The notes below the pieces were generated by a model that made no database searches, was not told the origin of the DNA, and saw only the letters and a program-made list of their open reading frames with translations. From assembly GCA_947650365.1 (NCBI GenBank), contig OX393555.1, positions 14,587,550 through 14,651,549 of the forward strand: a DNA stretch of 64,000 nt, given 5' to 3'. Below, piece after piece: positions 1 to 64,000 of the stretch; position 1 is the stretch's first letter; each line of letters starts with the position of its first letter. The DNA comes from Chamaelirium japonicum (taxonomy: Eukaryota > Streptophyta > Magnoliopsida > Liliales > Melanthiaceae). The position numbers and the translations under genes are program-made.

Positions 1-500
1 CATATACGTCAAAATTAACTAACTCTCATACCTTCGTGGCCCTTTTAGTTATTCTGCCTTCCAGATTACACTCATAGGTTAGAAGGATCTCCGATGAATC
101 TGTGAACAGAAACTCAGCCTTCTATTTTCTCTGAATTTATCTGAGGCAAAATATCTAAATCATAGGGGTCACAAATGGGATAGTGTCTCCGAAGGATTTA
201 GATGAATTTAAAAGTAGACGCTGTAGCTGTCATGAAATCTATTTCTGAATTAGGATTACAAAGAGATTTTTCTGATCTATTCCTCTAACTATAAAGCTAT
301 CAATTTAGTTTAAGATATACACCTACGATGCTGTCTAAAACTAAAAACTTCATTTACTAAAGAGGAAACAGAACTACATCTCTAAAAATCAAAATCCATG
401 TTTCGGAAAAACTAAGACAATCATATCTAATAGCTTCCGCAGCGGCTTCTGGCATCAGTACCTATATTAGGATTACTTCACTATAAAGTAGCTTTCTTCT
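1..500 (-). pseudogene. Copia A protease / pre-integrase remnant
   Basis: On the minus strand this stretch resembles the protease-proximal part of copia B at about 49780-50240. Shared landmarks include the GAAGAAACAG-like and AATAGCTTC-like blocks and the overall spacing. No usable open frame remains, so it is a fossil of the region downstream of gag. The assignment rests on nucleotide resemblance to copia B, not on a translated motif. Confidence 0.55.
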
Positions 501-781
501 TTCCTTGAATCTCTATAGACCCGAAGTCTATATTCCAAGAAGCATAAGAACTGCTACTAGATAGTGACTCAACTCCTAACATCCTGAGGCCATACACTAT
601 CTTCAAATATCCCCTATACTTGCTAAAGCGGAAACACTTCCGTCTTTAGCGTTACTAGACTTAGGAGTCTACACCAGTTTCTGCACTAGAATAGTTTTTT
701 GATCTCTTATAAGTTACTCCCTTTGGTCCTTCTATAGAAGACCTAGGTTAAGCACTAAAGGCTTTGCCTTTAATCTTGATC

Positions 782-1365
782 TCATCCTTTGTCTCTTGGA
801 AATCTCCTTAGAAGTTCTATATTTGTCATCTTTAGCTTGTTAAAGCTAAAGTCTCTGACAACGCCTTCGAAGGTTCCAGAAAAGGATGCAAGATAGACGT
901 CTTCCACCACCTCGTCATCTAGCACCATGTCTTTGAAATCTAGTTCGATCTGGAACTCAAAGATGTGTTCCTGAACAAGCATACCCACTAACATCTTGGT
1001 ACCGACAAGTATCTTGGTGGATAAGCGATGAGTCTACCGACTTCACCTAGCAGACATCTTATGCAAGTAAAACTTATTTTGAGAAGACCCGGTATATTTC
1101 TGACTTACTTCTAAGGAGTTGTTAGCAAGTATGCTATGACACAGAACTTGCACTTCTCCTCAGACTCTCGCTAGTCGTCATATGCCCTAGTTAGTGCCCT
1201 AGTGATATCTGGACCCGTTAGGTCTAGTACAGGGATATTTAGATTATATACCAATGTACGTTTAATACCCTATGCATAAGTTAAAGATAGCGCTTCTGCT
1301 TTACGTAGTTAGAAACCCGATTACTGGTTCTCTTATGGGATAGCGGATAGGGAAACTATATGGTT
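782..1365 (-). pseudogene. Copia A gag remnant
   Basis: A 70-codon stretch at 782-994 reads VQEHIFEFQIELDFKDMVLD and then a run ending in NKLKMTNIELL. It matches the copia B gag segment at 50291-50803, which reads MKIFGFQNELATMDIVLEGE and later NKLAMTNAKLL. This is the central UBN2/gag domain of plant copia elements, which forms the capsid-like shell. The remaining gag text up to about 1365 lines up with copia B gag at nucleotide level but is decayed. The element is a fossil with several breaks. Confidence 0.75.
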
Positions 1366-3113
1366 GAATGAAAACGAATACATAATAACATATTTTATGG
1401 ATTTTTAAAATAAGCTAATTATATCCAAATGTCAGCGCTACCCTCACAGCGAAGACACCTCTATGGATTAATTTAACCATATATATAAGATCTCGGAATC
1501 GGTTACACCTGTCCGAGGGGGCAGTGTGCAGGTCTTCCGCTTACACGGGTCTTTCCCTTGACCCTATCCAAATCTGCCAACTAAGGGCTTTGATGAACCA
1601 TGGTTATCTTTTGGCCAGTACCACATGATCACCATTGTCTTCGCAACGAATACCTCACGTGTACTTCGGATGCTTAACCTGAGCCTACACAATTATGGAA
1701 CGGAAGTTCTAACGGCACACACGAGGGTGAGTAAAAGCCTGAACCCTTGGCACCGTAATCACCATATCCTATGGGAGATCACTAAGTTGCTTGGCATGAA
1801 AAAACACAGCTCTCACCCGAGGGGGTTATTGAGTTATGTCCTCCCACCCGAGCACGAAGTGATTGGCCGTGGAGGCCCGGGGATCTATAACAGTCCTTTC
1901 TTGCATCCCTTATTAAATTTGAGGGTTATTTTTATGCAAGTATGAGTATACATTAAGGTCACGACAACCTATACACTAGACCCTGGTCATACCGTGCTCC
2001 CACTAGCGTTTCAAGCCTTTCGCCTAGCATTAATCGATCTCGGAATATCATAGTCCTTGCCTCAAGTGGATTTCTCCACTCAAGGGTCACATTACATATC
2101 CCAAGAACATCGATGCTCTGCAAACCTAGTTATCACACTAATGCTCTGGAGCCTAGCCTAAGGTCAGACTGACAGGAAACGTCTTCCACTACCATGGTGC
2201 CTCGCTTATAAATTTGACGAATGATGTTATAGTAGAATTCCAACTCATTCTAGGTTTCAATGCTGGCCAAATAGGCACACCCGACTAATCGGGTGTTGAC
2301 CTAATGGTGGCATAACCAAATGTGAGGAATTCTTGCTATCATCAAGGGTCAATTAAATAATAGGTGTCACTAGTGGAATCCTATCCTAATAAGGTCGCTT
2401 GGACCCGAGGGGAAAGAGCATCCTTCTAACACACTGATAATTAAATTATCGCATCGGGGTTCTCTACAGAAATATAAAGAACAGTAGAAAGAAACAACCA
2501 CACAACTGAATCAAGTTCAGGGTCCGACCCCTGAACCTGACTGGCATAGCGTAGGCTCTCTGTCTCCTTCGCAAGGCTCCTCGATCCGATGCAAGCCTCT
2601 GTATACAATCTCCTGACGCTTTATGCTCTTTGCCGTCATCATGTACGCTTCGTCGGATCGCCATCGTCCTCCAAGGTTCCGCTCGTGCTCCTAGTGGTGG
2701 ATCTCCACGGCAAGTCCTTCTTTTTAATCTGTAACCGAAAAAGCTCTAGTACGCTTTGAGCAAGTGCTCGCTCGTACATAATTTCCTAGAACGAATAGAA
2801 AAACAAAACTAGCAAAAAGCCTAGGAATCAAGGGTGGTCAACCTACACCACTTGCCCAACTATGGCTCTAAAACCTATCCACATATAGAAGAAAACACAT
2901 CCAGATAATATTTGCTAACATGGGGTCCGATCCCCAGTAGCAAGCAATCATATATCCAGAATAATTTTAGAAGCGATGCCTTGCAAGAACAATTCATAAA
3001 ACATACAAAATATACTATGCATGATCTACTCGTGGAACCCCAATGGCGGCATATACTATTCATGCGCGTACATGACGGTTTTATGAAAAACATAAAACGC
3101 ACACCACTAGCGT
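1366..3113 (-). other. Copia A untranslated leader between PBS and gag
   Basis: About 1.75 kb lies between the primer-binding site and the gag start. I see no credible coding sequence in it. Several blocks are shared with the equivalent leader of copia B (51104-52803), for example the stretch containing CTAAGGGCTTTGATG near 1581 and near 51301. The long leader is therefore a real family trait and not an insertion private to this copy. Confidence 0.65.
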
Positions 3114-3125
3114 GCTCTGATACCA
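3114..3125 (-). promoter_or_regulatory. Copia A primer-binding site
   Basis: On the minus strand the sequence reads TGGTATCAGAGC, the classic plant copia primer-binding site complementary to the 3' end of initiator tRNA-Met. It sits two bases inside the 5' LTR, where minus-strand DNA synthesis starts. It fixes the element's orientation and the inner border of the LTR. Confidence 0.9.
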
Positions 3126-3127
3126 AT

Positions 3128-5449
3128 TGTTGGATGTAAATCCATGACAGAGGCCCATAGCGGAAGCAAAGAGAGGTCCGAAGACCGGGAGCGATGTGCT
3201 TTATATATCAAAATTTTTATCGAAACGATCTACATATACGTGTATGAATATAGCATGACAACTACACGAACCCCTAACGACGATCTAACGTGAAAGAACA
3301 AGCTAGCATGTATGCATGTTCTATCTATGTTAGATCTACATGTTAGAGATCATACCTACGTGCAGATTCTTTCACTGCGACAAGTTTCTTCTTTGTCGAT
3401 GGAGACGGGCTCGGATCTGCTCGATATAGATTCGGTACGACGGTCATAACTTTTTGCTCTGAACTTGGATTGGGCTGAAATTTGGACTACAGATAGCCAA
3501 CTTTGCGACACAACTGTTGTAACAAGTTTTACCTCGTTTGGATTTTCATAGCTTCCGGAATCATAGAAACATCACTGATTTTCTGTGCAGATTCTGGACA
3601 GCAAAAGGTTGCGGGAAATGCCTTCTAGTTCACCCGATCTCACACGATGCACCTCGTCGATGGATCTCTGAGTGCCTCTAGCCGACAAGCCTTCTCCTTC
3701 TACTAAACATCACGCGAGGAAGACGAGTCGCCATCTAATAGTGCAAGCGAGGGAGAGAGAGACGAGAGAGGATAATAGAAGAGAGGAGAGGGGGCGGCTA
3801 GGGTTTCCCCATGCCATGGCTGACTCCTAGGGCTTGCATGGCTTGCTTGGCTGACCCCCCCTCTCCCCTTTCCCTTATATAGGGCCGGCCTATCCACATG
3901 GATAGGGATGGTACGGATAAGTTTGACTGATTCAAACCTTCTCCCTATATATCTCTTTTTTATCTCTATCTTTTCCTTGGTTTTGAAAACAGTCAAAACT
4001 AGCCCATTTTCTGTGCATCATGACCGGCCCTTTCATCGGAGGCAACAACCTCCTGAAACCAATGGGGCCGGCCTTGACCAGTCTCTCAATACTTGGGGCC
4101 GACCCCCTTAGTACATAGTGACGCATGGTATGACCAAAACGCCCTTATGTCACTAGTTGGCCGTTCCTCGTTTACGAGACTTTGCAAGGCACACATAAGT
4201 GAAGTGCACCAGTGATTTCACTATTCTCTGAGGTTCCCGTAGGGTGCCCTTAGTGAAGTCAACTAGTCAACTCGCAACATGTCCCGGTGCATCGTACCCA
4301 TGTGGCAAAGTCCACTTATGGCAAGTAATTGCTACATGCGTCTCTACACTAACCTAGGGTTTCCCCTTAGTGCACACACGTAGCTACGCATCTACCATGC
4401 ACTAATATGAAGCACTCACGGAGCGTAGGCTTTGACTTCTCGCTTCCTCTAACTACGTTGTATGTTTCGAGGAGATGGTATAAGAACCGTATATAATATC
4501 GATAAGGTGGAACCTTCAGGGACCAGGCCTCATGGCTTCCAACTTAGACTCGATTGACAGACTACCCAATTGTACCATCGATCCTCTGAGTCCAAGTTAA
4601 CCTACGTGGCCACCCAGAGTGCGACGCAGGCTGCACTCCAATTTCCTCGGACTTACTATGTTCTACCTCATACCCCTGCTCTACGCTTAGTATGGTAAAC
4701 TCGCTGTCCCTCTATCTGGTGCCATGACGCAACTCGAGCAATGGAGAATACCGTCAGACTCGAGTGCTTATATGACTCGGTTCCTTCCAGGTTGACCACA
4801 TACATCGTACCTCCAATTACTCTTCCGAGTAACCAGATCCGTCACCAGTCGAGCTAATGACCACCTGGCCAGGGTTTAATACGACGTAGGTCGGACCAAG
4901 GAACGCACCTCCCGTTAGGGGTGTGGATAGCCTGTACGAGTGACACGCTGATGCAACGCCAGCTGGGTAACCCAGTACATCGTGGTTTTGGATCACTGTA
5001 TCCGGATCCTCACACATTGGTGCGCCAAAGCACCACACAACTGGTTAGTCCACCAGATATGGTTCCTCAGGGTTTAGGACCGTTTTACCCTAAGCAGAAA
5101 CACGGTTTAGTGCACTGGTGTCTGCTCACCGATCTATGCACCATGTTGGTTCCGTTCGGGCACAGACACTATGCCTGGTAATGACCATGGTGGAGACACC
5201 CATGCTCTGTCATCCCAACAGCTTATCCTGATAGGGCGACCAACCCTAATCAGAGCTGCGAACGTATTTAGGTTACATGGGACCAGTCCATTGAGTCTCC
5301 CACTCAAATGGATTACCATGTAGCCATGGCTCTCTGTTGTGTAATCAGAATACGTAGTAAAATACGTACCAATATGCAGTCCTATACTATCAATCATACA
5401 TAGCTAAACTATAGGTTTTTACGAGTTGTAGACCTCACCAATTCTAACA
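3128..5449 (-). repeat. Copia A 5' LTR (about 2.3 kb)
   Basis: The left border TGTTGG lies two bases from the PBS and the right border is CTAACA, so the ends are TG...CA. Long stretches between about 4440 and 5340 match the copia B LTRs (28560-29470 and 53920-54700), including the block near GATAAGGTGGAACC. A TATATAAG box on the minus strand at 3875-3882 is a plausible core promoter. The many short open frames here are by-products of LTR sequence and are not genes. Confidence 0.85.
3875..3882 (-). promoter_or_regulatory. Candidate TATA box of the copia A LTR
   Basis: The minus strand reads CCTATATAAGGG here, inside the LTR, in the same relative place as a TATATAGGGG box in the right LTR of copia B (53354-53360). 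Shared position in two diverged copies supports a core promoter. No transcript evidence is available. Confidence 0.45.
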
Positions 5450-5484
5450 CCATTGTCATCCTGTTTGACGGCTCTCTGCAGGGC

Positions 5485-5925
5485 TCCGAACGCCAGGTGG
5501 ATGAGCACATCCACCAGCTCCAATAGGAGAATCGCTCCGAGGAACTGAGATCAGAGGCAGAAGAGTTGCGCCAGAGGGTCGCTACCCTGGTATCAGGGCT
5601 GGCGATTGCCGAGGAGGCAAAACTCTGTGCTGCCTCCCAGCTCCAAGAGCTGAGGGCGAGCCAAGAGGAGGCAACCGTAGCAAAGGATGCGGCCCAGAAG
5701 GAGGCGGCTCAACTCCAGAGTGAGGTAACTACCCTAAAGGCAAAGATCGCCGCAATGAAGGAAGTGCACGCCAAAGGCCTCCAGGCCCAAAAGAGCCATC
5801 TCCAAGCCCAACTGGACGAGCTCCTCAAGAAAGGTGCCGTTGCCGCTATTCAAAGGTACAATACCGAGAGGTTGAAGAAAAGGCACCGAGGGGACGACAG
5901 CGGGGCGGATACAAGCAAGCCTTAA
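5485..5925 (+). pseudogene. Coiled-coil protein C-terminal fragment, unrecognised
   Basis: Starting just after a CTCTCTGCAG sequence that resembles a splice acceptor, the plus strand encodes a strongly helical, heptad-rich stretch. It is full of Ala, Glu, Gln, Lys and Leu, for example EEATVAKDAAQKEAAQLQSE. It ends in a basic tail, RLKKRHRGDDSGADTSKP, and a stop at 5923-5925. The longest uninterrupted frame is about 119 codons (5566-5925) and has no ATG of its own; the frame is closed a little upstream, so only the C-terminal part survives. Coiled-coil tails of this type occur in several plant mobile-element proteins, so a transposon origin is likelier than a host gene, but I do not recognise the family. 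GC and codon use differ clearly from the AT-rich satellite beside it. Confidence 0.45.
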
Positions 5926-6462
5926 GCCCGCCTACTCTTTCCTATGTAATCCCTGCTTTGTGTAATCATCTTTCGAAGAATGAAATGATATCTTCCTTAG
6001 ATCGTCTTTTTCTGTTCTGCTTTTTCTGTCTATGAGTTCACTTTTGAAGCTATTTCAGCGATCTCGAGGATCGTACCCCAGGCGAGGCAGCTAATTCGCT
6101 TTAATAAAGCTCCGATCTAAAGAAGATATATGCGAAAAACACGATAAGCATGATAAAAACTCGATGTGATCTCTGAGCTCGGAAAAATATAAAATCTTAA
6201 ATCAAATAACTCGAAAACTTCCTATGCTCAGAGATTCAAGACTTTTTTTTAAAAGAAAACTAAAGTGCTAGCTGCCCCCTGCCTGGTTAACTCCCCCCTG
6301 AGATCCTGGTTACTGGACATGCCCTCAGCTAGACTTTGCGACCTCACACTTGCCTGTGATTCCGCCAAGTCTGAGCTTCGAGGGGTTACCAAGGGATGGT
6401 CGGGTCGCTTGAGAGAGGGGGTCTCCCTTTCAGGTTTCCCTAGATCACCCCGGGATGCTCCT
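5926..6462. other. Unassigned stretch between coiled-coil fragment and satellite
   Basis: This AT-rich stretch resembles a 3' untranslated region just after the coiled-coil stop (a CTTTGTGTAATC block) and becomes GC-richer from about 6265. No terminal repeats or motifs were found. It ends where the first satellite text, GGGGGTTAAAGTCACC, begins at about 6463. A left CACTACA transposon end was looked for here and not found. Confidence 0.5.
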
Positions 6463-6572
6463 ATACATATATGGGGGTTAAAGTCACCCCTTCAATATAT
6501 AGATATACCTTCTATAATATTGTTAACCTTGTAAACTTGAGTGGGACCCACTTGGACCTCTTACTAATCAAC

Positions 6573-6816
6573 TGTTAGAATTGGTATGTTCTAAACTTAT
6601 AAAACTTTATATTTTGATATAATAATAAAGGTTGATAGTTATTATGTGAGATGCATGTTGGTATGTAATATAGTTACGTGTTCTTTTGAGAACAGAGAGT
6701 CATGGCTACATGGTCGTCCACTGAGTTGAAGACTGAGCGGATTGGTCCCATATAACCTAAATTAGTTTGCAGTTATGATCAGGTTGGTCGCCTCATCACG
6801 ATAAGTTGTTGGGGAT
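6573..6816 (+). mobile_element. Copia LTR end fragment inside the satellite
   Basis: Satellite text stops after CTAATCAAC and is replaced by TGTTAGAATTGGTATGTTC and about 240 bp matching, in reverse complement, the last ~245 bp of the copia B left LTR (29337-29583). The two share blocks such as TGAGATGCAT and CAGAGAGTCATGG. Satellite resumes nearly in phase after TGTTGGGGAT. It lies opposite in orientation to copia A and B. It is a partial LTR with one natural TG end and no clear target duplication. Confidence 0.75.
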
Positions 6817-9800
6817 AAAGATTTAACAATAGTGGGACCCTTTCTAGTTATTCGACTCCTTTTATTTTGGCCATACAAATACGGCGGCTAAAGTAATCCT
6901 TTCCACATAGATGTAACCCCAATAATATCATCGACCTTGTGAACTTGAGTGGGACCAACTTGGACTCCTCTCATAAGATACAACATGAATAAAGATCCCA
7001 CAATAGTGGTACCTATCCTAGTTATGGGACTCTTTATATTTCAGCCACACTGATGCGGGGGTTAAAGTCACCCCATTAATATATAGATGTAACCTCGTAT
7101 AATGTAGCTGACCTTATAAACTTGACTGGGACCTACTTGGAATCTTCCTGTAATTTATTACATGAATAAGGATCCTAAAATAGTGGGACCCCTCTAAATA
7201 ATATGACTCTTTATATTTTGGCCACATAGATACAGTATTAAAGTCACCCATTTGAGACATAGATGTACCCTTATAATATAGTCGACCTTATTCACTGGGT
7301 TGGCCCACATTTGGACTCATCTCGTAATCTAGTATATTTATATAGATCCATAATAGTAGGGCTCCTCCTACCTATGGGACGTTTTATATTTTCCCAACAT
7401 AGATGCAGGTAATAAAGTCACCTCTTTGACACATAGATGTACCCTTTAATAATATTCATAATGATTTCGACACATATATGTACCCCTTATAGTGTATTCG
7501 GCCTTATGAAATTGAGTGGGACCCACTTGACTTACTTCGTAATCTATTACATGTATAATGATCTCATAATTATGGGACCCGACCAATCTATGGGGATTTT
7601 TATATTTTTGCCATATAGATATAATGCTGGTGTTAAAGTCACCCCTTTGATATATAAATATACCTCCCTTAAAATGTAGTCGACCTTATTAACTAGGGTG
7701 GGCTCACTTGGACTCCTCTTGTAATCTACTACATTTATAAGGATACCACAATAGTCAGACCTCTCCTACTTGTGGTACTTTTTATATTTTGTCCACACAG
7801 ATACGGGTAGTAAAGTCACCCCTTGGACACATAGATATACCCCTCTATAATATTGTTAACTTTGTCAACTGGAATAGGCCCCACTTGGACTATTCTCATA
7901 ATTTAAAACAAGAATAGGGATTTCACAATAGTAGGACCCCTCCTAACTGTGGGACTCTTTATATTTTGGTCACATAATTGCGGGTGGTAAAGTCTCCCCC
8001 TTTGACACATAAATATACGTCGTTTGGCCTCCTTTTGTAATCTACAACATGAATAAGAATCCTTCAATAGTGGGACCCCTTCTAGTATTGATACTTTTTA
8101 TATTTTTGCCATATAAATACGAGATGTAAAAATCACCTTTTTGACAATAGATGTACCCCATATAATTTAGTTTACCTTGTCAACTAGAGTGGGCCCCACT
8201 TGGACTCTACTTATGATCTACTACATAAATAATGATCCCACAATAGTTGGACCCCTTCTATATATGGGACTTTTTATATTCTTGTCGTAATGATACAAGT
8301 GTTAAAGTCACGACATTAACTCATAGATATACCCCTCGCTAATTTTGTTGACTTTGTCAACTGGAGTAGTCCCTATTTCGACTCTTCTCAGAATCTAATA
8401 CATGAATAAGCATCCCACAATAGTAGGACCCCTCATAGATGTAGGAGTCATTATATTTTGATCATACAGGTGCGGAAGTTAAAGACACCCTATTGACACA
8501 TATATATACCCAGCTATAATATAGTCGACCTAGTCAACAAGAGTGGGCCCCATATGGACTTCTCTTGTAATCTACAACATGAATAAGGATTCAATAATAG
8601 TAGGACCTATTCTACCAATGGTACTCTTTATATCTTGGACATATAGATGCGGGTGTTGAAGTCACTCATTTGACACATAGATATACCTTCTATAATGAAG
8701 TCGATCTTATCACTAGTGTGGCCCCCATATGGAATTCTCTTATAATCGACTACAAAAATAAGGATCACATAATAGTTAGACCCCTACTAACTATGTGACA
8801 CTTTATATGTTGGCCATACAGGTATGGGTATTATACTCAACCCTTTGATACATATATGTATCCGTTATAATATAGTCGACATTGTCAACTAGAGTGGCAC
8901 CCACATAGACTCCTCTCATAAATTACTATAATAGAGTTAACCTGGTCAACTAGAGTGACCCCTTCTTGGACACCTTTCGTAAACTACAATAAGAATAAGG
9001 ATTCCATAATAGTGGGACCCCTACTAGATCAGGAACTCTTTATATTTTGTCTATACGCATCGCGGGTGTTAAAGATACCCCTTTGATACATGAACCCCCA
9101 ATAATCTAGTCAACCTTGTTAATATGATTGAGCCCTACTTGGACTCTTTTCGCAATCTACTATATGAAAAAAGTTCCTACAAATATAAGACCCCTCCTAT
9201 CTATGGGATTTTATATTTTGGCCATATAGATGTGGGTGTTAACGTCACCCTTTTGAAACATAGATGTACCCCTCTATAAAATAATCGACTTTGTCAACTG
9301 GATTGTGCCCCATATGGACTCCTCTTGTAAACTACTATACGAATAAGGATCCCATAATATTGGGAACCCTTCTACCTATGGGACTCTTTATAATTTGGCC
9401 ATACAGATATGGCAGTTATAGTCACCCCTTTGACACATAGATTACCCCTCTATAATAAAGTCAACTTTGTCAACTATATTGCGCCCCACATAGATTCCTC
9501 CCGTACTCTACTACATGAATAATGATACCACAATAGTTGAACCTTTTCTAGCTATGCGAGTCTTTATAGTTTGGCCACATAGATGCAGGTATTAAAGTCA
9601 CCCCTTTGATACATAAATATCCCCCCCGATAATATAGTCGATCTTGTCAACTAGAGAGGGCCCTATTTGGACTTTTCTCATATTCTATAACAAGAATAAG
9701 GATTCCATAATAATGGCACATATATGGGTTTTAAAGTCACCCTTTTGATATCTAAATGTACCCCTCTATAATGAAGTCGGCCTTATCAACAAGAGTGGGC

Positions 9801-12800
9801 ACCACTTTGACTCTACTTTTAATCTATTACATGAACAAGGATTCTACAATAGTGAGACCTTTCCTAGCAATGGAACTATTTAAATTTTTGCCACATAGAT
9901 GCGGGTGTTAAAGCAATATTTTGACACATTTCTGTACCCCCGATAATATTGTTGACCTTGTCATCTTGAGTAAGCCCCACATGGACTCATCTCATAATCT
10001 ACTGTATAATAAGGATCCAATACTAATAGAAACCCTCCTAGCTATGGGACTCTTTATATTTTTCCCATATAGATATGGGTGTTAAGGTCAATTCTTTGAC
10101 ACATAGATATACAAATATATAATTTATTCAATTTTGTTAACTAGACTGGGCCCCACTTGGACTCCTCTCGTAATATACTATATAAATAAAGATCCAACAA
10201 TAGTGGGACCCCTTCTAGCAATTTGACTCTTTATATTTTAGCCACAAAGATACAGGTGTTAAAGTTACCCCTTTAACACATAGATGTACCCTCTATAAAA
10301 AAGTTAACCTTGTCAACTGGAGTAGGCCCTATTTGGACTCCTCTCATAATCTACTATATTAACATGGATCCCATAATAGTAGGATCCCTCCTCACTATGA
10401 AACTCTTTATATTTTGGCTACACAGATGTAGATATTAAAGCCACCCCTTTGACACATAGATGTACCCACCTATAATATAATCGACTTTGTCAACTAGAGT
10501 GGGCCCTATTTGGATTCATCTTGTAATGTACTATATAAATAAGGATCCCACAATAGACGGAACCCTCCTAGTAATGAGACTCTTTATATTTTGGCCACAT
10601 AGATACGAGTGTTAAAGTAACCTCTTTGAGATATAGATATACCCTCTATAATATGGTCGACCTTGTCAACATGAGTGGGACCCACTTGGAAACCTCTCGT
10701 ATTCTACTAGACGAATATAAAACCCATTAATGTGGGACCTTTCCTAGATAGAGGATTTTTGTATACTTTTGCCACACTGATACGTGTGTTAAAGTCACCC
10801 CTTTGACATAAAGATGTTCCCACTATAATGTATTCGACTTTGTTAACTAGAGTGGGCAACACTTAGACTTATCTTGTTATCTACTATATTTATAAGGATC
10901 CTATAATAGAGGTACTCCTCCTACTAATGGGACTCTTTATATTTTGGTTATATATATAGATACGGGTGTTAATATTACCGTTTTGATACAAAGGTGTACC
11001 CCTCTATAATTTTGTCGACTTTGTTAACTAGGGTAGGCCCCACTTGGAATCCTTTCGTAATCTACTACATCAATAAGGATCTCAATAAAATAGGACCTCT
11101 CCTAGTTACGGGAGTCTATTTTTTGGCCACACAGATGCGGGTATTAAAGTCACCCCTTTGACACAAAGATGTACCCTCTATAATATAGTCGACCTTGTCA
11201 ACTAGAGTAGGCCAACCTTAGACATCTCTTGTAATCTACAATAACAATTAGAATTCCATAATTATGGGACCACTCATAGCTTTGAGTCTTTTTATATTTT
11301 TGCCACACAGATGTGGGTGTTAAAGTCACCTCTTTGTCACTTAGATGTATCCTATATAATGAAGTCGACCTTGTCAACTGGAGTGTCCCCTACTTGTACT
11401 CCTCTAGTAATCTACTATAAGAATAAGGATCCCACAATAGTGGGACCCCTCCTAGAAATGAGACTCTTTATATTTTGGTCATACAGATTCAGGTAATAAA
11501 GTCACACCTTTGACACATAAAGGTACTCCATATAATGTAATCGACTATGTCCCTATAGTGGTCCCCACTTAGACTACTCTTATAATTTACTATATGAATA
11601 AAGATCCCATAATAGTGGGATACCTCCTAGTTATAGAACTCTTTATATTTTGGTCACAGATATGCGAGTGTTAATGCCACTCATTTGACACATAGATGTA
11701 CCTCCCTATAATATAGTCGACCTTGTCAACTAGAGTAGGCCCCACTTGAACTCTTATAATCTACTATATGAATAAAAAATCCTATAATAGGTGGATCCCA
11801 CCTAGCTTTGAAAATCTTTATAGTTTGGCCATACAGATGCGGGTGTTAAACTTGCCCCTTTAACACAAAGAGGTATCCCCAATAAAGTAGTCGACCTTGT
11901 CAACTATAGTGGGCCCCACTTGGATACCTTTCAAAATTTACTACATGAATAACGATCCCATAATAGTGTGACCTTTCCTAGCTATAGGAATCTTTATATT
12001 TTGGCCACACGGATACGGGTGTTACAGTCACTCCTTTGACACTTAGATATACCCCCTATAATATAGTCGGCTTTATTAATTGGAGTGGGCCTAACTTGGA
12101 CTCCTTTCATAATCTACTATATTTATAAAGATCCTACAATAGTGGGACCCCTACAACCTATGAGACTCTTTATATTTTGGCCAAGCAGATGCTGTTGTTA
12201 AAGTCACCCTTGTGACAGATAGACATACCTCTCTATAATATTGCCTACTTTGTCAACTAGAGTAGGCCCCACTTAGACTCATCTCATAATCTACTATATG
12301 AATATGGATCCCATAATAGTTGAACATCTTTTATATATGGGAGTCTTTATATTTTGGCCATATAAATACGGGTGTTGAAGTTATCCCTTTGACACATCCT
12401 ATATTGTAGCCAACTTTGTCAACTAGAGTGGGCCTAACAATAAATTTTCTTCTAATCTTCAATAAGAATAAAGATTCCAAAATAGTGGGATTACTTTTCC
12501 ATACAGATGTATGTGTTAAAGTCACCCCTTTAATACATAGATGTATACCCTTATAATATAGTCGACCTTGTTACTATAGTTGGCTCCACTTGGACTCCTC
12601 TCGATATTAACTAAATGAATAACGGACCTGCAATAGTGGGACCCCTCCTAGCTATGTGACTCTTTATATTTTACTAACACAGATGTGGGTGTTAAAGTCA
12701 CACCTTTAATATATAGATATACCTCCCTATAATATAGTCACCTTTATCGGTTGGAGTGTGTCTCATTTGGACTCCTATCATAATCAACTATATTTCAAAG

Positions 12801-15800
12801 GATCCCAGAATAAAAGGACCCTTCAATTAATGAGACTCTTTATATTTTATACATATAAATACAGGTATTAAAATTACCCTTTTTACATGTAGTTATACCC
12901 TTTTATAATATAGTCAACTGCATTTGGCCTCACATGGACGCCTCTTGTAATTTACTATGCGAATAAGGATCCCACAATAGTGGAATCCCTCATAGTTTGA
13001 TATTAAGTATATTTTTGCCATACATATTTGGATTTTAAAGTCACCCCTTTGACATATAGATGTACCCCTATTAATATAGTTAACCATATCAACTGTCGTG
13101 GGCTTAATTGGACTTCTCTTGTAATTTACCAAGATAATACAAATTCTATAATAGTGGGACCTCTCCTGCTAGGCTACTATGGTACTCTATAAATTTTTGC
13201 CACACTGATGCAGGTGTTAAAGTTACCCCTTTGATAACAATATGTACCCACCTATATTGAAACCGACCTTGTCTACTAGAGTGGGCCCCACTTGAAGTCC
13301 TCTCGTAATCTATTATATCAAAAAAGAATTCTACAATAGTGGAATGCCTCATAGCAATGAGACTCTTTATATTTTTACTACATAAATGCCAGTATTAAGG
13401 TCATCCCTTTGATACATAGATGTACCCCCAAATAATATAATCAACCTCGTCAACTAGAGTAGGTCTTACTTGGGCTCTTCTCGTAATCTACAATATAAAT
13501 AAAGATTCCAAAATAGTGGGACCCCTTCTAACTATAAGACTTTTTATATTTTGGCCACACAGATACTGGAGTTAAAGTTACCCCTTTAACACATATTTGT
13601 GCCCCTATAATATTGTTAAACTTGACAACTGGAGTGGGTACCTTCTGGACTCCTCTTATATCTACTATACAATAAGGATCTCATAATAGAAGGACCCCAT
13701 ATAGCTTTGGGACTCTATATTTTGGTCATACAAATATAAGTATTAAAGTTACCCCTTTAACACATAGACTCTATAATATAATTGACCTTGTCAACTAGAA
13801 TAAGCCCTACTTGGACTCCTCTTGAAATCTACTACATGATAAGGATCCCCTTTTAAACAAAGATGTACTGCCTATAATATAGTCAACTTTGTCAACTAAA
13901 ATGTGACCCACCTGGACTCCTCTTGTAATCTACTACATAAATATGAATCCCACAATCGCTGGACCCCTCCGAGCTATGGAACTCTTTATATTTTGGCTAT
14001 ACAGATGTGGATGTTATAGTCACCAATTTGACAAATAGATGTACCCAACTATAATACAGTCAACCTTGTCAACTAAAGTGGGCCCTACTTGGACTCCTCT
14101 CGTAATCTACTACCTGAATAATGATCCCAAAATAAAAGGACCCCACTTAGTTATGGGTCTCTTTATATATTGGCCACATAGATACAGGGGTCAAAGTCAT
14201 TCCCTTCGATATATAGATGTACCCTCTTATAATTTAGTTGACATAGTCAACTTGATAGAGACCCACTTGGACTAATTTCATAATCTACTACTTAATTAAG
14301 GATCCCACAATAGTGGGACCCTTCTTTATTATAGGATTCTTTATATTTTGGCCATACTGATGTAGGGGTTAAAGTCATCCCTTCGATATATAGATGTACC
14401 CTTCTATAATATAGTCGAACTTGTCAACTTGAGTATGACCCATTTGGATTCCTCTCCTAATCTACAACATGAATAAGGATCCCATAATAGTGGGACCCCT
14501 CCAAGCTATGGGACTCTTTAGATTTTGGCCACAGAGATGCAGGTGTTAAAGTCACCCCTTTGATACATAGATATACCCCCTATAATGTAGTCGACCTTGT
14601 CAACTAGAGTTGGCCCCACTTGGACTCCTCTCATAATTTTCTATATGAATAAGAATCACATAATAATGGGACCCCTCCTACCTATGAGATTCTTTATATT
14701 TTGGCAATATAGATGTGGGTATTACATAGATGTACTCCAATATAATATAATTAACTTTGTCAACTGGATTGGGCCTCATATGGACTCCTCTTGTACTCTA
14801 CTGCAAAAATAAGGATCCCACAATAGTGGGTCCTTCATAGTTATGGAAGTCTTTATATTTTGGCCATATAGATACAGGTATTTAAGTCACCCCATGGATA
14901 TATAGATGTACCCCCTGATAATATAGTCAACTTTATAACCTAGAGTGGGCCCACTTGGACCTCTCTAATAGTCTACAACAAGAATAAGGATTCCATAATA
15001 GTAGAACTCCTTTTTGCTATGGTACTCTTTCTATTTTAGCCATATTGATACAGATGTTAAAGTCACCCCTTTAATACCTAGATGTACCCCTCTATAATGA
15101 AGCCGACCCTATCAACTAGAGTGGGCACCACTTGGACTTCTCTCGTAATCTACTACATAAATAAGGATTCCACTATAGCGGGACCCCTTTAACCTATGGG
15201 ACTTTTAATATTTTGGCAACATAGATGCAGGTGTTTAAAAGTCACCTTTGTCAACTTGAGTGAACTCTACTTTGACTTCTTTTATAATTTATTATATTAA
15301 TAAGGTTCCCACAATAGTAGGACCCTTTTTATCTATGGAAATTTTTATATTTTTGCTATACAGATATGGGTGTTAATGTCACCTCTTAGACATATAGTTA
15401 TACCCTCTATAATGTTATTGGCTATATCAACTAGAGTAGAGCCCACTTGGACTCCTCTCGCAATCTACTACAGGAATAAGAGTCTATAATAAAGGGAATT
15501 ATCCTAGCAATGGGAGTATTTGTATTATTGCCACATAGATGCAGGTGTTAAAGTAACTCTTTTTATATATGAATATACCCACTATAATATATTCGACCTT
15601 GTTAACTAGAGTGGGGCCCACTTGGACTTCTTTTGTAATTGATAACAAAAATAAAGGTTTTATAATAGTAGAACCCCTCTTTGCTTTGGGACACTTTATA
15701 TTTTGGCTACATAAGAGCGGGTGTTAAAGTCACCCCTTTGATACAAAGACGTATCCCCTATAATGAAGTCGACATGGTCAACTGGAGTAGCCCCCATTTG

Positions 15801-18800
15801 AACTCCTCTTGTAATTTACTGCATGAATAATGATCCAACAATAGTAGGACTGCTACTAGGTATGGGCTTTTTAATTTCGCCACACAAATATGGGTGTTAA
15901 CGTTATCTTTTTAACACATAGATGTACCTCCTATTATATAGCTGACCTTGTCAATTAGAGTGGGCCCCTTTAGGACTTCTCTCGTAAACAACTGTATGAA
16001 TAAGGATCCCATAATAGTGGGCTCTTTCTTAGCTTTGGGGATCATTATATTTGGTCCATAAAGATGCGGGTGTTAAACTTACCTATTTGATACATAAATA
16101 TACCCTCCTATAATATAGTCAACTGGTTTGGGCCCTACTTGGACTCCTTTCATAATCTACTACAAGAATAAGGATATCCCACAATATTGGGACTTCTTCT
16201 AGTTATGGGACTTTATATTTTGGCCATAAAGATGTGGGGTTAAAAGTTACCCCTTTGACATATAGATGTACCCCTAAAACGTAGTTAACCATATCAACTT
16301 AAGTGGTTCTTTTTGGACTCCTATCATAATCCACTATATGAAAAAGGATCCCACAATAGTGGTACCCCTCATACCTTTGGGATGCTTTATATTTAGGTCA
16401 TACAGATGCAGGTGTTAACGTCACCCCTTTGACACATATATATTTTCCTATAATATAGTCAGCCTTATCAACTAGAGTCGGTTCCTACTTGAACACCTCT
16501 TATTAATCTACTACATAAATATGGATCCAACAATAGTAAGACCCTTCATAGTTAAGGGACTTTTTATATTTTGGCCACACAGATATGGATATTTAAATCA
16601 CCCCTTTAACACGTATATGTACCCCCACTACAATATAGTCGACTCTATCAATTGGATTGGGCTCCTTATGAACTCCACTTGTAATCTACTACATTAATAA
16701 GGATCCCATAATAGTGGGACCACTCATAGAATTAGGAGTCTTATATTTTGGCCATACAAATATGGGTGTTAAAGTCACACCTTTGACACATAGATGTACC
16801 CCCTCTCTAATATAGTTGACCTTTTTAACTAGAGTATGTTCTATTTGGACTTCTCTCGTAATATACAATAAGAATAAAGATTCCACAATAGTGAGACCCA
16901 TCCTAGCTATGGGAGTCTTATATTTTGGCCACACAAATACGGGTGTTAGAGTCACCCCTTTGATACCTAAATATACTCTTCTATAATGAAGCCGACCTTG
17001 TCAACTAGAGTGGATCACACTTGGACTCCTCTTGTAAAATACTAATTGAATAAGGATTTCACAATAATGAGACCCCTCATAGCATTGGGACTCTTTATTT
17101 TTTGGCCACATAAATACGAGAGGTAAAGTCACCCCTTTGACACATAGAACTGCCCCCTATAATATAGTCAAATTTCTCAACTATAGTGGGCCCCGCTTGG
17201 ACTCATCTCGGAATCTACTTTATGAATAAGGATCCTATAATAGGGGACCCCTCCTAGCTGTTGGCCTTCTTAAAATTTGGCCACATAGATATTTGTGTTA
17301 AAGTTACTTTTTGCCACCTATGTGTACCCACCTACAATGTAGTCAATATTGTCAACTGGAGTGGCCCTGCTTGGACTCCTCTTATAATCTTCTATATGAA
17401 TAAGGATCCCATATATATGGGACCCCTCCTAGATATGAGAATCTTTATATTTTGGCCACATCGATGCAGGTATTAACTCACTCCTTCAATATATAAATGT
17501 ATCCCTTATAATATAGTCAACCTTACAACTTAAGTGGGACCAACTTGAACTCTTCTCGTAATCTACTATATGAATAATGATCCCACAATACTAGAATCCC
17601 TCCTAGCTATGGGACTCTTTATATTTTGGCTATAAAGATACGGGTGTTAAAGTCACCCATTTAATAAATAGATATACCCCCATAAACTATAGTTTACCGT
17701 ATTAACTAGAGTGGGCCTCACTTGAACTTATCTTGTAATCTACTATATTTATAAGGATGCTATAGTTGTGGGACCCCTCCTACCCACTGAATATTATATA
17801 TTATGTCTATATAGATACAGGTGTTAAAGTCACCCTTTTTATATGTAGATGTACCCCTTTATAATTTTGTCCACTTTGTCAACTAGAGTAAGCTCTACTT
17901 GGAGTTTTCTTGTAATTTATAGTAAAAATAAGGATTCTATAATTATGGGACACCTCCTAGCTATAGGACCCTTTATATTTTGTCCACATAGTTCTGGGTG
18001 TTAAAGTCACCCCTTTGACACAAAGATGTACCCCCATTTAGAGAAGTCGACCTTGTCAACTAAAGTGGCCCCCATATGGACTGGTTTTATTATATACTAT
18101 ATGAATAATTAGGGATCCATATTAGTGGGTCCTTTTCTAGCAATGAGACTTTTTATATTTTGGCCACACAGATATGGGTGTTAAAGTCACCCTTTTGATA
18201 CATAGATATACCCTCTATAATGAAGTCAACCTGGTCAACTTATATGGACCCCACTTGGACTACTCTCATAATCTACAATATAAATAAGGATCCCATAATA
18301 GTGGGACCCCACCTAACTATAAGAATCTTTATATTTTGGCCATATAGATATGGGTGATAAACTCACCCCATGATGACATACATGTACCCCTCTATAAAGT
18401 TAATGACTTTGTCAACTAGAGTAGACCTCACTCGAACTCTGCTTAAAATATACTATATGAATAATGATGCTATAATAGTGGGACCTATCCTAGATATGAG
18501 AGTTATAATATTTTGGCAACACAGATGCGGGTTTTAAAGTCACATTATTGGCACTTAGATATAACACACACCCCTATAATATAATCGACCTTGTACTTAA
18601 GTGGGCCCTACTTGGACTTCTGTTCTAATCTAAAATAAGAATAATGATTCCACAATAATGGAATCCCATCTTGCAATGGGACTCTTTATATTTTTGCCAC
18701 ATAGATGCATGAATTAAAGTGACCTCTTGGATACATAAATGTGCCCTTTATAATAAACTTGACCTTGCAACTTAGAGTGGCCCCAATTTGGACTCCTCTC

Positions 18801-20745
18801 AGAGTATACTATATGAATAAGGATCCCACAATAGTGGGACCCCTTATAGTAACGGTACATATTATATTTTGGCCATATAAATGTGAGTATTAAAGTCACT
18901 CCTTTGGCATATAGATGTATCCCCTATAATAGTCATCCTTATCAACTAGAGTGGCCCCACTTGGACTCCTCTCATAATCTGCTACAAGAATAAAGATTCG
19001 ATAATAGTAGGACCCCTCCTAGCAATTGAACTCTTTATATTTTGACCATACAGATGCGGATGTTAAAGTTACCCTTTTGACACATAGATTTACCCTCTGT
19101 AATATAGTTGACCTTGCCAATTGTAGCGGGCCCTTCTTGAACTCCTTTTGTAATCTACGATTTAAAAAAGGATCCTGTACTAGTGGAACCCCTCCTAGAT
19201 TTGTAACTCTTTATATTTTGGTCATACAGATGCGGGTGTTAAAGGAACCCCTTTGACACTTAGATGTACCCACCTATAATGTAGTCAACCTTATCAATAG
19301 GAGTAGGCCTTAGATGGATAAAGAATCAACAATAGTAGGCCTCCTCCTCATTATGGGACTCTTTATATTTTAGCCACACATATGTAGGTGTTTAAGTTAT
19401 CCCTTCAACTTAGATCTACCCCCTATAATCTAATCGACTTTGTGAACTTGAGTGGGACTCACTTAGACTCTTCATAATCTATGATATGAATAAGTATCCT
19501 ATAATAGTAAGACCCCTCCTAGTTATGGAACTCTATATTTCAGCCTCACTGATGCAGGGGTTAAAGTTACTCATTCGATAGATTGATGTACCCTCATATA
19601 TTGTAGCCGACCTTGTCAACTTTTTTTATATCTTGGCCATATAGATAAGAGCGTTAAAGTTACCCCTTTGACACATAGATGTACCCCCTATAATGTAGTC
19701 AATATTTTCAACTAGAATGGGCTCCACTAGGACTTCTCTGGTAATCGACTATATGTATAAGGATCCCATAATAGTATGACCCCGACCCACCTAGGTTTGG
19801 CAGTCTTTATATTTTAGCCATACAGATGTGGGTGTTAAAGTTATCCCTTTTACACAGCTGTATGGCCCTATAATGTAATCGACCTTGTCAACTAGAATGT
19901 GCCCTACTTGGACTTCTCTCAAAATCCATAATATAAATAACGATCCCACAGCAGTGCGATCCCTCATAGCTATGGAACTCTTTATATTTTGGCCACACAG
20001 ATATGGGTGTTAAAGTCACCCATTTGGCATATAAATGTACCCCCTTTAATATAGTCAACTTTGTCAACTAGAGTAGTCCATACTTGGACACCTCTCATAA
20101 TCTACAATATAAATAAGGATCCTATAATAGTAGGACCCCTCCTAGGTATGGGAGTCTTTATATTTTAGCCACACAAGCATGAGTGTTAAAATTATTCCTT
20201 TGACACATAGATGTACCCATCTAAAATGTAGTCGATCTTGTCAACTAAATTGGGCCCTACTTGGACTCCTCCCGTAATCTACTATACGAATTAGGATCCC
20301 ACAATAGTAGGACCCTTCTAGTAATGGTAATCTTTATATTTTTGCCACACATATGCCGGGGTTAATATTACCCCTTAGACAGATAGATGTACCCCCTATA
20401 ATATAGTCGACCTTGCCAACTTAAGTGGGACCTACTTGGACTCCTCTAGTAATCTACTACATAAATATGGATTCCATAATAGTGGGACCCCTCCTACTTA
20501 TATTACTCTTTATATTTTGGTCACATACATGCGGTGTTAAAATCACCCCTTTGATATATAGATCTATCCCCCCGTAATATAGTCAATCTTGTCTACTGAA
20601 GTAGGCACCACTTGGACTCCTATCATAATCTACAACTTGAATAAGGATCTCATAATAGTGGAACCCCTCCTACTTATGGGACTCTTTATATTTTAGCCAT
20701 ACAGATATGGGTGTTAAAGTCACCCATTTAATAAATAGATGTACC

Positions 20746-21453
20746 TGATCGACACATAAAAGTGTAGATCTAAACTTATTAAGAATAACTTATATACACG
20801 AATTATCAAATATTAAAATATACTTTGACATTTAATTCGTATATTGCAGGTAGAAGTAGAAAGAACCTGAAAATAGCTTAAAATATATTATAAGGGGATA
20901 AAAAATAGCTAAGGGAGTACAACTTATAACTCAAGCTATAGTAGGAAAAATCTGCCTAAAACGTCCAAGTGGATTACAGAAAAGCCCGGGCGAATTTGGA
21001 CTTTCATGACGTCAGCAAACCCATAAAAATGCCTGGACAGATTGATACATACGCCCAGACGGATTCAGTAAAACCAATGACATGGCAGATTCCTATCCTC
21101 AGATCATCATCCAATGCTCCAGCCAATATCCAGATCCAAAGTAAAGGTTGTAGAAGTTGCGAAAGTTACAGATGTTGCCAAAGTAGTTATGAAAGTTGCT
21201 AAAGTATTTGCGAAAGTTATGAAAGTTGCCAAAGTACTCACGAAAGTTGCCCAAGTGGTTGCGAAAGTTGCTAAAGTAGTTGCGAAAGTTACCAAAGTAG
21301 TTTCTATAACACTATTATGGTTATTGAATGGATCTCTTCCACCCTTTAAATAGGGGAGAAGAATCAGAGAAGGGTATCGAAATTTATTCCATTATTCATT
21401 CTTTTGTAAGAAGAGAACGGAGAGGAAGATGAAGGCGACATCACGACGATCCA
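20746..21453. mobile_element. Non-satellite island, possible solo LTR
   Basis: About 708 bp unrelated to the satellite interrupts it. The island begins TGATCGACACATAAAAG and ends GACGATCCA, so its ends are TG...CA as in an LTR. A CTTTAAATAGGGG box near 21343 resembles a core promoter and is followed by a GA-rich stretch. The flanking five bases (GTACC left, TAGAT right) do not match, so a target duplication is not shown. It contains a 21-bp minisatellite (21141-21303). A solo LTR is my best guess; another insertion type is possible. Confidence 0.4.
21141..21303 (+). repeat. 21-bp minisatellite, about 8 units
   Basis: Units close to GCGAAAGTTGCTAAAGTAGTT repeat with a 21-base period. Because 21 is a multiple of three, the plus strand reads a seven-residue repeat such as VAKVVAK and the minus strand reads ATFATTL-type repeats. 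I regard these open frames as a consequence of the period and not as a protein gene, since neither has flanking coding context. Confidence 0.75.
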
Positions 21454-22929
21454 TAGATGACACATATATAATGAAGTCGACCTGACTACTGGAGTGGGTC
21501 CCATTTGGACTCATCTCATAATCTACTGCATGAATAAGGATCCCACAATAGTGGAGCCACTCTTAGTAATATGACTCTTTATAATTTTTTCACACAGATG
21601 CGAGTATTAAAATCACCTCTTTTACACATAGATATACCTCCTATAATGCAGTCGACCTTGGGAACTAGAGTTGTCCCTACTTGGACTCCTCTTATAATCT
21701 ACTGCATAAACAAAGATCTCATAATAAAGGGACCTCTCCTAGCTATGTGACTCGTTATATTATGGCCATACAAATGCGGGTATTAAAGTCACCCATTTTA
21801 ACACATAAATATTCCTCCTATAATATAGTTGACCTTGTGAATTGGAGTGGATCTCATTTGGCCCCGTAATTTACTACAATTTTTAAGGATTCTAAAATAA
21901 TGGGACCTTTCTTACCTTGGGACTCTTTATATTTTGACTATACAGATATGGGTGTTAAAGTCACCCTTTTGACACATAGATGTACCTCTATAATATTGTC
22001 GACTTTGTCAATTGAAGTTGGCCCCACTTGGACTCTACTCGTACTCTACTATATGAATAAGGATCCCAAAAAAGTAGGATCCCTTCTTGCTATGGGAGTT
22101 TTTATATTTAGGCCACACAAATACAGGTGTTCAAGTCACCATTTTGATATATAGTCGACTTTATCAATTGGAGTGGGGCTCACTTGGACTTCTCTTGTAA
22201 TCTACAATAAGAATAAGGATTCCATAATAATAGAAACCCTTCTAGCTATGGGACTCTTTATATTTTGGCATACAGATGCAGGTGTTAAAGCCACCCTTAT
22301 GACATATAGATGTAATCTTCTATAATAGAGTCGACCTTTTCAACTTGAGTGGCCCCTAGTTAGACTCCTCTCGTAATCAATTTGATTGGGTCCTACTTGG
22401 ATGCCTCTCATAATCTACTACATAAATAATGATCACATATTAGTTGGACCCCTATTTGTAATGGGGCTTTTTATATTTTGGCCATATAAATATGGTGGTT
22501 AAATTCACCCCTTCGATACGTAGATATACTCCTCTATAACGTAGTTGACCATGTCAACTTGAGTGGGACTTATTTAGAATCCTCTCGTAATCTACTATAT
22601 GATTAAGGATCGCATAATTGTGGGACCCTTCTTAGCTATGGGATTCTTTATTTTTTGTCCATACAGATGCGTGTATTAAAGTCACCCCTTTGACACATAG
22701 ATGTAGTCCCTATAACGAAGTCGACCTTGTCACCCGGAGTGGTCCCCACATTGATACATAGATGTTCCTACTTATAATGTAGTTGACTTCGTCAATTGGA
22801 TTGGGTCGTACTTGGATTTCTTTCATAATCTACCATATTAATAAGGATCTAACAATTATTGGACCCTTTATAGTAATGGGACTCTTTATATTTTGGCCAT
22901 AAAGATACGGGGGTTAAATTCACCCCTTT

Positions 22930-23090
22930 AACACATAGATTACCCCATTTGATACATAAATATGCATGTTAAAGTCACCCCATTGATATATAGATGTATT
23001 GGCCACATAGATACATGTGTTAAAGTCACCCCTTTAACATAGATGTATTGGCTATATAGATATATGTGTTAAAGTCCTATATATGTGACT
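22930..23090 (+). repeat. Locally scrambled satellite with partial monomers
   Basis: Normal 177-bp spacing breaks down here. The subsegment containing GTTAAAGTCACCCC and ATAGATGTATTGGCC is repeated three to four times at about 50-bp spacing without the rest of the monomer. It looks like local slippage or unequal exchange inside the array. A similar shortened stretch lies near 25000-25400. Confidence 0.6.
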
Positions 23091-23664
23091 CTTTATATAT
23101 TGGCCACCTAGATATTTGTATTAAAGTCAATCCTTTGATATGTAGATGTACCCCCTATAATGTAGTCAACCTTATTAACTAGAGTGGGCCCCACTTGAAC
23201 TCATCTCATAAACTACTACATGAATAAGGATCCCACAATAGTGGGACCCCTCATACCTATGAGACTCTTTATATTTTAACTAAACAAACGTGGGTGTTAA
23301 ATTCACCTCTTTGACACAAAGATGTACCCCATTATAATATAGTCGACTTTCTCAATAGTGGTTGGACGCACTTGGACTCATCTCGTAATCTATTATATGA
23401 ATAAGACTCCCAAAATAGTGGGACTCCCCCTAGCTATAGGAGTCTTTATATTCTGGCCATACAGATGCGGGTGTTAAAATCACCACTTTGACACATAGAA
23501 GAACCCTCCTACAATATAATCGACCTTGTCAATTCGAGGGGGCCCTACTTGAACTTTTCTAATCTTCAACAAGAATAAGGATTCCATAATAGTAGGACCC
23601 CTCATAGCCATAGGACACTTTATTTTGGCCACATAGATCCAGGTTTTAAAGTCACCCCTTTGAC

Positions 23665-24293
23665 TAGGGCTACAACTTGGACGGGCTGGACCTGACCCAA
23701 CCCGAGCCCAGTTCGAATTTTGGGTGGGTTTACTTTAATGTAATTGAAGATTGAGTTTCTTTAGGGTTGAAAAAATACAACTCGAGTTGAATTTGGGTCA
23801 GGGTCGGGCAACCCGACCCAACCCGAACCAATGTACTATGTATATCTATAAGTATGTGATATATAGGTAACAATCACAACCATCTCGATTACTCATATAT
23901 TGAGGGATCACAGTCATAGGCATCCATTTCAGCCAGTCCTATATTATTTATTTGCTTCTTGCTTATCAAATATAGACATTATCTAATAATCTAGTAAATT
24001 GCATGAATAGACATGTAAAAAAAGTTATATAGCATTGTTAGCGAATATAAGCTCTTTTTAGATTTTGATCTTCAAAGTATAAAATTTTAAACAATAAGAA
24101 TACCTAAACCTACACAACCTGACCATACTACCAACTTGGGCTAACACGAGCCCATCTCGAGAATAAATTTTTTTGCTTTTGTTGGGCTTGGGCCAGGCAT
24201 CTCGGGTTGGAGGTTAGATTGGGTTTGGGGTTTAAGTACTTGGTATGGTGGGTAGACCCCAACCCGACCCTACCCGCCCGAGTTGCAGCCCTA
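23665..24293. mobile_element. hAT-type non-autonomous element (MITE), 629 bp
   Basis: An insertion in the satellite is bounded by a perfect 8-bp direct repeat, CCTTTGAC at 23657-23664 and 24294-24301. Its terminal inverted repeats begin TAGGGCTACAACTTGG on the left and TAGGGCTGCAACTCGG on the right (reverse complement), with 18 of the first 21 positions matching. An 8-bp duplication and a T/CAGGG start are hallmarks of hAT transposons. The subterminal regions are rich in CAACCCGACCC on both sides. The interior has no transposase frame, so it would depend on an enzyme supplied elsewhere. Removing the element and one duplication restores the satellite monomer. Confidence 0.9.
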
Positions 24294-27200
24294 CCTTTGA
24301 CATATAGATGTACCCGTTTATAATATATTTGACCTTGTTAACTAGAGTGGGACTCACTTGGACTTCTTTTGTAGTCTACTATAAGAATAAGGATCCCATA
24401 ATAGTAGGACTCCTCCTAACTATGAGATTCTTTATATTTTGGCCATATAGATATGGGTGTTAAAGTCACCCCTTTAACAAATAGATGTACCCCTCTATAA
24501 TGTAGTAGACTTTGTCAAATGGATTGGGCTCTACATAGACCCCTCTAGTAATCTACTATATGAATAAGGATCCCACAATAGTGGGACCCCTCCTAGCTAT
24601 GGAAGTCTATAGTTTGGCCAAACAAATGCAGGTATTAAAGTTATCCCTTTGACATATAAATGTATCCCATCTATAACATAATCGACCTTGATAAATTGAG
24701 TGGGCTCTATTTGGACTTGTCTCTTAATATACAATAATAATATGGATTCTACAATAGTATGACAAGGCATAGCTATGGGACTCTTTATATTTTGGCCACA
24801 CAGATATGGGTGTTGAAGTTAATCTTTTAATACCACAATGTACCCCTCTATAATAAAGCCGATCTCGTCAACTAGAGTGGGCCCTACTTGGATTCCTTTT
24901 GTAATCTACTACATGAATAAGGATGCCACAATAGTGTGACCCCTCCAAGCTAAGGGACTCTTTATATTTTGCCCAAATAGATATGGGTGTTAAAGTCACC
25001 CCTTTGTTACATTGATGTACCCCCCTCCGAACTATGAGACTCTATATATTTTGGCCACAGAGATACGAGTGTTAAAGTCATACTTTGATATATAGATGTA
25101 CCCACTTATACTGTAGTCAATATTGTCAATTAGAGTGGGCTCTACTTGGACACATCTCATAATCTATTATATGAATAAGGATCCCATACAAATGCGGCTT
25201 TCGAAGTCACCATTTCCACACATAAAAACCCACTTGGACTCCTCTCATAATCTACTTTAGGAATAATTATCCTACAATAGTAGTCCCTCTTCTAGTTATG
25301 AGACTTTTTATATTTTGGCCAAACTGATATGGATATTAAAGTCACCCCATTAATACATAGAATATAGTCGATCTTATTAACTAGAGTGGGCCCTACTCCT
25401 CTTATAATCTATTATATTTATAAGGATCCTATAATTGTAGGACCCCTCATACCTCTGGGACTTTTTATATTTTATCCATACAGATATGGGTGTTAAAGTT
25501 ACCATTTTGATACATAAACATACCCCTTTATAATGTTCTCAACTTTGTCAACTGGAGTAGGTCCCATATGGACTATTATCGTAATCTACAACAAGAATAA
25601 GAATTTCACAATAGTATGACCCCTCCTACCTACGAGGCTCTTTATTTTTTGGCCACATAGTTGATGGTGTTAAATTTACCCCTTCAACAAATTGATATAC
25701 CCCTCTATAACAAAGTCAAACTTGTAAACTAGAATGGTCCCCCACTTGTAGTCCTCTCGTAATCAATAATATTTATAAGGATCCCAAAAGAGTGGGACCT
25801 CTTCTATATGTGGGACTTTTTATATTTTGTCCGTACAGATGCAGGTATTAATGTTACCTATTTGAACATAGATATACCCCTCTATAATGCTGTCGACTTT
25901 ATCAACTGGAATTAGGCCTACTTGGACTCTTCTTGTAATTTATAATAAGAATAAGGATTCTACAATCGTGGGACCCCTCCTAGCTATGGGATACCTTATA
26001 TTTTAGCGACACAGTTGCTAGTGTTAAAGTCACCCCTTTGACACATAGTGTACCCCTATAGCGCAGTTGACCTTGTCAATTAGAGTGGTCTCCCACTTAG
26101 ACTCCTCTCGTAATCTACCACATGAATAAGGATCCCACAATAGTTGGTCCCGTCTTAGCAATATGACTCTTTTTATTTTGGCTATATAGATACGAGTGTT
26201 AAAGTCACCCATTTGATACATAAATATACACTCTATAATATAGTCAACCTTATCAACTAGAGCGGACCCGACTTGGAATTTTCTAGTAATCTATTATATG
26301 AATAAGGATCCTATAATAGTGTGACCCCTCATAACTATGGGACTCTTTATATTTTAGCTACATAGATGTGGATGTTAGAGTCACTCCATTGACACATCTA
26401 TAATATTGTCGACTTTGTAAACTGTAGTAGGCTCCACTCGGATTCTTCTTAAAATCTACTATATGAATAAAGATCACATAATAAGGGATCCCTTCTAGCT
26501 AATAGTCATATTTTTGCCACACAGATGCGGGTATTAAAGTCACCCCATTGACTCAAAGATATACACCCTATAATGTAGTCGACCGTGTCAACTATAACGG
26601 GCTCTACTAGGACTTCTCTTGTAATCTACAATAAGAATAAAGATTCTATAATAGTGGGATCCCTCCTCATAATAGGACTCTTTATAGTTTTGCCACAAAG
26701 GTGTAGGTATTAAAGTCACCCCTTAGACACATCAATGTATCCCTGTATAATGAACTCGACCTTGTCAACTAGAGTGGCCTCTACTTGGACTCCTTTCATA
26801 ATATAATACATGAATAAGGATCTTATCATAGTTGGACCCCTCCTAGCAATTGTACTCTATCTTTTGGTCATACATATATAGGTGTTAAAGTCACCTCTTT
26901 GGTACATACATGTACCTCCTATAATATAGTTAAATTTATCAACAAGAATGGGTCCCACTTAGACTCTTTTCGTAATCAACTACATGAATAAGTAACCCAT
27001 AGTAGTGGTACTCCTCCTAGCTATGACACTTTATATTTTGGCCACATAGATATGGGTGTTAAAGTTACCCATTTGATATATAGATATACCCTCTATAATG
27101 TAGTTGACCTTGTAAACAGGAATGAGCTCCTCTTGAACTCCTCTCATAATCGAATATTTAAAAAATGATCCCATGATAGTGGGCTCCAAGCTAAAGGACT

Positions 27201-27447
27201 TTTTATATTTTGGCTATACAAATATGGGTGTTAAACCCCTTTGATACTTAAATGTACCCACCTAAAACGTAGTCGACCTTATCAACTAGAGTGGGACTTA
27301 CATGGATAAAGATTTACCAATAGTAGGAACCCTTATAGTTACGGGACTCTTTAATTTGGCCACAAAGATGCGGGGGTTAAAGTCACACCTTCCACACAGA
27401 TGTATCCCTATAATATAGTCTACCTTGTAAACTTGAGTGGGACCCAC

Positions 27448-29583
27448 TGTTGAAAATAATCCCGTGGTAGGGGCTCGCAGCAAAAATAATTTTGCGATCG
27501 AAAGACCGTTCATGGTGCACGTTACACAATTTAAACTTTCATTGAAACTAATCTACATATGCGTGCATGTGTATGCACGTGAATCGAACACCCTAACGAT
27601 AATCTAGCGTAATGATTATCTAGCATGCATGCAAATCATAAAGCTCACCAGATCTACGTGTTAGATTATTCATACATTTGTGCGGATCTTTTAACCGCAG
27701 AGAATTGTCTTCTTTGTCGATGGAGGTGGAAGATCGTTCGCGAAGAAGCCGATGGTATGAATGGAGATGATGCCTTCTTGTTCACCCGATCTCATATGAT
27801 GCACGGAACATTGCTCTCGGATCTCTGAATGCCTTCGAAGAATGACCCTACTTCTTCTACGAAATTCCACGCGAGGAAGACGAAGTATCAAGCAGGGAAG
27901 TAGAGAGATGAGGGAGAGATCTAAAGAGAAGAGAGAGAGGGGGTTCGGTTTTTCCAACACCTATGGTCAGCCCCATAAATCCCCCTATATATGGCCGGCC
28001 TATCCCCTGGCCTTGGATAATGATCCAAGGGGATAAGAACATCCCCCAAAAATCTTCCCAAAATCATCATTTTATCTCTCCTTGTATTTATCCATTTTCC
28101 CCACTTTTAGGGCTTATTTTGACCAATTCAAAACCATATCCCCATCCCTATGGCCGGCCCTATTGATGGGGGATTCTCATCCCCACAATATAGGGCTAGC
28201 CCTAGCATGGTCCCTCACTACTAGGGTCGGCCATAAGTGAGGTCTGCCAGAGTGAGTTTTTACCAAAATACCCTGACGCCTCAATTTGATCATTTCTAGT
28301 GTGTGAGACCTAGCGGCCACTCTTTAAGTGATCATTACTAGTTACCTCACTATTAACTGAGGCCATCGAAGGGTGCCTCTAGTAAAGTCAACTAGTCAAC
28401 TCACAACATATCCTAGTGCATCGTACCTATGCAGCGAAGTTCACTTATGGCTAGGGATAACTACTTGTGCCTCTATACTAGTCTCGGGCTTACCCCTTAG
28501 TACTCGCATGTAGTTACACATCTACCGTGCTTTAGTGCCCAGTACACACGGAGCGTAGACTTCTTTCTTCCTCCTACTGCTCATGGTGTTCCGAGGAGAT
28601 GGTTCAAGAACCGTACATAATGTTGATAAGGTGGAACCATCAGGGACCGGGGTTCATGGCTTCCAACTCAAACTCGATCGATACACTACCCGAGTGTACC
28701 ATCGATTCTCTGAGCTCGAGTTAACCTGTGTGGCCACCCAGAGTGCGACACAGACTACACTCCAATCCACCCGGACTTACTATGTTCTCCATCATATCCC
28801 TGCTCTCCGCTTAGTAGTGGTAAACCCGCTGTTCCTCCACTTGATGCCATGATTCACTTCGAGCGGTGGAGACTACCGTCAGACTCGAATGATCATATGA
28901 CTTGTTTCCTTCCAGGTTGACCTATACATCGTACCTCTGATTATCCCATCGAGTAATCAAACCCGATCAACAGTCAAACTAATAACCACCAGGCCTGGGT
29001 TTGGTACAGTGTAAGTCACACCAAGGAACGCACCTCCCTTCAGCGGTATGGATGGCCTGCAGGAGTGACACGCTAATGCAACGCCAGCCGGGTAACCCAA
29101 TACACCATGGTTTTGGATCACTGTATACGGATCCTCACACATTGGTGCACCAAAGCACCACGCAACTAGTTAGTCCATCAGACGTGGTTCCTCAGGGTTT
29201 AGGACCATTTTACCCTAAGCAGAAACATGGCTTAGTGTACCAGTGTCTGCTCACTGATTTATACACCGTGTTAGTTCCGTTCAGCCACAGACACTATGCT
29301 TGGTGATAACCGTGGTGAAGACTTTCCATGAACTGTCATCCCCAACAGCTTATCATGATGAGGCGACCAACCTGATCATAACTACGAACTAATTTAGATT
29401 ATATGGGACAAATCCACTCAGTCTTCACCTCAGTGGACTACCATATAACCATGACTCTCTGTTCTTAATAGAACATGTAACTATGTTACGCACCTATATG
29501 CATCTCATATAATAACTATCAATCTTTATTTATTAGACCAAAAATATAAAGTTTTACAAGCTTAGAACACATCAATCATAACA
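27448..29583 (-). repeat. Copia B 3' LTR (2136 bp)
   Basis: The LTR runs from TGTTGAAAATAATCCC to CATAACA and pairs with 52818-54810. By eye about 10% of positions differ in the first ~235 aligned bases, less further in. Just inside it on the minus strand is a purine-rich AAGTGAGAGAT tract, a plausible polypurine tract. The last ~245 bp also occur alone at 6573-6816. Confidence 0.93.
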
Positions 29584-29599
29584 ATCTCTCACTTGGTCT

Positions 29600-30266
29600 A
29601 GCAAAGCAAAACAGTTTTGACTCCCATCACGTCCACATGTCGCTCGAATACCTTAATAGGTATTGCCTTGGTGAAAGGATCAGCAACATTATCTGTAGAT
29701 GTAATCTGTGTCACCGCTACTCGCTCTTGCTTTTGAAACTACCGAATCAAGTGGAATTTGTGCTCGATGTGCTTCCCCTTCTGGTGATTACATGGCTCCT
29801 TTGCTTGTGCTACCGCCCCACTATTGTCACAATAAAGCACAATAGGCAACTGGGCCTCTGGTACGCACCCCAAATCCGTAAGGAATTTCTTAAGTTATAC
29901 CGCCTCTTTGGTTGCCTCGCACGCTGCAACGTACTCAGCCTCTGTGGTAGAGTTCGCGATGTATTTCTGCTTCATACTCTACCAACTAACCGCTGCTCCT
30001 CCTAAAATAAACATAAATCCTAATGTCGATTTTCTGGATTCCAATTCTGACATAAAGTCAGAATCTGTGTATCCAATCGGTGTCAGTTCCTGTGCAGTGT
30101 AAACCAACTCATAGTCCCTTGTTCTATGAAGGTACTTGAGAATACACTTCACAGCTGTCCAGTGATCTGGACACGGATTCGACTGAAACCGACCCATCAT
30201 GCCTACTGCGAAACAGATATCTGGTCTTGTACAATACATAGCATATATTAGACTATACTGAGGCAT
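29600..30266 (-). pseudogene. Copia B RNase H region
   Basis: The minus-strand stretch at 29979-30266 reads CTRPDICFAVGMMGRFQSNP, then ILKYLHRT, GYTDSDF and finally GGAAVSW. This is the connection and RNase H domain found at the C-terminus of copia pol, which degrades the RNA strand during reverse transcription. The rest of the domain towards the 3' LTR is recognisable but decayed. The plus-strand frame across 29637-30005 is an antisense shadow. Confidence 0.85.
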
Positions 30267-30382
30267 AAGGTATCTTCTGCATATCTGCTCTCTCCTCAGG
30301 TGTCTTAGGACATTGATCCTTAGACAGTTTTACACCATATTTAAATGGCACAAAACCCTTCTTGGAGTTTTGCATGTCAAAC

Positions 30383-31123
30383 CTAGCCATCTATATACGC
30401 GGCCTGTGATAGCGAGAGAATCCTGTTCTGGTGATCTTGTGTTACCTTGATCCCCAAAACATAACTCGCTTCACCTAGGTCTTTCATATCGAACTGTGTT
30501 AACAACCAGACCTTTACTGTTGACAATGTTCCAGCATCATTCCCAATGAGCAGAATATCGTCTACGTAAAGTATCAAATATACCATAGTAGTCTTATCAT
30601 TCCTCTTGTATACACATGGTTCATCCTCGTTTGGAGTAAATCCATATGACTGGATTGGCTGATCAAAACGAATGTTCCAACTTGTAGATGCTTGCTTTAG
30701 TCCATAAATAGACTTCTGCAACTTACAAACTAGATGTTCCTGACCCTCTGACTCAAAATCAGGTGGTTGCATCATATAAATATCTTCTTCCAAATTTCCA
30801 TTGAGAAATGCTGTCTTGACATCCATTTGCCAGATCTCCCAGTTATAATGGGCTGTAATAGATAGGAGGATCCGAATAGACTTTATCATAGCTACCGGCG
30901 AGAAGGTTTCGTCAAAGTTGATTCCTTCTCTCTGGGTATAACCCTTGGCAACTAATTTAGGTTTATAAGTCTCAATAGTACCATCAGATCCTCTCTTCTT
31001 TTTATACACCCACTTACACCCAATAGATTTAATATTGGACAAGAGTCCAGACAGCGTTATGGGAATTGATGCAATTTCTGCCTTTATAGCTTTTTGCCAG
31101 TCAGAGCCGTCAGAAGCTCCCAA
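30383..31123 (-). pseudogene. Copia B reverse transcriptase
   Basis: An open stretch of 246 codons carries the RVT_2 domain of Ty1/copia reverse transcriptase. Visible motifs in order are CKWVYKKK, LVAKGYTQREGINFDETFSP, WQMDVKTAFLNGNL with the first catalytic aspartate, KSIYGLKQA, and YVDDILLIGND with the metal-binding aspartates. It copies element RNA into DNA in virus-like particles. The upstream side is cut off by the gypsy D insertion, beyond which copia pol continues at 41378-41650. It belongs to a fossil element. Confidence 0.92.
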
Positions 31124-31153
31124 TGCCTCATCGTAGCTCAGTGGCTCATCCTC

Positions 31154-33816
31154 TGCTACAACTTTAAGTAGTCCTAATTAAGGGACTAAAAAGTGCAATT
31201 TAACCCCAAGTATAGGGTATGTAGCGAAGTAGTAATCTCGGTGAGTCCGAGGTCGATTCCACAGGGACTGAAGGACTAATGGGAACTAATGTGATGACAG
31301 TGCGTGAACGTGAGTGCAAATCAGGGTTTTCCACTGAGAGTGGAGCACGAATGATGAAACTACGTTACTAAATTAAATAGAACTAAATATTGCAATTAAA
31401 TAAAGGAGGTTACGATGGAGATGAGGCTAAGGCATCCGGGTTCAACCTAGTAGTATATTATGTATTCTTTTGATCAATAATTTTTATGAGGATAGCATGA
31501 AGATTAAGTTCGGACGCATGCTACAGAGGTCTTTAAGCATTGCACATGCCCGGAGTCGATGTGCAATCAAAAGGGCTTGTACACATGTATCGATTTCTAG
31601 TGATAAGCATCCAACATACGAAAATAGATTAAAACTCATATGGCGAGAGACTCGTTACGCTAGTGCTATCTTACCACAGGGATTCATAAGCGGTCCGTAT
31701 GCCCGGAGTCAATACGGACTCAAACAAATATGCAAGTAAAATAACATACATCATCAGACAGTGTCATCCATATAAGATTCAATCATACGAAAATTAAGCC
31801 TTATCATTGATCAAATAAAAAACGTAACATACTACTAGGCGTCCCCCATAGCCTTAGCTAGGGGTTTAGCCGCGCATGTTCATAGAATTTAGCAGAAAAA
31901 CATAAGGGCAAGCAAACTCCATTAATGACGATACGAAGGTTGACGAGCGTAGGCGACGGCTTCCGGCGATGATGACGATGTCGGTGAAGCGTGGTTCGGA
32001 GACGATGGTGTACGGCGCGACTTCGGCGAGGATGAAGCGTGGCTCGGAGATGCTCGGTCGGGATGGTGGTGGATGATGAAGGTCCGGGTTTATGGGTTGA
32101 TGTGGTTCGGGCTAATGGTGGTAATGGAAGAATTTCGGATGGTCCTCCCCCCTAGTTGATGAGGTTCGGGTCTATATAGAGAAAGGGAGTTCGATTTAAG
32201 CAAGGAGAGGGAGAGAGACGTTCGGGATAGAGAGAGAAACGGGGAAGAGAGCCTGGGTCGTGGGTCTCGGATATGGTAATGAAGAGAGAGAGAAACGATC
32301 GGGTGGAGAGAGGAGTTCGGATGGAAGTCCGGGACGTTCGCGAGGAGAGAGATACCGAGGTGATCGGGTACACCGGACGGCTGTGATCTCGGCTCATGGG
32401 TCTCGCGGGTTTTAGAGAGAGAAAGAAACGGGAGTGGTTATGGAAAGAGAGAAGAGAGAAAACAGAGGCGGGAGAGAGAGACGTGCGGACTAGAGAGAGA
32501 AAAGGAAAGAGAGATAGAGAAGGAAAGAGAGAATCCCGGAGAGAGAGGGAGGTGGTGATCGGGTAGAGGGATGGGCGGCTGGGCGTTCGGTTGAGAGAAA
32601 ACAGGGAGGAGAGAGAGAGACGATCGGTTGAGAGCGAGAGCTGGGCGGACGGCTGCATGGGCTCTCTTTGCACGGACGGCTGTGATTGTTTCCAAGTGAT
32701 CACGGGTTAGAGAGAGAGTCGGCTGGATCTATGCATGGGTTTGGGTCGTGCAATGCATTTAGAATGCAAGGGACGGCCTTGATTCTAACTCCGGACGGCT
32801 GCGATTAAGTAGAGAAGAAGAGATTTGGGTGTTATGAGATGGGGTTCGTGCTGGATTTGCATGGGAATAAAAGGGACGGCTGTGATCTGCATGCAAGGGT
32901 TATGAACTAGATGGATGCGATGCGATCGGACGGGTAAGAGTGAATTTATGAGGACGGGACTCGACCAGCTGGGCTCATGCATAGGTCGCACATGGCTCAG
33001 GGATGTGCTTGGATATCATGATGGCCGAGTCAGATGTTATCAGGTTCGGGGTGGCCATGGACTCCGAAAACTCGACCGAAATCCGAATCGCAAAATTGAG
33101 CATGGGTATGCATGGATCTCGGGTTTGTGCGAGGGATTTGAGTGCACGGACGGCTACGATGAAGTCTGGATGGGAAGGAGTAAGGACGAGGGTGATTCGA
33201 TCCCATGCATGGGATGGTTTGATAGAGGAGAAAAGAAAGAGAAAGAAATGAGGAAAGGAGATGAGAGAGAAAAGGTGGCAGGTCTGTCCGCTCTCCATAC
33301 CACATTCGCAAGCCACCGTCATACTCCATTGAGCTTGGTAGAACGTCCGGGGTGCTCCTCTGGTTTGTATCATATGATTTGTCCGCCCGATGAGGTCATT
33401 TTTCTGCCGAATCTTGTAATTATCCTCTGCTTTATTGCTCTTCAGAAACTGCCTCCAAACGAGCACTGGAATTTCCATCGACTCATCGTGAGAATATATA
33501 TCACTTTAGCACGATGCCCTTGGGCTAGCTGCATCGAGATCCAGACCAATTCCCTGAAAACGTACATGAATTGATGCGTATAAGGTCCAATACGATTATC
33601 AATAAAAAGAATAATTTGAACTATCGGGCTCCATATTTTTCATGCATGTATCGTATGAGTGCAGACCCATATACCGTTATGTCCGTATTATAGTCTACTA
33701 TGCATTGATGCAAAGAAAATGATGCGCTTTACGAGTATATGAAAAGTTTTACGTAGCAAAGTGATGATAATGCAGTCAGAAATAAGCGATAAAATGCATT
33801 ATTTGGAGACTTAACA
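31154..33816 (-). repeat. Gypsy D 3' LTR (2663 bp)
   Basis: Borders are TGCTACAACTTTAAG and GACTTAACA. A GA-rich zone at about 32190-32720 produces Ser-Leu-rich minus-strand frames with no coding merit. Seven copies or near copies of GGACGGCTGTGAT are scattered between 32375 and 33160. The same frames appear in the partner LTR at a constant offset of 7556 bp, which shows they are LTR sequence. Confidence 0.95.
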
Positions 33817-33828
33817 CACCCCCCAACC
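33817..33828 (-). promoter_or_regulatory. Gypsy D polypurine tract
   Basis: The minus strand reads GGTTGGGGGGTG immediately inside the 3' LTR. This is the expected place and composition for the primer of plus-strand DNA synthesis. Confidence 0.75.
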
Positions 33829-35440
33829 AGCTTTTTGCTAGTCCTCGAGCAAAATAAGCGAGAATTCAATGCAAAGATTTTCGATGATAATGCATGATGT
33901 TTATCCCCAAAAAGTTTTTTTTTTTTTTTTTTTTTAAATTGGTAAAACAACATAAAGCAATATTTTTTTTTTTTTTTTTTACTAATAGAAAGTTTTGATG
34001 AATAATTTAAAATACTCAAGACTAGAGATTCTACGGCACAAAGTTTGTAGAGTAGTATTAGCCAATTTCTAGTTTACCGAGTCATCGATTGAGTTCCGGT
34101 TATTAACCCTCCGGTAGGAAATATCAAACTGCATGTACTCGAGTGCTCGGTGATATCTGGACTTAACACGACTAGAGCTTTGGTTTTCAAGGATGCATCA
34201 ATACTAATAAGCACCAAGAACAGTCGAACGACCTTAAACACTGATTCAAAACCCCGCTGTCTGTCCAGGTTTACGAGAGGTGTAGATGTTCACTTTAATA
34301 CCACAAGGGCTTTATATGTGATATTCCATGCTTACTCGTGTTTTTACAGCGACGGCTTTCACACTATCTCCCTTTTTTTTTTTTCCTTTTTTTCTTTTTT
34401 TTTCTTTTTTTTTTTCCAGGTCTCCTTTTTTAAAGATCTAATTATGTATCCCTTCCTAATTTACACCATGGTAGCTGCACTCTGTGCCCATGACACGCTG
34501 CCAACGCTCTCATAAGTCAGGTAGCCATCCCCATGTTGCTTTTACATTAGATTCACTATGTGTATATAGGATCATTCTCATAACCCTATACACCATGCTT
34601 CACTAATATAGTTGCATGTAAGTTAGGACTTTTACATAACTCAACCCTAGACCTTGTAATAGGTAGCCCTTTTCGCTGTACCTGGTCTAATCCACTAGTT
34701 GCATTTTTTTTTTTTTTTCACCCTATCTCTCCATAGAGCAAACTAAGTGAACAAGACAGTCGTGGTTCATCAGGCCTCTAAGTATTATCAGATCAACAAC
34801 AACCTATCAAACCTAGACTCCAAAGGTGCAAGCCAGATGTGTAGTGAAGTTTTCAAAATACAATTAACCTGATATTCCATAAGAATGAATTAATAAAGGG
34901 AGCTCAACGTCAACACCTTTCGACTAAAACTTAAGCCTTTTATAATCTATGTCACTAAGTGCCATATAGTCCTAGCAAGAGTACATAAAAATTATACTCC
35001 AAAACTTCCAAAGTAAATAATAATTTTTTTTTTTAATAATAGACAAGAAATAAAAAACAAACAAATTTTATAATAATACGCAAGAAAAGAAGTTTTTTTT
35101 TTTTTTTTTTTGAATACACATAATAAATAGGTATTTGGAAAAGTATAAAAAAATGCACAAAATTAGAATTCGTCAGGATTCCCACCCCCCAACCTAAATA
35201 TGACATTGTCCTCAATGTTTAAAAAAATGATGCACATAATGATATTTCATGAAGATTTAAATATAGAAACATGAAGGATATATCATTTTGTAAGGAAGAC
35301 ATGGAGACGGGTTAGAGATTACCTGAAAAGATGATTACACAGATTTACACTGCTCTCCAAGGACAGTTACTAGAAAGAAAATAGAATACAGGAAAAACAA
35401 AACTAATATACAAGCAAAAGATCTCTAGCAGATATAGAGA
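33829..35440 (-). other. Gypsy D 3' non-coding region with homopolymer tracts
   Basis: About 1.6 kb follows the gag-protease frame where an autonomous element would carry pol. It contains several long T runs on the plus strand (about 33914, 33963, 34375-34415, 34706, 35092). No reverse transcriptase, integrase or other domain was recognised in any frame, and the short frames here have repetitive or low-complexity products. Confidence 0.7.
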
Positions 35441-38185
35441 TTAATCCTGATAAACATAATCTTTTGGAATTTTCAAAAAAAATAAAAAGTAGTCATGCAT
35501 AAAGAAGACATATCCTAAGATGTAATATGGATGCGTATATTCTCTTACCACATCCTTTCTATCAGGGGCAATATTACATTGTTTTTCATGTGCTGAATTT
35601 GTATTCTCTTCAAACTGGAGAATATAAATTTCATTTATATTCCACCCTATACCTTCTTTATGTTTTCTCAAAATTTCAAACAATTTTGTTTCCTGGTTCT
35701 TATTTAAATCAGAAGATATGCTCGTATGAAATGTTTCTCCTTTATCCAAATAAGCATACTTTAATTCAGATGGTAATTGTTTTAGACCAAGTTTTAGTGC
35801 TTTGATATTAGATGGAATTGATGTTGTAGTATCTCGAGGCAAGTCTTCAAAGTAAGCTTTCCATCTATCGGTATCAAACAATGGGACAGAATCTAACAAA
35901 GCATTAACATCCTCGAAAATCTTATGATCAGTGTGACCATAAAAATGAGTCAAACCAGTTTTTAATGGATCAGAAGTAGACATAACCAATTTATCCTCTA
36001 TACAAGCTTCAATCAAGTTTACTTCCTCAGGTTCATCATCATTATCATCATCTAGTTGTTTGCAAATATTGAAAACGTTCAGCTCAATAGTCATATTGCC
36101 AAATGAAAGTTTCATGACCCCATTCCGGCAATTAATAATGGCATTCGATGTAGCCAGGAATGGTCGACCTAGAATGACAGGAATAGGGGTGCTACCATAT
36201 GCCACAGGTTGAGTATCTAAAACAATAAAATCTACGGGAAAGTAGAATTTATCTATCTGAACAAGCACATCTTCTATGATCCCTCTCGGAATTTTGACAG
36301 ATCTATCGGCGAGTTGGAGAGTGACTTTGGTGGGTTTTAATTCACCAAGTCCCAACTGTTCATAAACCGAGTAAGGTAACAGGTTCACACTCGCCCCTAG
36401 ATCAAGTAAAGCTTGTTCTATCCTAAAGTTCCCTATGATACATGAAATAGTAGGACAACCAGGATCTTTATATTTAGGGGGAGCACTCTGCTTAAGGATA
36501 GCACTAACCTGTTCCGTCATAAAGGCCTTCTTTTGTACATAAAGCTTTCGCTTAACTGTACAAAGGTCCTTCAAAAACTTAGCATATGACGGTATTTGTT
36601 TAATTGCATCCAACAAGGGAATATTGATTTTAACTTGTTTGAATACATCAAGGATTTCTTGATCAGATGCTCCCTTTTTAGCCGCTAACAATCTATGGGG
36701 GAATGGGGCAACAGGTTTATACGCAGGCATTGGTTCATCATCTTTTTGTTTAGCAGTGCTATCCTCACCCTCATCTAGAAAAGATTCCTCAAGCTTATCA
36801 GTCGTTTTAGAGATTTCTTTATTGATGACTTTTCCACTCCGAAGGGTGGTGACAGACTTAGCATGCTCTACATGAGAATAAGATGAACTAGGCTTATTAA
36901 CCTCATATTGATTCTTAGGATTAGGCTGAGGTTGAGCAGGAAAAACTCCTTTCTCCCTAGCATTAATTTGTGATTCAATCCTATTGACTGAGGTTTTAAG
37001 TTCTTGAATAGCCTGTGCATTATTCTGGTTTATTTGAGTTTGCCCTTCTATGAAGTGGTTTATCGTAGATTGCCCTGCCATAATCATATCTAATTTATCC
37101 TCGAGGGACTTCAGGTGTGGTGGCACATAAGAAGTTTGATTAGAAGATCCCGGAGGATTATCGGTAGATGAATTATTCTTCCAACTGAAATTAGGATGAT
37201 TCCTCCAATTAGGATTATAGGTATCAGAATATGGGGAACTAAATGGCCTTTTGTAAGCATTAGTGAAATTTGCTTGGTCGTGCAACACTTCTTGAAAGGC
37301 AGGGATTGTAGGACAATCCTTTGTTAAGTGAACGTTACTCTCACAGATTTCACATATGCTATTAACAGAAGTTGTGGTTCTTCCTATGTTAACTTTTTGT
37401 GATTCTAGGGCTTCAAGTTTTCTAGTTAGGTTGGCAATTTTTGCATTGACATCATCTTTCTCAGATAATTGATAGATTCCTCCCTTAGAGTTAGACACTT
37501 GTTTAGATTTGTCAGTTTGATTGCTTGTATCCCAGCTTTGTGCATTTTCAGCTAATTGATCAAAATAATCCCAGGCTTCATCATGGTCTTTATTCATAAA
37601 TTCACCATTACACATCATCTCTACAAATTGTCTCATATTGGAGGCTAGGCCATCATAAAAGAAACTGATGATCCTCCAATCTTCGAAGCCATGATGTGGG
37701 CATAAGAGAAGAAGTTCCTTAAATCTCTCCCAACATTGGAAAAATGTTTCATGTTCTTTTTGAGAGAAATTCATGATATTCCTTCTCAAGGTATTCGTTT
37801 TATGAGTCGGAAAGAATTTTTTTAGGAATTCTCGTGTCATCTCTTGCCATGTCCCAATGCTTCTCGGCCTTAAAGAATGAAACCATGATTTGGCTTTCTC
37901 TTTTAGGGAGAATGGAAAAAGCTTCAGTTTAACTACATCTTCAGTTACATTATTGTATTGTAAGGTTGCAATAACTTCTTCAAATTCTTTAAGATGTAGG
38001 TAAGGACTTTCAGAGTCTAAGCCATAGAACTTAGGGAGTAATTGAATCACTCCCGGTTTCATATCAAAGGTTCCCGCATTGGTAGGAAAAATAAAGCATG
38101 ACGGGGTAGTCGTTCTACTAGGTTGTAAATAATCACGCAAGGTTCTAAATTGTTGCTCATCATGGTTACTTGCATTATCAGCCAT
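35441..38185 (-). CDS. Gypsy D gag-protease polyprotein (914 codons)
   Basis: One open frame from ATG at 38185. Residues 1-70 are an N-terminal region. A retrotransposon gag domain lies at about 70-220, including KLFPFSLKEKAKSWFHSL and FFPTHKTNTLRRNIMNFSQK. A coiled-coil-like stretch near 245-265 is followed by a zinc knuckle, CEICESNVHLTKDC (CX2CX4HX4C), at 278-291. The region to 480 is low-complexity, and a retropepsin-like protease lies at about 570-700 with DLGASVNLLPYSVYEQLGLG. The last residues resemble the linker that precedes reverse transcriptase in relatives and then stop. Gag forms the particle and the protease matures it. The frame is open throughout, in keeping with a very young insertion. 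Codon use is AT-rich. Confidence 0.9.
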   Translation of the reverse strand: MADNASNHDEQQFRTLRDYLQPSRTTTPSCFIFPTNAGTFDMKPGVIQLLPKFYGLDSESPYLHLKEFEEVIATLQYNNVTEDVVKLKLFPFSLKEKAKSWFHSLRPRSIGTWQEMTREFLKKFFPTHKTNTLRRNIMNFSQKEHETFFQCWERFKELLLLCPHHGFEDWRIISFFYDGLASNMRQFVEMMCNGEFMNKDHDEAWDYFDQLAENAQSWDTSNQTDKSKQVSNSKGGIYQLSEKDDVNAKIANLTRKLEALESQKVNIGRTTTSVNSICEICESNVHLTKDCPTIPAFQEVLHDQANFTNAYKRPFSSPYSDTYNPNWRNHPNFSWKNNSSTDNPPGSSNQTSYVPPHLKSLEDKLDMIMAGQSTINHFIEGQTQINQNNAQAIQELKTSVNRIESQINAREKGVFPAQPQPNPKNQYEVNKPSSSYSHVEHAKSVTTLRSGKVINKEISKTTDKLEESFLDEGEDSTAKQKDDEPMPAYKPVAPFPHRLLAAKKGASDQEILDVFKQVKINIPLLDAIKQIPSYAKFLKDLCTVKRKLYVQKKAFMTEQVSAILKQSAPPKYKDPGCPTISCIIGNFRIEQALLDLGASVNLLPYSVYEQLGLGELKPTKVTLQLADRSVKIPRGIIEDVLVQIDKFYFPVDFIVLDTQPVAYGSTPIPVILGRPFLATSNAIINCRNGVMKLSFGNMTIELNVFNICKQLDDDNDDEPEEVNLIEACIEDKLVMSTSDPLKTGLTHFYGHTDHKIFEDVNALLDSVPLFDTDRWKAYFEDLPRDTTTSIPSNIKALKLGLKQLPSELKYAYLDKGETFHTSISSDLNKNQETKLFEILRKHKEGIGWNINEIYILQFEENTNSAHEKQCNIAPDRKDVVREYTHPYYILGYVFFMHDYFLFFLKIPKDYVYQD

Positions 38186-38685
38186 ATTGTCAGAATAGTT
38201 TTTCAGACAGATTTGATTCAGATTCAGCTTTGCTTAATTTTTATGTATAATCCCGATACTACAAGGATATACACCAGATTCAGAGGCAAAGGGTAAGTCA
38301 AGGGTTTGCAAGCAAATGTATGCACCACCTAGAGCCTTCTATACGAACGCTCTCGTTTGAAGGGGATAACAGACTAGACACACATACGCCTACACCGAGA
38401 CGTATGTGCCGAGCTTTCCCACGAGAGCGTAAGTTGATGCGAGATAGCAAATACAGAGAATTTAAAGAACGAGTGTACCAGGGATAAGCAGATCTTTATT
38501 CAGGCAAGCGCGCTATACTCCTTCGCAATCAACGGTCGACTCCTCTTCCAATATTCAGATTTTTTTTTTTTTTTTTTTTTTTACCTGAAAAGAAGGAAAA
38601 GAAGTGCTTAGTATAATGAATGCAAAGAGAAAGCAAAGACTAAAAATAAAAACGTGGATGCGAAGTTCCTATTCGTCCGTTGCAA
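38186..38685 (-). other. Gypsy D leader between PBS and gag
   Basis: About 500 bp of untranslated leader contains a 24-base T run on the plus strand near 38559. No coding text was seen. Confidence 0.7.
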
Positions 38686-38703
38686 TCCCCGGCAACGGCG
38701 CCA
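38686..38703 (-). promoter_or_regulatory. Gypsy D primer-binding site
   Basis: The minus strand reads TGGCGCCGTTGCCGGGGA six bases inside the 5' LTR. This form is common in plant Tat/Athila gypsy elements and is usually assigned to tRNA-Asp. It confirms minus-strand orientation. Confidence 0.9.
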
Positions 38704-38709
38704 AAAACT

Positions 38710-41372
38710 TGCTACAACTTTAAGTAGTCCTAATTAAGGGACTAAAAAGTGCAATTTAACCCCAAGTATAGGGTATGTAGCGAAGTAGTAATCTCGGTGA
38801 GTCCGAGGTCGATTCCACAGGGACTGAAGGACTAATGGGAACTAATGTGATGACAGTGCGTGAACGTGAGTGCAAATCAGGGTTTTCCACTGAGAGTGGA
38901 GCACGAATGATGAAACTACGTTACTAAATTAAATAGAACTAAATATTGCAATTAAATAAAGGAGGTTACGATGGAGATGAGGCTAAGGCATCCGGGTTCA
39001 ACCTAGTAGTATATTATGTATTCTTTTGATCAATAATTTTTATGAGGATAGCATGAAGATTAAGTTCGGACGCATGCTACAGAGGTCTTTAAGCATTGCA
39101 CATGCCCGGAGTCGATGTGCAATCAAAAGGGCTTGTACACATGTATCGATTTCTAGTGATAAGCATCCAACATACGAAAATAGATTAAAACTCATATGGC
39201 GAGAGACTCGTTACGCTAGTGCTATCTTACCACAGGGATTCATAAGCGGTCCGTATGCCCGGAGTCAATACGGACTCAAACAAATATGCAAGTAAAATAA
39301 CATACATCATCAGACAGTGTCATCCATATAAGATTCAATCATACGAAAATTAAGCCTTATCATTGATCAAATAAAAAACGTAACATACTACTAGGCGTCC
39401 CCCATAGCCTTAGCTAGGGGTTTAGCCGCGCATGTTCATAGAATTTAGCAGAAAAACATAAGGGCAAGCAAACTCCATTAATGACGATACGAAGGTTGAC
39501 GAGCGTAGGCGACGGCTTCCGGCGATGATGACGATGTCGGTGAAGCGTGGTTCGGAGACGATGGTGTACGGCGCGACTTCGGCGAGGATGAAGCGTGGCT
39601 CGGAGATGCTCGGTCGGGATGGTGGTGGATGATGAAGGTCCGGGTTTATGGGTTGATGTGGTTCGGGCTAATGGTGGTAATGGAAGAATTTCGGATGGTC
39701 CTCCCCCCTAGTTGATGAGGTTCGGGTCTATATAGAGAAAGGGAGTTCGATTTAAGCAAGGAGAGGGAGAGAGACGTTCGGGATAGAGAGAGAAACGGGG
39801 AAGAGAGCCTGGGTCGTGGGTCTCGGATATGGTAATGAAGAGAGAGAGAAACGATCGGGTGGAGAGAGGAGTTCGGATGGAAGTCCGGGACGTTCGCGAG
39901 GAGAGAGATACCGAGGTGATCGGGTACACCGGACGGCTGTGATCTCGGCTCATGGGTCTCGCGGGTTTTAGAGAGAGAAAGAAACGGGAGTGGTTATGGA
40001 AAGAGAGAAGAGAGAAAACAGAGGCGGGAGAGAGAGACGTGCGGACTAGAGAGAGAAAAGGAAAGAGAGATAGAGAAGGAAAGAGAGAATCCCGGAGAGA
40101 GAGGGAGGTGGTGATCGGGTAGAGGGATGGGCGGCTGGGCGTTCGGTTGAGAGAAAACAGGGAGGAGAGAGAGAGACGATCGGTTGAGAGCGAGAGCTGG
40201 GCGGACGGCTGCATGGGCTCTCTTTGCACGGACGGCTGTGATTGTTTCCAAGTGATCACGGGTTAGAGAGAGAGTCGGCTGGATCTATGCATGGGTTTGG
40301 GTCGTGCAATGCATTTAGAATGCAAGGGACGGCCTTGATTCTAACTCCGGACGGCTGCGATTAAGTAGAGAAGAAGAGATTTGGGTGTTATGAGATGGGG
40401 TTCGTGCTGGATTTGCATGGGAATAAAAGGGACGGCTGTGATCTGCATGCAAGGGTTATGAACTAGATGGATGCGATGCGATCGGACGGGTAAGAGTGAA
40501 TTTATGAGGACGGGACTCGACCAGCTGGGCTCATGCATAGGTCGCACATGGCTCAGGGATGTGCTTGGATATCATGATGGCCGAGTCAGATGTTATCAGG
40601 TTCGGGGTGGCCATGGACTCCGAAAACTCGACCGAAATCCGAATCGCAAAATTGAGCATGGGTATGCATGGATCTCGGGTTTGTGCGAGGGATTTGAGTG
40701 CACGGACGGCTACGATGAAGTCTGGATGGGAAGGAGTAAGGACGAGGGTGATTCGATCCCATGCATGGGATGGTTTGATAGAGGAGAAAAGAAAGAGAAA
40801 GAAATGAGGAAAGGAGATGAGAGAGAAAAGGTGGCAGGTCTGTCCGCTCTCCATACCACATTCGCAAGCCACCGTCATACTCCATTGAGCTTGGTAGAAC
40901 GTCCGGGGTGCTCCTCTGGTTTGTATCATATGATTTGTCCGCCCGATGAGGTCATTTTTCTGCCGAATCTTGTAATTATCCTCTGCTTTATTGCTCTTCA
41001 GAAACTGCCTCCAAACGAGCACTGGAATTTCCATCGACTCATCGTGAGAATATATATCACTTTAGCACGATGCCCTTGGGCTAGCTGCATCGAGATCCAG
41101 ACCAATTCCCTGAAAACGTACATGAATTGATGCGTATAAGGTCCAATACGATTATCAATAAAAAGAATAATTTGAACTATCGGGCTCCATATTTTTCATG
41201 CATGTATCGTATGAGTGCAGACCCATATACCGTTATGTCCGTATTATAGTCTACTATGCATTGATGCAAAGAAAATGATGCGCTTTACGAGTATATGAAA
41301 AGTTTTACGTAGCAAAGTGATGATAATGCAGTCAGAAATAAGCGATAAAATGCATTATTTGGAGACTTAACA
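38710..41372 (-). repeat. Gypsy D 5' LTR (2663 bp)
   Basis: This is the partner of 31154-33816, with the same length and borders and the same set of incidental frames. I found no mismatch in the stretches compared. It ends directly at the TCCTC duplication next to copia B sequence. Confidence 0.95.
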
Positions 41373-41377
41373 TCCTC

Positions 41378-41645
41378 CTGACCTTCTGAATCAACTAATA
41401 AGGTTTCTCTATAGTATCTGTCAGGAGCTCTGATGCTTCTCTCACAGCGATGAGGTGTTGGTAGTGTTACAGGATGAATAGGTTCTATAGTATCTGGTAT
41501 ATTAGTGTCTGTGATGTCAGCTTCCACTATGCTTTCGGATGCGCTCTTTGATCTAGTATCTAGCAGTTCATCCAGAACTACCTTACTAGTAGGCTTGTGG
41601 TCCATAATATAATCCCGTTCTAGGAAATAGGCGTTCGTTGAAACG
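41378..41645 (-). pseudogene. Copia B pol linker between integrase and reverse transcriptase
   Basis: The minus strand here reads PTPHRCERSIRAPDRYYRET, the basic RSxRxxxxPDRY-type signature found in copia pol between integrase and reverse transcriptase. It is a short island of copia B left between the gypsy D and gypsy C insertions and shows that both jumped into the same pol region about 270 bp apart. Confidence 0.8.
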
Positions 41646-41650
41646 ATTAC

Positions 41651-42254
41651 TGTGGGTGCAAAAATTATACCGGACCGGATCAGAGCGGCATGGGCCCGCG
41701 CAACGGCCCAAGTGGGTAAGCCCGCCCGGGTTCATGAGCCCACTCTACGGGGCTCGCAGATCAAGCCCTCCCCCTTATTGGGTCCGAACAACGGTCCAAT
41801 AAGGGCCCAACAAGGAGGCCCAGAACCAGTGCCATGTCATCATCGCCACGTCATCACTGCCATATCTGGCACGTGCCTACGCTATAAAAGGACCCCCAAG
41901 GCATCCAAGAAAGTGGTTGGTCATTCGATCAGAGGAAGAGGGATTCCAGATCCAGAGCCAGAGCCCTCCATTCTTCCTCTTGAACTCTCCCAATTACTCC
42001 ATGCAAACACATTGTAAGAAACCTCTCTCGGCCTGTCGAGAGAACGCTCAACCCTCATTTACTCAAATTATAGTGAAGATCAGGTGGCACCTCTCGCCCG
42101 GAGACGTAGGTCGTAAGACTGAACTTTGACAACAACTACCTGTGTCGTCTCTGTCCTTCTCAACTTTCTAACCTCTAATACACAAACAATCCAATTCAAT
42201 CAAGGCTGTGGGGCGGGATTCCCGATCAAGGCGGCTCGAAAATTTCCCCCCATA
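41651..42254 (+). repeat. Gypsy C 5' LTR (604 bp)
   Basis: The LTR runs from TGTGGGTGCAAAAATT to TTCCCCCCATA. The 3' border is inferred from the ATTAC duplication and gives TG...TA ends, slightly unusual. A TATA box lies at 41883-41890. The U3 part has several GCCACGTCATC-like blocks resembling ACGT-core (bZIP-type) elements. Confidence 0.9.
41883..41890 (+). promoter_or_regulatory. TATA box of gypsy C 5' LTR
   Basis: GCTATAAAAGGACC is conserved in both LTRs (also at about 48583-48590) despite their divergence elsewhere. It is a good match to a plant TATA box, and transcription would start some 30 bases downstream. Confidence 0.65.
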
Positions 42255-42259
42255 ATCTT

Positions 42260-42276
42260 TGGCGCCATCTGTGGGA
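42260..42276 (+). promoter_or_regulatory. Gypsy C primer-binding site
   Basis: TGGCGCCATCTGTGGGA lies five bases after the 5' LTR. It begins with the TGG common to tRNA-primed sites and resembles those of other plant gypsy and TR-GAG elements. I have not matched it to a specific tRNA. Confidence 0.8.
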
Positions 42277-42394
42277 TATCGATAGAGGTCTTACCCACAC
42301 CTCTACCGACTCCTATTCAGCTTGTGGTGACGAGCCACAAGTCCTCCTCTAAATCAACCTCAATGCCTTCATCACGCCGATATCAGCACGCTCA

Positions 42395-44046
42395 ATGGTG
42401 AAGGCCAGCACCAACCCACCAAAGGCAGGTGCTGACCGGACAATCGACGTGCTAATCGAAGAAGAACAAGAAGTCTCGGTTGCAACCAACCGAAGACATA
42501 TTCATAAGCGACTGGGGCCACAAGGAAGCCATTCGGAAAGCCGCAGTAATCGGCAGGACCCGCCATTCCGGAGGCACGGATCTGGCAAAGAGCACGCCAT
42601 CCAAGGGGACAACGATCTAACTACATACCAAATTTTGGCTGCTGATTTCTAGCTGTTGAACCTTCTCAAGAGGAACGCAGCCCTCGAGCAAGAGAGGGAT
42701 TTCCTAAAGAAGGTAGCTGATCGAAAGAGCGGGGGTTGTGGCCCACAACTCTCCAACTGCTGATGAAGACCAACCAAGGACTCACCCAGCCGTGATTCAT
42801 CATCTTGAAGAACCACATGTGCCATGTATCGAGAGGCGTCAAGTATCCACACAAGCACCAAGGCAAACGGTATGGGATCGCCTCGACGTCGACGGTGCGC
42901 TAAGCTATCGCCGAGAAGGATTGCCTCAATCAACGGGGTCTACTGGACGTTCTATCCCTCCGTACATGAAAGCAACAGATGCCCGCGAGCTGCTCAACCG
43001 ACTAAGGCATACTGCCGACGTGGGACGCCGTCATCAAGACTGTAGGCAGTTAATCACCTCGGTGGGGCCACTGCATCCCAAGGTTCTTGTAACCCCTTTT
43101 CCTATGGGTTGGCGAACACCGAGCCTACCAAAGTTTAACTGCATCCAGGGAGACCCTGCTCTCCATATCCTAGCCTACAAGCAGGCCCTGACGCCCTACG
43201 AGTATGAGAATCATGCCGTATGTTTGCGGGAAGCCTCGAGGGACCTGCCCTCGACTGGTACTACACACTGCCTACTGGTACGGTGACCACATTTAAAGAA
43301 TTGGCTGAACTCTTCATGGACCATTATCGGCTAAACTTAAAGCCGAAAAAGAAGCTGGATACACTCTACCGGCTGAAGATGGGCTCCGATGAATCTCTAA
43401 GGAGCTTCACGATGAGGTTTCGTAATGAGCACTCCGAGCTCACTGGTCGGTCCCATAATAAGGAGGTCATCATACTGGCATTCCAGAATGCTATCCGGCC
43501 AGAGCTCCACGTCTACACCGACTTCATCCGGTACCCTCCCAATACCTTAGAGGTAATGTTCAAGCGCGTACAGCGGGAGATAGAGGTGGAAGACAATCAG
43601 CAGGCCAGAAGACTACGCGAGCCCCGTGATTCTCGTGACTCCCGACATAAGAAAGATGATGAAGCTCCTAATTAAGCACGCTACAAGAAGTCTGCCCATG
43701 CTGCATCCGACCAAAAGGTACAGGCCAAAAGGTACAATGAAGATCCGAAATCCCCTCCAGCAGAAAAGAGGTGAACTCCAAGGGAACAAAGGGTATTTAC
43801 TGAGCTGAATACCTCCATTGAAGACATCTTCGCCTACTTGCAGAACGAGCCCTTTTGTAAATGGCCACAGCCTCTCCCTCCAAATTCCGACCAGGCGGGA
43901 GATACGACAGCCTATTATGAGTTCCATCGCAGCCATGACCACCCAACCTCTACATGTTGGAAGCTAAAGCATCACATCGAAGACCTGATCTAAGAAGGGC
44001 GGCTCGATGGCTACCTCGCTAACAAGGAACCAGGTCGAGAGAAGTA
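42395..44046 (+). pseudogene. Gypsy C gag remnant
   Basis: The best-preserved stretch (43220-43675) carries the retrotransposon gag domain of Ty3/gypsy elements, with LEGPALDWYYTLPTGTVTTF and FRNEHSELTGRSHNKEV among its recognisable blocks. Upstream text from about 42395 is the variable N-terminal part. Downstream, near 43912-43990, is YYEFHRSHDHPTSTCWKLKH, the CX(n)H-type block seen near the end of plant gypsy gag proteins. Gag would form the particle. The gene is a fossil with several breaks. No protease, reverse transcriptase or integrase follows. Confidence 0.85.
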
Positions 44047-44222
44047 AAGGCAGCAGCAGTAGAGAAAGAAAGTCAACATAACACGTAGATGCATAATCAT
44101 AACGTCCGTTGGGCAACCTCTAAAAAAGTGTAACTGCAACTTTGTTATATCAATAAAGTGTCTTTTTTTTTCTCAAAATCAAATCTCTCGAAGTTCGATT
44201 CCACCATATTAAGGCATAAAAA

Positions 44223-44995
44223 AAAGGCTCCTGGCAACCCAGGTCAACCAAAGACCTTCGATTCCGCCCATTCAAGTCGGAAGCTCGAAGGCAAGTCGGC
44301 TATGCCCTCTCGAGGCTAAAGTTCGATAAAAAGGCTCCTGGCAACCCAGGTCAACCAAAGACCTTCGATTCCGCCCATTCAAGTCGGAAGCTCGAAGGCA
44401 AGTCGGTTATGCCCTCTCGAGGCTAAAGTTCGATAAAAAGGCTCCTGGCAACCCAGGTCAACCAAAGACCTTCGATTCCGCCCACTCAAGTCGGAAGCTC
44501 GAAGGCAATTTGGCTACGCCCTTTCAAGGCGAAAGTTCGATAAAAAGGCTCCTGGCAACCCAGGTCAATCAAAGACCTTCAATTCCGCCCATTCAAGTCA
44601 GAAGCTCGAAGGCAATTCGGCTACACCCTCACGAGGCTAAAGTCCGATAAAAAGGCTCCTAGTAACTCAGGTCAACCAAAGACCTTCGATTCTGCCCGTT
44701 CAAGTCGGAAGCTCGAAGGCAATTTGGCTATTCCCTTTCAAGGCAAAAATCTGATAAAAAGGCTCATGGCAACCCAGGTTAACCAAAGACCTTCAATTCC
44801 ACCCATTCAAGTCGGAAGCTCGAAGGCAAGTCGGCTACGCCCTCTCGAGACTAAAGTCCGATAAAAAGGCTTCTGGCAATCCAGGTCAACCAAAGACCTT
44901 CGATTCCGCCCGTTCAAATCGGGAGCTCGAAGGCAATTCGGCTACGCCCTTTTAAGGCGAAAGTCCGATAAAAATACTTCTGACAATCCATGTCA
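44223..44995 (+). repeat. Gypsy C array 1: 107-bp tandem repeat, about 7 copies
   Basis: The unit starts AAAGGCTCCTGGCAACCCAG and recurs at 44223, 44330, 44437 and onward at a 107-bp spacing. The first two or three copies are nearly identical and later ones drift, especially around CTCGAAGGCAA. It sits immediately after gag, where the element's pol would be. Confidence 0.92.
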
Positions 44996-45084
44996 AGCTA
45001 AATTATCAACTATACTCATCTGAGGCGATGAGAATAAGTCCAAGGCAAGCGTCGTCGCTTTGACATGCACCAAGTTCAAGGAGA

Positions 45085-45925
45085 CATCCTTGGCACTCAA
45101 AGACAAAGTCCGAGGCGACCAATGCCTCGACACTCTACAAGCCCAAGGCCCAGCCCTTGGCACTCGAAGACGAAGTCTGAGGCGACCAACGCCTCGGCAC
45201 TTTACAAGCCCAAGGCCCAGTCCTTGGCACTCTAAGACAAATTTCGAGGCGACCAACACCTCGGCACTCTGCAAGCCCAAGGCCCAGCCCTTGGCACTCG
45301 AAGATAAAGTCCGAGATGACCAACGTCTTGGCACTCTACAAGCCCAAGGCCCTGCCCTTAGCAATTAAAGGCGAAGTCTAAGGCAACCAATGCCTGGGCA
45401 CTCTACAAGCCCGAGGCCCTGCCCTTAGCATTTGAAGACAAAGTCCGAGGCGACCAATGCCTCGGTACTCTACAAGCCCAAGGCCTTGCTCTTGGCACTT
45501 GAAGACAAAGTCCGAAGGCGACCAATGCCTCGGCACTCTACAAGCCCAAAGCCCAACCCTTGGTACTCGAAGATAAAGTCCGAGGCGACCAACGCCTCGG
45601 CACTCTACAAGCCCAAGGCCCAGCCCTTGGCACTCGAATACAAAGTCCGAGGCGACCAACACCTCGGTACTCTACAAGCCCAAGGCCCAGCCCTTGGCAC
45701 TCGAAGATAAAGTCCGAGGCGACCAACACCTCAGCACTCTACAAGCTCAAGGCCTAGCCCTTGGCACTCGGAGACAAAGTCTGAGTCGACCAACGCCTCG
45801 GCACTCTACAAGCCTAAGGCCCAGCCCTTGGCACTCGAAGACAAAGTCCGAGGCGACCAACACCTCGGTACTCTATAATCCCAAGGCCCTACCCTTGACA
45901 CATAAAGATAAAAGTCCGAGACGTC
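45085..45925 (+). repeat. Gypsy C array 2: 67-bp tandem repeat, about 12 copies
   Basis: The period is 67 bp, measured from GCCCAAGGCC at 45141, 45208 and 45275. Each unit contains two dyads: CCGAGGCG-ACCAA-CGCCTCGG, with 8-bp arms, and CCAAGG-CCCAGC-CCTTGG, with 6-bp arms. Both could fold in RNA or single-stranded DNA. The overlapping frames on both strands here are products of the repeat. Confidence 0.92.
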
Positions 45926-46429
45926 ATCGCCGACGTATTGGCATTCGATCAAAAGTCCAAGCTTAGTCTTGCCACTCAGGTCCAAGCATCGGATTGTCAC
46001 TGGCTATCACCTTTTCTCGTTGACTAACGGTTCTAAACCGGTCAGGGGGTGGTTGGTCTAACTCTGTCAGTGTGTGTCTCCACACTGGTGCAATCGATGA
46101 TGGGTAACACGGGATAAAATGGTGCTTCCTTGATCCTGGCCAAGTCAACACCCACACATGACCGTAGTACCTGGCCAATACAATAACCAGGTGCGGTAGT
46201 ACATTGGGTGAAGACTGGCTAGCCATCATGCGGAGTCATCCTAGATTATCTCTAAGAAGCCCCCCTCAAATATAGCATTGTCCCTCGCTGATATCCCCGC
46301 GCACCAGTGTTTTACCGAAAAAGTGTCGGTTTCAAATGGGGCTAAAATTCAAAAAACATACTATTTTCAATACCGACACGTTTTGGCCTCTTCTAGCAGC
46401 CCCAATAACGGGGTGTCGGCATCAACAAG

Positions 46430-46810
46430 CAGCCCCCCCTCGGTTTCGCAGAGAAACCAAGTGGGGAGGGGATGATGACACACCATCAGCATACCCCTCG
46501 GTTTCGTCAGAAAACCGAGAGGGGGTATGTGTTGGCATCAACAAGCAACCCCCCCTCGGTTTTGCACAAAAACCGAGTGGGGAGGGGGTGACGACACACC
46601 ATCAGCAGCACATCCCTCGGTTTCGTTAGAAAACCGAGAGGGGGTATGTGTCGGCATCAACAAGCAGCCCCCCCTCGGTTTCGCACAAAAACCGAGTGGG
46701 GAAGGGGTGACGACACACCATCAGCACACCCCTCGGTTTCGTCAGAAAACCGAGAGGGTGTGTGTGTAGGCATCAACCAACAGCCCCGCCTCGGTTTCGC
46801 ACAAAAAAAA
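46430..46810 (+). repeat. Gypsy C array 3: ~117-bp repeat with strong foldbacks
   Basis: About three units repeat with 115-119 bp spacing. Each holds two hairpins built from CTCGGTTT and AAACCGAG arms flanked by C-rich and G-rich runs, for example at 46497-46521 and 46553-46577. CATCAACAAGCAGCCCC and GACACACCATCAGCA separate the hairpins. Confidence 0.88.
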
Positions 46811-47144
46811 ACCCCTGACCCCAACAGCGCAAAGTGAGAGTCGGAGAGCGGAGAAGCTTCTTCCATGCCGAGGGAATGCCTGCCGAGGTACATCACGTAC
46901 AACTTTGTAACAGCGAGGGTGGGCCACCAGCAAAGAAAAGAAGGAAACAAAAAGAAAGAAGTGAAAGCAAAGAAGGAAAGAGTCAAAGGATAGAAAGTGA
47001 AAGCAAAGAAAGAAAAGTGAAAGCAAAGAGAGAAAGAGGGAGCCTGCTCTCTCTCTCTCTCTCCTATCCGTGCACAAGCCCCGCGCCGCTCTCCTGCCGT
47101 GCCCCCATCCCGTGTGCAGCACATACCAAAAAGGAAAAAAAAAA
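46811..47144 (+). other. Purine-rich and CT-rich stretch upstream of the captured ORP fragment
   Basis: A run of AAAGAAAGAAGTGAAAGC-like purine repeats is followed by a (CT)n tract near 47050-47072 and a GC-rich segment. This composition resembles a plant 5' untranslated region but may also be array-derived. No domain was recognised in the long plus-strand frame that crosses it. Confidence 0.4.
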
Positions 47145-47450
47145 AGGAATGAGAAATATAGTGAAGGAAGTGCAAGTTAATCTGATAATGAGAATGAAAG
47201 ACAAGATGCTGCTGAAGAAGAAACTGATGATGAAGACAACACATTTTTCGATACCCAAGATTTTCTCTCATCAAGTTCTTTTAAAAAGCTCTGGATCTGA
47301 CTTTTATAAATCTGAAATTGATTCTGAGGATGGAGAGCACTATATTGTTGGTTCAGTTGACGGTATTGATGCTTCCATGAATCCTGTGGGATCTAACTAC
47401 CCATATCTTAGGACACGTAAGAAATTACCTGATCCAATTGAAAACAGGGA
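47145..47450 (+). pseudogene. Captured fragment of an oxysterol-binding-protein-related (ORP) gene
   Basis: This stretch inside gypsy C has non-repetitive, codon-like composition and encodes an acidic text with DDEDNTFFDTQDFLSSSS and, further on, SEIDSEDGEHYIV and SNYPYLRTRKKLPDPIE. From memory this is the linker of plant ORP1-type proteins just before the OSBP lipid-transfer domain, where YPYVKRRKKLPDPVEKEKG is typical. ORPs move sterols and phosphoinositides between membranes. Neither the PH domain nor the OSBP domain itself is present. The fragment is broken and is not a working gene. Introns appear absent across it, which would fit capture from RNA, but it is too short to be sure. The match is recalled, not searched. 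Confidence 0.7.
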
Positions 47451-47499
47451 GAGAGAGGAACGTTCGCTCTCATTTGAGTCAATACCAAAGAAAGGAGAG

Positions 47500-48240
47500 A
47501 GAGAGAGTAGAGACTTTTTGGCTCGGCATCCTTTCGGTCGGGAAAAGGAAAAAGGGTCTCGGTACCCGCTCGGCATCCTCTTGGTCGGGAAAAGGGAAAA
47601 GGGACTCGGTACCCTCTCGGTATACTCTCGGTCGGGAAAAGGGAAAAGGGTCTCGGTACCCTCTCGGTATACTCTCGGTCGGAGAATACACTAATTTTTC
47701 GAGAACGCCTCCTCGCAAAACCGAGACTTTTTGGCTCGCACCAAAAGGGTCTCAGCGTCGGAAGAAGGCAAAGGAGTCTCGGCATCCTTTCGGTCGGGAA
47801 AAGGCAAAAGAGTCTCGGTACCCTCTCGGTATACTCTCGGTCGGAGAATATACTAATTTTTCGAGAACGCCTCCTCGCAAAACCGAGACTTTTTGGCTCG
47901 CACCAAAAGGGTCTCGGCGTCGGCAGAAGGCAAAGGAGTCTCGGCATCCTCTCGGTCAGGAAAAGGCAAAAGGGTCTCGGTACCCTCTCGGTATACTCTC
48001 GGTCGGGAAAAGGGAAAAGGATCTCGGTACCCTCTCGGTATACTCTCGGTCGGAAAACACACTGGTTTTTCGGAAATACCCCCTTGCAAAACCGAGACTT
48101 TTTGGCTCGCACCAAAAGGGTCTCGGTATCCTCTCGGTTGGAAAACACACTGCTTTTTCTAATACGCCCACTTGCAAAACCGAGACTTTTTGGCTCGCGC
48201 CAAAAGGGTCTCGGTATCGGCAGAAGGAGACTCTGCTAAT
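47500..48240 (+). repeat. Gypsy C array 4: CTCGGT-rich variable repeat
   Basis: Irregular units are built from GGGAAAAGG, TCTCGGTACCCTCTCGG and TATACTCTCGGTCGG, with a longer block, CGCAAAACCGAGACTTTTTG, recurring at about 47713, 47876, 48083 and 48173. CTCGGT and its complement ACCGAG occur in close pairs, so foldbacks are again frequent. A 303-codon plus-strand frame and a 246-codon minus-strand frame cross it purely because the repeats lack stops. Confidence 0.85.
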
Positions 48241-48337
48241 ACGAACCGCGGCACCGACGGCCTTTGCTAACCATGGCAGGATCCTAAGGCGTTTGCACCT
48301 TGGAATCCTAGCCGACCCAGGGGGTCCTGACCTGACT

Positions 48338-48346
48338 GGGAGAGGG
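48338..48346 (+). promoter_or_regulatory. Gypsy C polypurine tract
   Basis: GGGAGAGGG lies four bases before the 3' LTR, the expected place for the plus-strand primer. Confidence 0.65.
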
Positions 48347-48350
48347 TAAC

Positions 48351-48953
48351 TGTGGGTGCAAAAATTGTACCGGACCGGATCAGAGCGGCATGGGCCCGCG
48401 CAACGGCCCAAGTGGGTAAGCCCGCCCGGGTTCATGGGCCCATTCTACGGGGCTCGCAGATCAAGCCCTCCCCCTTATTGGGTCCGAACAACGGTCCAAT
48501 AAGGGCCCAGCAAGAAGGCCCAGAACCAGTGCCACGTCATCATCGCCACTTCATCATTGCCATATCGGGAACGTGCCTATGCTATAAAAGGACCCCCAAG
48601 GCATCCAGGAAAGTGGTTGGTCATTCGATCAGAGGAAAAGGGATTCCAGATCCGGAGCCAGAGCCCTCCATTCTTCCTCTTGAACTCTCCCAATTGCTCC
48701 ATGCAAACACATTGTAAGAAGCCTCTCTCGACCTGTCGAGAGAACGCTCAACCCTCATTTACTCAAATTATAGTGAAGATCAGGTGGCACCTCTCGCCCG
48801 GAGACGTAGGTCGTAAGACTGAACTTCGACAACAACTCCCTGTGTCGTCTCTGTCCTTCTCAACTTTCTAACCTCTAATACACAAACAATCCAATTCAAT
48901 CAAGGCTGTGGGGCGGGATTCCGATCAAGGCGGCTCGGAAATTTCCCCCCATA
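48351..48953 (+). repeat. Gypsy C 3' LTR (603 bp)
   Basis: This is the partner of 41651-42254, with the same TGTGGGTGC start and CCCCCCATA end. About 20 substitutions separate them, around 3%. With a commonly used plant LTR rate of 1.3e-8 per site per year that would be on the order of one million years, valid only if the rate applies here. Confidence 0.93.
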
Positions 48954-48958
48954 ATTAC

Positions 48959-50240
48959 CTTCTTTTCCTCAGGATCATAACATAGACCTCTTTTGGTCTC
49001 ATTAGAATACCCTATAAACAAACATACTTTGGACTTCAGCTACATCTTATCCCTCTTATCCTTCCGTACATGTGCAGGACATCCCCATATTCTGAAATGC
49101 TGTAGTTTCGATTTGTTCCTTGACTACAGCTCTCTAGTGGTCTGAGGTACTGACTTAGACGAAACGTGGTTCAGAATATAAACTACTATTTATAGAGCAT
49201 ATCCCCAAAAAGTCACTGGTAAACTGACATAACTCATCATGCTGCGAACTATGTCCAACAAGGTTCGATTCCTTCTCTTGGAAACTCCATTCTGTTGTGG
49301 GGTACCTGGAGCAGTTAACTAGGATGTTATCTCATGCTCCACCATATACCCAAGGGACTCGTCAGATAGGTACTCACCTCCTCGATCAGATCGAAGGGTT
49401 TTTATATATTTGTCTGTCTGCTTTTCTACTTCAGTCCTGAACTCTTTGAATATGTCAAAGGATTCCAACTTCCGTTGCATCAGGTAAATATAACCATATC
49501 TTAAGTAATCATCAGTAAAAGTGATAAAGTACTCATGGCCTCCTATCGCCTTGACGCTCATGGGTCCACATACATCTGAATGGATTAACTCCAATACCTC
49601 AGTAGCTCTTACTCCCTTGCCTTTAAAGGCCCTCTTGGTCATCTTCCCTTCCAGGCAGGATTCATAGGTAGGAAGGATCTCCGTAGGATCTGTTTCCAAA
49701 AGTCCGGCCTTCACTATCTTATGGATCCTATCTAAGCCAATATGCCCAAGTCGTAAGTGCCATAATTGGGTTAAATTCTCTGAAGATTTCTTACGCTTAG
49801 ACGAATTAATATTAAATGCTGAAGTTATTATGTTATCCTTTTCAAATTTAGGACTAACAATATAGAGGTTATTCTGAACCATTCCTCTTATTATAAAAGT
49901 TCCATTCAGTTTAAATAATACACCAGAAGCATCAAAATAAACTGAATAAACTTCATGAACTAAAGAAGAAACAGAAATCAAATTACGTCTCAAGGACGAT
50001 ACATAAAAAACATCTCTAAGAGTCAAAGTCTTATTATTCGAAAAACTAAAATTAATATCTTCAATAGCTTCAGCAGCAGCCATGGCCTCAGTTCCCATGC
50101 TTAAGGTCACCTTTCTATCAAGAAACCTTCTGCTTTCTCCAAACCCCTGAAGAGAGTTACAGTCATGATTAGTGGATCCTGAATCCACAATCCAACTAGC
50201 AAAAGAACTATTACTCGAAAGAAATGATTCAACAACTAGG
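48959..50240 (-). pseudogene. Copia B protease and integrase region
   Basis: The longest open stretch (49319-50188, minus strand) starts with MDSGSTNH, the aspartic protease active-site block. It continues with a GAG-pre-integrase zinc-binding block, LWHLRLGHIGLDRIHKIVKAG, and the integrase core with IHSDVCGP, YFITFTDDY and LRSDRGGEY. These enzymes mature gag and join element DNA to the chromosome. Integrase text continues to 48959 where the gypsy C insertion begins; copia pol resumes on its other side at 41645. The region is fossil, with a small number of breaks. Confidence 0.9.
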
Positions 50241-50290
50241 AGTTGTAGATTACCTTCACCAGCATTCTGAGGCTTCTTGCAGTCCTTCTT

Positions 50291-51103
50291 TCAATGACCC
50301 TTTTGGCCACACCGGAAACACTTCGTGCCCAGTTTCTTTGATTCGTCGGACCTAGAGGCCCCAGTATAGTCCTGCACAGGCGCTGACTTAGGTTTCTTCT
50401 TATGTTTCTTACCCTGAGGTTTACCAGACTTCTTGAAGGATCTGCGTTGCATGTGAAGTACTTCGCCCTTCTGCTTAAAGCCATCCTCAGCTGCCTGGAG
50501 AGCTCCTAGAAGTTTTGCATTTGTCATAGCCAATTTATTCAAATTAAAGTTGGTGATAAATCCTTCAAAGGCTCCAAACAGTGACGAGAGGAAGATGTCT
50601 ATCATCATCTCACCTTCTAGCACAATATCCATGGTTGCTAGTTCGTTCTGGAACCCAAATATTTTCATCATGTGTTCCTGAACTAGCGTCCCATCAGATA
50701 TCTTAGTGTCGACGAGTTTCTTGATGGTAAGGTATCGCGTAACACGATTGTGACCTTCAAATATTTCCTTCAGATACAACATCATGTCAGAAGCGTCGGG
50801 CATCTTCTCGACCTGCTTCTATAGAGTTGTTTGCAAGGATGCTATAATATAGCATTTATATATTTTATTAGATTCCTTCCAGTCAGTGAACACGTTTAAC
50901 TATGCCTCTATGGCATCGGGTCCTGGCAAATCTGGCTCAGGATTATTCAGGGCTGTCATATGTTTACTAATCCTTAATACCAGGTACATGTTGCGCTTCC
51001 AGTTCTCATAGTTGGGACCGGTAAGTTTGTGGTCATTTAGGATAGCGGACAGGGGGTCTAACTTGGTCATCTGAAAATAAAAGATTGAATAATGAGAATG
51101 CAT
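50291..51103 (-). pseudogene. Copia B gag
   Basis: The N-terminal part (50900-51103) has LNDHKLTGPNYENWKRNMYL, the start of the plant copia gag/UBN2 domain. The central part (50291-50803) has DIFLSSLFGAFEGFI and NKLAMTNAKLLGALQAAEDG, then a basic stretch and a CFRCGQKGH zinc knuckle at the end. Gag packages the element RNA. Neighbour order with the protease and integrase to the left is that of copia elements. The gag is not one uninterrupted frame. Confidence 0.88.
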
Positions 51104-52803
51104 GAAAACTTATTTTATAGATTTTTTAAAACAAGCTAATTATATTCATATGTCAACGCTACCCTCAAGCGAAGCCATCTCTATGAATTTATTAACTATA
51201 TATGTAAGATCTCGGAATCGACTGTACCTGCCCTATGAGGCATCATACAACGTCAATCCACTTACACGGGCCTTTCCTTGACCCTATCCAAATCTACCAA
51301 CTAAGGGCTTTGATGGACCATGGTTATCTTTTGGCCAGTACCACATGATCCCCATTGTCTGAGCAACGAATACCTCACGTGTACCTCGGATGCTTACCCA
51401 CGAGCCTAGGTAATTACGACACGGGAGTTCATGCGGCCCCCACTAGGGTGGGATAAAAGCCCCTTCTCTCCTCACCCCATAATTACCATATCTTAAGAGA
51501 TCTCACTAAGTGATTTGGCATGGAGTGACACAACCCCCATCCTAGGGGATGTTGAGTTATGCCTTTCCACCCTAACACGAAGCGATTGATCGTGGAGGCC
51601 AAGGGATCTCTAAGAGTCCTCTCTTGCATCTCTTATTAAATATGAGGGTTATTTTGCGAGTATGAATTTATGCCAATGCAAAGGTAGCGATCTCCTATAT
51701 ACTAGACCCTGGTCACACCGTGCTCCCACTAGCGCTTCAAGCCTTTCGTCTAGCATTAATCATTCTTGGAATATCGTAGTCCCTGGCTCAAGTAGATTTA
51801 TCCATTCAAGGGTCACATTACATATTCCAAGAACATCGATGCTCTGCAAGCTTGGCTATCACGCTAATGCCCTGGAGCTTAACCTAAAGTCAGACACACT
51901 GGAAATGACTCCCACTAGTCATGGTGCCTCTCTTATAAATTTGACAATTGATGTTCAATGGATCTCCATCTCATCTTAGGTTTCGATGCTAGCCAAATAG
52001 GCACACCCAACTAGTCGGGTGTTGACCTAATGGTGGCATAACCATATGTGATGGGATCCCACTAACATCAAAAATCAACTAAATAATAGGCGTCATCTAG
52101 TGGGATTCTATCCTCATACAATCACTTGGACCGGAAGGGAAAGACATCCATCAAAAAACTGATAATAATATTATCTTATCGAGGTTCGATATGAAACATA
52201 AAGAACTAATAAAGAAAGCAACCATTAAACTGAATTAAGTTCAGGGTCTGACCCCTGAACCTAATTAGCACAGCGTAGGACTCTAGCTTTCTTCGCAAGG
52301 TCCCTCGGTCCGGCTCCTCTGTCGCGTTTGCAAACACTTTGCCGGATCGTGTTCGTCCTCTAGGGTTCCGCTTACGCTCCCGATAGTGGATTTCTTTGGC
52401 ACATCTTTCTTCTCGATCTGTAACCGAAAAAATTCTAGTATGCTTCGAGCAAGTGCTCGCTCGTACATAATTTTCTAGAAAGAAGAAAAAACATGCCTAG
52501 GAAAAAGCCCATGGGAACCGAGGATGGTCAACCCCCATCACTTGCCCAATCTACGGCTCTAAAACATATCCACACATATAGAGAGGAAATCCAGACAATG
52601 GCTAACTCGGGGTTCGACCCCCGGTAGCAAGCACAAATATAGATCTAGATTTTATAGCGGCGCCCTGCAAGAACGATTCATAGAACAAACACAACATATA
52701 CATATGCATGATCTAATCGTAAGAACCCCGATGATCTCACGCGTTCATCATGCACACACATGATGGTTTTATGAAAAATCATGAAACGTACACCACTAAT
52801 GCA
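51104..52803 (-). other. Copia B untranslated leader between PBS and gag
   Basis: This 1.7-kb stretch has no convincing coding sequence and shares blocks with the copia A leader at 1366-3113. Examples are TTTTGGCCAGTACCACATG at 51330 (compare 1609) and GTGTTGACCTAATGGTGG at 52019 (compare 2292). Confidence 0.7.
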
Positions 52804-52815
52804 GCTCTGATACCA
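52804..52815 (-). promoter_or_regulatory. Copia B primer-binding site
   Basis: The minus strand reads TGGTATCAGAGC, the initiator tRNA-Met site, two bases inside the 5' LTR, as in copia A. Confidence 0.92.
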
Positions 52816-52817
52816 AT

Positions 52818-54810
52818 TATTGCGAATAATCCCATGGTAGAGGCTCGCAGCGAAAACAATTTGGCAGTCGAAAGATCATTCATGGTGCACGTTACACAAT
52901 TTAAACTTTCATTGAAACTAATCTATATGTGCGTGCATGTGTGTGCACGTGAATCGAATACCCTAACGGTAATCTAGCGTAATAATTATCTAGTATGCAT
53001 GCAAATCATAAAGCTCGCTAGATCTACGTGTTAGGTTATTCATACCTTCGTGCGGATCTTTTAACCGCGGAGAATTGTCTTCTTTGTCGATGGAGACGGA
53101 AGATCGTTCGCGAAGAAGCCGATGGTATGAATGGAGATGATGCCTTCTTGTTCACTCGATCTCATACGATGCATGGAACGTCGCTCTTGAATCTCTGAGT
53201 GTCTCCGAAGAACGACCCTACTCCTTCTACAAAACTCCACGTGAGGAAGACGAAGTATCAAGCGGGGAAGTAGAGAGATGAGGGAGAGATCTAGGGAGAA
53301 GAGAGAGGGGGGTTCGATTTTTCCAACACCTATGGCCGGCCCCATAAAGCCCCCTATATAGGGTCAGCTTACCCCCTTGGATCATTATCCAAGGGGATAA
53401 GAACATCCCCTAAAAATCTCCACAAAATCACCCTTTTATATCTCATTGTATTTATCCGTTTTCCCCACTTTTAGGGCTTGTTTTGATCAATTCAAAACCC
53501 TATCCCTATCCCTATGACCGGCCCTATTGATGGGGGATTCTCATCCCCATAATATAGGGCCGGCCCTAGCATGGTCCCTCACTGCTAGGGTCGGCCATAA
53601 GTGAGGTCTGCTAGAGTGAGTTTTTACCAAAACACCATGATACCTCAATTTGACCATTTCTAGTGTGCGAGACCTAGCGGCCACTCCTTAAGTGATCTTT
53701 ACTAGTTACCTCACTATTAACTGAGGCTACCGGAGGATGCCTCTAGTAAAGTCAACTAGTTAACTCACAACATATCCTGGTGCATCGCACCTATACAACG
53801 AAGTTCACTTATGGCTAGGGATAACTACTTGCGTCTCTGTACTAGTCTCGGGCTTACCCCTTAGTACTCGCATGTAGTTACGCATCTACCATGCTCTAGT
53901 GCTAAGCACACACGGAGCGTAGACTTCTTTCTTCCTCCTACTGCTTATGGTGTTCCGAGGAGATGGTTCAAGAGCCGCACATAATGTTGATAAGGTGGAA
54001 CCATCAGGGACCGGGGTTTATGGCTTCCAACTCAAGCTTGATCGACACACTACCCGAGTGTACCATCAATCCTCTAAGCTTGAGTTAACCTGTGTGGCCA
54101 CCCAGAGTGTGACACAGACTGTACTCCAATTCACCCGGACTTACTATATTCTCTATTATACCCCTGCTCTCCGTTTAGTAGTGGTAAATCCACTGTCCCT
54201 CCACTTGATTCCATGATTCACTTCGAGCGGTGGAGACTACCGTCAGACTCAAATGATTATATGACTTGGTTCTTTCAGGGTTAACCTATACATCGTTTCT
54301 CTGATTACCCCGTCGAGTTAATCAAACTCGGTCAACAATCAAACTGATGACCACCAAGCCTGGGTTTGGTACAGTGTAAGTCACACCAAGGAACACACCT
54401 CCCTTCAGGGGTGTGGATGGCCTGCAGGAGTGACACACTAATACAACGCCAGCCGGGTAACCCAATACACCGTGGTTTTGGATCACTGCATACGGATCCT
54501 CACACATTGGTGTGCCAAAGCACCACGCAACTGGTTAGTCTATCAGACATGGTTCCTCAGGATTTAGGACCGTTTTACCCTAAGCAGAAACACGACTTAG
54601 TGTACCAGTGTCTGCTCACTGATCTGTATACCGTATTAGTTCCGTTCAGCCACAGACACTGTGCCTGGTGATGACCATGGTGACGACTTCCCATGAACTG
54701 TCATCAACTATGTTACGCACCTATATGCATCTCATATAATAACTATCAATCTTTATTTATTAGACCAAAAAAATAAAGTTTTACAAGCTTAGAACACATC
54801 AATCCTAACA
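52818..54810 (-). repeat. Copia B 5' LTR (1993 bp)
   Basis: The LTR starts next to the PBS and ends AATCCTAACA against satellite. It is alignable over its whole length with 27448-29583 but is about 140 bp shorter. A minus-strand TATATAGGGG box at 53351-53360 is the likely core promoter. The divergence between the two LTRs indicates an older insertion than either gypsy element nested in it. Confidence 0.93.
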
Positions 54811-56108
54811 GCCACTTGGACTCCACTCGTAATATACGACATGAAAAAGAATCCCACAATAGTAGGACACCTCTTAGTTATAGGACTCTTTATATTTTGG
54901 CCATACTGATATGGGGTTAAAGTCACCCCATTGACATATAGATGTACCCTCATATATTGTAAACAATCTTATCAACTTGATTGGGACCCACTTAGAATCT
55001 TCTCATAATCTACTACATGCATAAGGATGCTATAATAGTGTGACCCCTCCAAACGATATGACTCTTTATATTTTGGTCATACATATACGGGTGTTAAAGT
55101 CACCCCTTTGAGACATAGATGTACCCCCTATAATATAGCCGACCTTATTACCTTGGTGGGCCCTACTTGTACTCCTCTTATAATCTACTATATTTATAAG
55201 GATCCTATAATAGTTGGACGCCTCCTACCTGTATGAATTTTTATATTTTATCCACACAGAAGCAGAAAATAAATTCACCCCTTTGACACATAGATATACT
55301 TCTCTATAATATTTATAAGGATTTGAAACATAGATATATATAGTGTATTCGACATTGTCAAGTTGAGTGGGATCCACTTGGACTCACTTCGTAATCTACT
55401 ACATGTATAATAATCCTATAATTGTTGGACCCTACCAAGCTATGGGGCTCTTAATATTTTTGCAATATAGATATGGGTGTTAAAGTCACCCCTTTGATAC
55501 ATAAATATACCCCCCTAAAATATAGTCGACCTTATTAACTGGGGTGGGCCCACTTGAACTCCTCTCGTAATCTACTATATTTATAAGGATCCCACAATAG
55601 TAGGACCCCTCCTACCTATAGGGATTTTTCATATTTTGTTCATACTGATACGAGTAATAAAGTCACCCATTTGACATATAAATATACCCCTTTATAATAT
55701 TGTCGTCTGGAATAGGTCCCACTTGGACTCTTCTCGTAATCTAAAACAAGATTAAGGATTTTACAATAGTAGGACCCCTCATAGCTGTAGAACTCTTTAT
55801 ATTATGGCCACAAAGTTATGAGTGGTAAAGTCACCCCTTTGACACATAAATATGCCCCCCTCTATAACGAACTCGACAATATCAACTAGAATGACTCCCC
55901 ACTTGGACTCCTTTCAAAATTTACAACATGAATAAGGATCCCACAACAGTAAGACCCCTCCTATCAATGAGACTTTTTATATTTTTGTCATACAGATATG
56001 GGTGTTAAAGTTACCCCTTTGACACATAGATATACCCCCTATAATATAGTCAACCTTGTCAACTTGAGCGGGCCAACTTGGACTCCTCTTATAATCTACT
56101 GCTTTCAG
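54811..56108 (+). repeat. Satellite array, ~177-bp monomer, continuation (about 7 copies)
   Basis: This is the same monomer, in the same orientation and phase, as 6463-27447; copia B has merely split the array. It ends within a monomer after ATAATCTACTG and passes straight into CTTTCAG and the ATG of the CACTA transposase-like gene, with no transposon terminus between them. Confidence 0.93.
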
Positions 56109-57702
56109 ATGGCATCACGATCGAGGGCTCGTAGAGGCAGAGGTGGACCAGCTCGGAGCGCTCTGGTTGCCACTCCATTGTCCGAAGCCGAGCCCTCTGG
56201 ATCTGTCAGTGTGATTCCTCTTTTTACACCAGCTCCCGAAGTCACAGCCTCTGAAGTTTCGAGCATTCAGTACCTGACTATAGTGCCTACGTCCATAGGT
56301 AATGCTTAGATCTAAATTTTTAAATATATTGTAACAATTATCAGTACTGATGTATACCTTTTTAGCAGGGTAGATTGCCAGGCACATAGGAGACCATGGC
56401 ATGATGAAGGCAAGTGCTTGGCGATCTACGCAGTAAGCTTCCCCTACAGTGGAGCGGCAGGACCTTTGTGGGCAAGCATGTTTTGAACGCCGCCAATTGG
56501 GTCAGCATGATATTACGAGAGGAGGAATGCCCCTATTATAGGGATGAGGGGGTGGAAGGATATCGATGCATCCTATAAGGAGAGAATGTATCAGGTCTTT
56601 TTGGTACGTTAATTATACTAAAGCATTTCAGAATTAATTTTACATGAGAAGTTTTAATGAGAGAACATGACAACTGACACCTAACGGGAGGACTTGTGGA
56701 AAATAATGGGTGAGTGGTATAGTGATTACCATCACGAGCTCCACAAGCTCTATGATTACTTGGTCAGCGAGTCAGCCGAGGTATTACAGGTTACGATCGA
56801 GATGAGAGACGTGCATTCGCTATATGTTTTTTAGTTTTTGGTCGCTCACTGGGACACCCCTCAGTTTCATGTATGATTTTTATTTTATTAATTCGTATTT
56901 GTTTTAATGTTATATTAAAAGTATGTATTGGTGTTTGAAAAATTAATCGATTGATGCAGGTAAGTTCTTCTAAAGGCAAGCAGAATAAAAGTGCTTTAAC
57001 AATACCTGCTCTAGTGAGGAGGAGGACTTCTATGCCCCAGCTTGCCCACCAGCTGGTAAATAATATAAATATTTTATTTTTTAAAACATAATAAATATTA
57101 TGTTCACTTATCTTTTTTTATATACTAAAAACCAGAAGCAATCCTTGGGCCACGAGCCTAATCGAATTGACCTTTTTGAGGCTTCTAGGAGGCGGCGTAC
57201 TGACGGGGCATTTATGGACGACAGGGTTACCTTGCAAGTCGAAAGTAACTAAGTTACTTTTAATAATGATGTACGTATGCCATCAATATAATTAAATATC
57301 ATTGGGTGTTATATATATAAGAGGATGAGACTTATGGTGACCCCGTCGGGCAAGGGCTCCTCTTCCAACTCAGTATCTGTCAACTCGACGATGGAAACTG
57401 TGCTCAGACCAGTCACCTATAGCCGCATCATCTGTATGGGCCTTGGAGTCATGCCCTCCTCCTACTTTGTACGAGAGGGTATGTCCTCGAGGGCACGGGA
57501 CACATAGACCAGGGTGATTACACAATTGCAGGCTGCTTTAGACGTGGAGTGTGAGTAGAGGCAGGCCCTCGAGCACAGGGTTAAGGCAGAGCGGGAGGAG
57601 AAACAGGCCCCCGAACGGCAGGTTGAGAAGGAAAGAGAAGCTTATACGGTATTGGAGCGTCAGTTTGTTGAGTTTATGAGGCGGTCTAGCGGTAGCTCAT
57701 GA
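56109..57702 (+). pseudogene. CACTA (En/Spm) plant transposase remnant
   Basis: From ATG at 56109 the first exon encodes a basic start, MASRSRARRGRGGPARSAL. A plausible donor at 56299 and acceptor near 56368 suggest an intron; other AT-rich intron-like gaps follow. At 57136-57250 the text EPNRIDLFEASRRRRTDGAF is the signature of the plant Transposase_24 (Ptta/En/Spm) family, normally preceded by a Lys/Ala-rich helix as seen at 56960-57055. The C-terminal part has TYSRIICMGLGVMPSSYF and then a Glu/Gln-rich coiled coil ending FVEFMRRSSGSS and TGA at 57702. Stops interrupt exon 2, the coiled-coil segment and the stretch around 57240, so it is not functional. It would bind CACTA ends. Confidence 0.75.
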
Positions 57703-57799
57703 TCAAGTACTTACTAATCTTTATAATAATAATATGAATTATGCATCTTATGAAAACTAATATATGTACGATTGCTATGTTCTTTGAGCTTAGTACAAT

Positions 57800-60610
57800 T
57801 ATTATGTTGTTTGAAAACTTATGATTTACAAACCAAGTTCATAATACAAGTACTAAAATTTTGCATCTTACTAAAATTAATATAAGTACGAATTATCGGA
57901 TGCGATTCGATAATGATTCGATCGAATCCAAACCAAGTTCAAAAGCTAAAAGCTAAAAACTTATGATTTACAAACATTTAGACTCAGAATTAGTCAATCG
58001 GAGTATAAAATCTTAAAATATCAACTAAATACTTGTTCGCAAGTCTGAAATACGAAAAACCATTCAAGTACGAATTATCGGATGCGATCCGATAACGATC
58101 CGATCGAATCCAAACCAAGTTCAAAAGTCGAAAGCTGAAAACTTATGATTTACAAATACTTAGACTCTAAATTAGTTAATCGGAGGGTAAAAATTTTAAA
58201 TATTTACTAAATACTTGTTCGCAAGTCCGAAATACGAAAAACCATAAGAATTATCGGATGCGATCCGATAACAATCCGATCAAATCCAAACCAAGTTCAA
58301 AAGTCGAAAGCCAAAAACTTATGATTTGCAAATATTTAGATTCTAAATTAGTCAATCAGAGGGCAAAATCTTTAAATATTTACTAAATACTTGTTCGCAA
58401 GTTCGAAATATGAAAAGTCATTTAAGTACGAATTATCAGATGCGATTCGATAATGATTCGATTAAATCAAAACCAAGTTCAAAAGCCAAAAGCCAAAAAC
58501 TTATGATTTGTAAATACTTAGATTCTAAATTAGTCAATCAGAGGACAAAATCTTTAAATATCTACTAAATATTTATTCATAAGTCCGAAATATATAAAAC
58601 CATACAAGTATGAATTATCTGATGCGATCCGATAATGATCCGATCGAATCCAAACCAAGTTCAAAAGTGAAAAGCTAAAAACTTATTATTTGCAAATACT
58701 TAGACTCTAAATTAGTCAATCGAAGGATAAAATTTTAAAATATCTACTTAATACTTGTTCGCATGGCCGAAATACGAAAAATCATATAAGTCCGAATTAT
58801 CGGATAATATCTAATAATGATATGATCAAATCTAAACCAAATTCAAAAGTCAAAAGCTGAAAACTTATGATTTGCAAACACTTAGACTCAAAATTAGTCA
58901 ATCAGAGGATAAAATCCTAAAATATATACTAAATACTTGTTTGTAAGTCTGAAATACGACAAACCATACAAGTTCGAATTATCGGATGCGATCTGATCGA
59001 ATCCAAACCAAGTTCAAAAGCCAAAAGCCAAAAACTTATGATTTGCAAACACTTATACTCAAAATTAGTCAATCAGATGGCAAAATCTTAAAATACCTAC
59101 TAAATACTTGTTCATAAATCCGAAATACAAAAAACCATACAAGTATGACTTATCGGATGTGATCCAATAACGATCTGATCGAATCAAAATCAAGTTCAAA
59201 AGCTAAAAACTTATGATTTGCAAACACTTAGACTCTAAATTAGTCAATCGGAGGGTAAAATCTTTAAATATCTACGAAATACTTGTTCGTAAGTCCAAAA
59301 AATAAAAAACCATACAAGTATGAATTATCGGATGTGATCTGATAATAAATTGATTGAATCCAAACCAAGTTCAAAAGTCGAAAGCCGAAAACTTATGATT
59401 TGCAAACACTAGACTCTAAATTAGTAAATCGGAGGGTAAAATCTTTAAATATCTACTAAATACTTATCTGCAAGTCTGAAATATGAAAACCATACAAGTA
59501 CAAATTAATGGATTCGGTCCGAAAACGATCCAATCGAGTCCAAACCAAATTCAAAAGTCGAGAGCTGAAAACTTATGATTTGTAAATACTAAAACTCTAA
59601 ATTAGTCAATCGGAGGGCAAAATCTTTAAATATATACTAAATTCTTGTTCGTAAGTTAGAAATATAAAAAATCATACAAGTACGAATTATCAGATGCGAT
59701 CCGATAACGATCTGATCGAAATCTAGCCAAGTTCAAAAGCCGAAAGCCAAAAACTTATGATTTGCTAAGACTTAGACTGAAAATTAGTCAATCAAATGAC
59801 AAAATCTTAAAATATATACTAAATACTTGTTCGTAAATTCGAAATAGGAAAAACCATTCAAGTCTAAATTATCGGATGCAATCCGAAATTGATCCGATCG
59901 AATCCAAACCAAGTTTAAACGATGAAAGCTGAAAACTTATAATTTGCAAACACTTAGACTCTAAATTAGTCAATCAAAGGATAAATCTTAAAATATCTAT
60001 TAAATACTTGTTCGTAAGTCCGAATTTCAAAAAACCATACAAATATGAATTATCGGATGCGATCCGATTATGATCCGATTGAATCCAAACAAAGTTCAAA
60101 GAGAAAAACTAAAAACTTATGATTTACAAACATTTAGACTCTAAATTAGTCAATCGAAAGGCAAAATCTCAAAATATCTACTAAATACTTATTCATAAGT
60201 CTGAAATATGAAAAACTATACAAGTGCGAATTATCGGATCCAATCCGATCAGATTCAAATTAAGTCCAGAAGCTAAAAGCCTAAAACGAATGATTTACAA
60301 ACACTTAGACTCTAAATTAGTCAATCGGAGGGCGAAATCTTAAAATATCTACAATATCCAATAAAGATCCGATAACGATCCTAGTATGATCCGATAACGA
60401 TATGATCTATCCAATAATGATAACGAGAACGATCCGATAACAATCCGATTGATTTGATAATGATAACAATCCTATCGATCCGATAATGATCCGCTAACAA
60501 TAACGATCAGATTCGATAACGATCCGATCCGATCCGAAAAGGATTCGATAACTATCCGATCGAATCTAAACTATATTCAAAATCCGATCGAATCCAAACC
60601 AAGTTTAATA
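57800..60610 (+). repeat. ~180-bp tandem array inside the CACTA element, about 15 copies
   Basis: Successive CCAAGTTCAAAAG blocks lie 182, 176 and 182 bp apart near 57935, 58117, 58293 and 58475, and the pattern continues to about 60340. Each unit has GATGCGATCCGATAACGATC, AAAAACTTATGATTTGCAAA and CTAAATACTTGTTCGCAAGT. The GATCCGAT segment is itself a run of short repeats, and from 60345 to 60600 the array collapses into these alone. It is unrelated in sequence to the 177-bp satellite despite similar length. No genes were seen in it. Confidence 0.92.

Positions 60611-61521
<911 letters not shown>

Positions 61522-61545
<24 letters not shown>
61522..61545. repeat. (GA)n microsatellite
   Basis: A short GA run follows the second TA tract and abuts the next MITE. 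Confidence 0.9.
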
Positions 61546-61546
<1 letters not shown>

Positions 61547-61928
61547 GGCTAGGTTCCTATGACATGTCATAGGGAGTACCCTATGACATATGGTTAATTA
61601 GTAATGCTAGAATGTTTAAAATGTGCTGAATTTTTTTGAGGATGATCACCTTACCTTAGATAGAATGTCTACAAAAAATCAAAGCATTCTAAAACTTGTA
61701 GGGGCATCAAATGCTAGAAGCTTTATCGGCCATCCATTTTAACCGTTAAATTGAAAATCATATTTGATGCCTCTAGAAGTTTTAGAATGAGCCGATTTTT
61801 TGCGAGGGTCCTATCTAAAATAGGGTGATCATCCTCATAAAAATTCAGAACATTCTAAATATTCTAGGGTTACTAACTCACCATATGTCATAGGGTACTC
61901 CCTATGACATGTCATAGGAACTCATTTC

Positions 61929-61930
<2 letters not shown>
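61546..61930. mobile_element. 385-bp foldback MITE with long inverted repeats
   Basis: Both ends carry TTCCTATGACATGTCATAGG followed by GAGTACCCTATGACATATGG in inverted orientation, and the similarity runs on for about 120 bp per arm through TGAGGATGATCACC. Each arm also contains its own short palindrome, CCTATGACATGTCATAGG. It is bounded by GA/TA microsatellite on the left and (TA)n on the right. The superfamily cannot be told because the flanks are repetitive. Confidence 0.85.

Positions 61931-62007
<77 letters not shown>
61931..62007. repeat. (TA)n microsatellite, about 76 bp
   Basis: A TA run lies on the right of the second MITE and ends at ACATACCGACGAATG, where CACTA subterminal repeats resume. 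Confidence 0.95.
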
Positions 62008-62011
<4 letters not shown>

Positions 62012-62258
62012 CCGACGAATGATAAGGATCCGTCGATAATAAGCTTTAATATTTTTTTTTAAATAATCATATAGTACCGACGAATTATAAATATCCGTCG
62101 GTATTAATGTTTATTACAGACGAATAATTTAACCCGTCGTTTGCTTTTTTGATGCCATCTTTCTTGATGGACGGCGACGAAAATCTTGTTCATCGCTATA
62201 AACTTATACCGATGGTTATAAGTTATTACTGATAGAAAATTTCTATCGGTAATAATAC
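62008..62258 (+). repeat. CACTA subterminal repeats (ACCGACGAAT / CCGTCGGTA)
   Basis: Related short motifs recur in both orientations: ACCGACGAATGAT, ATCCGTCGATAAT, ACCGACGAATTAT, ATCCGTCGGTATT, GACGAATAATT, CCCGTCG and TATCGGTAATAAT. Clusters of 10-20 bp motifs near the ends are where CACTA transposases bind in the known En/Spm system. Confidence 0.75.
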
Positions 62259-62272
62259 TTTTTTTTGTAGTG
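62259..62272 (-). mobile_element. CACTA terminal inverted repeat, right end
   Basis: Read on the minus strand the sequence is CACTACAAAAAAAA, the family terminus. Beyond it the DNA is copia gag, so the boundary is sharp. Confidence 0.85.
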
Positions 62273-62419
62273 ACTTAACTCTTGTTGAATTTAAACATCT
62301 ATAACTTTGCATTGACACATGTCGAAGTTATTCGTGCCGTCAAATTTTTTTACTTCAAATTTAGCGATTAAGATTGTCATCTTCATAGACGTAGAAGATT
62401 TGTTAGATGACTCCCCCAT
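62273..62419 (-). pseudogene. Copia E gag N-terminal fragment
   Basis: From an ATG at 62419 on the minus strand the text includes AKFEVKKFDGTNNFDM, the standard opening of plant copia gag (compare KFDGTNFxxW in many families). It continues to 62273, where the CACTA element starts. Only about 50 codons remain. Gag would bind and package element RNA. It is a fossil. Confidence 0.8.
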
Positions 62420-62471
62420 CTTCTTAGATAATCAAATCCACAAAGCCAATCTCCAAGATCAAGAATCGGAC

Positions 62472-62483
62472 GCTCTGATTCCA
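62472..62483 (-). promoter_or_regulatory. Copia E primer-binding site
   Basis: The minus strand reads TGGAATCAGAGC, one base from the initiator tRNA-Met site TGGTATCAGAGC. It sits five bases from the LTR border. Confidence 0.75.
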
Positions 62484-62488
62484 CAGTT

Positions 62489-63133
62489 TGTTGTGCTAGG
62501 AAGCCCAACGAGCCAATGCATACAATATGGATTCGATAGAACCCCAATACCAGAAAGATTCTACTATTAAATCAAATACAAAAGAGAAGCATAAAAGCAA
62601 ACCACAAAAAGAGACAGATTTTAGGTGGTTCGGCCTTTGGCCTACATCCACTGGTGTCAGTACAAAGAGATCCACTATCAAATCAAGAGAGTACAGTAAG
62701 TTTTGTCAAACCCTCAAGTAAGAACTGATGACGCCTCTCAAATCTCTCTCACCAAAGTCCCATCATTCAGAAACCCTAGGCCTCTCCATTTATATAATAG
62801 GGCGAGGTTTACACAATTCCCAAGTGAGTCCAACTCCAAACCATTTCCAAATCCAAAACCTAGTCGAATTCCTGAAGTCATTGTGCGCACGATGGGGGCA
62901 TCGTGTGCACAATCAGAGACGACATAAATGTTGGACGAGAAAGAAACTATCCACACGGTGGGGATATCATGTGCACGATTCGTGCAAACGATGTCCCTAC
63001 CATGCGCACGGTCCGCATACTATCCTGAAGACTTTTGCGTGTACAATGCAAAGTATGCGCACAATGTGCTATCAAAAACATGCATACAATACAATTGAGC
63101 CAAATACTCCACACTATCTTGGGGTTCTCAACA
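62489..63133 (-). repeat. Copia E 5' LTR (outer end uncertain)
   Basis: The inner border is TGTTGTGCTAGG next to the PBS. CTCAACA at 63127-63133 mirrors it and is my choice of outer end, giving 645 bp. The block GGTGGTTCGGCCTTTGGCC near 62624 is typical of plant copia LTRs. However, text resembling 63048-63125 recurs at 63140-63236, so the LTR may be longer. Confidence 0.5.
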
Positions 63134-64000
63134 ATAATATTCATGCGCTCTATGCAAAGCGTACACACAATGCACTAATCAAAATGGACACATGGTGCAA
63201 TTGAGCCAAATACCCCCCCCCCCCCCCCCCCCCCCCAACTATTTTGGGATGCAGATGCAATAGAGACTCATTTTGTATACAATATATTTTTTTAATTGAC
63301 TTTAATTTTTTGTTCCAAATTTTACCCCCATTGGTTAAAAAAAATTCACCGCCACTGAATTTTGCCCAACACCAAACTTTGTCACTATAGTATATATTTT
63401 TTATTCTATTTTTTTTTTTTGAAGGCGTTTTTTTAATTTTATTATAGAAGTAAAGAAAAAGGCCAAGTTTTGTTTTATCCCCCCCTCGAAGAAAAGACAT
63501 AAAGGAGGTAAACTGTTTCTTGAAACCAATGACATTGAGGAACCCAAGATGCATGGGCTTGCAAGATTTGCTTTGACCAAGTGGAATCAAAGCTCCAAGG
63601 AGTCATTCAGCAACAACCCTCCCCTTTGCTTTTTGTCATCTTTTTCTCACACACCCATAAATGTCACTGGGAGCCCATGTCTAATCAATGGCATCAATGG
63701 AGCTATCATGGCATGCTTGGCTCATTCTGATGGGAGATGCCCACAACAAGAGAAAACTTAAATGGCACTTAATATAGTAATCCTCCCCTTTATTACATTG
63801 GATGAAGTTTGATGATTTGATTAGAAGATTATGATGCAGTTGTTGCGGAGGATCAACAAAGATCAATTGTAAATAATAATTCTTCGACAAATAGATGCAG
63901 AACAAGCAATCCGACACACATAGAGAAATAGCAAAGAAAGAAAAACACAATCACAAAACAATCACAGAGAGAGTCGAAAGATTTACATGGAAATCGTTGC
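63134..64000. other. Unassigned DNA at the right edge
   Basis: The first 100 bp duplicate part of the preceding LTR. A run of 24 C follows at 63213-63236, then AT-rich DNA with T runs. From about 63840, TGTTGCGGAGGATC and later AAAGATTTACATGGAAATCG loosely resemble the start of another copia LTR, but no PBS or partner is visible. I see no supported gene. Confidence 0.5.
63213..63236 (+). repeat. Poly(C) run of 24 bases
   Basis: The run lies between GCCAAATA and AACTATTTTGGG. In the neighbouring near-duplicate the same place reads CTCCACACTAT, so the run arose by expansion after the duplication or is an assembly artefact. Confidence 0.85.

Follow-up and report, generated by a model that had tools for sequence, protein, structure and literature searches.

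The question raised by this locus is how a piece of a host gene for an oxysterol-binding-protein-related protein (ORP) came to lie inside a gypsy-type LTR element of Chamaelirium japonicum. Throughout, the window denotes the whole stretch of 64,000 nucleotides that was analysed. A sequence-only reading of it had placed ORP-like text at 47145-47450, between the third and fourth tandem arrays of the element; the segment is real, its true borders being 47144-47444 (301 bp), and it lies in the sense orientation, on the same strand as gag. The text SNYPYLRTRKKLPDPIE and the acidic stretch that had suggested an ORP are both present, but in two different frames, of which frame a reads SDNENERQDAAEEETDDEDNTFFDTQDFLSSSSF and frame b reads KSSGSDFYKSEIDSEDGEHYIVGSVDGIDASMNPVGSNYPYLRTRKKLPDPIE.

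In the text of PMC3261905, soybean Orp1c is printed with TDDDDN-AFFDTRD-IL and Arabidopsis Orp1c with TFFDT-D; this FFAT-like motif precedes the ORP domain. Against the soybean stretch as given in that source, TDDEDNTFFDTQDFL agrees at 11 of 15 residues with a BLOSUM62 score of 65. Elsewhere in the window the highest score was 23, and 60 shufflings of the window in 60-base blocks gave at most 30; the FFAT-like match is not a product of chance. The fragment thus holds the FFAT-like motif and linker, and it stops some five residues short of the Oxysterol_BP domain. Pfam searches with the fragment alone gave no match in either frame, and frame b retrieved no ORP from the PDB, where three designed Cake proteins came up with a lowest E of 0.00092, a sum over their repeats, nothing from plasmids or viral contigs, and from prokaryote contigs a single weak Blautia match over 25 residues that is taken as chance. 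The failure of these fragment-only protein searches to return an ORP is expected, since the fragment is linker and the collections, by their description, contain no plant genomes. At the DNA level, plasmids yielded one 22-base match, viral contigs none, and phage collections 24 records with short matches, at E ~0.3 among the matches listed; a literature text search for printed ORP linker words gave no match.

The window's own assembly (1.52 Gb, 3253 contigs) was searched with the fragment, and both candidates obtained are accounted for: one is the window copy, and the other is C5:42875553-42875833, at 98% identity. The latter belongs to a gene on the plus strand of contig C5 whose exons lie between ~42.859 and 42.895 Mb and include, in what is a partial gene model, a PH exon (PF00169, 2.2e-8) and three Oxysterol_BP exons (PF01237; 7.6e-17, 2.8e-19 and 8.9e-20). 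The exons were located using ORP sequences, and the Pfam matches are independent of those. An FFAT-like motif and acidic tract, TDDEDNTFFDTRDFL, lie upstream of the Oxysterol_BP domain, which begins at residue 98 of the translated parent exon. With its PH and Oxysterol_BP domains and its FFAT-like motif, the C5 parent is a plant ORP1-type ORP gene. The FFAT-like match and the parent exon at 98% together confirm the ORP-like text between arrays 3 and 4, and the similarity to a plant ORP gene that had been supposed is to a gene of the same genome.

Alignment of the fragment with the parent also reveals the form in which it was copied. Its first 20 bases are identical to those with which an upstream exon closes at C5:42864932, just before a GT donor, and the remaining 281 bases (97.5% identity) start at the first exon base after an AG acceptor. 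A GT...AG intron of 10,621 bp is therefore absent from the captured copy, removed exactly at the splice sites, as would be looked for if introns had been lost on capture. Because the intron is missing at exact splice sites, the source of the fragment was spliced mRNA; the piece spans one splice junction only. Relative to the spliced parent, there are six substitutions, all of them protein-changing and one creating a stop, together with a 1-base insertion that shifts the frame. With its stop and frameshift, the ORP fragment is a dead passenger.

The element that carries it spans 41651-48953 of the window and has the features listed below. Its LTRs are 96.7% identical and are bounded on both sides by an ATTAC target duplication; LTRs with a target duplication, and intron loss relative to a parent in the same genome, are thus both present, as belongs to the capture of an mRNA by an LTR element.

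Features of the LTR element and of the captured ORP fragment (window coordinates)
Feature	Position	Strand	Remark
Target-site duplication, left copy ATTAC	41646..41650	.	
5' LTR, 604 bp	41651..42254	+	
Putative primer-binding site TGGCGCCATCTGTGGG, 5 bases past 5' LTR	42260..42275	+	sequence read directly
gag fragment, Retrotrans_gag PF03732, E 1.3e-8	43208..43672	+	
Tandem array 1, 107-bp unit	44221..44996	+	
Tandem array 2, 67-bp unit	45088..45920	+	
Tandem array 3, 116-bp unit	46413..46807	+	
Left flank, element-native, A/GA-rich tract at its end	46820..47143	+	
Captured ORP, last 20 bases of parent exon N	47144..47163	+	20/20 vs C5:42864913-42864932
Captured ORP, first part of parent exon N+1 (C5:42875554 onward)	47164..47444	+	
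Right flank, element-native, GA-rich	47445..47520	+	
Tandem array 4, 47/162/88-bp units	47521..48218	+	
Polypurine run GGGAGAGGG adjoining 3' LTR, putative PPT	48338..48346	+	sequence read directly
3' LTR, 603 bp	48351..48953	+	
Target-site duplication, right copy ATTAC	48954..48958	.	

The run past the 5' LTR is a putative primer-binding site by its position and by its similarity to such sites. The gag of the element is gypsy-type by its PF03732 match, with Ty3_capsid reaching merely 0.011, under its cut-off; a search of viral contigs with the gag piece found nothing. Neither a pol domain nor the gypsy order RT-RH-IN was found in the element. Between 43676 and 46656 no frame of more than 129 aa lies wholly inside, and the six longer frames in 46657-48444 contain no retroelement domain, five of them giving weak matches below cut-off alone. 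Since no pol was found, the element is non-autonomous and gag-only.

Copia-type ORFs on the opposite strand occur on both sides of this element, which therefore probably sits within a copia element on C7, a placement deduced from these ORFs rather than from an empty site. Next to it, gag and protease domains at 35441-38233 on the minus strand mark a gypsy element; the 2663-bp repeats at 31154-33816 and 38710-41372 are 100% identical and are likely its LTRs, which would make it a very recent insertion. Other repeats in the window include long arrays of a 175-180-bp satellite-like repeat, interrupted by other sequence, at 6905-27306 and 54812-56100; a 1.9-kb stretch in two copies, 90.7% identical, at 27442-29340 and 52812-54705; ~14 tandem copies of a 182-bp unit, in which GATCCGAT-type words abound, at 57880-60352; and, after these, TA/AT microsatellites at 61223-62011.

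The left flank, 46820-47143, has 60 genome matches including itself (40 of 194 first-look candidates scored). As these queries stopped at 47143, the end of homology there was partly set by construction, and the search was rerun with the query extended to 47444; homology to 11 sister loci then stops at 47140-47154. Beyond this point, seven of the 11 run into GA-rich GAAAGGAAAGAGAGAGA-type DNA without ORP, and the other four contain more copies of the left unit, followed in one of them by other DNA. At the sister locus L050 (C104:327863-328051), different DNA after the left unit might be another insert. The right flank, 47445-47525, has 12 genome matches including itself, and three sisters have purine-rich DNA in front of it. 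Both flanks are hence repeated element DNA native to the family, and the ORP segment alone is unique; the supposed non-repetitive island holds for that segment, and not for the DNA adjoining it. The left flank resembles copies of the L040 type and the right flank copies of the L035, L038 and L057 types, and among the loci examined none was found in which both window flanks are contiguous. Because no sister joins them, the exact empty site is not seen.

At the two switch points, the ORP gene and the element have short words in common, AAGGAA at the left one, GAAA or GAAAA at the right one. These are short and lie in low-complexity DNA, 20-mers as purine-rich as the two junction sides making up 3.3% and 5.6% of the element interior, and as evidence of the joining they are suggestive only. 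There is no 3' poly(A): the right border at 47444 is followed by GA-rich element DNA. A 3' poly(A) tail is listed as a retrogene mark in PMC5664825; as a partial internal capture is not expected to be tailed, its lack lowers the fit of a whole retrogene, not that of template switching. An 8-bp direct repeat, ATACCAAA, flanks 47131-47481. It was considered as the target duplication of a nested transposon and rejected, since its left copy is native to the element and occurs also in sister elements without ORP.

The LTR family itself is large, with 41 matches from the 40 scored of 3701 first-look candidates; the genome search skips very common words, and counts of repeats are therefore lower bounds. 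In contrast, the ORP piece is absent from all 22 sister loci on both strands, and the genome search gave only the window copy and the parent. The proposal that capture preceded amplification, should other copies carry the fragment, consequently falls away: no relative with it was found, so capture followed the amplification of the sisters seen. The LTRs differ at 20 of 603 aligned positions (K2P 0.034), which corresponds to ~1.3 million years at 1.3e-8 per site per year, the rate as used in PMC5664825. This divergence predicts 5.0 substitutions in 301 bp, and the six observed (P(>=6)=0.38) place the divergence of the fragment at the age of the LTRs, so that capture probably took place in the same cycle as this insertion. 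The 95% interval for six substitutions, 2.2-13.1, would also accommodate an earlier cycle, at up to ~2.6 times the insertion age with the error of the LTR estimate uncounted.

A second host gene is found in a sister element. In L032 (C7:72583999-72592927), an ORF of 479 aa that encodes a class-3 lipase domain (PF01764, 6.5e-20) lies at L032:1511-2947:- (C7:72585410-72586846), in sense orientation and upstream of array 4. The lipase occurs without interruption at eight places in the genome, L032 included, at 91-100% identity, the others being on C8 (two), C3, C2, C2269, C6 and C4; its parent is a multi-exon gene at C8:62825872-62827438, and three introns of 81, 84 and 88 bp are absent from all eight copies. 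An LTR stands at most 1.5 kb downstream in three of the four loci inspected. Four of the copies are broken and a fifth has a stop late in its frame, which leaves three that are open throughout. NG86 dN/dS values of 0.32-0.60 (10 pairs from four copies and the parent) could be mistaken for constraint. However, the N:S ratio is 29:17 for changes common to some copies and 109:64 for private ones (Fisher p=1.0), and 8:8 for changes common to all eight (p=0.42 vs private), and CpG transitions make up 82 of 173 private changes. Since shared and private ratios are equal, the dN/dS values are no evidence of selection, and with the CpG-rich private changes and four of eight copies broken, purifying selection on the lipase is rejected. 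That an apparent dN/dS below 1 is undone by a shared-versus-private comparison is a caution for similar claims.

Ten ORFs from five of the eight sister elements L031-L038 were scanned for other captured genes, L031, L033 and L038 being left out, and the lipase was the sole match. A recognised host gene piece is thus present in two of nine full-length elements (the window element and L031-L038), a count that is not a rate, given the 10 ORFs scanned. Upstream of array 4, differing islands were also observed at L034:5620-7058 and L036:4606-6143; the first has 20 full-length genome places including itself and no Pfam match, and part of the second is family-wide.

Taken together, the structure is best explained if a gag-only gypsy-type element took up spliced ORP mRNA by template switching during reverse transcription and now holds it as a single-copy passenger on C7, a reading to which we assign a probability of roughly 0.9. 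Minus-strand synthesis would have proceeded from the 3' end of the element RNA, through array 4 and into the GA tract upstream of it. From this GA-rich tract, the nascent strand would have jumped to a co-packaged, spliced ORP mRNA at its GAAAAGGAGAAAGG stretch, copied ~300 nt across the exon-exon junction, and then returned to the element RNA at AAGGAA in the A/GA-rich tract. Such an order of switching predicts a sense insert, as observed. The chimeric cDNA would then have been integrated on C7, probably inside the copia element, where it is now single-copy, and the fragment would have become a passenger on losing its reading frame. Co-packaging of the mRNA, and guidance of the switches by short purine-rich matches, are the parts that we infer; template switching guided by microsimilarity is a model described in PMC5408686.

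Pack-MULEs and Helitrons often carry plant gene fragments (PMC13317346, PMC2774510), and the ORP piece could in principle have entered as DNA within such a nested element, or as filler at a break, without passing through mRNA. The direct repeat around 47131-47481 speaks for this, although its left copy is native in sisters without ORP. Moreover, captures by Pack-MULEs and Helitrons usually keep introns, whereas here 10.6 kb of intron is gone at exact splice sites; a scan limited to TIRs (9/10 bases with a 4-11-base target duplication) around the fragment gave 0 matches; and the genome search returned no intronless ORP locus elsewhere that might have served as donor. We therefore give entry as DNA almost no credence. 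A processed ORP pseudogene of LINE type, inserted into an existing copy of the element, would account for the spliced source, and yet the insert is an internal 301-bp piece whose 3' end has no poly(A), the left one of the two flanking repeats is native to the element, the fragment borders fall within the element's own purine tracts, and no further ORP copy appeared in the genome search, all of which render this origin highly improbable.

The capture could also be older than the insertion, the fragment having been propagated and its other copies lost or missed. The lower-bound nature of the repeat counts and the width of the substitution interval favour such a history to some degree, but both scored candidates were the window copy and the parent, none of the 22 sister loci has the piece, and the same genome search readily detected the eight copies of the spread lipase capture; a prior round of propagation is accordingly rather unlikely. 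A further proposal concerns what the fragment does now: from its sequence, with ~98% identity over 301 bp in sense orientation, it might act on its parent, for instance through small RNAs against ORP mRNA. The element around it is presumably silenced, which we count for this proposal; an action of this kind would nonetheless be very unlikely.

Different subfamilies contain different inserts at the corresponding position: the ORP piece once, the lipase in eight copies and a further island in 20. It is tentatively conceivable, if on balance doubtful, that the gag-only family takes up host mRNAs time and again, with its 3' noncoding region, whose many A/GA tracts are similar to stretches of numerous mRNAs, as a preferred landing site for template switches. 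Were this true, purine tracts would determine the sites and the frequency of host mRNA capture, a dependence open to test.

Comparison with known systems places the case as follows. Like the Orp1c genes of soybean and Arabidopsis, whose sequences as printed in PMC3261905 have an FFAT-like motif (AFFDT-D and TFFDT-D, respectively) ahead of the ORP domain, the captured copy derives from a gene with this motif; unlike them, it keeps the linker only, interrupted by a stop and a frameshift. Tan et al. 2016, as described in PMC5408686, reported LTR-mediated retroposition through template switching, which likewise involves spliced mRNA, short similarities at the switch points and a limited part of the parent mRNA; those cases, according to the same description, concern animals, and the element here is from a plant. 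In pepper, as presented in PMC5664825, NLR retroduplication also drew on spliced mRNA, mostly in non-autonomous LTR elements, but there a gene family was multiplied, each species having 86 to 123 NLRs within LTR elements, whereas the ORP piece is single-copy and broken. The classic retroelement transduction is Bs1 of maize, an LTR element that, by the accounts in PMC13317346 and PMC5408686, holds internal pieces of a plasma-membrane ATPase and two other host genes; these pieces of three genes gave a chimeric gene, while the present element has one broken 301-bp fragment beside its gag piece.

Host gene capture by an LTR element, as the sequence-only reading had proposed, is supported, but its remark that this is less common for LTR elements makes such capture seem rarer than it is: for maize alone, PMC2774510 reports 425 intact LTR elements that contain gene fragments, the result of no fewer than 189 captures. 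These too are host gene fragments inside intact LTR elements, in another genome, whereas here the parent, the splice junction and the sister copies were examined individually. Such captures are already well documented, and the ORP fragment is a new, well-resolved example of them. The sister lipase capture, spread to at least eight copies, illustrates the other fate that a captured gene may meet. The ORP case is unusually complete, in that parent, exact splice junction, native flanks, orientation, copy number and date come from one genome, and for this reason the capture of an mRNA by a plant LTR element can be read from it almost directly.
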